A DNA stretch of 64,000 nt from Cadophora sp. MPI-SDFR-AT-0126 (taxonomy: Eukaryota > Ascomycota > Leotiomycetes > Helotiales > Ploettnerulaceae): contig JAGMVK010000001.1 in the NCBI GenBank assembly GCA_020747065.1, positions 3,100,001 through 3,164,000 of the forward strand. The letters are read 5' to 3'. Below are positions 1 through 64,000 of the stretch, piece by piece. Within the stretch, counting starts at the first letter, position 1, and each line of letters begins with the position of its first letter. The translations under genes and the position numbers were made by a program. Below the pieces are notes generated by a model. That model saw only the letters and a program-made list of their open reading frames with translations. It had not been told where the DNA came from and did no database searches.

Positions 1-2061
1 GCAGCCAACCAGCTTGGCTATGGTCCCATTGTAGAGAACTTGGGCAGTCATCATAAGATGGTGAATGGACTAACCACAACTCTGATCGAGTGCACTAAGG
101 TCGATGATTACAAAGGCAAACTTCCAACAGCCGTATTTGCCTTGCTTGCAAGATTCCAGAATATGTCGGATGAGTTCTTGAAGAAATTGAAATTTGATAG
201 TATTCAGAAGCGCTGGATCAAGAAGGGCTCAGAGGAGACTAAACAAGTCATTATTGACATTCTTGCCAATACCATCGACGCCAAGGAGAGAAATGCGAAA
301 TCTAAACAGGATGCGGAGCAGGTCGACAAGGAGAAGAAACTGCGTGAAAAGGTCGAGCAGCCAAAAGCTCGGAGTTCGGATCCTAATACCTCAGCCACTA
401 CCTCTACAAAGAGGCCACTCGAAGGTGACAGCAACGCCAGCAAGGCGAATAAAAAGTTTGCTCTGGATACCACCTCCACCTTTAATCCATCCACAAAGCC
501 AACTCCCATCAAGCGATCAGGCACCAACTTGCTAGGCATCGCCTCGAAACCCATCACAAAGCCCATTCCGAAGAAGCGAGACATCTCTCCCCCCACCGAG
601 TCGAAACTAGGTGCACTTCTTGCCAGTATCGCAAAGCCCCCCGAGCCTCCCAAAGCACCTGTTGCACCTCCTCGAGCTCCCGAAACCCCCGAAGAAAAGG
701 CTCGCCGAGAGAGAAAAGAAAGCAGACGTCACCTTCGTGTCAAATTTAAAGACGGCCCCGAGCTCGAGCAGATTCGACTGTTCAAGCACGAACAAGCAGA
801 GGACGAGGGACGTCAGGACGAGATGCTTCGTGATGCACATGACGATCGTTTGGAAGGAATGATGCATAAACAACGCGTCTTGGAGGTGATGGACGAAGAC
901 GAAGATTACCAGCCCATGGATGCCGACCTCCCATACCAAGAACCCGTCCCTATCAACTTCAGCTCCATGCAGAAGTCGACACGCTTCGGACCAACCTATA
1001 CAACTCGGGGTGGCGATGTTGAGGTCTCCACGCCTGAGCAAAAAACCCAACAGCATCGTGAAGAACTCGAGCTGATGGTAGTCTATACCGATCCAAACGA
1101 TATTCCACCTTCTGCTAGGGAGCCTCATCAAACAGAAGATACCACCAACATGAAGTCCGAACGCTTTTTGAAACCTCCTACAGAGCCTTGGTTGGTTGAA
1201 CGCCTTGATGAGATCCGCCAGTATGGTCCTGAGCAGGCTACTCAGAAAGCTCTGATTCGACAGTCCGAAGAGCAATGGAAGAAAGCTCATCTACATCCTG
1301 GTGCGTCTCCTGCCGCCTCGCAGAAGCAAATTGGGCAAACTCAACAAGCCAACAAGTCAAGCGTATTGGATGCTCTGGTTGTACAACAGGTTCTCGAAAG
1401 TCTGCAACGCCTCTCTGCCCCCTTGATTGGTCTGCCATATCCTGCCACAGAACCACCACAATGGATGACAAACCCAGCGCAAAGAAATGAGTGGATTGAG
1501 GGCTACAATAGGGACATGGCTCTGAAACATCAAGCAGAGATCGAACGCAATATCGCCCAACTTCAGGCTGCCCAGTTCCAACCTCCAGCCCCAAACGCTC
1601 CTTATCAACAACAGACTATGCCCTCTCAAGCCGCTTTCCCTCCTCAATTGCCGCCACATAATCCTACCAGCGCATCAGTCCCAGATGTCGCGCAGCAAGT
1701 GCAGAGCTACCTTGCCGCCTTCCAACACAGTGACAACAAAGCTGTGCAAAATCAACAGTTTGATTACAACAATTGGGCGAATCAAGGTGGTCAAGATCAG
1801 GGGTTGAACTACACAAATCAACATCAACCGCCGCGACGTGACCAGAACTGGGGTAATGACACCCACAACCAGAAGAACAACCGTTTCCAAGAAGCTCAAG
1901 CTGGCAAATCAAAGCGTGGATACGACATGAAGACAATGGGTTCATACGACGACTCACCTTTCGACGAGAACGGCGAATACAAGGGTAAGAAGAAGCCCTG
2001 CAGATTCTATCGTGAGGGAAAGTGTGCCAAGGGAGCCAAGTGCACTTATCTCCATGACTGA
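1..2061 (+). CDS. PNUTS-like protein phosphatase 1 regulator with TFIIS-N-like domain and C-terminal CCCH zinc finger (5' partial)
   Basis: The frame is open from base 1, so the N-terminus lies outside the window; 686 codons plus stop are visible. The first ~90 residues resemble a TFIIS N-terminal (LW) helical domain, with the core KLPTAVFALLARFQN. A long disordered, charged and proline-rich middle follows, then a Gln/Asn-rich stretch. The protein ends in a CCCH finger, C-x7-C-x5-C-x3-H, starting PCRFYREGKC. At nt 736-747 there is a canonical PP1-docking motif, RVKF. The order TFIIS-N, RVxF, C-terminal CCCH finger is that of metazoan PNUTS (PPP1R10) and fission yeast Ppn1, nuclear PP1 subunits of the 3'-end processing/termination machinery. 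That orthology is inference. The missing N-terminus may carry another domain; some fungal relatives are labelled homeobox proteins. The gene converges with the next one. Confidence 0.75.
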   Translation, partial: AANQLGYGPIVENLGSHHKMVNGLTTTLIECTKVDDYKGKLPTAVFALLARFQNMSDEFLKKLKFDSIQKRWIKKGSEETKQVIIDILANTIDAKERNAKSKQDAEQVDKEKKLREKVEQPKARSSDPNTSATTSTKRPLEGDSNASKANKKFALDTTSTFNPSTKPTPIKRSGTNLLGIASKPITKPIPKKRDISPPTESKLGALLASIAKPPEPPKAPVAPPRAPETPEEKARRERKESRRHLRVKFKDGPELEQIRLFKHEQAEDEGRQDEMLRDAHDDRLEGMMHKQRVLEVMDEDEDYQPMDADLPYQEPVPINFSSMQKSTRFGPTYTTRGGDVEVSTPEQKTQQHREELELMVVYTDPNDIPPSAREPHQTEDTTNMKSERFLKPPTEPWLVERLDEIRQYGPEQATQKALIRQSEEQWKKAHLHPGASPAASQKQIGQTQQANKSSVLDALVVQQVLESLQRLSAPLIGLPYPATEPPQWMTNPAQRNEWIEGYNRDMALKHQAEIERNIAQLQAAQFQPPAPNAPYQQQTMPSQAAFPPQLPPHNPTSASVPDVAQQVQSYLAAFQHSDNKAVQNQQFDYNNWANQGGQDQGLNYTNQHQPPRRDQNWGNDTHNQKNNRFQEAQAGKSKRGYDMKTMGSYDDSPFDENGEYKGKKKPCRFYREGKCAKGAKCTYLHD

Positions 2062-2907
2062 ACGCCCTCTTCATATTCGCTGGTGTCCACAGATTCATGC
2101 AAAATCTTGATCTCCATGAGACATCTTGCTACACTAGTTTCCTTTGTTCGACATTGCATAAGCGGGCGTTGGGAGTGCGTGGGATATGAAAGATACCCAG
2201 AATCCCTGGACCTGCATCACAGCACAATTTCCCTTTCTTCTCTGTATTCTAGGAACATTTTCGAGCAAAGCATATCAGACGAGCGCGGTATAGGGATACA
2301 TGCATATCTCATTTGTATTTGCGCAACGGCATTGGTGGATCTTGTTTTTGTCCATGTTCACACAGCGGGTGGATGAACGGAAGGACGATCTTGAACGTAT
2401 TGTACACTATAAATGGGTGGATGTGGTGCACAATGTGCTGCGACGGATCATGGAGCTTGAGTTGGCTTTCTATCCAGGCCTGGCACTGGATGAGGTTTAT
2501 CTGCTGGCTTTGAGCGTCCAATGGCTGGGTCTTGCTTGATCGCTTGCTCTAGGGAGAACAAGATCATCAAGAAGGTTGATCTACCTTGGCTGGCGTCGAC
2601 CCGGCTGGTGTACAATAATTACATTACGAGCGGAGATTTAGTAGAATTGACGCTCTTGAGTGTGATACTGTCTTTATTTTGGATGACTTGTCGTGATGTG
2701 GTTTATTGTGGGTAGGGTGACTGTGGTGGAAGGGGAGGGTAAACGTTATTGAAAATGGGCAAGTACGTTCTTCGAAGAGCAGTTTGCTAAACAAGCCGAT
2801 GTAGATAAAATAAGCAAGTAGGCCAGTAAGCCACGGCTACTGTAGTAAGCCGAAACAAAGCTTCTTTCCCTGGGGTCAAACAATCTGATACTGCTACACT
2901 CCATCAC
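2062..2907. other. Intergenic, convergent 3' flanks
   Basis: This stretch lies between two convergent genes and should hold both 3' UTRs. Several short overlapping open frames occur in 2083-2715, but none has recognisable motifs or fungal coding character. No repeat or RNA gene was seen. Confidence 0.5.
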
Positions 2908-4425
2908 TCACAATCTCGAACTCCCCTCTTTCTCTTTGCCCTTTTTCTCCTCTGCCTCCAAAATCCGTCTCACAAAGCCTACAGTATCCCTCCTCATCCC
3001 CTCACTAAAGTTATGCCCAACCCCCTCATACACCCTATCATCAACTCTACACCCACCCTCCTTCCACCATCCTCTCTCCCGATCAGCAGCCTCTTTCAGA
3101 AAATCCAAGAAGGGTTTAGAGCAGGCGTAAGGCACAAGCTTATCAATGGCGCCGGAGCAGACTAAGATCTGCTTGTTCGCGAGATGCGAGGATAGGAGAG
3201 GGGCGAGCTGGGATTGTTGGGGCTTGGTTAGGGAGGATGATGGGGGAATTGGGGAGCTGGAGAAGAGGATGCTTCGCGGATCGGACTTTTGGAGTGTGTT
3301 GAGGAGGGCTGGGGGAAAGGAGGGACTGCCGAGGAAGGTGCTGCCGGGGGGTGTGGACGATGTGTAGGTGGGGAGCTTGGAGAGGCGGGCGCGGTCGGTC
3401 ATTAGGTCTAGAGGGGATGTTAGTAAAGATGCAGTATGATGATAGAGGAATGAAACAGAGCTGGGGATGGAGAAGGAGAAGAATGGGTTGAGCAGAGGAG
3501 AGTGTTAAGCGAGAGGAAATAAATAGTATATACAACCATATAGCTCGGATCCATGAAAACATAAAAAAAAATTACGAAGGATGAGAAGGACGAAAGGTGG
3601 AAAGCGGAAAGTAGGTGGATTGAAAGCATTCATCCGTATTCAAAACATGACAGAACATCTTGAAGACAAGTTGGAATAACTCATACAGAATGGAAATCGT
3701 AGAACCTACCAATGTAATCAGGACATCCAATAATCACAACCCCGGCAGTAACTCTTGGTTCGTTGAAAAGAACTTGCCAAGCAGAGTGACCTCCTAATGA
3801 GATACCCATGACCAAATGCTGAGTGATAGAGAGGTCGTTTGGTTTATTGAAGATGTAGGATCCTAGGTGGTCGATTAAGAGGCTTGTGTCGAGAGCCGTG
3901 CCATGATAGATGCTGGCACTGGTTAGTGGAGGTTCTTGACATGAGACGGATTAAGTAGGCACACCTGTACATATCTTGGGCATGAGTTTCGTTTCCTTCT
4001 CTCCCTAATGATTGTTCAGTGTCTTACTTATAAGCGATTTTTATCAAACGTGTAACCGGCCAAGTCAAACTATCTCTTGGACAAGTATAAGATCTTCCAT
4101 ATTACTTACAGGATTCGTTCGCTAAAGCGTGGACTTTACGACCGCCATGGTTCCTCTGATCAAAAGCAACAGCAATCAGACCGACCGTTCTTTCAGAAGC
4201 TGGCCGCTGATTCCAGTCGTTGATACAGCTGTCTGCAACGCTTGCCATGATCTCTTTCGTCTGAAGCCGAGGATGCAGGAGCCAGAGACATGATACCGAT
4301 TTCGTGGCGGGCGATATATCGTCTAAGCCGAACACATCGGTATTGATACCAGCAATGCAGAATGTTTTCGAAGAAACAGCTTTTGCAGACTGTGCTGTAC
4401 CGGCAAGAGGATTGTTGGTGGCCAT
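2908..4425 (-). CDS. Alpha/beta hydrolase family protein (four exons)
   Basis: Model on the minus strand: exons 4425-4110, 4004-3965, 3912-3710 and 3407-2908, giving 352 aa. Each junction keeps the frame and uses GT/AG; the second intron has the branch-like CCACTAACC. The nucleophile elbow GISLGGHS lies in exon 3. The likely acid is the Asp of SGAIDKLVPY and the likely base the His of GVGHNFSEG, both in exon 4, so a complete Ser-Asp-His set is present. Exon 1 carries a FDQRNHGGR segment before the strand leading to the elbow. There is no clear signal peptide, so it is probably intracellular. The substrate cannot be told. The third intron (3709-3408, 302 nt) is long for this genome. The gene is divergent from the phospholipase D gene. 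Confidence 0.8.
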
Positions 4426-5122
4426 GTTGATGATCGCTGAGGGGTTGCTTGATTATTGCGGAGAGCGAGGCCCTTTTCAAGAGTCCGGAACAATTTTGAG
4501 GACTTTCAATCAAGTGGATTGTTTATTTGAAAGAAATGGTCCTTGTAACCGCAGTAGCGATTGTCAATATCTTAAGTGTAGACGAAATAGAGTTTGTTAA
4601 TAGCAAGCACACTATACAACCTTGACTAAGAAATGCCCTTTCGGGCTGTTCCGAGGCACAACGTCATGAGATTGCCCTTTCCCTTCCGAGTGCTGATTGA
4701 TGCAGCAAGCGGGAAATTAAATGCTGTGCAGTCCAGCAAGGGCAGCTCGAAACACGAGGAAGTTCAATTCATATCCAGTTAATTTTCAAACACACAAAGC
4801 CGGACAAGAAACATAAACATCGTGAAATTTTCCCAAGAGTTCAACGACTCGTTGCATCCTCCCCGCGTCTTCTCCTGCACAGCATCCGTTGAGCTAGCCC
4901 AGCTCCGGTCACTCGCAGTAATCAATCTGGGCAGTAAGGAGTTCCCGGTTTTTGGTCCGCCATGAGCACGGCACACGAGCAGTCTATAGGATCATAAGAA
5001 GACGAGAAGTCCCTCTGGGACGAATTCGTGGTGACGTTGTGCAAGGTCGAAGCGGAAACGGACTCGGAATCGAGGTCGCAGTCAGGGACAGTCTACGTTG
5101 CCCAAGCAGCTCGAGTCGAAGT
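4426..5122. promoter_or_regulatory. Divergent promoter region between the hydrolase and phospholipase D
   Basis: About 700 bp between the hydrolase start (4425) and the preferred phospholipase D start (5123). The phospholipase D frame is open from 4952 without a stop, so an earlier start at 4952 is formally possible. Codons 4952-5122 read as Arg-rich, unlike the Ser-rich tail that follows, and look like 5' UTR. No individual sites were assigned. Confidence 0.45.
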
Positions 5123-8100
5123 ATGGCACAACGCAATGAGGAGTCAGTTTCGCCGATGACAAGGAGTCCACGCTCAGATTCGCCCGTACAGTCGAATGGT
5201 TCGATTGCCAGCGGTTCAGCAGCAGCTGTACGACATTCCGGTCTGCGGACTGTGTTGAGCTCTGAAGAGACGTCGGAAGCCTCACCCGAGATCACATTCA
5301 ACCCTCCGACTGGGAACGGTACCACGAGCAAGCATTCTACAGAGGCGACAGACTACATAAATGGAGGAATTCCACACGAGACTCCCTCGCCAAATGGGCA
5401 ACTCGACGGGGCTACTGGCTCACCACATCTACAATCAGTCCTGAAGCATACCGGATCATTCCCCGCAGATCCAAATGCACTGGGAGCCGGCACATCTACC
5501 CCACCTGGTCGAAGGAGTGTTCAATTCAAGAGGCAGGACCCTGCCTCGGAATACTTGGGACATATCAGACAAGGATCGTGGGAGGATGGCGAGACACCAA
5601 GCAAGGACAGACGAGGGCAGTCTCTCATGTCAAAGCTGAAGGCATTGGCATCAACAGGCAGCTTGCAGACCCACAGCAGAAACCAGAGCAATACTGCGAA
5701 TTCGTTGGAAGAGGGTACCGGATCCGCGCCTTTGTCTCCAACAATAGACCGAAACCCGAGGTTTCCACACACATTACAGGAAGAGGGCAGTGATGCAGAT
5801 GCGGATGCGGAGGAGACGGCGGATGAGGGCAATGGGAATGCAAATGTTCGAGCCAAGCGGAAACGCCGATTTCGACGGCCACAGGAGAACTCAGCAAGCC
5901 AGACTGCACCAAATACACCACGAGTGAGGAACCTGGGGCAGACGGATTCTCCTGGTGGCAGCAGTCGTGGCATCCCTTTCCTTCCGCGCCGAGCTACGGA
6001 TGGATCGTTTGAGCAAAGAGGGCATCTGTCTGAAGGAGAAGGGCGAGATAGACTCAATAGCCAAAGTGCTTGGCGGAGAGGTAGCTCATGGATTGGTGGT
6101 CGAGGTCTTACCTATGGAGGGCAGCAGCCAGGCCCTGATATGGATGGTACTCCTGGCCACGTACGAAGACCTAGTAACTTCCGGCGGATGACAGGACTTG
6201 GAGGAGGGGGGCAGAGCGACGGGGAAGGTCAGACTCCTAGACGACCTTTCCTTGGTGCCGAACGGGCGACTACGTTTGGTGCTCAGCGATGGCGAATGTT
6301 GAAGCACGGGCTCAAGCTGCTAGGACAGAAGAAAGAAGAACACAAAGTTGACTATCTGAAGTCTGCGGAACTCATGGCTGAGTTGAGAGCTGGTGCTCCA
6401 GCAGCACTTATGTTGGCTAGTATGATTCAACGTGATGAACATGGAAACAAGAGGATACCGGTACTCCTGGAACAGCTTAAGCTGCATATCTCTGATAGTA
6501 CGGCCGGAGGAATTGAAGATCCGTCCGAAACAGAGCGCCATCTTGTCTTTCGGATTGAGCTTGAGTATGGAAGTGGACTCAATCGCATGAAATGGGTGAT
6601 TCATAGATCGCTCAGAGATTTCGCCAATTTGCATCTACGCTATAAACTCCAAGGGAGTAGCGATAAGTACATTCAACTCAGGAGCGACATTGATTCGCGG
6701 CCAAAGCAACCGCGCTTTCCAAAATCTACATTTCCGTACTTTAGAGGTGTCCGGGGCCTCGGCGAGAGCTCTGAGGACGAAGTTGAGAATGGCCCTGCAG
6801 CAGACGAGACTGTGGGCGAAGCGACTCACAGTGAGACGGAACGGAAGAAAAAGAAACGTCGACCTTCTCTTGTTGGAAATCGTCGTAAAACAAGTCTCAT
6901 TGGGATAGATCTCGGTTCTAATGCGAATGACGAGTTAGCTGCTGCTCAGCAGTCAAGGCAATTCGTTGAAAAGCAGCGGAGAAGACTGGAGCAATATCTG
7001 CAAGAAATGATCAGATGGCTCATCTTCAGAGCAGACAGCAATCGGCTCTGCCGGTTCCTTGAGCTGTCTGCGCTGGGAGTACGACTAGCTGCTGAGGGCA
7101 GCTATCACGGCAAAGAAGGCTATCTCGTGATTCAATCTGCGAAAGGCTTGGACATGAGGAGACTGCTCACGCCCCAGAAAATATTTGCACGGCACTCTCC
7201 CAAGTGGTTCTTGGTGAGACACAGCTATATAATTTGTGTCAATTCGCCCGAAAACATGCACATTTACGATGTCTACCTGGTAGATCCGAAGTTCGAGATC
7301 ATCAGGAAGCGCAGCAAGCTTTCAGAGATGCGTGGTAAAGAACTTCTGGACAAAGCAGAGACAGCAACGAAACATCCCAAGCAGCACCACAGCCTCACAT
7401 TACAGAATTCCGAGCGAAAGATCAAGCTTCTGGCTAAAAATGAGAGACAGCTAAGACAGTTTGAAGAGTCAATCAATTATATGTTGAGCATTACTCCGTG
7501 GGCCAAACCAAATCGCTTCGGAGGCTTTGCTCCTGTAAGAACTGGGGCATATGCTCAATGGCTTGTTGACGGAAGAGACTATATGTGGAATGTTTCTAGA
7601 GCTATCAACCAGGCGAAAGATGTCATCTATATTCATGATTGGTGGTTAAGTCCTCAATTGTACATGCGAAGACCTGCCGCAATCAGCGGAAAATGGCGTC
7701 TCGATCGACTTTTGAAACGCAAGGCGGAAGAAGGCGTCAAAGTCTTTATCATTGTCTACAGGAACGTCGAGGCTGCAATCCCAATCGACTCCGAATTCAC
7801 CAAGTTCTCTATGTTGGATTTACATGAGAATGTTTTTGTACAACGATCACCTAATCAGTTCAAGAAAAACCAGTTCTTCTTTGCACACCACGAGAAGATT
7901 TGCATTGTTGATCATTCAGTTGCTTTCGTTGGTGGTATCGATCTATGCTTTGGCCGTTGGGACACTCCTCAGCACTCTGTTGTCGATGACAAGCCTACTG
8001 GGTTTGAACAGTCGGACCTTCCAAAAGATGCCGATCATTGTCAGCTGTGGCCTGGCAAAGATTACTCCAACCCTCGAGTGCAGGACTTCTACCAGCTGAA

Positions 8101-10582
8101 CGAACCCTACGCAGAGATGTATGACAGAACCAAGACACCTCGAATGCCATGGCACGATATTTCGATGCAGGTTGTTGGACAGCCAGCAAGAGATCTTACC
8201 CGCCATTTCATCCAACGGTGGAACTACATCCTTCGAGGAAGAAAGCCTACGAGACCGACTCCGTTCTTACTGCCACCGCCCGATTACACTGAAGCTCAAC
8301 TTGAAGCCTCAGGCTTGACAGGTACTTGTGAGGTCCAGATTCTCCGCTCTGCTGCGGATTGGTCACTCGGAATCACCGAAGTTGAGCACAGTATCATGAA
8401 TGCTTACTGCAAGATGATCGAGGAATCTGAACACTTCGTGTACATGGAAAATCAATTTTTCATCACCAGCTGCGAGACCATGGGTGTCAAAATAGTCAAC
8501 AAGATTGGCGATGCGATTGTCGAGCGTGCAATCCGAGCCTTCAAGAACAACGAAAGTTGGCGGGCCGTCATACTCATTCCACTCATGCCAGGGTTTCAGA
8601 ACACCGTGGAACAACCAGAAGGCACAAGCGTACGATTGATCATGCAATGCCAGTTCCGTAGTATTTGTCGGGGGGAAAGCTCGATATTTGGACGCCTCAG
8701 AGCCGCCGGCATAGAACCTGAAGATTATGTCTCATTCTTCAGTCTGAGATCCTGGGGCCGGATCGGACCCAGGAAAATGCTTGTGACTGAGCAGCTGTAC
8801 ATTCATGCAAAAGTCATAATTGTTGACGACCGTATTGCTTTGATAGGCTCAGCCAACATCAATGAGCGTTCTATGCTCGGATCGAGAGATTCTGAATGTG
8901 CTGCTGTCGTTCGAGACACAGACATGCTCTGGTCGACGATGGACGGAGAGCCATATCTCGTCGGACGATTCGCTCATACGTTACGGATGCGCCTCATGAG
9001 GGAACACTTGGGTCTTGATGTGGATGCTGTCTTGGAAGAAGACCGCAAAGCCGAAATGGATCGGGAAGAAGCAGAGTTTGAGACTCGCATGAATGGCATC
9101 TACAAAGAGAACGATAGTGATGCGGATAAGTCTCCTCGTCCGAATGAGGACCACGTTCAAACTGCTGTCAACGAAGAAGGGTTGCATAGCTTCAATCATG
9201 ATGTCGACTGGGAACAGGAAGATAATCCAAATCTTCAAGCAGAGGCTTTTAAGCCTGTCACTTCTGATAAACGAGTCACGAATAACTCAAAGCACGCAGC
9301 CGAAGTTGAGGGCGACGGTCCTGATAACTGGAAAGCGGCCAAGAAGTCTGGCCTTGACCGTGGAAGAGATTCGGTGCTGGTGGATGGAGGTTTGGAGGTA
9401 TTGATGACTGACATTGCCTCAGAAGGCAAAGGGACACTGAATCATCCTGCAAGACCTCACCATCGACCCTCGGCTCACAATAATGACATTGACGGTGGCA
9501 CTGGTGGAAATGATGGCTTGCCACCCATGCCGCGCCTTCCGAGAAGGACTACAGAGCAGCTGGGCCTAAGTCAACTCTCTCAACTTCCTCCTCTTCCTGC
9601 CATGGATGACACAGACATTGGTGGCCCACCAGTACACTTCGACGTTGGAGGAAATTCAATACCGAAACCCTTCAATCCACTAACGGCAGATATTCAACCC
9701 GTGAATATCGACAAGGACTGTATGCGGGATCCTCTTAACGACACTTTCTATTATGATGTCTGGCTCCGTGTTGCAGGAAACAACACTAAGATTTTCAGAC
9801 AAGTCTTCCGATGTATGCCAGATAACGAGGTCTCAAATTGGCACGAGTACAGAGAATACATGGCATATGCTGAGCGATTTGCAGAGGCACAAGGTGATAC
9901 CAAGAGCACTGAAAGACAGGGAGAAGAGGCTCCGGGGAAGAGTGGCCCACCTGGAGCGACCATGGGCGGTAATGGGGTGATTTCCCAAGCAGTCGGCCAT
10001 GTCTCTGAGAAAATTCATGGACAAGACAGCCAACATCCTCTGGGGACTGTTGCTGAATGGGCCGATGATGCCGATAGACGCAATGCAATCCAACATGATG
10101 CCTCTGCTACTAGTGAGGCAGACATGAATGGCCAGCTAGATGGTACGAATGAGAAAGTCGCGATGGGCAGAGCATCAGAAGAAGCGCCTTCCCCTATTCA
10201 ACCAGCTGGAGATGAGACTTTTCCCTCTCTTGACTCCACATTGCTTAGCCCTCCTGCTACTGAGTATGAGAAGAACGCACAACAACATCGGAAAACTACT
10301 TTCTCTTCAACGACATCCGGTGACAAGGAAAAGAGCAGTACTGCTGGAAGCAGCACTTTGGTCAATCATGGTTCTACTAAGAAGCGCCGCCGTGGAACTA
10401 CGAAGGGAAGTCGCAAAGGTTTCTCTGCTAGTGATGATCTAATGAGCCGAGCGGATGCTGAGGAGCTTTTAAGTATGGTCCAGGGCCACCTGGTCATGTT
10501 TCCATACGACTGGCTTGTCAAAGAAGAGCTCAACTCTAACTGGCTATATCAAGTAGATCAGGTGGCGCCTCTACAGATTTAG
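5123..10582 (+). CDS. spo14: Phospholipase D, Spo14/PLD1 type (PX-PH-PLD)
   Basis: A single uninterrupted exon of 1819 aa from the preferred start (MAQRNEESV). It hydrolyses phosphatidylcholine to phosphatidic acid and choline and acts at membranes in vesicle traffic and development. Order: ~450 disordered Ser/Gly/Pro-rich residues; PX domain about 470-545 (phosphoinositide binding); a Lys/Arg-rich insert with KKKKRR; PH-like domain about 660-790; first HKD motif about 922-945 (HHEKICIVDH...GGIDLCFGRWD); second HKD about 1228-1255 (HAKVIIVDDRIALIGSANIN). Both His-x-Lys-x4-Asp sets are intact, so it should be active. The C-terminal part has a conserved FYYDVWLRVAGNN segment, a low-complexity stretch and a final conserved tail. 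It is longer than yeast Spo14 mainly through its disordered ends. It converges with COQ7. Confidence 0.93.
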   Translation: MAQRNEESVSPMTRSPRSDSPVQSNGSIASGSAAAVRHSGLRTVLSSEETSEASPEITFNPPTGNGTTSKHSTEATDYINGGIPHETPSPNGQLDGATGSPHLQSVLKHTGSFPADPNALGAGTSTPPGRRSVQFKRQDPASEYLGHIRQGSWEDGETPSKDRRGQSLMSKLKALASTGSLQTHSRNQSNTANSLEEGTGSAPLSPTIDRNPRFPHTLQEEGSDADADAEETADEGNGNANVRAKRKRRFRRPQENSASQTAPNTPRVRNLGQTDSPGGSSRGIPFLPRRATDGSFEQRGHLSEGEGRDRLNSQSAWRRGSSWIGGRGLTYGGQQPGPDMDGTPGHVRRPSNFRRMTGLGGGGQSDGEGQTPRRPFLGAERATTFGAQRWRMLKHGLKLLGQKKEEHKVDYLKSAELMAELRAGAPAALMLASMIQRDEHGNKRIPVLLEQLKLHISDSTAGGIEDPSETERHLVFRIELEYGSGLNRMKWVIHRSLRDFANLHLRYKLQGSSDKYIQLRSDIDSRPKQPRFPKSTFPYFRGVRGLGESSEDEVENGPAADETVGEATHSETERKKKKRRPSLVGNRRKTSLIGIDLGSNANDELAAAQQSRQFVEKQRRRLEQYLQEMIRWLIFRADSNRLCRFLELSALGVRLAAEGSYHGKEGYLVIQSAKGLDMRRLLTPQKIFARHSPKWFLVRHSYIICVNSPENMHIYDVYLVDPKFEIIRKRSKLSEMRGKELLDKAETATKHPKQHHSLTLQNSERKIKLLAKNERQLRQFEESINYMLSITPWAKPNRFGGFAPVRTGAYAQWLVDGRDYMWNVSRAINQAKDVIYIHDWWLSPQLYMRRPAAISGKWRLDRLLKRKAEEGVKVFIIVYRNVEAAIPIDSEFTKFSMLDLHENVFVQRSPNQFKKNQFFFAHHEKICIVDHSVAFVGGIDLCFGRWDTPQHSVVDDKPTGFEQSDLPKDADHCQLWPGKDYSNPRVQDFYQLNEPYAEMYDRTKTPRMPWHDISMQVVGQPARDLTRHFIQRWNYILRGRKPTRPTPFLLPPPDYTEAQLEASGLTGTCEVQILRSAADWSLGITEVEHSIMNAYCKMIEESEHFVYMENQFFITSCETMGVKIVNKIGDAIVERAIRAFKNNESWRAVILIPLMPGFQNTVEQPEGTSVRLIMQCQFRSICRGESSIFGRLRAAGIEPEDYVSFFSLRSWGRIGPRKMLVTEQLYIHAKVIIVDDRIALIGSANINERSMLGSRDSECAAVVRDTDMLWSTMDGEPYLVGRFAHTLRMRLMREHLGLDVDAVLEEDRKAEMDREEAEFETRMNGIYKENDSDADKSPRPNEDHVQTAVNEEGLHSFNHDVDWEQEDNPNLQAEAFKPVTSDKRVTNNSKHAAEVEGDGPDNWKAAKKSGLDRGRDSVLVDGGLEVLMTDIASEGKGTLNHPARPHHRPSAHNNDIDGGTGGNDGLPPMPRLPRRTTEQLGLSQLSQLPPLPAMDDTDIGGPPVHFDVGGNSIPKPFNPLTADIQPVNIDKDCMRDPLNDTFYYDVWLRVAGNNTKIFRQVFRCMPDNEVSNWHEYREYMAYAERFAEAQGDTKSTERQGEEAPGKSGPPGATMGGNGVISQAVGHVSEKIHGQDSQHPLGTVAEWADDADRRNAIQHDASATSEADMNGQLDGTNEKVAMGRASEEAPSPIQPAGDETFPSLDSTLLSPPATEYEKNAQQHRKTTFSSTTSGDKEKSSTAGSSTLVNHGSTKKRRRGTTKGSRKGFSASDDLMSRADAEELLSMVQGHLVMFPYDWLVKEELNSNWLYQVDQVAPLQI

Positions 10583-10775
10583 TAAGTCAAGACATCTTTC
10601 TCTTGATGAATTACACTAACAGTTTCTCAGTAACTAGATATTGTGACGATCAGATAGCCTTGTATTTTTGTATGATGGGTATAACAGAGATGAAAAACTT
10701 GCATAGCACGGTTTAGGGTATTTGTACATTCTACATGGAGCGAAGCGTTGCTTCTTGAATTTTAGACTGTTTTCA

Positions 10776-11676
10776 TCATACTCTCTCGCTCACCCAAATT
10801 GCCCCACGACATCCTGCCCTGATCAAACCTGTCAACAATTCATGAGGAACGGCTTTTTGTGCATCGTTCTCCACTGCATGGTCCAAATGTTCCAACTCTT
10901 CATCCCTTATCCTCCTTATATTGCCGATTAGCTCCTTTAAATCTCCTCCAATCGTCTCCCCAGACTTCTCCATTTGATCCGCCATTTCCAGCAAAACCTT
11001 TACCTGCTCATTGTAATGTGACCCAATCTCCGTCTCAACCGCCTCCGTACACGCCATTGCAGCCTCCCGGCCCAATACAGCAGTCCCCCACCCTAACGCA
11101 GATGCCGCCACTGTCCAGACAGGATACATGGCTGTAGGCCGTACACGGTGCTTTGCAATGAGCTCATTGAAGGTCCTGAAGTGTCCAGCTTCTTGGTCGT
11201 ACATGTGCTTCATGAGAGGGCGGAGATGTGGGTTGGAGCCTACTACCACGGGGGTTTGAGCTGTGTAGATTAGACAGGCTGCTAATTCTCCTGCTTGGTT
11301 GACGCGAAGCTAGCATATATACTATTAGAATACACTACATGTATATGCTTCAACATCTGCGGGACAAACTAACTGCGCTATCCAGAAATTTGCGTTGCGC
11401 TGGTGTCAATGGCTTGCCTCGAGGAGCCGGATTCGAGGCTGCCTCAGCACCGGCTCTTATTTTTGTTGCTTGGGATGCATAGTGTGTTTCTTCTCCTTGT
11501 CTGATGTCTGCCGTGTCGCTGTTACGGCAAGCGGATGCTGAGAGGTTGCGGATTTGGATCTTGTTTTCTGGGTATGCTCTGAGACTTTGTTGGTGGAGGC
11601 GTGGGACGAGGAATTCGTAGATGGGATGTTGAGATGCAGGAATTGCGAACCGTCTGGTGGATAATGAAAGAGACAT
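10776..11676 (-). CDS. coq7: 5-demethoxyubiquinone hydroxylase COQ7, mitochondrial
   Basis: Two exons, 11676-11374 and 11309-10776, give 278 aa. The intron has GTTAGT at the donor and TATATGCTAG at the acceptor. COQ7 is the di-iron monooxygenase of the penultimate step of ubiquinone synthesis, on the matrix side of the inner mitochondrial membrane. Ligands visible: Glu109 (RVNQAGELAA), Glu141 and His144 (DQEAGHF), a second Glu in TEAVETEIGSHYNEQ, and the EELEH motif in RDEELEHLDHA near the C-terminus. The first ~95 residues are rich in Arg/Ser/Ala and lack acidic clusters at the start, as expected for a mitochondrial targeting sequence. The gene is divergent from RTF1 over 482 bp. Confidence 0.93.
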
Positions 11677-12158
11677 TTTGGATATTATTTTAAACTAGAA
11701 GGAGACCTTAGTTTCTGTATAGATACTCTTAGTCAATTGAGAAACATTGCATTCATACGTTAGACCTTCAGAAACAAATCCACACTTGCGGCTCTCGAGC
11801 GCGTCATGGTTTTGCACTAGTCATGTCATGTCTTGGCCTCGAATGACTTGGCGGGGATTAACTTTGTTCCGGCCCCCTTCCCACCCGCATCGTCACCTTC
11901 GAAAGTCACGGCTGGGTGAATACTGCATCAAAATTTAAGTACAACAGCAAATCCTTCCCATTGTGCTTGGATTTTCGCACACTCATATCTTTCAATTTCC
12001 TCCTCTCCATTCTTTACGTTCACACTCCATCGCTCACGAGCCCCCAAATAAATCAGCACCTTTGAGAACGCGCTTTGCGAACATCTTTGAACCTTCGCTC
12101 CTCCTTTCTTCGCCCCAAACACCCTGCATCTGCAGTAACAAGCCAACCTGCGCTCACC
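11677..12158. promoter_or_regulatory. Shared divergent promoter of COQ7 and RTF1
   Basis: 482 bp between two start codons on opposite strands. The RTF1-proximal half is pyrimidine-rich (TTTCAATTTCCTCCTCTCC near 11991), a usual feature of fungal start-site regions. No specific binding site was assigned. Confidence 0.5.
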
Positions 12159-14146
12159 ATGTCAGACATCGACGACATTGACGATGAGCTCCTCGCTCTT
12201 GCAGGCGATGCCTCGTCTGACGAAGAAGACAATGTCCCAGCCGCAAACGCCAGCAAGTCCAGTTCAGGATCTCCAGATCGGCCAGCTCCTGGCAAATCCG
12301 CGACAAAGACAAGCAAGAAGACAGGCAGGAAATCAAATGACTCTGAAGAAGAGGGCGAAGCGTGAGTGCTCTGCCCCATCCGACGCGCTTTGATAATGAC
12401 TTCCAGAAGTTCATCTAGCCACTCTTCCCCCCAATCCCTACAATCCGCTCCCATGGATGAGTCCGATTCTGATTCCGATGGTCCTACCTTCGAAGACGAT
12501 GGCGAACGATACCCCCTTGAGGGCAAGTTCATCAATTCCTCGGACAAAGCCCGAATCTTGGACATGAACGAGATCGAGCGTGAACAGGTCCTTGCTGAGC
12601 GCGCCCAAGAGATCGAACGAGACAGACAAAACAGAGCCCTGCGACAGCTTCTCAAGTCTCGAGAGAATGAAAACAAGCAGAATAAGAAACGCAAGGCCGG
12701 AGCTGCAGACGTTCAAGAGGATCCTCGCAAGACCCAGCGCCAGCGAACAAAGCTTGGTGGTGGCAAGGTTGGAGAAGCAAGCTCTGGAATTGACAGCCTC
12801 AAGCGCGCCCGAGCTGAAAAGGACGATCGCCAGCGTCGCAGGCAAGAAGATAAGGAGCGCAACAAGGGCCGAAGCACTGCTCGAGACGATTACTCTGATG
12901 CTGATGCAGATGGAGACAGCGAGGTTGAGTGGGATGATGGCAAGTCAAAGCACAAGAAGTCCAAGTCTCCAGATTATCGGGATGCCGAGCCAGCTACTCT
13001 CGCCGAAATCCAAAAGGTCAGAGTGGGTCGCAGCAGATTCGCTCAGGTCTGTTTCTACCCTGGCTTTGATGAGGCTATTACTGGTTGCTTCGTCCGCATC
13101 AGCATTGGCATCGACAAGGAGACTGGTCAGAATATCTACCGCATGGGCATTATCAAGGGTATGTAATGATCTTTAATCAATGCGGCCTTTACTAACGCTT
13201 TATCAGGCTTCGTCGAGGATCGTCCATATGCTATTGAATCAGCCACAGGCAAGCACTTCAAGACCACACAATATGTCCGTGCTGCTCATGGCAAGGCTGA
13301 GCGAAACTGGCCGTTCATCAGCTGCTCCGACTCTGGCTTCACTGAGGTTTGTGGATCATTGAGTTATTGCTCTTAATCCCAATACTAACATGTCTTCAGA
13401 GTGAGTGGAACCGCTACAAGATCACATGCCAAGCTGAGGGTGTTCCTCTTCCGACAAAGCCAAAGTTGAACCAGAAAATGATCGATATCAACAATCTCAT
13501 CAACCGGTCCTGGACCGAGGCTGAATTACAAGAGAAGTTGACCAAGTCAGGTGCTCTTGTTCAGAAATTCATCCCAATCGAAAGAAACCGCCTTAACGGC
13601 CTAATCAAGGAGGCTAAGGCTCGTGGAGATACTGCAAAGGAGGAGGAGCTTCGCAAGGAACTTGAGGCACTTGACGGACCCAAGTTGGCTTACAGCACAT
13701 CTATGCAACCATCGCCAAAGAAGTCAACCTCTTCGCATGGGATGAGCCAACAAGAGCGCTTGGCTATTCTCAACAGACAAAACCGGCGGAAGAATGCCGA
13801 AGAGGTTCGCCAGGCACAGATCAACGAGCGTCGTGCTGCAAAGCAGATTGAGGCCGCTGTTGCTCGCGGAGAAGTTGTCGCTGAGGATCACTCAAGACGC
13901 CTCAAAACCCGCGCGAAGTTTAAGCATGATGTCGCAGACTCGTTCGGAGCAAAGGACAGTGGTCGAAGTGGTACCAACACTCCTTCTGTTAGCACCCCCA
14001 ACCTCACCGCCAAGAAGCCCTCGACACCTATTCCTGCTCTCCAGAAGCTTCAAGCTGAGAAGAAGGGTATCCCATCCCTTCGGAAACCCTTGATGGATGA
14101 CGACATCATCGGCTCCCTTGATCTTGGTATTGACATTGAGATTTAG
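12159..14146 (+). CDS. rtf1: RNA polymerase-associated protein Rtf1 (Plus3 domain)
   Basis: Four exons (12159-12361, 12407-13158, 13207-13346, 13400-14146) encode 613 aa. Rtf1 is a Paf1-complex subunit that supports H2B ubiquitination and elongation by RNA polymerase II in the nucleus. The N-terminus is an acidic Ser/Asp/Glu-rich tail beginning MSDIDDIDDELLALAGD. A basic coiled-coil-like segment follows (KSRENENKQNKKRKAG region, about residues 140-230). The Plus3 domain spans about 265-370, from VRVGRSRFAQVCFYPGFD across GIIKGFVEDRPYAIES to GFTESEWNRYK. A helical C-terminal part carries QQERLAILNRQNRRKNAEEV, where Paf1-complex contacts are expected by family knowledge. All three intron junctions keep the frame and two fall within Plus3. 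Confidence 0.93.
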
Positions 14147-16599
14147 AAGTTCGATTCTTTCTTATATGTTCAGACTGCTTGATGTTCCCTTGGGACACAT
14201 CTCGGCTCGCTTAGATCACGGATGGATCGATACTCGCACTTGGGAGCTGATTCGTTTTGCCATGGCAGACATCAACTTATCAACTTTATCAATCAAGTTC
14301 GGCAATGTACCAGTACAGGATTTACAATTGGCTGTCAGATAATTCGACTAGCTCGACTTTATACATCAACCGTTTTGCTTGCTTGCTCATTTGGCAGGAG
14401 AATGAGACTTCGCGAGAGCGAGGCAGGCATAGCATCGCATGGCATGGAATCACATTGCATCGCGAGGCGTCTTGCTTCTTTCTTCCTTTCTCCGCTATAT
14501 TTTAGACGCGAGACAAGCATTCTGATTTCTGATGAATTGCGGGCGTTTTTTGGACCTGCCTGGGTACGATTTTGTACCCTGTCCCATTCTAGAATGCAAT
14601 AAAAGAATCGGTACCAATCCCCCTTAGCCTGTCTTTGTGATGCGAAGGTAATTGAGTCTTTTCCTTTTGTTCAGCCTTGTCTTGCCAATTTTGGAACGGA
14701 GAGGTACGTAATAGGAGGTGATAGAGTTTGGCTTGGAGCTACTAGAAGGAGAAGTTTCTCTGTGAGGCACTCGGAAAATCTCATCCAGTCCTGATTGAGT
14801 CGGCCCGCTCACTGGCTTGCTCACCGAGGACCATTCCGAACTTTTAGTGACCTAACACTCCATGGATACTAGATTGGATGAGCTCGACTGCTTGTTTTAA
14901 CTTTTTGTTGTTGGAATTTAGATTGTTTCAAGCGCTGAAGTTAATTTTCTTAGTTTAGTTGGTACAGACTTGCGCCCGATGTCATGGATGAGGGGCCTTT
15001 CCCAGTATGCAGTGCGAAAAGTGGTCTGGAGTTTGTGGGGAGGAGATCCTGGTGAGGAGAATGAGAAGGTTGTGGTGATGAGATGGGGTGGGATGTGAGA
15101 ACTGGACTGGGTGAACGTGTACTGCTTGCTTTCGTCATGGAAGAGGCACAGGACTCCGGACTTCACTTCTTTGGACGCGGATTCTGGAAATTTTCTCTGC
15201 CGGAAGTAGGAGACTCTTCCAACGGTCGGACACGGATCGGTTTCTTCTCAGCGACGATGTCCTAACCCAGCGCCAGGACATCGACTTGTGCCAATAGCAC
15301 CCGCTATCGCTTGAGCTTTCTCCTTTCGAAAGAACCTGCTTACTCTAAGGAAAGTCTATCTTGAACCGGTTCCATGCGATACACTTTACGGGGTCTTTCA
15401 CCTGCGTCTGCAGCCGAATGCATTCGGGTGTGCATTGGACCCGATCTCGAAGTCTGCTCTGGTCTGGTCTGGTGTGCCGCTCTCGGACTTTTGGGGTCAG
15501 CTGTCAGGCTTCGGGCAATCGGGGAGGAGACTCTTGAGACGGGAGTGGAAAGTTTACTGTCGTCAGGAGGGGGGAGAACAAGAATACCCGACAAGGCAGG
15601 AAAAGTCTATTGACGAGACGAGGGGCGGGAAGTACGTTGTTGAGATTGGATGAGCTGGAGCTGGAGTTGGAGTGAGCTGCATGTTCTAAGAATGGTGTGT
15701 GTGCGCGCGTGATGGAGTTATCCAACACAAGAATGCTGGCTTGTTTGATGTTTCTATGTTCTCAATTCGCTATGGGACATGATTGGATGGCGTTGGAGAG
15801 GGCTGGGGTGACTATGGATGTGATGTGCATGGTATATCCTCAGAAGTAGGAGGAGCACTGTGAGAAAGAGGGAGAGGTGGGATGGGCGAGGTCGCCTTGT
15901 TTCTGTCCAGAATGAAGACGGTGCCATGGCCCGAAAAAGTTTATCGGGCCTTTCGAAGTTTCGCAGCTTGGCCTGATGTCATGTCACGATGATTGCACCA
16001 TTGGATGGATGTTTGGTGCAGCAACTTTAGAGTAAGTTTCATTCTACTGAACACAGATCAAGCTGAAGTCTGAATAAGAAGAAAGGATAAGTCAAATACG
16101 GCTCGTTGCAGTGTGAGAGTATCATTAGACGATATTAGGTTGACTTCGGGCAGCAAGAGCAAAAGTCAACAGAGAGCAAGAACTTTTAGGATTTTTGTTT
16201 CGTTTCCAGCCGAACTTAGAAGCCCGGCCTCCCTGTCTGTCTGTCTCCTCTTTCGAACTATGGCAGCGCTGATAAGTTCATGGGGATTGACTAAAAGCAG
16301 AGGCAAACTTCAGACTGTTTCCGCATCGGGAGGGAGGGGAGGAGTTCAAACAAATTATGCATGCATAGCCCGACCTCGCGAGTGACAGATGACACGACTC
16401 GGGCTCGGATGGGCGATCAGGGGCCCTTCGCTCATCATGGAAGAGAAAAGCTTGTCGAAGTTTAATCGGGAGGGGGAAGAGAGAGGGGGTATACCGATAA
16501 TGATATGATATGATATGATGGGTTGCAAGGTAAGATGAATGTCGTCTCATGATTTGAAAAATCAGAGTTCTGGAGATGCTGTCGCGAGGCAAGGGGAAG

Positions 16600-16641
16600 T
16601 TCGATGTTCGATGTTCGATGTTTGATATTCGATGTTCGAAT
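16600..16641. repeat. Six tandem copies of a 7-bp unit TTCGATG
   Basis: The units read TTCGATG three times, TTTGATA, TTCGATG, TTCGAAT. It is a short imperfect microsatellite in the gene-free region. A short TGATA run lies about 100 bp before it at 16501-16515. Confidence 0.85.
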
Positions 16642-16870
16642 GGCACTTCAATGAGAATGGAGACGAAACTGTTCGGCAGCGGCAGCGGCCTTATGTATGG
16701 TAGGGATGTCAGATGGGGAGATCGATGCGAAGGGGTTGTATTCGGCGAAGCTGTGGAGTTTGGATTTTGTTCTTTTCTGGAATCTTGGGATGCGATGATG
16801 GGGGCTGAGTCGGTTTCATGTTGTCGATTTGGGTGAGGGAGGGGAAGATGGTGATTTGTGTTTTCATTTT

Positions 16871-16889
16871 GGGGGGGGGGGGGAGGGGG
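16871..16889. repeat. G-run (13 G, A, 5 G)
   Basis: A run of thirteen G is followed by A and five more G, with further G-tracts within 60 bp upstream. It could form a G-quadruplex or simply be a slippage-prone homopolymer whose length is uncertain in an assembly. Confidence 0.7.
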
Positions 16890-19800
16890 CCTTGGAGAGT
16901 GGAGAACTTGGAGAGACCGGATGATGGAACTTCCTGAGTCCTGAGAGGAAGTGGTTCTTGAGCATGTTTGAAGTGTTTGATGGTCCGTGGCTGTCACTTG
17001 CGAAAGAAGATGGATTGATTGGAATGGTTGTTCTGACTCTCGTGGTTGTATTTTGTGTTTGGAAACTTAGCTGTCAAAGCTGTAGTGCTGTTTTTTAAAT
17101 GTTACGATGTCAGAGTAGTCCTGTCAAGCCGTCATCCGAACTCGAGAAAACTCGAGTGTATGAGCTAACAGACCCCGTGGATCATGAATACGAGCACCTA
17201 AGGGATGAAAACTTAGGCTCAAACTCCATCTTTTTGAACTAATTCCTGAATTCTGAGTGTCAAACTTGATTTTTGGCTTCCAAGATGTCACACGCTATCT
17301 CACACGGTGTCATATCGACGCTGCCATCTGAACACAAGTCGTTTTGAACAGGACAAAAGGGCTGAAGTGGAGGTGGCTTAGTCAAAGTGAGGCCCGGCTT
17401 GCTATCCGTGAATGTCGCACGGAGCAACTTCCTTTAATAGATTTCAGATCTCTTCTGACTTCAAAGCGGGACTGCAAACGCGCATGCCGTCGACGGCATA
17501 TCTTTCTCTCTCTCCACTGCTGTCGCAGATCATTCTGTGGTCCCATCCTCTTCAGGCTTGATGGTCTCCTCTCCACTTCCACAGCTCTCTTTAAGTCTCC
17601 TTTGGGTGTTGTGCTTACATACTCGGTAAATAAGCGAGCCTCTAGAATTCAAGATCCATCTCTCCTCCTTATCTGGTGGGGTGATTCGAAACTTCGGACG
17701 AAAACGCGACGTGTTTGAGGACGGACGGGCCCAATGCAGGCCACGCTAAACACTAAACAGCATACCATACCATGATGATCTGCTTCAAGGAGCTCGATTG
17801 GGATTTGCAATTGGTGTTGCAGCTGTCATGGAGTCTTGTGAAAGGAAGTCTTTCTGCTTCGAAGTACAGGCGTCCTACCTCACGTCAGAGAGAGCCATGC
17901 TCTCCATCAGCCCAGCGCTCGTCGTCATCATCATCCCATCCTATTCCATCCCATCCATCCCAGGTCCGTTGCTCTCATCACCACGCCATGCACATGCCAC
18001 ATCCGCAACCAACCAAGATGAATGACTATTGGATTCTAGCCCGCCAAGGATAATGATCTTCACTCTCGCATCGAAGACGGGTCAGTGTTGGTAAAATGCA
18101 ATGCGGTAGTGTACGGACTCTCCTCTGTCTGGTTGGCTGGCTGATGGCATGAACACGACGAGCGCTGCACTGTGCTGCGCCTTCGTCTTTGCCTTCTCGA
18201 AAGATCGGCTGAAACGACGGACATGCTCTGGAGAACTTTGAAGGGATCTGAAGGGTCGTCCAACAGTCCAATTGTAGGTCTGAAGTCTACTTACAGGAAA
18301 GTCTCTGTCTGCAGGAAGTGCTTCAAATGCGTGCGAGCGAGCTGGCGTTTTGGGCGGGCGGTGCAGCATCCCAGCAACGATGAAAAGTAAGGTAAGGTAA
18401 GACTAGAAGGCCGTGCAGAACTTGAAACACGGGGCTCTTCTATGTCGGGCCAATCGCGCACTCTCAGACGCTTGGCCATCGACATGCATTCGCACGACCA
18501 TCCATACACATCCGCATCCCATCGACACCCGTTGCCTCTGACTGGTCTGTCGGTACCACAAGCAGCAAGATGGTGGCTTCTCTACGCTTGTTCGTCATCC
18601 ATCCTCTGCAGACGGCACCATCTGATTCAGCGGATGGGATGCAGCATACACATTTCAGTTGCACCTGCCATCGACAGATCCCAGGCAATAATCATAGTAG
18701 TGGGCTGAGGAGAGTGATGGGAGGGAGGGATGGCAATGCTCCGAAGCTGATGCGGAGGGCGGAGGACAGTGAGGGAAAGAGGGGAGGCAGAATGCATGTG
18801 CTGGCAGCTGAGTACCGCCCTGTTCTATTTTATCTCAGTCGGCATGTCTGTACAGCCTGGACGGGACAAGCATTTTGGCTGTCTCGTCGTGAGAGGGGTT
18901 GTCTAAAGCGAGAACGGTGTACTGCGTGGCCAGATGTCAGGACAGTAAGTACCCAGGTACGTCAAGTGCTTCAACAGAGGGAGGACGGTTGAAGTGGCAG
19001 AGTTGCACTACGGCGTCACGATCTCAAGAATAGGAGCCTCATGCAGCTGTAAAGTCCAGTGCATACGAGGCTCCTCAGCATCTAGCTCGAATTCGCGTGG
19101 CTGCATGTTCTCAAGACAACGCAATTGCAGCACCTCGAAAGATCCCTCGCCGGCGTTGTTGCTAGCTCTCCCAACTACCGAGCTTTCCCTGCATCGGTCC
19201 GTGTGTCGACGGTCAGACGCTGTATGGCTGGTGTCACAAGTGTCCACCTTCTCCTGGGATCAAAGATTTATTCCTAAAACAAGAAGTTCGAGCTTTGGGG
19301 AAAACCGCATAGATGGGAAAGACATACGTCGGTGGTTGCTCAACACCCGAGCTTTCCGAAGCCTTCAAATGTTGCTGCAGCAAGAACGAAAAGAGTGTCA
19401 GATTTCGGTTGCGTGTATCAACGGTGGTTCAGCATAACTCTGTCCCCTGGGCAGATCCTCAGCATCAGTTCAGACGAGAATCTCGTCGTTGGACCGATCT
19501 TCGTAAGGATTGCGCTCGAAACGCGGTGGCCACACGGCCACACCTCCACTTACAGGGGTCTACCGACCACAAACCCATAAATGGTTCATCAATCATCGAT
19601 GGCTTGATCTAGGACCCTTGACTACTATCGACAAGGCTCCGAAGATGGATCAAGTCAGCATGGGTCATGCTCGCAAGCCCGTGTGGGGAATCTCAACGTC
19701 AAACACTCGCCGAGTCCAGCATAATCAATGCACTATGCCACCACACTCAACATCTCGCTCGCGGGATACTGGGAACGGATTTCAGCTTTTCTTTTCTTCC

Positions 19801-19980
19801 TCTGTATCTGAGGTGGTGCCTCATGCTCATGTCGGTCGCCGGTCGCCGCTGTCTCTTCACTGCTGCCGTCTCTCTTCCACTAGCCGTCAACAAACGTGGC
19901 CAGGTTTCTCATGCATACGCGAACGACCAGCCTTACATCGTCCAGGTAGCTTGAAGGCCAGACCCTTGCCTTCGTCCTAA

Positions 19981-20012
19981 CTTTTGACCTCTTTTTCTCT
20001 TCTCTTTGACCA
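19981..20012 (+). promoter_or_regulatory. Pyrimidine-rich tract, candidate start-site region for the 20782 gene
   Basis: A CT-rich stretch (CTCTTTTTCTCTTCTCTTTG core) about 770 bp upstream of the start codon. In filamentous fungi such tracts commonly precede transcription starts. This would imply a long 5' leader. Inference only. Confidence 0.3.
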
Positions 20013-20781
20013 GCAACTTGGTCTTATCCTTATTCGTCGACTATTAATATTCTTCGAAGCAGCAGTTCCTTAGTTTCTCGGCGACATTATCCTGAAGGAG
20101 TGGTTCGCAATATATTGAGTAGCCAATCTAGTTGACGTCTGGTGAAGTTTCTTCGTCCAATAGCATTGCGTCCGCCTGGTATATCCTAACGAGGAATTCT
20201 CGAAGTCAATGCCTCGAAAGCCTCCACGTCTCGGGAAGAAGAGATAGATCCCAGTGTTGTTTCTTCGGGCCTTGCTAGATCCGTTCTATCATTTGATAAG
20301 CTGAATGTTTGGACGATAACACGATACATTGAAGCTTCCCAAAACTGTTTCAAACGTTTCCGATGGTCAAAGCATTGTCGGACGTCGATCCTACCACAAG
20401 CCTCTAACTTCTCGCAAGATCTTTCAGCACTTGAATCACGCTCTACTGTCAAAGCCACACGCCAAAGTTTATCTGAACCGAGAGCTGGACTCTTCAATCA
20501 GATCTATCCATCTATCAGAAATCTGAAACACCTTACTCCGATCATCGTAGATTAATACTACATATCCTCGACACTCCTCTCTTGGACCGGACGACTTGTG
20601 AGGGGCCTTCGAAAGGTTAATATCTTGATTCAGACGGCCACTATCGACCGTCCTCTTCGACACTGAATCCGATCAATCCACACTTCAAGCAACAACCCCA
20701 GACGAACGTCTCCCCATGAACAGATAGTCGTGGCTGGCGAAGACATAGGTGGAACAATTCAGTACTCATCAAGCCGACAAG

Positions 20782-23700
20782 ATGGACGTCACATCGCTTT
20801 TGAACGCTAATTCCCTTGCTGTTGAGCAGCAACGGAGGGAGGAAAAGGATGCTGAGGAAAGGAAACGCTACACGCCCACGAAGGTACCGAGTCGCAACAG
20901 AACGCCCTGGGATGCTGGTGGTTATTCACTTCCAATCAATACCGTATCCAATCCAACGACGCCGCCTCGAACGGAAGAGGTTGAACGCCGTGAATCACAG
21001 AGCACGCCGACTTCTCCACGCCATAAATTTTCCGACAGTCGCTCTAGTCTTTCCTCTTTTACATCCTCTCTACAATCGGCTTCCCATTCGAGGTTTTCTT
21101 CTCTTTCGACTGTGGGAAGTGCCTATCCTTCGAATAACCTTACCGAAGCTCCCTCATCCATTTCTGGCCAGAAGCCACAAGCACTTGACTTCGTTCATCC
21201 ATCGAAAATGGACGGAATTCAACCTGTCTATCCAACTCCAGGCGGGAGCATCTCACCTACCGAGTCTCTCGACGCACTTGCCCTGGTGGCGGAGAACGAA
21301 ATAGCTGGTCAACAAGCTCGACAAGTGGCCGAGGAATCAAAAGCAGCATCAAAGGACGACATGTCCTCGGATCTCGAGAAGATCGAGCTAGGCTCCGGGC
21401 GACGACCCAGCTCACCAAGCGATGCGATTCTGATTAAGAGGCCCTCAGCGATGCCGAGTCTCCGTCTCGAAACGGGAGACCGAGAGTTGAATGGAATGGA
21501 TCGAATACAGCCGTGAGTTATTCATGATCATACAGTCCTTCTACTCATTTGCTTTCGTACTTGCATTCAGTTTTGTCATTTGTTCACTTTTTTCTATTTC
21601 GACATTCAACTGCATTCATTCTGTCGTTTGGAGTACCTACATGCTTTGGGCCCAAGGTGGTCCAAACATTTGTGGAGTCCGCTTGGCATCCGTGAACGAC
21701 ATCAAGTCGGCCGGATGCTGTCGTCAGCCACAATGAACTCTGTCTACACTCCATGAATGATTTTCAATATCTGGGTACATAAACATTGTATAGTTCCATT
21801 TCTGTGTGAATGGCTTTATGCAATTTACATTGACAACGCTATGATTCACACAACAGCCGGCAATAAAATCAAAATCATGTTGAGCACTACCAATGTTCCC
21901 CTTCTTGGAGGTGGCCATCTTCAAGCTCTTTCATCGTCTGGGCACGTTGTGTACAATTTTGCGACTATTCTCGGGCGGTTTGAGCCTGTTGCGGAGTTGA
22001 GAGATTGCAATTTCCCAATCTGTTCTTCGCCGGCATGTGACTCAGGAATTCCTTTCACGAGCGTGAGGTTATTCACAGTCTCCAACCTGAGCTAGTTTTC
22101 GCTAGCGTCTTCCGCTCCCACCGCCCTGGCAGCATAAAATTCGTCCCTGCTCGAGATTTCGAGAGTTCGAAGGTACAAGCTGCGAAGAACTCCGACCAAT
22201 CACGAACATTACTCATTGTTCTTGGCCCTCAACCTCATCTCTGCAGAGCATTTCAGGCCATACTAGTCACAGGGACTGTGTTTGTCGATATCCTTGTTTG
22301 GTTGGTGTGTCAAGCCCATCTTGCTGGGTGTGCCGGCAGCTGCGGGGGTCTCGCTGCGCAAATCCTTATTCAACCTTCCCCTCGTTATTTGCTGTGGTTT
22401 TGTTACTTCGAGTTCCACCCAAGCTTCATAACGCGGCGACATACTGCGTTGATTTCGATGTCCTGGTCAAAGTGACTGGATCTCCTGTCTGTTTCCAACA
22501 ATAACTTTCTGGTTCGATACTTCCATTTCATTAGAATTTTACGCTTTCACATTGTTCATTCTACACATCAGACTGCTAACATCACAGCAGACATAGACAA
22601 TTCCTCAGTGCACCACTTGAACACCACCACCAATCCCTAATCACCAAGTCCCACAAACGAGCACTGTCGGCACCTAGCTTTCCAGCTTCCATGACAGGCT
22701 TCACGATGTCTAACCACTCATCCATGGGCCCTCGAGGCGAGCCAACTCCGCCTTCCTCTCTTCATCCTGATCGACACTCTCCTACTAATATCCCAAACTA
22801 TGCCCCTCCCGCTACACCTCCACAAAACCACGGCGAAGTTACTTCTTCAGACCAGATCTTGTGCATGTATATTCCAAATTGCGACACAGGTTCGCAGCTC
22901 CGCAAAGCCATCTCGCATATCTTTGGACGCAACAAGATGTGTACTCGCTTAATTCCCGCTCGTGTATGGGTCCACTACTGCCGCAAGCACTACCAACGAA
23001 GCCGCTATCGCAATCCCAAGGAATACGCTAAGCTACAGTGTGATCTTGTCCAAACGCAAATTCGACGAGTCCACGAGTGGAGTCTCGAGAATTCCTCTCG
23101 AGGTCTTCCTGGTGTCGTCCAGGACTGGGGCCTAGCTGTTCGAAAACGTGAGCAAAAGCGTTTGGATGAGATGAATGGCTCCAAGAAACGAAACATTACT
23201 GCCTTCGAGAACAGTGACGATGAGGATGGTGCAGATGTCAACGGCCGTGGCAGCAACATCTTACCTGCTACTGCCGTTCCAGACTGGCTACTCGAGCGAT
23301 GTGGCAAGGGATATAGCACCCAGGAGATCCTTCAAATCTTCAACCAGCTGCACACCCAAATCCTTGATGACACCATGCCATGCTTCCCAGACATCGAGAT
23401 CCTCCCAAATATTGTGGTTGACAATGATGAGCCAAAGTCTCCCAAGGGTTATACCAAGAGAGGCGTTGTTGGTGGTGGCCACAAGCGAGCTCAATCTCTT
23501 GGCATCGCTGCAATGAGATCTGACAGCCAATCTCATAACCGCCGCTTGAGCCACCCGGATATGTGGAACCTCAATAACAACATCTCCTCACCTGTCCAAA
23601 AGAAGCGGCGAGCAAATGGTGGCATGAGTGAAGCTGAGGAGTACGCTTTCGCTGCTTATCCCCGAGCCCGCCTTGCTGAGCGACCACTTCAGCGAGGACC

Positions 23701-24295
23701 TGGACAGATGGCCCATCGCCCTGCTTTCCCTGGTATCAACGAGAATGGAGTTGAGGATAGATACCCAAACCTCAGATATGGCCAAGCCCCTCTACCAGCC
23801 CCTACTCCTCAACGATCCGGTGGTCAATCAATGGCTGCTCATCTCGAGATGAACAATGTTCACGGTGGTAGACGTCCTGTCCATCAACGATCCCAATCCG
23901 ATATTGGTGCTTTTGGCTATGGTCGCGAGTACTCTCCTTCCATGTCGTCGGCATATGGCCCCCAAGCTGGTCACTACAGCCACGCAAGCTATGATCAAGG
24001 TTACTCGTCCCGTCGTTCGGATATGGACAGTCGCTTTGATGGTATGTCTCAACAGTTCTCCCGTCGTCCAGATCAAGATGGGCGGTTCAATGAGATGCCT
24101 CAACAGTTTTCTCATGTTCCGACGCATGGTAGACACCAGAGTATGTCCATGATCCCCTCGACATCGGTGTACCAGTCTTCAGCGTACTACCCCCAACAAC
24201 CAGCCACTCAATACCAAAGCATGCCAGCTTCCCTGCCACGCACCCGTATTGTTGAGACCCAAGAAGCTCATGATGTATTTACGAGCAGGCGCTAG
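20782..24295 (+). CDS. Probable fungal regulatory protein of unknown function (MDVTSLLN N-terminus, conserved Cys/His-containing central domain)
   Basis: Exons 20782-21512 and 22591-24295 give 811 aa. The first exon would stop two codons past the donor (CC|GTGAGT). Joining it to the acceptor CACAGCAG at 22590, 10 nt after the branch site TGCTAAC, restores the frame, and the second exon is open upstream of its first ATG. The protein begins MDVTSLLNANS, an N-terminal pattern I associate with several fungal transcription regulators. It has a Ser-rich exon-1 region. The compact central domain, about residues 295-370, includes ILCMYIPNCDTGSQLRKAIS and VWVHYCRKHYQRSRYRN, with Cys and His residues that could bind metal or nucleic acid. 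The C-terminal half is disordered and rich in Gln/Pro/Tyr/Ser. I do not recognise a characterised family. A shorter isoform starting at 22691 or 22706 is possible. Confidence 0.7.
21513..22590 (+). other. Unusually long intron (1,078 nt)
   Basis: Ends are GTGAGT and CAG with TGCTAAC before the acceptor. All other introns here are roughly 45-110 nt, apart from the 302-nt intron of the hydrolase. It holds only short frames without motifs. An internal promoter or alternative exon would explain the length, but none can be shown. Confidence 0.7.
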
Positions 24296-26475
24296 TTGGT
24301 GCGACGATTCTCCTCAGCGATGATTTCCTTCCACTGTACATCTTTGGCGATGCTTTATGACACGACGTCACTAGATGATGCCACCTACTACTTTTATCTC
24401 TCTCTAATACCCTGGAACTACCTTTTCCAAGGGATTGCTCTGCCTCAGATTGAGTCTGTTGGCGCCAGCAGTCTCTCATTGTAATTACAAACCGAACCTC
24501 TCACGACTGACAAACAAACGCATGGCATGGTATGGATGGTGGGTTAGACGGATGGTTAGGATGGAACGAGACATGAGATCTTTTTGAGCAACATTGGCGC
24601 CAAAATTTCGGGATCTTTTGGTCGGGGGAGCGAGCAAAAATTCAAGCACTCATTGGGCGGCGTTCACACAGGAAGGGAGGGTAAACTGAACCTGCTAGGT
24701 GGTCCCTGGGGGATACAAACCATGATTTTGTTTGCCGTTTCCTCCTGCTGGTTCTTCTTCTGGTCATCTTGGTGATGGGATGGTTCGTACTTGACATCAA
24801 AAGTCTTCAGTACGAAAAACTGCGATGCTTTTCTTCTCACCATTGAAGGTGCTTCTTATACAGTATTAATATTGAACAATCAATGATTTTTGGCCTTTGG
24901 CCACTGAAGTATGCTTGCTATTATTGAACTTGATTATGGTGACTTGCATTTGCTGGAACCTGGAATCCTCTTCTCCTTGAGCATATATTGTTCTTTGCTT
25001 GAGTACACTGTCAAATCACACCACTTCTAATCATCATCTATCTCATGTATCCAGTCATTAACATGAGACAATTACAAGGGACCTCGAGAACACCTGCCAT
25101 AGTCTACACCTCCTTTCCATACCTAGCCCACCTAGCCTATACCTACCTGCCAAGCCGGCAATCAACAGCCAACTCCCTACTTGTTCTCCTCCCTCGTAAT
25201 ACTCACTGTACAGTACAGCACGTACAGCCTGAAACCTCTGTTTACCAACACGTTTCTGATAAACGCCAGCAAGATAGAACAAGATACTAGAAGACTCCAC
25301 ATTGCGGGAGTGGCTGCATCGCATGCCATATTTCCTGTAGCTAAGAGCTATCATGGATAGCTTGATCGGACACTTGCATCTCTATGCACGCCATCTGCGG
25401 CGCTTGTGCGTGTGCGTATGTGCTTGTCGATGTGTATACGTATGTATGTGTATGCGACGGAACGATGCAGGTTGTTGCGATCAAATGGAGAGGAATCGGA
25501 CCGAGGGGTAGAAGGGTAGAGGCGATACAGGTGCTTTTGTGCTACGTTGTTGTGGGTGATGTGACTAAGCGTCGGAGGTGAGTTGTGAGTAATTGCGTCT
25601 CAATGTCCAGTGTAACAGTATGCAGAGGTCTCAACGTGTGTGTACTGAGGCAGGGATATTTGGTGGAGAGAATACTTGGGGTCTTGGACTTGGGTGGGTA
25701 AGTGTGGATATGGGCGGTTGGGTTGAGTTGAGCTTGGTGGGCTTGGCGAAGATTGAATGGTGATTTGAGATCATGCAATATGATGTCATTAGGAAGAGAG
25801 TGAGTAAATTTGTTGCTGTTCAACAGCAGTAACGTTTGAGTTATTTATAATATATTTCTATTGTTTGTTTGGACATTGGGGCTGAAGTTGGAGCCTGTAT
25901 TGGTTGAGGGGGTCCAAGGGGCAAAACAACAGGGAAGGATCAATCGAATATGATATTATGAAGCCGCATTGATGGCATTCTAGGGTGGGTTGGCAGGAGC
26001 AATGTTGTGCTATGTACTACCCCCAAGTCTCGTTGTTTACTCTGGTGACCATACACTTGTTGCTTTATAAACACCACAAATGAAAAACTTCTATCAAACC
26101 AAAGGGAGAAATAATACTGTAAGAAGATGAAGTTCTTATAGAAAGAATAAGTATAAGATGTAGACCTTGAAAAAAACAACGCAATATACAAAGAAGACGC
26201 TAGACAATTTAAAATGGGGAAGTGGGGCAGTCACGAAAAGGGGTTTAAGCGAGCGGACTGTAAATTGTCAACACGCGAATACAACATCGGAGAGAAGACG
26301 CGCCGATTCAAAGGCAAGGATCAGTATGGAGAGTTTTGGTATTGGAATAATAAAGAGTCACGATGAAATGAAGGTAAATATGAATACAATCAGAATTGGC
26401 CATTTGGCTCCGAGAGCTGGTCTGCCTCCTTCTGATGCTCATATTGACGCTGGTCGATATTCGATTTGATTCTAT
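24296..26475. other. Intergenic, convergent 3' flanks
   Basis: 2.2 kb between convergent genes. Only short unsupported frames are present. The stretch around 25840-26200 is AT-richer. No repeat, RNA gene or relic recognised. Confidence 0.5.
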
Positions 26476-28186
26476 TTACGGCCCAGGATCACATTCTTGA
26501 AACATTGCCCGATTCAATATCCAATTCTCAAACATATGTTTCGCCTCCGCTGGCTTCTTCTCATTGACCATATGTCCAGCACCAAAGAGTCTCGCGTAGG
26601 ACAATCGCCCTGCTCGGATGTAACTCGCATAACCGGGAGACGATGGGCTACTCAGTTTCTTATATGTTGTCTCTGCGCGAGCAGCGCATTTTTTGAATTT
26701 TGCTGTCTTGGTTCCGAGTGATGGATCTGGATCAGTCTCCGTCCAGACAGTGTTCAGAGCTGTATCCTTTACCAGCGTAAATGGACATATGAGATCCTGA
26801 TCGCCCTGACCTAAAGTTAGTAAGGAAATCATAATAGCTTCTCTACCATGGACATACTGCGTAGAACAAAAAGTCAAACCCCGCGTTCAATATATCCTGA
26901 ACTTCTGGGATGAAGCTTTTCACTTGGTCCCCAGACCTATCGAATCGTGTCATCATTGCTTGGCTACCTAGACTCCATGTGACGCTCGTAGGCACTCCGA
27001 ATCTAATTTTACGATTGCGGTTGTTCATGAAAGGAGTCCATTTGTCCTTGAAAAATAGGTTTCTGGCTTCAAAACTAGCGTGGTCTTCATTGGCGTCGTA
27101 CACATTTCGTCCAAACTTGGCTGCCCAAGTCTCGCTCCATGCATCTTGACAAGCACCGTAATACTCACACGGTGGCTTTTTACCCGGACGTCTGCATTCT
27201 TGGATTGCCGCTTTGCAGTCGCTGATCCACTGCGGCATCAGAGAACAATTGCTCTGTACGGCTGCAGGTGTTGACCCAGGGAGAGTGAGGGGCGGTGCCG
27301 GACCGCAGAGTAGCTTAAATGTGGCTTCGCCTGCCAATGCCGCATCAGTCCACGCATTGCCGATCACGAATGACTTGAGATTGAGATTTGTAAGTTTCTT
27401 ATTGTTGATCAAATAACTGCCGATTGCCGGGATCCAGTGGCCTGAATAGCTCTCCCCGGCGATGTGGAAGTCGCGTCCTGCAAAGGACACTTGATTTCCG
27501 TTGAGCTTGAAAGTAGTCGATGGAAGGAATAGAGTGCTAATAAAGGTCGAGATGTCTATTGCTGCTGTCTGGCTGTCTTCGACGTTCGGTCTGCCCCTGG
27601 AGTAGCCGACCCCAGAGGGCTGTTCAAGGAAAACCCAAGTCAATTTCTCAGTCATTCGGAACTGATTTGTAATGAATTGTACAGCATCTGTTCGAGCTCG
27701 GTTGATGATCCTTGGCCCCCATTGATTGAATAAGCCGTATAAGGATGATGAACCAGGCCCACCGTTCATCCCTGATATAATCGAATTAGAGTCAGATCAT
27801 ACAAAATGTCCCGTACAGTTATCACTGCAAGGAAAAGAGATATCAAGAGACTTTAACTACATACATAGTACTACGGGATCCTTTGTAGGGTCAGTCTCGC
27901 TCATCACCACCCAGAAGAAGAGTTTGACTGGATTTTTGCCTGCTCCAGCCGGAATCATATAGCCACAAAATTGGTTGTTTACGGGAGCTCCATTGATGTC
28001 TGCATCGATCACAGGATCCCAAACTTTCTGAATGCAGATTGTGTTATTGCCTTTTCCGTTGTCGCTGAAACTCGATGAGCATTCTGCTGCTGCCCAATCC
28101 AGTTCCTCACCTGACAAAAGCGGTATTTGGAGGGGACTTGCGACAATACATGAGATGCAAGAGAGCAAAGCAAGAAGAAAATTCAT
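26476..28186 (-). CDS. Secreted serine carboxypeptidase, peptidase family S10
   Basis: Exons 28186-27865, 27771-26858 and 26805-26476 encode 521 aa. The N-terminus MNFLLALLSCISCIVA is a signal peptide, so the enzyme is secreted or vacuolar. It removes C-terminal residues from peptides. Family landmarks: oxyanion-hole WMNGGPGSSS, FLEQPSGVGYS, catalytic Ser in GESYSG (about residue 215), catalytic Asp in AGDQDLICPF formed across the last intron, and catalytic His in GAGHMVNEKKP. The third-exon acceptor was chosen because GCA|GGC GAT restores the AGD motif. Cysteine-rich segments after the nucleophile fit S10. The usual NPYSWN-like stretch before the EQP motif is replaced by a divergent sequence, suggesting a carboxypeptidase S1-like subgroup. 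It lies upstream of the A-D locus in the same orientation as A. Confidence 0.88.
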
Positions 28187-28762
28187 AGCGTCAGTCTTAG
28201 AGCTTTCATCTATAGCCCTTTAATGACGAACGACGGACAAAATATGAATATGTTTTCGTCGTTTCGCGGCGTGAGTAGAGGGCGGGACTCAACGTCGTCT
28301 ATCGGCATGACAGAGCGCGAGCGTGATCTCCCAAAGCTACAGATGCTACTTGTTTGACAACCAAACATAGTAGCTGTTACAGTTCAGCTCAGCTCCTCCT
28401 TGCCAAGTACTGGGCATGTCTCTGAAAATGCAAGGCGTAGGAGCTGAAAGTCATGTGGCTGATTCAATGGAATGTGCCGCTGCGATGGCTTGGGAGAGAT
28501 TGCGCATCTGCAAGCGTTCGGAGATACTGAGCTGGCAATATTCAGCCCTATGTCAGGGTCCGAGCCTAAATAAATTTTACTATGCATCTTTTCTATGTGA
28601 CATCCAGTGTACATGATGCATATACGCCAACACTGAATTTGTTTATGATAGGCAATCTGGTCTCGCTTGAAGTCCATGGTTGGCGATCTCACAACACAGA
28701 CAGCCAACATGCCTGTAAATTGCACATGTTTTTATACAACAACTAAGCTACGGAGAATATCC
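28187..28762. promoter_or_regulatory. Carboxypeptidase promoter region and 3' flank of gene A
   Basis: 576 bp between two minus-strand genes. It should contain the 3' UTR of gene A and the upstream region of the carboxypeptidase. No individual element assigned. Confidence 0.4.
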
Positions 28763-31700
28763 TTAATCTTCCACTTCCTTCTTGATGACAAAGTACTTTC
28801 TCGGATCAGTGATACTGACCACCTGTAGCCCACTCGGATCTAGCTGATACCTCTCCCACATATCAATCCGAGCGAATCCAAACTCTAGATTTTGTCTCTC
28901 ACCTTTGATCGTAAAAAACTTCTTCACAGCCGTTGTAGGTACATTTACTTCTGTGAGAACGAAACTTATCTCATTTGTCTTGTTGTCGTTCATCTTGATC
29001 ACAGGGTTTATCTCGGCGCTGCGTGGAATGAGCCGGATCTCGAGATATTTTGGTGTTCGGCTGACGAAAGTGACGAAACGTTGATTGCTGAGAAGTCGTG
29101 CACGTCCTTTCCAGTCTTTCGTTATGAGCGCGTCAGTCTTTGTAGCTTCGTTCGGATCAGGCGTATTGGGAATGTGAATCACGATCTCGCGCAGCATCTG
29201 GTTGTTTCTCGGGTCTGTGCGATTGATACCTTTTCTCATAGAGAAGATGAGGTCTAAACAAAGTCAGTCGAAGAACAGGGGACATGTGTAAATAGACTCT
29301 GTACATACCAACAAGATATTTGCTTTGTGTTGGGATATAGTCTCCCCGATCATAGGCCCCATTCTCGCGTAGTCTCAGGCCTCGGTAGTCAACAAAGACA
29401 TTCATGGTGAAGCACTTCTTCGGCATCATATTGATGGGTACATTGCCTGTATCTCTATCCGCTGGCATGATAGGATGATCTACCACAATTACTTTGCCAG
29501 CTTGACCAGGAACATCTGGGCGGACTGGAATTATTGGAGTTGGCCCCTCAGCAAGCGGAGGTTGTAGTGGAGGTCCGATGGGATCAGAAGTGCTGGGAGG
29601 TTGAGTCGGCTCCGGCTCAGGAACTCTGGATTGGACTGGGGCAGCCCAAATTTTCCGAATTCTTTGTACTTTGTTCGTGCTCTGAGCATCCACCTTTGGG
29701 TAGATGATGAAGTAATAAGCTGGATCATTGAGTTCCAATGCCAACTCAGCCGAATTGGGCACGAAATCCACGTAGCCCGATCTTGGATTCAGGGGGTCTG
29801 CACCTGGTTGCTGCTGGATTCCCTGATTGACTACTTTTGCAAGTTCACCAACTTTTAGTACCCTGCTCTCGTCATCGATTTGCTTTGCCGCCTCTGTTCC
29901 TGGTTCCAGTGATTGCAGGACTTTCCATTCCCCTGATGGCACGTCCTCTTTTGTGGTGTACAGATGGCGCAGCCTAAATTCGAACTTATTCTCAGTTGGA
30001 TCATAGGTATGTCCGAAACTGAAGCGTTGCTGGTGAGGTGGTTGTGACAACACAATTCCAGAGCGATCCGGATGCGCAGAATCAAACTTTGCTAATTCTT
30101 CTGGTGGTCGGTCCAGCAGGCAGAGTAGAGTATGGTCATCAGGACGTATCCACTGACATACTGGAGCTCGCTGGTCGTTGTCATCAATAGTGTTCCAGTT
30201 TACCTGGCGAATAATATTAGCAGGTGCTGCAGGTCGCAAGCAGGCAGGGGCTTGAGCAGTCATGAAAATTGCATACAGTGATTCTCAGATCTGGCATGAC
30301 TTTGACTATCTGGCTGCGGAGAACAAATCCGTAATGTGGAATTTGTGGTTTGATTGATGTGTTTGGCACAGTTGTCGATAGGTAGACATTGTAGAGTTGT
30401 TTGACGGCGGTCTTTACCATATCGTCATCCTTCTCAACATGATTTCCCACACTCAGAGCACCATCGATTAAACAATCCATCCAAGTGTCGTCGATGTAGA
30501 AGAACCGTATAGACTCTTCTGGAATGAAGGTAGGATCTGGAAATAGAATATGTGCCGGAATGTTGTTTAGGTAGAGACGGTCAGTGATCCATTTCAAGAT
30601 TATGGCCCAGTCTGTGTTATTTTCACCGGAGACGTTGAACTCGTTAAAGACTTCCTCGCCAGCTTTTGAAGCTACTGTCACCTCACTGAGAACAGCCTTG
30701 GACATCGCAGCAGCAAGTTGAATGTTGTCGAGGGCTGTGGTAAGATGCCGGTCGCCAACTGGAATGACCCTGCGAGGCGGGACTACATGATCCCCAAGAC
30801 GTGATCGTATGGATATGACTCCATCAAGGACTTTCTTGAGCGCATCGGAACGTGAGAGGAGCCCATTGAATTGTGCTCGGGCAATAGACGCAGCGCCATT
30901 GTGAATTTGGCTCCGAAAGCGAAGCAAAGCGGCACTGAAGGACGTATCTGATATTGCAAGGGTCTTGCCAAAATTCCAAGCAGACGAGTAGGAAAGATCC
31001 ATCAATCCTGTCTTCTTGTCAAGAATTTGATAGTTTTTTGATGTGTTTGAGCCAGTTGGCCAATCTGGACTTGGAGAGGATGCCGGCTTGATAGGCACAA
31101 GTGGGCCCCGAGTGAAGGCGGCTGTGACTTCGCCAGTCTCACAACGCCAACGGGAAATAGTATACCCATGCCTCAGTCGTGAAGCAAGCAATTTGCTTCG
31201 AGGCTGTTTCTCAGGATCCAGCTCATTTTCAAGAGCCTCGATGATAGCATCATTAGGTCTCAGCATCTGTCTGTTTCCCGGTTTCGATTGGAGAGGCGGT
31301 ATTTGGTCAGCGGAGGTAGGGCCATTTTCATTTCCAACGATCGCCATCATAGTATCGATGAAATTGATGGGATTCGGCGGGAGAGCAGTATATGTCCACG
31401 AGAAAAGTGATATCAGACCGATGCGTTCCTCTTTCTGTGCATCGGATGGCCCACCAGTTGCATCCCAGCCCTGTGCCTTGATGGTGGAATGAATGCTTTC
31501 AAGCGAAATCAGGTGCACGACTTGTGTTGTTGGAGTCGGGTTCTTGAAGGCACCCGTCCGAGCCGAGATAACGATGCTGAAAAGGCCTTCTTCTTCAACT
31601 CCGGCATCTGGGCAGCCGATGGTATTCACATTGCGAACATGAGCTAGGTACTTGTTTGACTCAACATCCTTGCATAATTTGTAGAAAATATCCTTCTTTG

Positions 31701-32550
31701 GATAAATGACCTGAGTTGTTTCCTTTGACCGTCTTCCAGTCTTGATCTCCTCCAATCCAGCTGGATCTGACTGATAAATTGGGAGCCTGTTGTTCTCCTT
31801 GATTGCGAAGTAATCCTTTGCTAACATTGAAAAGGCCCCACTAGCAGGCTGGCGTTTGATGTCAGCCGTTGCACTGTCCAAGTCCGCAAACTCAGGAACA
31901 CCAAGATCTCGTGCTTGCTGCGCAGAGTCCAGTTTCAGATCTTCGACATCGAAGACAAGCAGGCGAACCCATGGGACCATTGATCGATATCTCATCTTAT
32001 CGCGGTCTTCAGTTGGGTTGCCTTGACTGTCCAGTGTTTTGCCATCCACATTGAGATCTGGATCTCTCAGTCTTGCCCTATTCAGCGGATCATCATTTCC
32101 ACCAGCAAACTCGGTGTCGGCATCCCGTTCCCACGGGAAATGCGGATCATTGATCACGATATGAGGCAAAATGCGTCCCTCATCTTGATGACCCTCTGGC
32201 GGGTAAAAACTATTGACCAATTTGGGGTCCAGGCTGAACTGCGGAGCCATAACCTCAAAAATTTGTTTCTCTGAGGGTTGAGTATCAGGTAGGCTCGCCG
32301 TCCCTTTTCGGTTACATATTCGGAGGCTTTGTTCATTTTGTTGACCTTTTGTGGAAGATATAAACTGCTCGGCGATGATGCAATAGTTTCCAGCTGTCAG
32401 ACTTGGTTTATAATATGAAAACAGTTGCATGAAACCCTTTGGAAGTGTGGACTCGTTATCACCAGATATACCCCGAATCCGCCTTTCGAGGTTTCTCTGC
32501 GTCAGGAACCGAGGGCCATCCGGATTTCCACGAGTTGTTTGGGCGACCAT
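28763..32550 (-). CDS. Gene A: large protein of unknown function (1219 aa), partner of B and D
   Basis: Exons 32550-30277, 30203-29309 and 29253-28763. The first intron (73 nt) has GTATGC, a TGCTAAT branch and CGCCAG, and joins DLRIT to VNWNTIDDN; the second (55 nt) has GTATGT and TTTAG. No signal peptide or membrane span is visible. Exon 1 is a mixed alpha/beta stretch with distinctive segments: FMQLFSYYKPSLTAGNY near the start, RHGYTISRWRCETGEVTAAF and GLMDLSYSSAWNFGKTLA in the middle, and FPDPTFIPEESIRFFYID at about 665-685. Exon 2 contains a proline-rich linker (about 950-985). I recall similar segments in uncharacterised bacterial and fungal proteins but cannot name a family. It shares a 491-bp divergent promoter with B. 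A further 5' exon at 32756-32592 is possible. Confidence 0.7.
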
Positions 32551-33041
32551 GGCGAGATGAGTGCTGATGAGAACTAATTGCAGCCGCTCACGATCTGAAG
32601 GCTGTAGAAGTTGTGAAGAGATCTTTCAATTTGAAAGCCAGATATGTCACGATCACTTGAGCTCAGGAACGTGAACTTTCTGGCTGGGACAACATTCAAT
32701 CTTCCTGCCAAGTACTCGTTGAGTGCTCGCTTAATTCCCAAGGATTTCTCGTACATGGTGGCTTAACTTTCTATCGTCAGCTGCCTAGCTGCTGCAGCCA
32801 CAATACCATGGCGCATTTGGTGCCACTACTTCTCACTTTCAGCTGAAATTTAATGTCTCAGCCGTTGTGAGAATATTGGCAAACACCGAAAACTTGCAGG
32901 CATCCAGGATGAGATTTCGGAAAGTTCTTGGAGATGACCCAAATAGTAGCCTCATCGGCAAAGCTCGAGTGCTCGCTGTTGAATGTTGAGGTGTATCTCA
33001 ACTTGGGATTTTGAAGCTCTACTTGGGTGGCCAATTCTGCT
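32551..33041. promoter_or_regulatory. Bidirectional promoter region of genes A and B
   Basis: 491 bp separate the two start codons. A short minus-strand frame (32756-32574, starting MYEKSLGIKRALNEYLAG) looks protein-like and may be a first exon of A. Otherwise this is the sole space for both promoters. Confidence 0.55.
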
Positions 33042-36000
33042 ATGATGGAGAACGTTGCCATCCCAATCCATCTTTCGGCCTTTGTTCTCACGCCAGAGTG
33101 TGCTGAGAGCGATGGCCCCGATCGAATTGGTATCTTGACACAACCAAATTATATGGGACTCCGGCTTGATGAAGCCCTCATGCAGCATGACTTGCTGGAT
33201 CACGTTGATTTTCATCTCACCTCACCCCCAGAAACGAATGCAAGACTTACGGATATTGGAGCTGCCCTTCATGATGCTGATCCTCCACCCTATCGTCGCA
33301 ACCGAATGGGCGTCTATCTCCACTGGAGCCTTCCAAGATGTTACAGAGCCGCCCAGAAGACAAAAGAGAGTCAATCATCATCGGGCGTTCGTTCCGATGA
33401 AGAAGCAGATGATCTATCAACTCCGCAGTTCCCCACTGTCCCGAATCGATGGCTCGTGGTCCGAAGGCTGACAAGCCAGCAGAGCGACGACGGCACCATC
33501 TTGCCAGAATTTCAGACTTGGATTGTGGAAAGTAACAGGGTCCGTAGAATTCAGGATATCGATGACACTGTTGATATTGAGGTCGAAGTAAGCAACTTCA
33601 TGCGAGGCAACACAGATCCAAGCGATCCAGATTGGAGGAAAGTACTTGAGCGCCAAGCGGAGATCTGTATCGGAAAACGAAATGAGTACTCAGGATGGCC
33701 TCATTCGAGTCCTGTTTGGAGAGAAGAAGAGCGGGGTGCCGAGACCGACCCGGATTTCATGGATCTGACAGTTCTCAGCTCATCAAACCCTATCTTCCCA
33801 GACTACACACCCCACAACGGAAGTGTGTTTTCAATCATAGACACCTTCAAATACCGAGCTCCAGATGGCTCTGCGAAATATCTTTTGGAGGCGAAAGCTG
33901 ATTATTTTGTCATCGGTTGGAACGCTCTTTCTAAAAGTGATGTGATGGAGCCCCCAGAACCGACGAAACTTCAAACAACATTGGACAGTCTCAACCTCTC
34001 CCTCGCGATCCCGACAGATGCCTCAGAAAATGAGAAAGAAAGAATCAATTCTTTACTGGAAGTTAGTGGAAAGGCTCGGTCTGTCATTCATGGGGCGATA
34101 TATGGAGTCCCGTTCAAGTGGGGCTCCAAACCTCCCAGTAAGGCCAAAAAGGTCGCTGATAAATTCGGCCCTAGTTTCACCATGGAGCCACTTTCGGCTG
34201 GAGTAACACCGTTAGATGGTATCATAACGTTTCTCAGAGCTCATAAAGGAAGCTCTGAAGTTGACACAATATTTGGAGATGATACTGCCGACGAAGTTGC
34301 CGAAATGGTGCTGACCATGTCCGATTTGCTGTATGCAGCAAATGACTCGTTCGATGAGCGAGCGAAGGCCCAGGACATCAATACCTACGACGCATTGTAC
34401 GGAAAATCCATCTCATCAGGATATCAGTGGAATTTTGCTGAGGCTTCCGAGGCTGGGAAGCCTCCAAAGTCACCAAGTCCGGAGCAGTTCGCAACTCTCC
34501 TGGATCTTAACGAGAAGCAGGCTCGTTTTGACTCCTTGGATAGGAAGCTCGTCCAATTAAGGCATGACTTGTTTTGTGAATGGTGGAAGTACGTCAGCGA
34601 CAAAACAAACATCCTGAACACAATCCAAGACAGGTTTCGTGCCAGAGTTAATGACCTAGCCGATCAAATCCGAAAGCTCGAGAATTCCACTTCTCTCTTG
34701 ATAGCCGAACTCGAACAAGCAAATCAGAACCCGTCTTTCAAGAGAGTGACCGAAGACCCGTTTTACATGCGCAAGGAGCCGACGGTGTGTATTGCCGGAC
34801 TGGAGTCAGGTTGGCCAAAGGACTTCTTGGATATACTCCCTGTGAGGGTTGACAGTATCTTGAGACCAAGCGAATCTGGTCTTGAACAAACAATCTTTCA
34901 AGGTGTCGAGAGTCCATTCCCAGCTGCGATACAGGCAACAGCGCTGAAGATCCTTGGAGAGTACAAAGCCCAGACATTGAACTCAGTAATCCAGTCTCCT
35001 CGAAAAGGATTTCAATACTGGGGAAATGAAAACCCTTTTGAGCCGCTATTTCTTGAGTGGGAGGCACTGTACTATCACATCGACCGTTCCAAATGGACTA
35101 TAGGTGTGAAACCAAGTCCGGTAGGGCTTCCAACTTCGCACCTTCGGTACGGTGTTTCCGAAATCTTATCTCAGGATCCGCAGAATCAACGTGACCGTAG
35201 ATGGATCAGCGGTCGAACATTGATCTTGCCTCAGCCGATATTCTCTTTGAAAGCCGCTGTCAAAGCAGTCCTCGACAGCGACCCCAACTCTCCATTCAAG
35301 GATCCTGTTGCACAGGCAGAGCTGATGCGCGGACTTGACATGCTCCAATTTATGTCATGTCCCCTTTCGGGCCTGCAAGAGCATCTCACAACTCAAGTCA
35401 TAGGTACTCACGTCAAGCCGACGATAAATAAGCCAGGCAAGACAAACATACCTCTAGTTCCGGCGGCGCAGCCTGACATAGGCTTTACGCAGGATGTGTT
35501 GAAATTGATTGACTCTATGAGGTAACAATAGGATGCTCCGAACATTGGGATGTGCTAAACGCTGTCAGTGACATGACCCCTTACGGTAATTTGCAGGATT
35601 TCGCAGCTTCGGAGTACCCAATGCCGCCTTTCAAGTCTGTAACTCATGGGCAGCTCATTATCACTAAGGTGAGAGACCATCATTGGAATCAAAGATTAAT
35701 TACTAAGAGGCTTTAGTTGAATATCATCGATAAATTTGGTCAAGGCGTCGCATTACCTGCCCCGAAACGGAAACTTCGGATTCCCCCGGACGTCCCAGAG
35801 TGTGTACACCCATGCCTTAGCGACTTCCTTATACCCGACATCGTCAACAATCAACTCAACACAGTATACCCAGAGCTACAGGCTCCAGATCACGGGACCT
35901 GGCCGATGAGTAGGTTCATGCAATTGACGCCAGCAATCAACCAAAATTCTCGCTTAAATGCAACTTTTGTCAACAGATCAGAAAGTACCGGTTTCCCATT

Positions 36001-37219
36001 CTGGCACGAGACAGAGAATGATAAGCCAGAATCCCCTATCTTTGGATGGATTGTTGTCAACTATCAGGATCTTGGACTTCAGTTCTTCCGGCCAGACGGA
36101 CGCTTCTACCGCGAGGTTCGCGTTGGTGGCCCAGACAACGCTGTTCTCGGCTCGAAATGGCTACCATTTGATCCACCTACAGCGAGCGAACAGGCAGTTG
36201 CCTCTCAGCTTGATGAGTTGATAACGAAAATGATCGACAAGATGGACAATGGAAAATTTCTTAAGTCATTCTTCCACATGATAAACGGGGCTATACGAAC
36301 GATGCCCTATGCACCATCTGAGTACTCCGGGTATGCGAATGCTCTGGTTGGAAAACCATTGGCATTGGTTAATGCTGGGTTCTCGTTAGAGCTTGCTACT
36401 CCAGCCTTGAGGGCTCAAAACACACTTGGGAGGACTCCGTTAAGTGAGCAAGAAGAATTGGCCTCGTACAGGTTCCCCATCAAGCTGGGAGATGCTGAGA
36501 GACCTTTTGATGGAGTTATTGGTTGGTTCGACACAGATAACAACACCGATGGCCGCACGAACTGGAACAAAGTCTATACTTATGCGCCAGATCCAGAAAA
36601 TTCTGACTACGAAATGGCCTCTCCTCGCAACTTCATTCGTCTGTCTCCGCACTACCTAGATCCGGTGACGCTCAAGATAGCAGGCACCGATAAGGTCTAT
36701 CAGACATACAGACAAGCCAAAACAGCCCAATACCTCATAAAAACTATGCTCATCGATCCCTATACGCCAGTGCATGCCTACAGTCCGATATTACCCATCA
36801 CAAGTCTCTCTCTTCCGCCCTGGACCATCCAACAGGCCATGACACGCATGACAGCATTCTTTCGCCTGGGTCCTTGCCTGGTTTCTAGTGACGTGCCAAC
36901 CGGATATGACGAATCTAGGAAGCTTGATCCGGCGACCTGGGCTGCAACCCAAGAAGACACTTCTGAATCGCCTGCGATGCCGGCTATTCGACTTCCCGTA
37001 TCCGGAAAGCATGGTCTCTGGCGATGGTTACAGCCATATGACGTGTCAGGTGCCGCTCCAGAAGATCATCACGACACAAGATTCAACGAGATGGACGTCA
37101 CCCAGGAGGATACAGCAATTCGCAAAGATCCGCCGCCGTACACAATGGTTGAAGGATATTTGCAACTTGCCCGACCTCTTCTGCACAGCGATGTTTTGAC
37201 TCCATCTCCAGGAAGTTAA
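33042..37219 (+). CDS. Gene B: large protein of unknown function (1360 aa)
   Basis: Exons 33042-35521, 35569-35668 and 35717-37219; introns of 47 and 48 nt with GTAACA/CAG and GTGAGA/TAG. The middle exon restores SMSDMTPYGNLQDF, and the third continues LNIIDKFGQG. No signal peptide or transmembrane segment. The N-terminal part has GVYLHWSLPR and VPNRWLVVRR, pattern-like segments I recall from uncharacterised bacterial proteins (memory, unverified). A coiled-coil-prone region lies at about residues 482-563. A later conserved-looking block has FFRPDGRFYREVRVGG and a PYAPSEYSGYANALVGKPLAL segment. Size, orientation and packing link it to A and D. The start at 33042 is preferred because the frame upstream has only GTG. 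Function unknown. Confidence 0.72.
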
Positions 37220-37347
37220 TTGGGACTGTAAGAAGGACAATCACGAGTGCTCATTGGATTCAGATAGTGTTTCGTTTGTCTGCAATAGAAATCAATTTTA
37301 CCAAACCAACATAGAAGCCCTTCCTGGAAACCGATGTGACACAGGCT

Positions 37348-38232
37348 CTAAGTCCTGTTGCTGAAATTTGAAAGCCAACTTCCCCCGATGGCACCAGCAG
37401 CCAAAATACTGAACAACCAAGCCAAAGACATATATATCGTGAGAACATTGCCTTGTATCCATGGCGCATGATGAAGATCTCCAGTCTGCTGATCCTGCAC
37501 AGCACCCAAGCTCAACGAAGCCCAAATTCCATTATCTGGCTGGCTTTGGACCAGACCAAGAATGCCGTAGAACTGCGACAGAAAAGTACACATAGCGGTG
37601 ACCGAGAGGGCAACGAGCAGGGCGTACGTTGCTAGGATAATAGCGAGTGACTGAACTGGCTGCTGAGCTGCAGTGCCTGTTACTGCTGGAGTGGCTGCGG
37701 AGACCTTTTGAGGTCTACGAGATGAACTCTCCATCGACTCTTCAACATCATTTGAAGTCGTGACTGCTGCTTGCCCACCTTTCACAGCCCTTGGGATGAA
37801 GACAATCGAGAGGCCGATCAGTGTTGCTAACGCCACTGACACGAAGACCAATGCAGCTAGAACGAGGTTGCCAGATAGATGAATCTGTTGACACATGCGC
37901 CAGTCGCCCGTGGTCGAAGAGTAGGCATCAGTCTCGTTTGGTGTCTGACAAGCAGTCTTTCCGCGCCCCGACACTGAAAATCTGGAGCAAGTAATGTCGT
38001 ATCTCAGGACCTCTGTTCCGTTCCTCGAAGGATTTGCACCACATAGTACGAATGGACTTCGATAAAGCGTGAAAACGGGATCTTTCCAGTCCAAAGGTTG
38101 GAGCTGAGGTGGGAAGTATTCTTGCCGGACCCAGTCTCGAGATGTGAATGACACCGCGACGAAAGATAAGGAGAGGATGCCGAAGATCAAGGGTAGGGTC
38201 GAGCCGATGATGGACATGATTTTTGAGGCCAT
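37348..38232 (-). CDS. Gene C: four-span membrane protein, claudin/SUR7-like topology
   Basis: A single exon of 294 aa. Hydrophobic segments lie at about 12-28, 122-146, 195-218 and 262-286. The long first loop holds four cysteines (64, 82, 95, 114) and two N-glycosylation sequons (NGT, NET). The loop between spans 2 and 3 is hydrophilic and Ser/Thr-rich. This topology (short N-terminus, large Cys-containing first outer loop, four spans) resembles claudin/SUR7/PalI-type fungal plasma-membrane proteins, but I see no family signature, so the name is structural only. It converges with B (128 bp gap) and is divergent from D, placing it inside the A-D locus. Inference: it could anchor or deliver the three large soluble products. 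Confidence 0.72.
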   Translation of the reverse strand: MASKIMSIIGSTLPLIFGILSLSFVAVSFTSRDWVRQEYFPPQLQPLDWKDPVFTLYRSPFVLCGANPSRNGTEVLRYDITCSRFSVSGRGKTACQTPNETDAYSSTTGDWRMCQQIHLSGNLVLAALVFVSVALATLIGLSIVFIPRAVKGGQAAVTTSNDVEESMESSSRRPQKVSAATPAVTGTAAQQPVQSLAIILATYALLVALSVTAMCTFLSQFYGILGLVQSQPDNGIWASLSLGAVQDQQTGDLHHAPWIQGNVLTIYMSLAWLFSILAAGAIGGSWLSNFSNRT

Positions 38233-38836
38233 AGTGGGAGAGATGCAGCTACTGTGCTCCGTGTTGTTAAGTTTTTTTTCTGCTCTAGAATTATGAGAAA
38301 GTTGAAGAGCTAAACTTGAGGACTGGTTAGGGGCTCATTGGTGATCATGGACGGTACACCACTCTAAAAGCCAAACGAATCAAAACATCGCTTGGCAGTG
38401 GGCTGGATATTGTCCGAAAACTCACTTTAGCGAGAAACCATTATCCCCGCAGCTGAAAAAAGTAATAATCAGCTGGAATGTAAGGCGTTCTGGGCGTATG
38501 CACGCAAATGGACGTAAATCTTGGGGATATGACTTCCATAGGGAAGGATCCGTCAAGGCCAGAGAGCTGAAACACCGTCAAGCCACACTTATTGGCGGAG
38601 GGGTCAACATCGAATCCTGTGAAGGACACTTGGTACTGCTCCATCAGGCTCGGGTGAAATTTTTAACGCGGCAATGGATAGGCTGGGGAGATTTGAGACG
38701 ATCTTGGCGAGGTCAAGTGTTCCCAGGTCGCCACTTTCACTCGCGGCAAACATCACATACTCCCAGAAAATAGAAGGATACACTTCTTACACCGCTATGG
38801 GTGAGCTTTCTGCTGAATAAATGCTCTCCACCCAAT
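38233..38836. promoter_or_regulatory. Bidirectional promoter region of genes C and D
   Basis: 604 bp between opposed start codons. The D frame is open back to 38801 but the first ATG is at 38837. No site assigned; worth comparing with the A/B promoter for shared motifs. Confidence 0.5.
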
Positions 38837-41800
38837 ATGCAGTCCAACAGGCGTCTACGGCGGCGAATTGTCGAGAAGTACCATGTGATTAGTAAAGCAG
38901 TGAAGAAGTTTCGCAGGAAACCATCTGGAAAAAGTAGTGATGGGCACCTTGGAATCCAGTCAGCAGAGACGCATGTTGCATCGAAGGCGCCGATGGAAGG
39001 GTCGATGTCTGTATCGACACCACAGCCAGATGAAATTGATTCTAGAGCTCCTACCGCTACCTTGGAGAATACGCCAGCAGCACTCGTCAACACATCAGAA
39101 ACTGCTCCCAAAGAGCGTGTCACCACACCAGAAGCACAATTGACGACAGCTCAGCACACATCAGATAACTTGCAGGCCAAGATTGCTCACCAAGTAACAG
39201 AAGTGAGAAGAATGGCAGCTGAGGACGAAGGACTGAGGATCTTAAGCGCAGATGGAAGTGGGATTCATCCTGACTGGCAAGACTTCATCAACCATGCCAT
39301 AACCACCGAGAACATAATCGATCCCGGCCAGCCCAGCGTCACGTCTGGAGACAATGTTACATGCTCAAGCTCACGATTTTTTGGTTGTGTCTTCACAACA
39401 AATAGCGTACAGAGGGCATTTGAGATCCCCCGAATTGGTCACATAGAAGATTCGATTGTTCTCGGACTCCAGAGTGTGGGAGCAGCGAGCACCAATGTTC
39501 TTGCTGCAGATCTTGTGTCAGCTTTCGCTATTGATACTTCCAACCTCAAAGAGCCCGTTAAAACAATTATTTCAGCTCTCAGTAACGAAGTTGGCGGGGT
39601 ATTGCGCCACTTCAGTGTTGTTAACGAAGATGGTTTGAAGAATGCATGCTGGATTCGAGCATTGGACACCAACACGCTTGAGGTCAATAACCTATCCTTG
39701 TATTACTGGTATCATCCACTAACGAGAATCCATCAGATTTCAACTGCTCTGACATGGAAGTCGACCAGCAGCGGTGACGTGGACCTCGGGCAGATTCAGA
39801 ACTCCCTCCAAGATGCAACTGGATTCTTTGTAGAGGAATCAAAACTAAAATTTACTGCTAGTAACCCGCCGCTACTTCGTTTAAAACACAGAGCATTCAT
39901 CACTCGGGAGGGAGGCGTCTTCTCAATTGGGTCACTTTTTGAGGTCATGGTCGTACTACCGGTTTCTGGATTTCTGATAAACCTGAAGTCTCGCACAGGC
40001 AGCTCCTTGTCAGCAACAGTAACCAGACCGATTGGTAATCTTGGAGGCAGTTGGGGAGATCTTGCTGACATACTGGGCGGCGGGCTTACTGAAGGCGTCA
40101 TCGATCCCTCTGAGGCCGGTATCTTCGATGGATTTGAGTTGTGGAAAGTCTCGATCAAGCCTTCGGGTCGCTCTGACTTTGAGAGGCCTGAATCCTTTAT
40201 GATCGGCATGTTTGTCACTCTAAATCTTCCTGGACACCCCCTTACGATTGGCCTGACTTATGATTCTTCGGCCAACACTTTCGAAGGACAGCTGCTATTG
40301 AAGTCAACTTATCAGGATCGACTGAATCCGAACTTCGATGAACTTGAAGATCTTCCCCGTGGCAAGTGGTTGACACTACTGGATCCGCCCGATTTGAGAA
40401 ATGCTGGTCCATTCAGTGCACTTCCGAGATTCGTTCCCACGAGACTTGATAGTGCATCCATCACATACACCAAAGGCTCAGATGAGGCACCATATGAGAT
40501 GAGCTTTTCTGGCTCTCTGGTGTCGGACAATACCGCGCAGAATTCTGGCAAAGTTCCGTTTCCATTTGACTGGAGTGGAATGACCTTGGAATACTTTCGT
40601 CAAGGTGCTTCTTCAGATACAGAAAATGATAGTGTTGAGACTCTGACGCTGAATACCACCTTTGAGCTGGACTCTGTATCCGGTCGCTTTGAGTCAGGCA
40701 CCATGGATCTGAGCTTCACATCAACAACAGACGGCAATGGCACAACTTCCTGGACTTTGGGAGGCAGCGTGCAATACATTCAACTCGGTGCCATTGCCGA
40801 GTTCATCAATCCACAGTTCAAAGACGGGATTTTTGATGTGATTGGAAAGCTCAGCCTGGATGCTCTTGAGGTTCTATATACCTGGGACGAAGCGAGCTCC
40901 GAGAACTCTCCAGCCGCTACCAGCTTTCTGTTTTCAGGAACGATTGGCTTTGGGGAGTTGAAGCTGAGAATATTCTACCAATATGCATCTTCGGATGCCA
41001 TACGGACTGGCAAGACAGCTGCCAAACAGGCCAAGGACCAGAACGGAGAGCTAAACCGAAATCTGAAGGAACTGGCTGAAACAGAAATTGTTGACGATAA
41101 CGAGCCGACATGGAGGTTCGATGCATATCTAGATGTTGGCAGCGCCGGGGCCACAATTGGTCGGATTGCTGATTCCATTGTCAGCGATGCTTCCAAAAGT
41201 CTTCCTCCATTCGTCCGCGATATCGAGGTCCAGCCGCCAGCAGGGAGCGACAATGGTCATCTTATCAGCCTCCATACAGGAAAAGCAACGAAGAAAGCGG
41301 GCAACAATAACACTCTGGATGAGGGGATCGTTTTTCTCCTCAATGTTTCTCTGTCATCTGTTGAGTTCTCATTCGAACAGTTGTCATTTCCAGGCAGCGA
41401 GACCAAACGACTCTTACGAGTAAGTGTCGGCAAGTTACCACTGCTCAATAACCTGCCTGTTGTGAAAGAACTTCCGCAACCCTGGTCCAAGCTACAGTAT
41501 ATGTGGATCCCAGAGGGTGGATTCAGTCGCAATGAAGTGGCTCTCCTGAATGAGAAGTTAGAAACCGAATCACCAGATCACAAGCTCTTCTTCAAACCTG
41601 CAACTCGAGATGCAGCAGACAAAGATGCTCCTGGTGATCCCACGGTACTGGTTGAAGGTCATCACTTCATTGTCGTCGTTGATAATGAGGCGATTCTGGA
41701 TCACGTCTTCGCGCCAGATCTACCTCAAGATTCACCTGACGAACCAGGCGAGCCGACAGAAGATCCACCTCCACCAGTCTCCAACGCCCAGGAAAAACCT

Positions 41801-44423
41801 CCTGCTAAAGGTTCCATGACAAAACAGCTTGGGATTCTCGACGTGAGTGGGCTATCGCTCCAGTACAAGAACAATCATTTGTACATCTTTGTGGATGCAA
41901 CCGTCAAACTTGGTCCAATGTCATTCTCGTTGATTGGCTTCGGGGTTGGACTAAACATATCCAAGTTGAGGCTCAATGATCTATCTGCTCTTGGAGACAC
42001 ATCCTTGACCGATCTAATCGACTTCCAGCTACACGGCATGGAAGTGAGTTTTGACAACCCGCCGATTCTAATTGCTGGGTGTTTCTACCACGATATCATC
42101 CAGAGAGGCGATCAAAAAATCGATGCGTATCGAGGTGGTATAGGTGAGTTTGCATCACAATCCATCTATACATATATGCAAAGCTGAATGATGTACAGCC
42201 ATAGCGATCCCCCCTTACACTTTCGTTGCGGTAGGTGAGTATGCCCAAGTCGAAGAGCGAGGAGTCCAGTTCAAGAGCGTTTTTATATTTGCGAAACTGG
42301 ACGGACCCATCATCGACTTCCAGTTCGCCATTCTGCGAGGCCTCCGCATAGGCTTCGGCTATAATTCCATTGTTCGGTCTCCTGCCGTAGAAGAGCTGTT
42401 TGACTTCCCACTTATCAGCAACGGTGCATCTGATGGTGCTGGGAACCATCCAATGGCCATTCTTGAGAAAATGTCTGGAGGCGAGAATCCTTGGGTGCAG
42501 CTGAAGAATGACGAGTTGTGGTTCGCATTTGGCTTCACCATAAGCTCCTTCAACCTGATCTCCGCAACCGCGGTCGCTCTGGTGCAATTTGGCGGCGCTG
42601 GTCCTGTCTTCAGAATATTTGGCGACTTGACCATTTCGTATCCTCCGGATGATATCTCGGCAACTGCAAAACTGTTCTACATCGAGGTCGTGATGATGGC
42701 TGAGCTGAACTTTGCCGAAGACTGTTTCAAAATCGAAGCTGCTCTTGCTCCCTCATCTTTCGTTTTCGTTCCGTATTGCAGATTGAAGGGCGGATTGGCA
42801 CTTTATTCTTTCTTTGGACGGAGTCCACATGCAGGAGACTGGGTGTTCACCGTTGGTGGTTATCATCGAGCTTTCCAGGTTCCCACGCACTATCCAAGAG
42901 CTGCCAGACTTGGGCTGGACTTCAATATCAGTATCATCTCGATCCGTGGAGAATGCTACTTTGCAATCACTCCCAAGGCAATCATGACAGGAGCACTAAT
43001 TAGATGCGAACTGCATCTTGGTCCCGTATTCGCTTGGCTTGATGCTGCATTCGATGGTAAGTCATGCCCGATCTTCTCTAAGTTGGAATATTGGCTAACA
43101 GATCATTAGCCATGGTCCAATTCTCACCATTGCATTATTGGGTGTCCATGGGGGTCGAAGTCGGAGTCGAGTGCAGGATACCGTTGTTGTTCTGCACTGT
43201 CAAGATTCGAATCTGTATTGGTGCACGACTTGAAATCGAAGGACCAGACTTTGGTGGTAGCGCATAGTAAGTTTCCATAATATTCCATCACTTCAAACAT
43301 CATCCTTATTGCGAGTAGTGTCGATTTCTGGTTCTTCTCTTTCTCCTTCGATTTCGGAAAGCGAGTCGAGGAACCCCCACCAATATCCCTCCAAGAGTTT
43401 TACCTTCTGTGCGAGAAGAGTGGACCGCCTGATGAATCACCCAACAGCTCTCCAGCCGAAGACCTTGTGGTTCAGCTCAAGCTCAGTCTCGAATCTGGCG
43501 CATTTTCAATGCCGTCTTTGGACAAGGAAGGCCAATCAACTCCGGATGATTCTGGGGCTGGTGCAAAGTGGTTCGTGAAGGGGGGAAGCTTTCAATTCCG
43601 CGTATCTTCGGTATTCGCCTTGACAGAAGCGTACCTGGAAACAGAGGAAAGTGCTCAGCGTCAAGACGACGGAACGACAGTACTTGTACTGGACCAAAAT
43701 GCGTCTCTCATGCAGTCAGTAGAGCCAGGACCTGCTGCGGGGAAATTGTCGTCATTGCCCATGGATCTGTCCGCGAGTTCTGCCCCAGATGGCATAACCT
43801 CTAAAATGTGTATCGCCATCCAAGACGTTGATCCGAAGGGAGAGACCGTGGAGGGTTTCAAGCCCACATTCATCGCCAAAGAGATGCCTCTCACACTCTG
43901 GGCAGATCCAAAACATGCACCTGATCGCTTGAGCGCAGAGAAAGGGACTGTTCAGCTGCCTATGGCAGTCACCTTGTCCGCACCAGAACCAATACTCGCG
44001 TTCGCGAAGATCCCACCCTTCAATGCAACAGATATGGCTAAACTGTGTGCTGGCTCACATGAGGTCCCTGATCTTCCTGGAGTTGCTCAATCCGAGCTTC
44101 TGCCAGAAGTACTTGTAGCCTCGACAGCGACACCAACTCAAAGGTGGGCGGAAATGCAACAGACTTGGACAACAGCAAGCACTCAGAACATCGATCTCGC
44201 AAATAGTATCACCGAATTGTGCATGTCGCAGCTAGGATGGGATAAGCCCCGTCCTGATGTTGCGTTGAAGGCTGAGATGACGAGAACAGAGCCGTGGAAA
44301 GTTCCTGTTGCTTTTCCGACAAGGCTGGTTACTGGTACCTCTAGAGAGGAGTTGGGCATTGAGGATGGATTGGATAGTTTCTATTTGGAATTACCTAGGA
44401 CGACCGCTGCTCTTGTTTCCTAG
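38837..44423 (+). CDS. Gene D: giant DUF6603-like protein (1808 aa)
   Basis: Exons 38837-42143, 42199-43056, 43110-43266 and 43319-44423; three introns of 55, 53 and 52 nt with branch-like CTGAAT/CTAAC and TAG or CAG acceptors, all frame-preserving. The N-terminus is basic (RRLRRRIVEK), followed by a Ser/Thr/Pro-rich tail to about residue 110. Residues ~110-950 are largely beta-rich with repeated amphipathic strands. A proline-rich linker (about 955-995) precedes a C-terminal region of about 480 residues that I recognise as DUF6603-like: SFSLIGFGVGLNISKL, LDGPIIDFQFAIL, RIGFGYNSIVRSP, FTVGGYHRAFQVPTHYP, GECYFAITPKAIMTGALI, EIEGPDFGGSAYVDFWFF. DUF6603 occurs in fungal and bacterial proteins of unknown role (from memory). 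There is no secretion signal or membrane span. It lies head-to-head with C. Confidence 0.78.
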
Positions 44424-45349
44424 GACTTATTTAAGTTGTTAGGAGTTTGCAGAAAATTGGCTGTGATCAAATGCTAGTCCAGTCAATGTCCTGTATGATG
44501 TCATTCTCCTTTACGACCACTTGTTTGAAACATTGTACTGAGTAGGTATATGGTGAGGTTCCCAATCAAAAGGATGATACCGAAGGAGCAGGTCTAAATG
44601 TCAAGGTGGAGTGGATTTAGAAGCGAGTTAGAAGAAGATGGAAGATGGCGTTTCTGATCCGTCCACGAAACGTGGAGCCGAGGGGCGCGAAGCGACGTTG
44701 TTATTTACCGGCATGGATATTAAGACTTTCTTCACACTAGAGATTGAGGCTTAATAGATGGGCAATTGGTACTTCGGCGGTAAAACGGGCCGCTCCGAAT
44801 TGAGAACGTGACGTGAAAGCTTCGGCTTTTGGATAAATTGGATGAAGAAGATTCATCGTACGGGATCTGAAACGTCGCCGAGATTGAAGTATGGGAGATT
44901 CGTGGATGAGGCGTATGTCTATTCTAGGACTTATGGGAGAGACATGGAGAAACCTTATTCGAATTGGTGTGGTGCAAGGTATGAATGGATGGGTTTTGAG
45001 CTCCTCGATGGCGTTTTTGGGAGAGGGGTCGGAATGCTTGCTCCGAGGGAGACAAAGCTTGTCGCGGGTAAAGGAACTGGAATTATTGTGATCGAATCGA
45101 TTGAAATTGAAGTGCAGGTACCTCACGGCCCGGGCTGCCTTTATATCAACTCCTTGCGAGTCAAAAGATGAGATGGTTTTGTTCATATGACCCGATTAGA
45201 GCTCGAAGTTGGTACCTAGCTCTTTGGGAAGTGTTTATATTTTTCCTTTTCCCGTCCCATATGATATCCTAGAAACCTGTCAGTAGATATCGACCTATCT
45301 AATTCATTTACATCTTTTTCAAAGTCAAATTAGCATACTTCCTTCCAAT
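44424..45349. other. Intergenic between gene D and the PL20 lyase
   Basis: 926 bp. A 149-codon minus-strand frame (45186-44737) and short plus frames overlap each other and show no motifs. The last ~150 bp is the lyase promoter. Confidence 0.45.
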
Positions 45350-46499
45350 ATGCATTTCTCTGTCGCTCTTGTTGCCTTTGTTGGGTCAGCCTCCAGCGCC
45401 ATTCTATGGGATGGTCGGTTCAATACGTTTTCTTCTAGCACGGATCTTAATAATTGGTCATGGAGCAATCAAGTTGGTCCATACCAATACTACATCGTAA
45501 GAAGCCTCCTCAAAATGAGTTTACTGCTTCATACTGACGAAATTCAGCACGGCCCCTCAGCGGTGACATCTTACATCAACCTCTCTCCCTCCTACAAGAA
45601 CCCTGCCGATTCCGGCAGCACTCAAGGAGCAAAGTTCACATTGGATAGCACCTCCTTTTGGAACGGACAGACAATGAGGAGAACGGAGCTGATCCCTCAG
45701 ACCACTGCTGCCATTGCCTCCGGCAAAGTTTGGTACCATTTCTCGATGATGCGGTCGGCCACAAATGCCCCCAGCATTTATCGTGAGCATCAAATCAACT
45801 TCTTTGAGTCTCATTTCACCGAGATGAAGTCTGGATGGATTTCCGGGGCGGCTGGCAATTCCAACCCCGCCCTGCAATGGTTCGTTGGAGGACAGAGCAA
45901 GTGGAGTGTGAACTGGGACGCTGGAGTCTGGCACAATGTTGCCTATGAGATTGTGAGTTCCCAAATGAATTTGAGTTTCAGTGAAAGGTACTAACAGAGT
46001 GAAGGATTTCTCTGCCAATACCGTTGCCTTCTGGCACTCAACTGGTTCCAATCCCCTCACACTCACCGTAGCAGCCGTCAGCGCCTCGACCTCCTCGAAC
46101 GGTGCAGACTGGCATCTTGGTGTTCTTGAACTCCCCGTCTCAGGCCAAGCAGACACTAATGAAGATTTCTACTTCAGTGGTGTGTACATCGAGAGCGGAT
46201 CTCTGACCACTTCTGTTGCTGGGCCAGGTGGTGTCGTCGTAAGCTCTTCCGCTGCACCTGCAAGCTCATCGACGACTTCCAAACCTGCATCGGGTGTTTC
46301 TTCGTCAAGTGCTAAGCCGACTACTTTGTCAACTTCGACCAAGTCGACTGTGGTGACGACCACTTCCAGTGCTCCCGCTCCCGCTGGAACAATTGCAAAG
46401 TGGGGCCAATGTGGCGGGCTGAACTGGGGAGGCTCTGGGACTTGTGTTGAGGGAACAAAGTGTACTTTCTCAAGTGACTACTATTCGCAGTGCTTGTAA
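45350..46499 (+). CDS. Secreted glucuronan lyase, polysaccharide lyase family 20, with C-terminal CBM1
   Basis: Exons 45350-45496, 45548-45952 and 46005-46499 encode 348 aa. Signal peptide about 1-17 (MHFSVALVAFVGSASSA). The catalytic part (about 18-230) matches fungal PL20 endo-beta-1,4-glucuronan lyase: LWDGRFN at the mature start, MRRTELIP, HQINFFESHFTEMKSGW, DAGVWHNVAYEIDFSA. It cleaves beta-1,4-glucuronan by beta-elimination outside the cell. A Ser/Thr-rich linker (about 245-310) leads to a fungal-type cellulose-binding module, family 1, of about 36 residues with four cysteines (WGQCGG, CVEGTKC, YYSQCL). The last intron has the branch GGTACTAAC. This is a plant- or cell-wall-degrading gene placed next to the A-D locus. 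Confidence 0.9.
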
Positions 46500-47880
46500 A
46501 GAGACGGAGAATTGATGCCTATTATGGGGAAGAGCGGCAGCCATGAGGAGACTTGTTGCTCGGAGATGCTGTATATATGATATTGAAATTTGTACATACT
46601 CTCTGTTTCGCTTCCGCATATACTTGATTACATGCAAACTGGTTGTACAGTAAATTGTAAACTCGAAATTGGTGAAAGGTTCAAAAAAGAATTTGTGAGA
46701 TCGAGACCATCAACAAGCGAATGGCCAAATATGCATTTGCGCCTCTGGAGTAGGAAACGCCAAGCCTAGACTGGACTAGCCCGCGCCTTTCAAAGGCTCG
46801 AGGAGGCAATTTCTCAAGTTTCACAGTGATCTTCGTAAGACCGGTGTAACAGTCAGAGGAGCGGAAGAATTCATGCCGCTAGATCTATAAGTATCTCCTA
46901 AGACCCGGCTTGAGCATTCATTTAATCCAGATTCCGATTTAACACTCCTCGCAACGTTCTGCAACGGCAAGGATTCGCTTGTTCCTCGACACCATGAGTA
47001 TGAGGATGGCATCACTAATACAATAAGACTCGGGACTCGCAATTTTGACTTCAATGGCATCACGCCGGCGATGTTATTAGAAGTCACCCCTCTTTCGGTG
47101 AAGCCTGTTCTTTGGCTTCATTCTCGAAATCACTTATCACTGCCAGACTCGATGCTGAGTTCAAAAGTGGGGGAGAACATTCAACCACCGACGAGGTCGA
47201 GTCTCCTGCCGAAAGCTTCGACCACTGGGCGCGGTTGATACCCCAGCATTCTTGTCCATTGTACCATGGCTTATCGCCCGATCATCATATTACATCCGGA
47301 TTCGGCCATGATTATGGAGGCGTTAAGCAGCATCACACTGTCCAGGTGTGGCAGATCTCGTCAAGATAAGGAACATAACGCGCCCTGTTGTTTCTTTTGT
47401 CTCCGAGATACTGGCTGTGGCACCATCATCCGTATACTCACCATTCATGCGGTGCAGCAATTGAATGCGCCCGCCCCACATGAACGGCGCAGACACGCGG
47501 CCAAGTCTATTTCTTGGAAGTATCAATACAAGCTCAAGTCAAGCTTCAATATTCCGCACTCCGGGCCATGGCACCAAGAAGGAAGGAGGTTGACATTCTC
47601 GAGCAGGGAGTATCAAAACAACCCCCAATTAGATACTGCATGTTAGGAGTTGCATCCAATGGATCATGGGAGCACCCCACCGTTCGTCGATTTCACTCCC
47701 CGACAGACGCCTATGGTCGAAATCTCCTGCTTCAAGTGAGGTACAAGACTGCAAGTTCGGGAAGCCCGAATCTTGGCCCAGCGTTGATATCGTATCAACA
47801 TGCAGTGTCCTGGAGATCCTGGTGATCTTTTGGGTTTTTATCCCCATCGCGTACCCCTTGTGGCCCCGAAACAGTGGTTC
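46500..47880. other. Intergenic between lyase and permease
   Basis: Holds the lyase 3' flank and distal permease promoter. Overlapping frames at 47112-47369, 47266-47646 and 47526-47323 (minus) have no recognisable domain. I could not assemble a gene or a clear relic from them. Confidence 0.45.
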
Positions 47881-47943
47881 TCTTATCATGGTGCCAGATT
47901 AGCCTGGATGAGACAAGACATCCCTCAGTGGCCGCTGATAAGA
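47881..47943. promoter_or_regulatory. Inverted pair of GATA-factor sites (TCTTATCA ... TGATAAGA)
   Basis: TCTTATCA at 47881-47888 and TGATAAGA at 47936-47943 are exact inverse copies, 151 and 96 bp upstream of the permease start codon. TGATAA fits the HGATAR consensus of AreA/Nit2-type nitrogen regulators, which act at permease promoters. Site function is inferred. Confidence 0.55.
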
Positions 47944-48031
47944 CATAAGATATCTAGAATATATCTTGGGACGTATCTCTGGCTGTCATCGTATGTTCTG
48001 CTGTGTAGCACTTCCTCTACGCAATTTCATC

Positions 48032-50016
48032 ATGTCCGAATCACCTGTCTCGTCAGATCCTGAGAAAGCCGTTTACTCGGACAACAAGACCGCACATGAC
48101 CATGCTACGCCAGTCTACACAGATGGAGCACTGGAAGAGGATCGTGTCGAGGGGTTCGAAGAGACTCGAGAACTCAAGTAAAAGCTGCTCTATATCAAGC
48201 CTAGATTTAGTTCTGACAGGTGCTTCTAGGCGTGGTCTGCACCAGCGCCATATCCAGATGATTGCTCTGGCCGGCACGATTGGTACAGTGGGTTGCTCAG
48301 ATGCTGCGAAGGAACATGAAGCTAATGTCATCAGGGCCTCTTTTTGGGTTCCGGCAAAGCAATTGCTCGAGGCGGTCCTCTTGGTGCCTTGTATGTTCCT
48401 CCCTCGCACTGATTCATAAAGTTGTCTTAATCTAAATATACACAGCATGGGATACTCATTTGTTGGTGTCTTGGTCGTTGGTGTAGTCATGTCGATTGCA
48501 GAGTTGAGGTTAGTTTTTCACAGCAAAGTCCTCCTTGGAGTATCTGACAGAAGCCTCCACATCCAGTGCGCTACTTCCGCTTAGTGGTGCGATCATTCGA
48601 CACGCTGAGCACTTTGTCGACCCCGCCCTCTCATTCGCGCAGGGATGGAACTCAATATACTCTAGCATGGTTTCACTTCCAGCAGAGTTAGTCGCCGCAG
48701 CAGTCATCGTTCAATTTTGGTCCACAATCAACTCGGCTGTTTGGATTACTGTATTCGGACTCCTGCTCGTGGCTGCTAATTTGCTTTTCATTCGGGTTTA
48801 TGGAGAGATGGAGTTCACATTCGCCAGCTTAAAAATCATGTTGATCATCGGCTTGAACCTCATGGCACTCGTTATCGTTTGTGGAGGTGGCCCAGATGGT
48901 CACACATACGGCTTCCAATACTGGCACAACCCAGGTCCATTTGTTGAATACCTTGGATACCAAGGCGCCCTTGGTCACTTCATGGGGTTCTGGACCACCT
49001 TCTCAAACGCCGTCTACGCCTATTCGTAAGTTCTCCTGACTAGTATCTTTTCTTTGCTGTAGTTGCTAACTTCACGGAAAGGGGAATCGAGAACATCTCC
49101 ATGGCAGCAGCCGAGACCAAAGCCCCAAGAAGAAATATCCCAATCGCCGCGAAGCGTATCTTCTTCAGAGTCGTCGTCTTCTACAGTGAGTGTATTCGGC
49201 TAGCGAAGTGAAGGATCTGCCATGCTGAATACAAGCTTAGTGCTTTCGATCTTTATGGTTGGACTTCTTGTTCCATCTAACGATGAGAATCTGCTCAGGA
49301 GCACTGGAGACGCTGCTCAATCCCCCTTCGTCATTGCCGCCACGAGGTCCGGAATCAAGGTCGTTCCATCTATTATCAACGCTGTCGTGCTTACGTCGGC
49401 CTGGTCAGCAGGCAACACTGGACTTCTAGGTGGCTCAAGAACCCTCTACGGAATGGCGAGAGAGGGTCATGCCCCCAAGATCTTCCTCAAAACCAACAGA
49501 ATGGGTATACCATACATCGCTGTCGGATCCATATCCATCTTCATGTGTCTCGGTTTCATGACCCTTTCAGAGGGTGCGTCCATCGCCTTCGGATGGCTCC
49601 AGGACTTGGTGTCCGTCGCGGCCCTGGTCGGTTGGATGACCATCTGCACAGTGTACCTGCGTTTCTACTACGGCTGCAAGAAGCAAGGAATTCCCCGAGA
49701 AAATCTCCCATGGAAGGGGCCATTCCAGCCGTACGCTGCGTGGTTCTCTCTGATCTCCTTCACTGTGTTGTTACTCACAGGAGGATACGTCACGTTTATT
49801 CACGGCCATTGGGACGATGAGACATTCGTTTCGTCTTACATTAACATTCCGATCTTCTTTATCCTGTACTTCGGATACAAGTTCATCAAGAAGACCTCGA
49901 TCATTCCACTCAGCGAGATTCCTATTCAGCACTACATTGACATTGCAAATGCCAACCCGGAGCCGCCAGCGAAGAAGAAGGTTGGTATCCATAGATTCAA
50001 TATCCTTTGGGGATAG
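48032..50016 (+). CDS. Amino-acid permease, fungal YAT/AAT family
   Basis: Seven exons: 48032-48177, 48230-48287, 48335-48390, 48446-48508, 48567-49025, 49082-49185, 49241-50016; 553 aa. It is a plasma-membrane proton symporter for amino acids by family. Landmarks: a hydrophilic acidic N-terminal tail; first span motif RHIQMIALAGTIGTGLFLGSG assembled across the exon 2/3 junction (which fixed the donor at GTGGGT); IAELSALLPLSGAIIRHAEHF; GFWTTFSNAVYAYSGIENIS; NTGLLGGSRTLYGMAREG; and about 12 hydrophobic segments ending before a charged C-tail. Several exons are very short. The acceptor at 48566 was chosen because it alone restores AELSALLPLSG. Nitrogen regulation through the upstream GATA pair is likely. 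The exact substrate is not determined. Confidence 0.9.
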
Positions 50017-53000
50017 AGTGTTAGTTGAGATCAGCCAGGGATGGGAACGATGTTGCGAAGTTTGGAGAGGAAGATATGATGTGACAAATGTAGATATGAT
50101 GCGAGGACTGCTCAGTTCGTAGTACAAACAACCAGATACATGATGGTAGACCCGAATTACAGAGGCTTACCAGTCGAATGCCATGTGTCCTATCTTTTCA
50201 AATCCACTGTTGGAACACGACCCTCGTAATCCACCATTTAGAGACTCAACTAACAAACCCGATCCGGACCCGAACGACGGCCAACTTCACGTCAAACCGG
50301 ACATAAGGCTCCCTCCCATCCACTTGCAAATGAACACACATCACGCGATACGTTACCCCGAGCTCTCATGCTACAAGACAAGCTTATCTTATCTCCAAAA
50401 TTCATCCCATATCCATATCCATATGCATCTAGATAAGCCTTCCCACGTCTCTCCACCTTCCTCACGGGGAGTGGGGCCGCATATTAGATCTTGGCTGACA
50501 GGGTGCGACGCAAGCTAGTATGTCGAGACTTGGTGGTGGCGTACCGAGCTTGCATATTCTAAGATAGGATACTTTCTTTTGTAGAGAGTAGCGTAGGAGA
50601 AGTTTCGAACGGCTAAGCCTTGAGTTTCTTGTTTGCTTTGTCGCCAGGCGTTCTTACAGAGATTGTCTGTCAATAGGAATTCTTTGCGAGCCAGGCTCAG
50701 GAAGTGGCTGAATAGTTTGCATCAGATCGGACTTGGTGAAGAGGAGGAAGGAGGTGGTTGGGGGCGGGGGGGGCGGGTGCGGTCCCCAGTAGACAAAAGG
50801 GTCGCGTTTTTGGAACAACGACCGAGGATGTGGAGTTGAGATACTCATTCAAGTGTTAGAATCGGCGTCAACATTAGGCGAAATAATCAGGTGGGTCCTG
50901 ACCCGCGAAAGACAAAGTGGGATGGACAACACCAATCAAAGTCCCTCTCAGTCAAGCTCGTCGGAAACATGTAATTTCAATCTGACCACTCGAAAATCAC
51001 ATTTTTTAAATCACAGGGTTCACTCAGTGAAGGATGGCAGCATGAGGAAACCAATTTGGGGAGGAAGTAGGCATCTACGACAACCGAACTTTTGCGATAC
51101 TTCCGACTCTTCTAATCTTACAACACGGGGTCGATGTGCTGTGAAAATATTATTGAACCTCCTGTAGAGAACCTTTGACCAGTTGCGACTTTCACCAGGG
51201 AGTGGATACGAACATCTATTTCGGCAACTTCTAATGCAAGCGCATACAATTCTAAGCGAGCAAAATAAAAAGGGGGCAAGCTCAAGCGAGATAGTTAGCG
51301 TGATGGAAAAGAAACAGTTCTCCATTGGAGATCTCTGCTACCTATCACTAAGTGAATCTCATATCAGTAGCCCTGAAATGATATTCGACTATCGTCTCAA
51401 ACAAGCGTCAAGCCTCAACCAAACGCGGGGATATATCGCAACCATTCGGACGCGCATTTATCCCCCTCTCACCCAAACGGGAGCCAATACGGACGGGAGT
51501 CTGCGTCTTGCGACACAGTTTCCTCTTCAAACATTAAGCACACTTTTTTTACTCGAGGTCGAGTGATTGGGTACTGAAGGCTTGGGAAGTGTCGATGGTG
51601 GAGTATGTTGGGGTACGGTGAATCGAGTACCGACACGCTGGCTGGGATCCGCATGCGTTGTCGGTAATTGGTTATATGGGTCCTCGAGAATGACTGCAGA
51701 CAGTGTATGTCCTACTTTGAAGCTGGGTTGAAGTGCTAGATACTTGTCTACATAGTTTCCACTGGATTGTCCATGCAAACTTGGAGGCTTAGTATATCTT
51801 AGGAGCTGTCAGCAGGCGAGCGCTTCGGTAAAAGCTTGTATTGTTTATGTTGGTGGACAGGAGTGGAAGTCTACTGCAGTCACATCTTAGCTCTTTGCGA
51901 TTGTCACTTACCGTCAAGGTCACTCACCGTTAAACAAGATCTGCGTATCCTTGTAGGACGCAATACTTTGGCTCGCATAGTGAGATCACATCATATCTCA
52001 GAGCTGTTTCTCTTCACTGAATTGCGGCCGCTTCACAATGTACGTACATGCCTTTCCAAGGAACTTCATTTGTAGATGTAAAAAGTGCTCAAGAAAAGCG
52101 GTCGAACTAGAAATAAGGAGCGGAAGGTATGGACTTATGCTTAATTTGATCACTAGTGCGTGTACTTCGGCGCGGTATTGGATGCTAGGACGGGATAAGG
52201 ATTTCATTTCCAGGTGTCAACATCGGATGTGAAGGAGGAGATTGCGTCTTTTTTTCCCTTTTTTTTTGGTGAAGCCTAGGAAGACTTGATGCCTGTGTGT
52301 TTAGTGGTTAGACGGAAAGGTGAAGGAAATGAAGTTTAGTTGTGGACTGGTAAGGATGTTGGGGGTGAAAGGTCTTTTGTACGGAGAGGGTGACTGTGTG
52401 GAATGTGTGATTTGAGTAATTTGAGTTCTGCTGGGGATCGTAAGACTATGATGCAGTGAATGCTTAATGACCAGCAAATGACTGTCGTTACAATGGAATC
52501 TCGAAGGACAACCGAGAGCATATATGGAGAGAAATTAAAGCTACAATCCCTCAAATGATAGCTGCTCTCTCACATACTATCAACCTTCCATTACTCAAGC
52601 AACCTCTCAACCATTTTCACTCTTCCCTTCACGCGTGCCCTTTCCGGAAATTTTCGCACCCAAACCACCCCCTCGCAAAATCACTACCCTCAACATTTAG
52701 CCAAATAAGCATATCCCCAACATTAACCGAGGGCGGCCACCTGAGTGGTTCAGGTCAAGTCGGTTTCGCTCCGCTTCCCTTAATCGTACACGAACACCAA
52801 CTATCGGCGGAAATCGAATCGGTATAACCTATTGAATTAGGTTTGTAGACGGAACCTCACACGCATCCGAGTGTGGGCTTCCGATCGAGTTTTGCTGGTT
52901 TTGGGTAGCCTCTGGTTTGATTTCTCTTTTGGGGTTTGGATTGTTTCTGTTTGGTGGGTTGAGGTTGTGGGAGATGTCTCTTTTTGCGCGTCTTTTGTTG

Positions 53001-53625
53001 ATGTTTTGAGGTCGCGGATGTGGGGCTTAAGCGAGATCCGCTGCTGGCTGCCTCATTGCCCAAGGGAAGGATGGATAGAGAGATGGGACTTTGAACACAG
53101 AACGCAAAGTTGAAGCGTGTCCAGACCGGAGAGTCCCGTTTTGAGTATGTTGTCTTGCTTTTCTTTGAAAAGAAGAAAAACCAACATGTATTTGTGAAGC
53201 AAGTTTCCTCGGCCTACCTTGATACTCGTAGTGGTGTCAATTGCAAAGTCATCTTCATGGCGGAGGTTAGGTTAACATTTGGACCGATTACGTGTGGAGT
53301 CCAAGTCACTGAAATGGTGGTAAACAATGAACTCATCACACTTCAAAAACGAGATGAAGTAGCAGAAGACTGGATTATGTCACAGAACAGTGGGAACGAG
53401 TGCGATATTCGGATAAAAGAAGCAATTGCAATAAATAGATTTGGACTTCAGAATAAATGCAACATGACTATGAGGTGGAAACTCCGTACGTACAGAAGGG
53501 CTCCAAAGCAGATCACAAGTGCCACGAACCCAGGCTATGCTGTTTGAGCTTTTGCAGAACATGCTTGACCCGATATTTTTCAAGAATCCAGAACGCCATC
53601 CCATGCGCCATGCCAGTTGAGCAAA
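50017..53625. other. 3.6-kb intergenic region, no supported gene
   Basis: Short frames only. 50183-50518 and 52555-52827 are His/Pro-rich or Ser-rich and look like noise; 53110-53547 is 145 codons without motifs and abuts the antizyme 3' end. The stretch at 50384-50440 has several GATA-like TTATCT/GATAAG words and CATATC repeats. A G-rich tract lies near 50757-50780. Confidence 0.5.
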
Positions 53626-54565
53626 TCAGACTTCCATTCCCAAGTATAACCATTTGTCAGAAGTAACGTCGAAATCATTCGCCCACATGTCCAGAGATAT
53701 CAATTCGAATCCAACCCATCGAAGACTTTTCAGGAAAGCTTTTCGGTCGACTTCGGGAACGTCTCGATCCAGGCAGATGACTACTTGATTGACGGCGAAG
53801 ACTGTCTCGGCAAGTTCGATCAGTGCCATTAGACTGCACTAGTTAGCAATTGACTCTGAAATTTCAGCAGGAAGGAAGAACTCACCCTTGCTTAAGATCC
53901 CTTCCAACGACAGCTGCGTCGAAGAATGCAAACAAGGATTTCTTGTCTCCATCTCCGCCCACGAAGCCTCGGAAGGCACATCCCCCAGAGTAATCCCATA
54001 TCTCAACCCAAGCATCGAGCGCCTGGCTTGGTTGCTTAACGAAGTAATCGCTATACACATCCACGCTTTCGTCAGGAGGTGAATGTGCGTTCGCACCAAT
54101 CATGTTGGAGCCATTATTCGTTGCCTTTCCCGCGTCACCCAGGAATACAACTTTCATGGTCTCACAGAAGAGCCTCTCACACTCTTCCCTGATATGGTAC
54201 GCTGCCCCCTCTTCACGGCTTTTCCTCCTGCCATCGGTATCGCGCTTCCGGTTGGAATTGTTCTTCGAAATGAGCGCGAGCTCGTTGGCGGATGTCAAGG
54301 CCGCAAGAGGGGGACTTGACGGAGGTGATGGAATCCCTGATGAACCGACCTCAGGGATACCACTTTGCCCCTACGCATCTGTTAGCTTGAGGATGACTCG
54401 TATTTATTGCTGTCTCGAAAACGTACCGCCGGCGCCGGTAGTGGAGTAATGAAAGCCTGCGAGACGCGCAGAGCAGTCTACGGCATAAGCCGAGGCGAGA
54501 ACGTTCATCTGAACATTCTCGCCATGTCGATTACTCGTACTATGACTTTGTTTCGAGGGAGACAT
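53626..54565 (-). CDS. Ornithine decarboxylase antizyme, expressed through a +1 frameshift
   Basis: Exons 54565-54427, 54370-53886 and 53833-53626. ORF1 starts MSPSKQSHSTSN and stops at UGA (54353-54351). Shifting +1 after CCC enters a frame running through EVGSSGIPSPP to the antizyme domain, for a 276-aa product. The C-terminal domain is diagnostic: WVEIWDYSGGCAFRGFVG, then, joined across the last intron, FAFFDAAVVGRDLKQGLMAL, VICLDRDVPEVDRKAFLKSL and WVGFELISLDMWANDF. Antizyme binds ornithine decarboxylase, promotes its proteasomal breakdown and limits polyamine uptake; polyamines stimulate the frameshift, giving feedback control. The second intron has the branch TTGCTAACTAG. A standard gene finder would miss ORF1 or call a pseudogene. 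The gene is divergent from the Yippee gene. Confidence 0.92.
54333..54358 (-). repeat. Perfect 8-bp inverted repeat spanning the frameshift site
   Basis: On the minus strand ATCCCTGA and TCAGGGAT are separated by 10 nt. The shift codon and the stop codon form most of the 5' arm of this potential hairpin. Confidence 0.8.
54351..54356 (-). promoter_or_regulatory. +1 ribosomal frameshift site CCC-UGA
   Basis: In the spliced message the context is UGG UAU CCC UGA GGU, comparable to the UGG-UGY-UCC-UGA context of animal antizymes. CCC takes the place of the more usual UCC. Reading resumes at GAG. Confidence 0.85.
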
Positions 54566-55941
54566 TGTGATCGATTTTTGCCACGGTTGCGATGAAGTGG
54601 GTTTCTTCGGTGGTTGGATGGGTCTTTGTGCGAGGCTGCGGGATCGTCGAGGAATTGATGGATGAGGTAGCGGAGCAGGCTGTTAATGGATACGTTCGAA
54701 GGCTCGAAGGCTCGATGATTTGTTGTGCGTTGGTGTGTTGATCAGCGGTGAAGGGAAGTTGGAGGAGGAGTTCTTTGACAAAATGGGGATCTAGAATATC
54801 CCATCCCCGCTTCATTTAGTTCACGTGGTGTGCTTAACCAATTAAATCTTAGCACGTTTTTGTCAATTGGGAGGCGAGAGCTTGGGCTTGGATTTGTGTC
54901 TTGACTCTTTCCATTGATTGATAAATTGATTATTGCATGAAGTGTACAGTCTAGCAGCTATGATCTGATATCTTCTTTTGGTCATACGACTGGTGTCGTC
55001 ATGTTCCGCGACTTGAGATGTCTGTCTGAATGGTCTTCATGGCTGGGGAATGGCAGTACTTCGCAGAGTGCAGTATGAGACTCTAAGCTTGGCTCACTTT
55101 CGGACTTCCTTGCTGTACCTATCGTTGCAGACAAAGAAATAGCAATTCCGTTGCGAATTCTGTGCCTTTCCACATATTACTGCAGCAGGGTATCGAGGTG
55201 TTTCTCTCTTTGACGAAGAAGGTTTCCTTCGTCGTGGCAATTTGCTGACAATTGTCACAATGGCGCATGATCACCGGTAAACGCGGAGAAGCCTCCAGCC
55301 CAAACAGTGAAATGTTCTTCAATTAGCCAACGGTTTACTAATTCCGTAAAATGCCAAAGTCATAATTTTGCCTTGGAAGATTAAAAAAAAAAGAAATACA
55401 CGGATCGAGAATATTTATATAGGAGATAAACCACACAAAAGATCAAATTTTGCACGGAGTATCTGAGAGCTTCAAAAAGTACAGTACAGTACCGTAAATG
55501 CAGGGGGGTCTTATCTTATCGATGCCGAAACCAAGGGTGTGAGACACTGACATTATTGACGAACTGCTGATGCGAGCGAGGCTCGGAGTCCAGGTCATGA
55601 CCTTCTCACATCCGCACCCCACAATCTTTATACATATGTGACTCCTCTCCTTTGCAAAAGGCTGGCATGCCTACCGTCATCCTTTCCGTGCAGCATGCCT
55701 GAACTATACTCGACTGCAACTAATACTACAACTATTACGTGAACGAGAACAAATAACTGCATGATTATGGTACGACATCTGGAGGGGTAATTCAGTAACC
55801 CCGCCAGACCGTCTTTCTCTTTTGCCTTTATTTTTGAATCCTATACAGCTTTCAATGGAAAAAGAGCCACACGCTAACATGAGTTTCTTGAAGCTATCTC
55901 TCCAACTCTCCTCCATCCCAAGATACACCTTCTCCAAACAA
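54566..55941. promoter_or_regulatory. Divergent upstream region of antizyme and the Yippee gene
   Basis: About 1.4 kb between start codons. The antizyme side should carry a 5' leader of a few hundred bases. An AT-rich stretch with a poly-A run lies at 55381-55400. Short frames only. Confidence 0.45.
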
Positions 55942-56802
55942 ATGTCTCCTCCGGACACCCGCCCCCCCTTCCCAGCCTACCTCCTCCCCAGCTTCAACTT
56001 CCCCTTCCGCCGCCGCCAGTCCTCAACAACATCCACCGCGCCACTCTCAGACTCTCCCCCAAGTCTAAGCTTTAGCCCTTCCTCATCAGCCAACACATCT
56101 CCCAGCTCCTCACCACCAACAACACATTTCCTCCCCAACGAGATATTCAACTCGGCATTAGAGAACATACCTCCTCAGAAGCCCCCGACCATCCGCGAAG
56201 GAGAAAGTCGTCTCCACCGCGCTCAACCCAATACCCTGAAATGTGTAACCTGCTCTAGCGACATTGCATTCGCAGATCAAATCGTTAGCAAGGGCTTCAC
56301 CGGTCGTCACGGCCGCGCATATCTCGTCGCTTTACCTCCGCCTCCAAGAAAGACCAGCGAGAAAGACAAAGATAAAGATGCCAGCATGTTACCGAACACG
56401 AAGATCGGAAGATCGGTCAATAGAGAGTTATTGACTGGGCAACATGTCGTGGCGGATGTGAGCTGTGTTATATGTAGTGCGGTTCTGGGATGGAAGTATT
56501 TGGATGCGAAGGAGGCGACGCAAAAGTATAAGATTGGGAAGTATATTTTGGAAATGAAGAGAGTCGTGTTGGCTGTTGGGTGGGAAGATGGGGTTGAAGA
56601 AGCGGAGGAGGAGGTGTGTGAGGCTTTTGAGGGGGCCAAGGAGGGAGAGGGGGAGGATGACGATGATGAAGTCGTTGTTTTTGATAGTGAGGATGAGGAT
56701 GAATGCGAGGACTTGTTTGCGGGGACTTGGGATCCGGAGGTGGTGGCAAAGAGAAGGGGGAAGCGGACTTGGTCGAGGAAGAAGAACAGTGTGGAGGTTT
56801 GA
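55942..56802 (+). CDS. Yippee/Mis18-type zinc-binding protein
   Basis: A single exon of 286 aa from the preferred start MSPPDTRPPFPAYLLPSF; in-frame ATGs at 55822 and later would add up to 40 residues. After a Ser/Pro-rich disordered N-terminus, the Yippee fold spans about 95-205. It has a first zinc pair, KCVTCSS (C-x2-C), the FTGRHGRAYLV strand, RELLTGQHVVADVSCVICSA with the second C-x2-C, and GWKYLDAKEATQKYKIGKYI. The C-terminus is strongly acidic and then basic (KRRGKRTWSRKK), possibly nuclear targeting. Yippee domains appear in cereblon, Mis18 and yippee-like proteins; the fungal function is not established. An insert of about 25 charged residues lies between the two zinc pairs. Confidence 0.85.
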   Translation: MSPPDTRPPFPAYLLPSFNFPFRRRQSSTTSTAPLSDSPPSLSFSPSSSANTSPSSSPPTTHFLPNEIFNSALENIPPQKPPTIREGESRLHRAQPNTLKCVTCSSDIAFADQIVSKGFTGRHGRAYLVALPPPPRKTSEKDKDKDASMLPNTKIGRSVNRELLTGQHVVADVSCVICSAVLGWKYLDAKEATQKYKIGKYILEMKRVVLAVGWEDGVEEAEEEVCEAFEGAKEGEGEDDDDEVVVFDSEDEDECEDLFAGTWDPEVVAKRRGKRTWSRKKNSVEV

Positions 56803-58570
56803 GACGTCGCAGGGCTTCAATATTGACCAGTCGCCCAATGTGTTGGTAAAGGCGAGCTTAATGGGCTGGACTCTGGGCTGGTAGAGGGCGAGCTCTTTGA
56901 GGGTTCCAGGTTCACCTGGAGTCACTACCACAATCAGTGGAGATCGAAATGATATGGGCATGGGTATGAGGAGTGCACATCACAGGCAGGTAATTTGGCA
57001 TTTCACGATTCATGATAGGAAGCGCGGGCGTATTTTGCTTTTCTACGCAGGCACGATTAATGGGTTTTGGTTTAGATTTCTCGAGTCTGGCAGCACAGGT
57101 ATCATGATCGGTTCAGGTTTTACTTTGCTTCTGGCGTTATTATACCCCTTTTCAGATAGCATGGCCGGATATTAATGCAATTCACAAGTCCTCATCCTAT
57201 TCCACTACAATGAGCTTACCAGCCATTGAATGTTCCCTAGTCAGGATTGCGTTCAGCCTTGCTATAAGTAAGAAGGCGGAATCCGGTTGAGTGGACATCC
57301 AATAGCCTGGTTATTACATGCCCAGTCTCTGTCAACTCAACCTCATCAGTCCACTTGACGAGACATTCTGTTAAACTTGTAGAATCGCATAGTGGGTCTC
57401 CAGTAACAATCGCTCTGGTTAATAGAACAAGCCTGGGTCTGAAAGGTTCTTCGCCAACCAGTCCATGACAATTTCATCCTGGTGCGACATCGATGTGGAC
57501 ATGGGAGCAAACAGAGTGAGGTCGAGATGACGGAGAGTAAACAACGAGATGAGGAGATGTTGAAGCAGAGATGTGACATAGGAAAGCTGTCGTAGGCTGC
57601 GTCATTTTTTCGACCTTCGTCTGTAGGATGATGTATGGATTCATGTGGTCGCTTTCCGGTCGTCAACTGTAAACAAAAGTAAATCCTTTGCAGATATCGA
57701 AAGAAGTACCAGAGCTGGACGTTATGCAAGGATGAATACCTTGGAAAACCTCCAACATCTAGATCAACGATCTATACAAGCAATGAACAATTTTGAACAT
57801 GGCCCACGCAGAATCCTCGGTTCAGTCAACAAGCACACCCAAAATTATGAGTCCGATTCTGCGCGCTTATAAATGCTTCTTTGTTTTGGTGGCCGTCGGC
57901 TGTGATTGAGGAAGCTCACGTGAGCCACTCGGTCTTTGTGATTAAAGTCCGATAGGCCAGCCTGGGACTAGCCTATTATCTAGCGTCAAGCCATTTGTCA
58001 AAGACTCTTGCGTCGCACCTAGATCGACTCCTCTTTCTTTCTGACAACCTCTCGCAACGACATCGCGAAACACCATTTCCATCGACTCGATACAGCGCCC
58101 CAGCATTTGCGTCGAGCGCTTCTATCTCTGCGGTCTCTCGTTGCGCCTAGGAACTGGAGGGGATCATACGCTGGTGGATAGAGAACTGGGGCTGTGGTGG
58201 TTCAGTCTTTTGCTTTGTGGCGGAGGAACCAACAATCTCAGATCATCATTTTCATCGCACACGCAGTGCTACTGCTCTGCAATCCTGTACATCTTTTCTT
58301 TTCTCTCAGAGCTTGTCGTGTCACCAGAGTTATCTCCAGTGATTGCAATCAGATTTGATTTGAACTCGTTCTCCTGAACGGAAAAAAGAAGAAGAAGAAT
58401 CCTGATTTCGCATCGGTCGCAAACAATCCTTTGTCCCCTATTCACTCCCTTTTCGATAGCTGAGCACTTTCTCGCGTTCCTTAAGTGCATCGAAGTAGCC
58501 TCTCTGCTTCTTCTACTGTCTCGTCTTCGAGACACAACCACCAGTTCGACTCATTTTTCGCCCTGACACG
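56803..58570. other. Intergenic and MPE1 upstream region
   Basis: 1.77 kb. The 56803-57900 part has scattered frames on both strands without motifs (for example 57729-57346 minus). From about 58020 the sequence is pyrimidine-rich (CCTCTTTCTTTCTGAC), typical of a long 5' leader of the following gene. Confidence 0.5.
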
Positions 58571-60556
58571 ATGTCATCCTCAGTGTTCTTCAAATTCAAG
58601 TCCCAAAAGGAGCCCCAGCAGATCAAGTTCGATGGTACGGGTATCTCGGTCTTTGAGCTCAAGCGTGAAATTATCATCACCAGCCGTTTAGGTGATGGCA
58701 CGGACTTCGACTTGGATATTTTCGATGAAGACGCCAAAGAAAGTAGGTCTTCCGCATCCATAATACTGATTAGTATATTAATGAAAAGTAGAATACGATG
58801 ATGATACCGCAATCATCCCCCGTTCCACGCTGGTCACTGCCCGCCGAGCTCCCGCCGCGAAGAAAGGCGCAGGAAGAGCCGCAAGATACGTGACAGGTAA
58901 AATGCCCGTAAATGCGAAGAACTCATCCCGCAAGGAACAATCAAAGCAGTCTGCCAAAGCAAGCGCAACAAGCGATGCAATTGCCCAGATGAACAACGCC
59001 TCCATGACCGAGGAGCAGCGAATGGCGGCCATGTTCCAGGCTCAGAGCGAGCAGTGGAATGATCAGCTCCAGGAAATGGGAAAGTAAGTTTGCCGCACCT
59101 CGCTCTGCTATAACCAAGCTAACAATTGTTTAGACAAACCAAAGTATTTCACCACACCACCCATAAGAAGACCTCCGAGAACGAGCCCCCGCCAGGATAT
59201 GTCTGCTACCGCTGTGGCGAGAAGGGACATTGGATCAAGGAGTGCCCTACGAACGACGACCCCAACTACGAGAATAAACCCCGGATCAAGCGTACCACCG
59301 GTATCCCAAGATCCTTTTTGAAGACGGTGGACAAGCCAGTGCTGACTGGTGATGGGGAGGATTCGAAACCACCTTCTGGTATCATGGTGAATGCGGAGGG
59401 CCAATTTGTCATTGCGGAACCAGATAAGGCATCATGGGAACAATTTCAGGCAAAGACCAAATCATCTGCTGCCGCGCAGAAGGCTGCTGCGTTGGGAGAC
59501 AAGGAGTTGCAGGATAGGGGATTGGAGTGTTCGATCGACAAGAGAATATTCATAGACCCAATGAAGACGCCCTGTTGTGAGAAGACATTCTGCAATGAAT
59601 GCATTACTAACGCGCTCATCGAGAGCGACTTCACTTGCCCTGGCTGTCAGACTGAAGGAGTGTTGATTGATGATCTTAAGCCTGACACTGAGACATCTGC
59701 AAAGATTAAGGCCTACTTGGAAGAAAAGAACAACGCCAACAAGGTCGAGAAACAACGTTCGAAGAGTCCAAGCGTAAAGCTCGAAGAGGAACCTGAGATC
59801 AAGACAAAGACCAAGTCACCAAGTCCCAAGCCAGCCGCAAAAGACAAATCGAAGTCGCCACCAACATCAACCTCTACACCTAACCTCAGCTCGGCATCTG
59901 TAAAGTCTGATAACTCTAAGAAACGTCCAGCCGATGAAATACTGGAGAACCCAAAGATTCCAAAGGGACCGAAGGCAATGCAACAACAGGAAGCACAGAA
60001 GCAAGCTATGCAACAACAACAGCAGATGATGAATGGTATGAACGGCTTTCCCAACATGCCCTTCATGCCTCCAAATTTCTTTAACGGCATGCCAAACATG
60101 ATGAATGGCGGCTACGGTATGGGCATGCAGAACCCTATGATGATGAACCCCATGATGAACATGAATGGCATGAACGGCATGAACGGTATGAACGGCATGA
60201 ACGGTATGAATGGCATGAATGGCATGAATGGCTTCAGCGGGTATCCCAATATGTACGGTGGAGGGTATCCCAACATGGGCAACAATATGGGAAACATGGG
60301 TATGATGAACGGGGGTAGTAGCATGGGTAATGGAGCAACAAATAATGGAGTTGGTCCTGGTGCTGGAGGAAATATTATCCCTGCAGCAAATGGAACTGCC
60401 ATACAAGCCGGCCAATTCCCAAATCAGCAAAAGACCATTTTCTCAGAACCACTACCAAATGAAGAGGACAATGCGTACTTCCGCAAGCCGGTCAACCCAC
60501 ATCGGCACAATGGCCGACAACGCAGGGCTAGACCCAGTGATTACCGCGAATTGTAG
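58571..60556 (+). CDS. mpe1: Mpe1/RBBP6-type protein of the mRNA cleavage and polyadenylation factor (DWNN, zinc knuckle, RING)
   Basis: Exons 58571-58742, 58792-59083 and 59134-60556 encode 628 aa. Mpe1 is a CPF subunit that recognises the polyadenylation signal RNA and supports 3' cleavage in the nucleus. Order: ubiquitin-like DWNN domain about 1-75 (VFFKFKSQKEPQQIKFDGTG, then DTAIIPRSTLVTARR after intron 1); a Lys/Ala-rich spacer; CCHC zinc knuckle about 176-193 (YVCYRCGEKGHWIKECP); conserved GIPRSFL segment; a RING/U-box-like zinc region about 286-326 (CSIDKRIFIDP, CCEKTFCNECI, TCPGC); a Lys/Ser/Pro-rich tail; a Gln/Met/Asn/Gly-rich low-complexity region containing eight MNG units; and a final REL terminus. 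Confidence 0.92.
60161..60232 (+). repeat. Minisatellite of eight 9-bp units encoding Met-Asn-Gly
   Basis: The unit is ATGAAYGGY, repeated eight times in frame inside mpe1. Variation is only at synonymous third positions. It probably varies in copy number between strains. Confidence 0.9.
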
Positions 60557-61145
60557 TTGAGAATATATCTCCTACCTTCCCGTCACCACGACGGGCTAGC
60601 GCTCCTGTACACTGCATTCTATTCTCCCCCTCTTCACTAGCATAATTCTACACTGGATCTCCCTCACGAGGTTGAGGTTCGCGGTACATACATACGCAAC
60701 ACTTACACGCATCACATGGCGGACATATCTCTTGCAACATATCGACATTCGGCAAGGCGTTTACGGAGGAGGTTTTCTGGTCTTAGTCTCGGCTATGGTT
60801 TTCCGTGTACTCACGACGTCTCCTGGTCCCTGGTTTCTGATTTCTGGTTACGGGAGGTTCTTTTTTTCGCTGCATACAGGCAGGCAAGCCGGCAAGGTGG
60901 TTTTCTCATTACCCGCATGCATTCGGAGGGATAGCACAACAGGGTCATTGGCGTATGGCATGCATGGATATGAGGATTTAGTTTTCTTCGGGCTTTTGGT
61001 GGTCACAGGTTTTTTGCCTGCTTGCATTGCGCTGGCAAGGAAGGGATGGAGATGGAAATACTCGCGCGGACAGTCGTCGATAATAGTATCGAGCTCGCTA
61101 AGCTAGATAAGCAGCGAATGGATACATGCTTCTTACACTCTCTCT
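60557..61145. other. Intergenic, 3' flank of mpe1
   Basis: 589 bp. A 144-codon plus-strand frame (60672-61106) reaches across the region but shows no motif and overlaps the likely mpe1 3' UTR; I do not call it a gene. Confidence 0.45.
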
Positions 61146-61842
61146 AATATTGTAAATGTGAATGTGACGTTATGCCTTTGATCTCTTCATACAGGACCGC
61201 CGTGAGCCCAACCCCCAGCGCAACCTAGACATCAACGTTCACATCACCCACTATACAGTTCCCATCACCCACCATCCACACCTCCTTCCCCTCCTCCCCA
61301 CTGCCAACTGACATCTCGATCACCCTCTCAAAAAATCCTCCCATCGAACTCATAGACGCCCACCTTCTCCAACGCAAACAGATAATCAAACAACTCCCTT
61401 TCCCTAAGAGACTCCGCCTTCTCCCTCATTCCCTACTCTGCTCATTCGTCACTATCCTCACCTCATACCCCACCTTCCTCAGTCTAGACAGCAGGTGCTG
61501 GTGGTGTATGCTCCTTTCTGTTGTGACACGACTCGCACGATACGCGTTTTTATAAACCTCTCTGAACTCCAAAACCTATTCTGGGGAAGAAAAGGGCAGG
61601 TTTCAAGCGCTTTATGAGAGCTTTACTTTTTAAGGGCGCCTGTTTGGGAAGGGTATTTGATGAGTGAGGCAATGTAGGAGGTGATTTGGAGGAGGGGGAG
61701 GGTGATGGAGGACAGGAGGTAGTGGGTGGGTTGCATGGCCGGTGGAACAGAGGCGAGGGAGTGACTGGTGGGAGAAGAGGGTAATGTGAAGATTGAGGAG
61801 GATTATCTTTCGTGGCTTGGTAGAGATGGAGATGGAGAACAT
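61146..61842 (-). pseudogene. Broken HAD-superfamily hydrolase
   Basis: Minus-strand pieces of one HAD-type protein lie in order but in different frames. Near 61842 the sequence KIILLNLHITLFS resembles the HAD nucleophile strand with both expected Asp residues replaced (Asn, His). From about 61571 a segment reads EFREVYKNAYRASRVT then LLSRLRKVGYEVRIVTNEQ (motif II region). A 1-nt loss near 61428 precedes REKAESLRERELFDYLFALE. An extra T in a six-T run near 61331 precedes ERVIEMSV and the motif III/IV stretch EVWMVGD. An in-frame TAG at about 61225-61227 then interrupts before VALGVGLTAVLYEE, and the frame ends at 61146. Two indels, a nonsense codon and lost Asp residues argue for a dead gene. 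The segment between 61572 and about 61780 is not alignable by eye. Confidence 0.6.
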
Positions 61843-64000
61843 TTTGGACGGCGGTGGGTTTAAGGGAGTGAAACGCTTCTTATAGAATTGAAAGTAGAGG
61901 GAAGAGAGAATATGCATTTTAATGATTCTGTGAATTGTTGTTTTGGCTAGCTTTGCTAAGTCATAGATAGGTCTCAAAACTAGAAACAAGAAAGGCAGTC
62001 GGTAAAGGGTCTCGATCTTGACCTGCGAGAGCTTCATTACAGTCTCGAAGTTGTGGCTTAGAATTTATTATAGTACAGTAAAGCGTGAGCTGAGGTGAAA
62101 ATTAAGACAAGACTTCAACGGAAAGATTCAATTTATCGCCTATAACTTAAAAAGTTCTTTCTAGGTAAAGGGAATTGAATTATTGTGGTAACTCAAGTTT
62201 GGAAGCGCAAACAAAAGAATGAGAAGAAAAAAAATACTCAAGCTGCCGAAACCTCTTCAGAGAATATAGAACAGAACTCACAATACACCAATGCTTCTTA
62301 TCATTTAATAATTTCGCATTTCCCCCCATCTCTGAGTCGCGAACTCGCCAGGTTTTTTGTTTTTGTTTTTTGTTGATTTCCATTCGACTTGTTGGTTTGC
62401 CAAACTTGCCAGAGAAATCCTCGATCCACGGGATGAGATTTGAATCAAACTACTCAACCCGTGAAGAACACGAGGGGTAATATTTTGTCTCGCCGCCGTT
62501 GAGAAGCAAGTCTCTCTCGCCTCTCTGGACAGGAACCTTTTCGTTGGTTTCGATTGGGCAGCTGGAACCGCGGTGAACACTTTGGTACTGGCTGTGCATC
62601 GTTCTGTTACTTTTAGCTATGCCTTGATTGAATGCAAGATTCGAGGTCCCGACAGTTTGTTTTGAGTGGATTGGTAGCCGAAATTCGAGTATTGGTTGTC
62701 ATGGAGGGCAAAAACTTTGTTGTTGGTGAGGATTGTTGTTGATGCACTAGAGTTCTGCTTTGTTAAGCGAGATTGTTATTTTGTTTGGATGAATTCATCT
62801 TGGAGATAGCAGGTGATAGGGAGGAAACAAGATTTATATGAGACCGGAAGATTGTGATATCAGTCTCTTCAGCAGATTAATTTTGACAGCTGGCCAATTA
62901 ATCTGGTACATCCTAGTCTCGTGAGATATGAGCGAGCAGCTTTATCGGATGATTGCTGGACTGAAGAACAACAACATAGAAAGTCATCAATGCACTAGGT
63001 TACTGCTCAAGTCTGTCTCTTCCAAATAGATCTGTAAGATAACGGACATCTTTCGACCTTAGTCCTGTTTTCCTCGTTCATCATTGCACCGATAGCACAG
63101 CAATTCACCCAAGTCGTAGCCTCAAAGTCAAGCTGGGCAAAGCAAAAACAGCGCAAATGCAACATCACGAAATGCAACGTTAGACAAGACACTCAAAAAT
63201 CTGCCCTGCCTCTGACTCACTCCTCCTCGCCCTCGCTCATGAGCAAGAGATGCAGAGTCATCAACCCTCCAAAACACCCGAAGTCATCGTGGAAGCCCGC
63301 CATCCAGCGGCCCCCCACCCTCATCGCCATGACCGAGCAGCGAAGGTGCAAACCCCCACGCCCACGCAATGCACGCAGATGAGGTTGTGCGACCCCAGGA
63401 TGTGGAAAGTGCTGCCCTGACAGCGTGTCGTGCGCTGGGGCTGAGATGATGGGACTTAGCCGGATGGTTTGCAGCATCTGGGCAAGGAGATGGATATAAG
63501 ATTGGTCAGATTTTGGGGGAGAAAAAGGGCATCCTTTGTGCCGAGGTTGTACAAGTGCTTCGGGTGATGAAAGGAACTCAGAGAACGGGAGAAGTAAGTA
63601 GGTATGCCTAAGTGTAACAGTGGGATAGAGATTGATCTTGTTGAGGTCGATATTAGAATTTGTATTAAGAGAGTAGCATAAAGGGACAGGGAGAAACAGG
63701 GAATCTCAAGCATGCGCATCTGGCATGGTGAAGCAAAAGTGCGATTTGTTTTGTACAAATTGGGTAGCATAGCACTTGCCACTGAGAGATTGGGAATAGG
63801 AGAAGGCCATGAAGTTGATATACGGTAAGATTCAAATTTGGGAAATGATAGGTTCCAGAGTGTGCTCGAAACAAGTGGACTCTGTACGGGCTTTCCTTCG
63901 TAAATCTTACAAGTACTTGTGGCAGACAGATAGATGCGCATGGTTCTGTATAGCGTTTGAATTGTCATGACTAGATAAGACAGACACGCAACTGACCCCG
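61843..64000. other. 2.2-kb right end, no supported gene
   Basis: Frames at 62580-62305, 63477-63217 and 63968-63456 (all minus) have compositions typical of noncoding DNA read through and no motifs. No repeat or RNA gene recognised. A gene may begin beyond the window. Confidence 0.45.

Follow-up and report, generated by a model that had tools for sequence, protein, structure and literature searches.

A four-gene module of giant proteins in Cadophora sp. MPI-SDFR-AT-0126 and its relatives in a bacterial three-gene operon

Within a 64,000-nucleotide stretch of the Cadophora sp. MPI-SDFR-AT-0126 genome (contig JAGMVK010000001.1, positions 3,100,001 to 3,164,000; hereafter the window), three genes for giant proteins and one for a membrane protein lie side by side, which raises the question of whether they form a unit and what such a unit might do. 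Gene A (28763-32550, minus strand; exons 28763-29253, 29309-30203 and 30277-32550) and gene B (33042-37219, plus strand; exons 33042-35521, 35569-35668 and 35717-37219) encode giant proteins of 1219 aa and 1360 aa from unnamed families. Gene C (37348-38232, minus strand, one exon) encodes a four-span membrane protein of 294 aa with cysteines in its first loop, and gene D (38837-44423, plus strand; exons 38837-42143, 42199-43056, 43110-43266 and 43316-44423) encodes a DUF6603 protein of 1809 aa. These splice models agree with the lengths of A and B given in an earlier note on this DNA and correct that of D, which had been put at 1808 aa. As was also claimed there, all four reading frames are uninterrupted once the introns are spliced out; the seven introns are 47-73 bp long and all have GT..AG ends. 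A and B form a divergent pair with a common upstream region of 491 bp (32551-33041), C and D form another with 604 bp (38233-38836), both regions being putative promoters, and the tails of B and C are 128 bp apart; the gene coordinates reproduce the three gaps reported earlier. No tRNA genes were found within the window.

The hydropathy analysis showed no peaks above 1.6 in A and B and two marginal peaks in D. Five peaks were found in C, the first two of which overlap, and this gives the four spans that had been proposed for it. The proposal that the genes are under selection was borne out by comparison with their second copies, described below, from which they differ more at codon position 3 (0.66-0.68) than at position 2 (0.34-0.47), as under purifying selection; this comparison covered 1000, 1308, 257 and 1124 codons of A, B, C and D, respectively, in tblastn-aligned stretches only, which favour similar codons, and the contrast was weakest for C.

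A search of the genome with the PF20248 profile placed the DUF6603 core of D at 41819-43266, over exons 1-3, with three matches (C1:3141819-3143297), the last of which extends into the intron after exon 3. The scores of 273.8 bits for exon 2 and 52.4 bits for exon 1 exceed the curated cut-off of 27 and make D a member of the family, in line with the DUF6603-like region noted earlier. The Pfam line for DUF6603 reads only 'Family of unknown function', without mention of A and B as constant partners or of the fungal C. No Pfam match over cut-off was found for A, B or C, nor any curated family for A and B, and searches of the PDB with profiles of A, D and B and with the single sequence of C gave no match at E 1. 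A has 108 homologues, the named ones being fungal apart from one Saprospiraceae bacterium, and B has 248 (120 listed). The hhalign comparisons gave no credible match among A, B and D, or between these and a further bacterial family, E. A model of a compact A (P0236) had a mean pLDDT of 54 and no usable match to an enzyme or known fold. C resembles SUR7/PalI and claudin-like tetraspan proteins in its four spans and first-loop cysteines; unlike SUR7/PalI it has no PF06687 match, and a genome search with that profile gave 11 matches elsewhere and none at C.

Each of the four genes has one other place in this genome, where it is 23-50% identical in pieces. These second copies lie together on another contig in an order different from that in the window, and the recurrence of all four genes indicates that their clustering in the window is more than chance. 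Since the sole other place found for C is the second cluster, the module of this fungus includes C. None of the 74 ORFs of the window outside the four genes matched the second-cluster region.

A, B and D also recur as close neighbours in a number of other fungi, and their bacterial homologues make up an operon, all in one direction and in the order D-A-B. In 22 bacterial loci from four phyla that were chosen by D alone, A came next in every case and was followed by B in 19. Among all bacterial loci with D and A, some of which are not independent (L066 and L067 are near-identical), the order D-A-B was found in 22 of 25. As for the three loci chosen by D in which B does not follow A, no B was found within the fetched 20 kb at L078 and L079, which belong to one genome, and at L088 B is located on the opposite side of D. 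These class-1 counts exclude L053, where the hit was below the cut-off, and L055, a duplicate of one locus. They also exclude seven Bacteroidota loci (class 2, D2-X-Y-Z), which were rejected as the same system because the partner genes differ: by hhalign, D of the two classes is related (probability 99.7) and X is weakly A-like (78 columns, probability 36), while Y and Z are not B-like.

The earlier note had named a scattered, independent occurrence of these genes as counting against its hypothesis. This was not found; A, B and D lie together twice in this genome, in other fungi and in bacterial operons, which supports the note's reading of a multi-protein assembly. All three have bacterial homologues, which are found in the D-A-B operon of four phyla. 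A, B, C and D are thus inherited jointly, as one module. As judged from sequence, the products of A, B and D very probably act together as a machine, and this machine seems to have been undescribed so far: the literature searched holds no mention of DUF6603 or PF20248, and in the titles and abstract openings covered by a wider search nothing was recognized as a D-A-B system.

Our explanation, which we find about as easy to accept as to doubt, is that the fungal A, B and D genes are the counterpart of the bacterial D-A-B operon and encode a soluble assembly that handles lipid or membrane and is docked by C. The three products would act jointly, most likely within a single large and soluble assembly of proteins in which A and B serve as obligate scaffold partners of D. 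The DUF6603 core of D is predicted to form a very large, curved, amphipathic beta-sheet, which may engage lipid in one of two ways, as a lipid-binding belt of the apolipoprotein B kind or by a porin-like closure on or in the membrane. In bacteria the set would be topped by variable add-ons, namely E, kelch and collar proteins, lipases, and a PLD-like or PLAT protein. The tetraspan C, which belongs to the set in this fungus, probably docks the assembly at the membrane.

The folds nearest to the model of the DUF6603 core were apolipoprotein B and porins, with ApoB100 as the top aligned solved fold. The Foldseek search with the D model gave no match at E 0.001 or better, and the rmsd to the matched folds of 9-12 A indicates a common arrangement rather than common descent. 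Like apolipoprotein B and vitellogenin, D is predicted to contain a large curved beta-sheet with alternating polarity; alternation of polar and non-polar residues is a feature of most beta-sheets. At an rmsd of 8.7 A the likeness to these proteins appears to be one of arrangement only, and no Vitellogenin_N or related domain was found in exons 1, 2 and 4 of D (Pfam, E 1). The outer-membrane porins (OccK/OprD, maltoporin) are at about 10-13 A, no signal peptide was noticed, and members of the D family are found in Gram-positive bacteria and in fungi too, where a bacterial outer membrane is lacking. Some bacterial operons carry add-on genes for a lipase or a PLD-like or PLAT protein, and of the 20 class-1 loci with at least one neighbour scanned, 4 had such lipid-linked neighbours; two of these 4 are closely related. 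The remaining neighbour types in class-1 loci were kelch, collar, S74 and metallo-beta-lactamase-type proteins.

An alternative is an inter-microbial conflict weapon, in which D would be the membrane pore or injector, A and B the scaffold and the variable downstream gene the cargo, and which fungi would have captured for use against bacteria or other fungi. We regard this as unlikely. Its sporadic distribution would suit a weapon, as PF20248 was matched in 9 of 398 genomes of the Pseudoalteromonas phylum and 17 of 395 of the Aquimarina phylum (counts that include two seed genomes and class 2), and so would its carriage on plasmids (seven records) and the varying downstream genes, some of them lipases or PLD-like. 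Collar or S74 tail-fibre-type neighbours occur in three Bacteroidota loci (L029, L078 and L088), CATRA and CHAT genes precede the Streptomyces copy by 5-10 kb, and the Paenibacillus plasmid copy is preceded at about 8-14 kb by genes for baseplate-V, DUF4280 and GH-E nuclease proteins, those for baseplate-V being about 9-14 kb away. However, no PADLOC model of anti-phage defence matched the bacterial D and B tested, one A gave a single weak hit (E 0.013), and there was no PHROG match better than E 0.01. Toxin-like neighbours were not recognized in most loci among the neighbours scanned, and inspection of A, B and D gave no sign of an export signal. A phage or virus origin was rejected, as a tblastn search with one bacterial D returned no phage record and viral contigs scanned for DUF6603 gave 12 candidates, none of which was confirmed.

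It is still less probable, in our judgement, that A, B and D build a surface or matrix structure, a layer of the cell envelope or the extracellular space that carries E, kelch, collagen-like and collar proteins as decoration. The E family, Ig-like by eye only, follows B in at least six loci, kelch repeats occur at L029 and L077, Gly-rich ORFs that appear collagen-like by eye occur at L027 and L028, and the three Bacteroidota loci with collar or S74 proteins fit here as well. The starts of A, B and D, inspected in the window and in the bacterial proteins, nevertheless have no evident signal sequence, and neither the window nor the second cluster contains a match to the E family at E 1, so that E was rejected as part of the fungal set. 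A biosynthetic cluster making a small molecule is very improbable: the genes share clustering, duplication and patchy inheritance with those of fungal secondary metabolism, but the Pfam scan of A-D found no enzyme domain, in line with the earlier note, and no backbone enzyme (PKS, NRPS or terpene cyclase), and A and B matched no curated family over cut-off. That unrelated genes adjoin by accident is hardly credible, with nothing found in its favour and the recurrence of four genes in one genome, the fungal co-occurrence and the bacterial operon against it.

The trees bear on how the fungal genes and the bacterial operon came to be related. In the trees of A and of B the fungal sequences make up a single branch; of the two D trees, only the better-modelled one shows this. 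The better-modelled D tree, when freely found with class 2 as the outgroup, has fungal D as one clade nested in bacteria; a single clade of class-1 bacteria was not rejected by the AU test (p 0.767), and the tree with that clade has a log-likelihood 6.55 above the freely found one. Under a plainer model rooted on class 2, class-1 bacteria fall inside fungi and fungal D is not one group (5 changes). The trees were built from a hand-picked set of homologues that excluded bacterial ORFs covering <30% of the profile range. The second D tree used 40 of 59 rows, leaving out four unnamed proteins, P0357, nine fungal rows and five bacterial rows (four long-branched and one near-duplicate). One fungal origin is supported by these sequences but not beyond doubt. 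The single fungal branch of A, B and one D tree fits a single old transfer of the whole block, which may have run in either direction. A recent transfer was not indicated by composition, as the GC of the cluster equals that of its surroundings and GC3 of A-D is 0.47-0.52 against 0.48-0.61 in five neighbouring ORFs; this match fits an old event and proves nothing.

As in bacterial operons acquired by fungi, several bacterial operon genes occur together in fungi and the fungi form one branch, here in A, B and one of the two D trees. The cases known to us are metabolic. A, B and D differ from them in being giant proteins without enzyme domains and in that either direction of transfer fits. A more specific history, which we put forward tentatively and consider rather doubtful, is that an undescribed machine built on a giant lipid-engaging beta-sheet occurs in at least four bacterial phyla and that an early fungal ancestor took up the whole operon, split it into genes that are each transcribed on their own, acquired a tetraspan anchor, and kept and duplicated the set.

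The A, B and D families, of about 650 to >3000 residues, have travelled together through four bacterial phyla and fungi with their function undescribed. They are strong candidates for a macromolecular machine that was missed because its genes were annotated one by one, and the scattered 'hypothetical proteins' become one testable unit, for which the three-gene operon on plasmid pSCL4 of Streptomyces clavuligerus ATCC 27064 (locus L034) offers a clear bacterial model of the fungal set. D-A-B is also a candidate for a non-metabolic operon common to bacteria and fungi.

Bacteria and fungi alike keep A, B and D together, and in this fungus C belongs to the set as well. The neighbourhood survey that the earlier note had suggested found A, B and D co-occurring in other fungi and D-A-B contiguous in bacterial loci.

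The four genes at 28763..44423 were called from stop-to-stop frames plus splicing. As had been claimed, the frames are uninterrupted in all four after splicing: intact spliced frames were obtained for A (minus strand, 1219 aa), B (plus, 1360 aa) and D (plus, 1809 aa), and an intact frame for C (minus, 294 aa). All 7 introns of the cluster are GT-AG and 47–73 bp long. The DUF6603-like region suspected in D proved to be a Pfam match over the cut-off, the only one among the four proteins, and D is a member of an already known DUF. The proposed profile searches placed neither A nor B in a curated family: Pfam and NCBIfam gave no match over the cut-off, PHROGs and PADLOC none better than E 0.01, and sequence profiles run against the PDB none at E 1. 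Over the region searched, D shares 98% identity with a Cadophora sp. DSE1049 protein; A is 91% identical to a homologue in C. malorum and B 90% to one in Cadophora gregata, which puts the host in or near Cadophora. The flanking genes are ordinary, and include a phospholipase D whose PX match is weak (4922-10582), a serine carboxypeptidase (S10, 26843-27796) and a GH131 protein (45287-45994). A zinc-knuckle protein with weak U-box/RING matches lies at 59123-60556 and resembles Mpe1-type 3′-end processing factors.

Four queries were run against the host genome (54 Mb, 38 contigs) at E 0.001: PF20248, the frames of the first exons of A and of B, and C itself. Each query found one place beyond the window, always on contig C36, where tblastn of the full proteins against a 50 kb region located D (minus), A (plus), C (minus) and B (plus) at 956.5-975.3 kb. 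Piece by piece, the two sets are 23–50% identical by tblastn. C is the least similar pair (26–27% identity, E 1.6e-14), and its second copy has 3 spans above the hydropathy threshold. Because the order differs from that in the window (A minus, B plus, C minus, D plus), the conserved unit is the gene set, with no single fixed layout. None of the 74 window ORFs of at least 100 aa outside the cluster matched the second-cluster region, and the phospholipase D, S10 and GH131 neighbours have no counterpart there. Selection on A–D, also claimed in the earlier note, fits the aligned stretches, where third codon positions differ more (0.66–0.68) than second positions (0.34–0.47), as expected if selection held both copies.

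The homologue searches scored about 8000 candidates each, hence the lists are incomplete; they gave at least 108 homologues of A, at least 248 of B (120 of them listed) and at least 132 of the DUF6603 part of D (120 listed). Named homologues among the matches listed are almost all fungal, and one listed B match is from Gautieria, a basidiomycete. A DUF6603 protein from a Carpinus fangiana (hornbeam) assembly, P0308, ranks among the fungal homologues and is probably a fungal contaminant in the plant genome. Equal-sized longest contigs across the three lists served as an indirect sign of co-location. By this sign, the matches listed include 15 cases of A with B, 18 of A with D, 16 of B with D and 6 of all three. 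Of 107 A contigs, 27 share this sign with a B or D match and 80 do not, which short contigs and incomplete lists may account for. Locus tags likewise indicate neighbourhood in Zymoseptoria brevis contig350 (g00002, B; g00003, D; g00005, A) and Xylographa soralifera (MMC17_009075, A; 009076, D; 009078, B). They pair A with D in Trapelia (MMC30_005404/005405), Exophiala sideris (PV11_08777/08776) and Phialocephala (PAC_14910/14911), and B with D in Aspergillus wentii (MW887_001024/001025) and Cadophora gregata (ONS95_003111/003109).

At the bottom of the A list stands a Saprospiraceae protein (P0237, E 1.2e-26), and the last of the listed D matches is a Streptomyces protein (P0357). A scan with the A alignment and one peptide pattern, in a collection that represents 84,980 species of bacteria and archaea by a single genome apiece, gave three loci: one in Pseudoalteromonas and two in MAGs, a gammaproteobacterial one and an Aquimarina one. 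Search profiles were built from the window's own protein together with every fourth entry of the homologue list, none of these entries bearing a bacterial name; with them D, A and B were located in all three loci, contiguous and on the same strand. With DUF6603 as the sole bait, matches came from 17 of the 395 genomes in the Aquimarina MAG's phylum, 16 of them over the cut-off, from 9 of 398 in that of Pseudoalteromonas, both counts including the seed, and from 0 of 14 control genomes. Tblastn of P0357 found DUF6603 in plasmid records of Streptomyces (4), Embleya (2) and Paenibacillus (1); five were taken in, the remaining two being further S. clavuligerus records. With the divergent class-2 loci described below set apart, the class-1 loci found by D alone number 22 (8 Pseudomonadota, 9 Bacteroidota, 5 plasmid), with the near-identical L066 and L067 both counted and L053 (a sub-cut-off match) and L055 (the same locus as L052) left out. 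In all 22 the next gene after D, on the same strand, is A, and in 19 of them B comes after A; with the three A-baited loci added, these counts become 25/25 and 22/25. B is placed before D in L088, and no B was found within the 20 kb examined in L078 and L079, which come from one genome. In Paenibacillus polymyxa p-YT9A (L036, 1.3-7.4 kb), genes for phage baseplate V, DUF4280 and a GH-E nuclease lie about 8–14 kb before D-A-B, and in Streptomyces sp. NBC_01276 (L033, 5.6-10.7 kb) CATRA conflict-system and CHAT-domain genes lie 5–10 kb before D.

The match to A is spread over two successive ORFs in 12 of the 25 loci and lies on a single ORF in 13; the fungus of the window has A as one gene. In the split form, the first match ends at profile position 507–526 and the second begins at 589–621, and a split recurring at one place speaks for a real gene fission or fusion. 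In general such events also point to contact between the halves, and those of A may touch. Seven divergent-DUF6603 loci in Bacteroidota (L080-L083, L085-L087), set apart as class 2, all have the layout D2-X-Y-Z, with X of 965–1161 aa, Y of 1512–2221 aa (carrying 'LPVRLETRF' in L080 and L081) and Z of 568–644 aa. D2 is related to D; by hhalign, X is weakly A-like over a short N-terminal stretch and is perhaps related to A, and Y and Z show no likeness to B.

A further bacterial family, E, follows B in L033, L034, L074, L075, L076 and L077; in L027, L028 and L029 the likeness is weaker. It appears Ig-like by eye, with a start resembling 'LxYxVxTxPxPL', has no Pfam family of its own, is doubled in L033, L034 and L075, sometimes carries a kelch (L077) or PLAT (L034) domain, and has no match in either fungal cluster. 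Neighbour scans, covering 20 of the 25 class-1 loci, each in part, found Lipase_3 (L027, L028), a PLD-like protein in the Paenibacillus locus (27.4 bits, with the cut-off at 27), PLAT in the S. clavuligerus locus, kelch (L029, L077) and collar or S74 tail-fibre-type proteins (L029, L078, L088). Metallo-beta-lactamase-type ORFs are found upstream of D in loci of two phyla, scoring over the cut-off in L076 and L078 and slightly below it in L067, and Gly-rich collagen-like ORFs were seen by eye in L027 and L028. A conflict weapon with a beta-pore, the main rival explanation, would fit the variable last gene of the bacterial loci and a distribution that is patchy and partly plasmid-borne, but it comes with neither a strong PADLOC or PHROG match nor a viral match. 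Since D-A-B is constant and the added genes differ between loci, the three-gene core is read as the machine and the other genes as its attachments.

In LG+G4 trees with hand-picked fungal rows (22 for A, 27 for B), fungal A and fungal B each form one side of a branch with support 100. When the A tree is midpoint-rooted, the fungal branch falls in the starred group (96) with L074, L076, the actinobacterial plasmids, Paenibacillus, L075 and P0236. The LG+G4 D tree (59 rows, class-2 root) places class-1 bacteria inside the fungi on very long branches, and the fungal label requires 5 changes, partly because proteins without an organism name fall among the fungi. In a second D tree (C20 mixture, 40 rows, well-filled columns only), fungal D is one clade (100) among the bacteria, near the Bacteroidota loci L074 and L076, the actinobacterial plasmids and Paenibacillus. 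A D tree with class-1 bacteria held together is 6.55 log units better than the C20 tree and is not rejected (p-AU 0.767). A single fungal origin of A, B and D is likely from these trees, and as the three form one operon in bacteria, the simplest reading is their transfer as a block. For its direction, bacterium to fungus would be the better bet, given how widely bacteria carry the set and that the class-2 relatives are bacterial too. In base composition the cluster resembles its surroundings, which points either to an old event or to genes that have adapted since.

Since A and B match no curated family over a cut-off and DUF6603 (PF20248) is absent from the literature searched, a scope that left most subscription journals outside, the D-A-B module is rated as a new kind with a putative function. 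Operon conservation and gene fission or fusion suggest that A, B and D would bind one another. With less certainty, the fold of D and the lipid-linked neighbours suggest that the assembly may bind or move lipid, or enter membranes, and that the fungal C may dock it.
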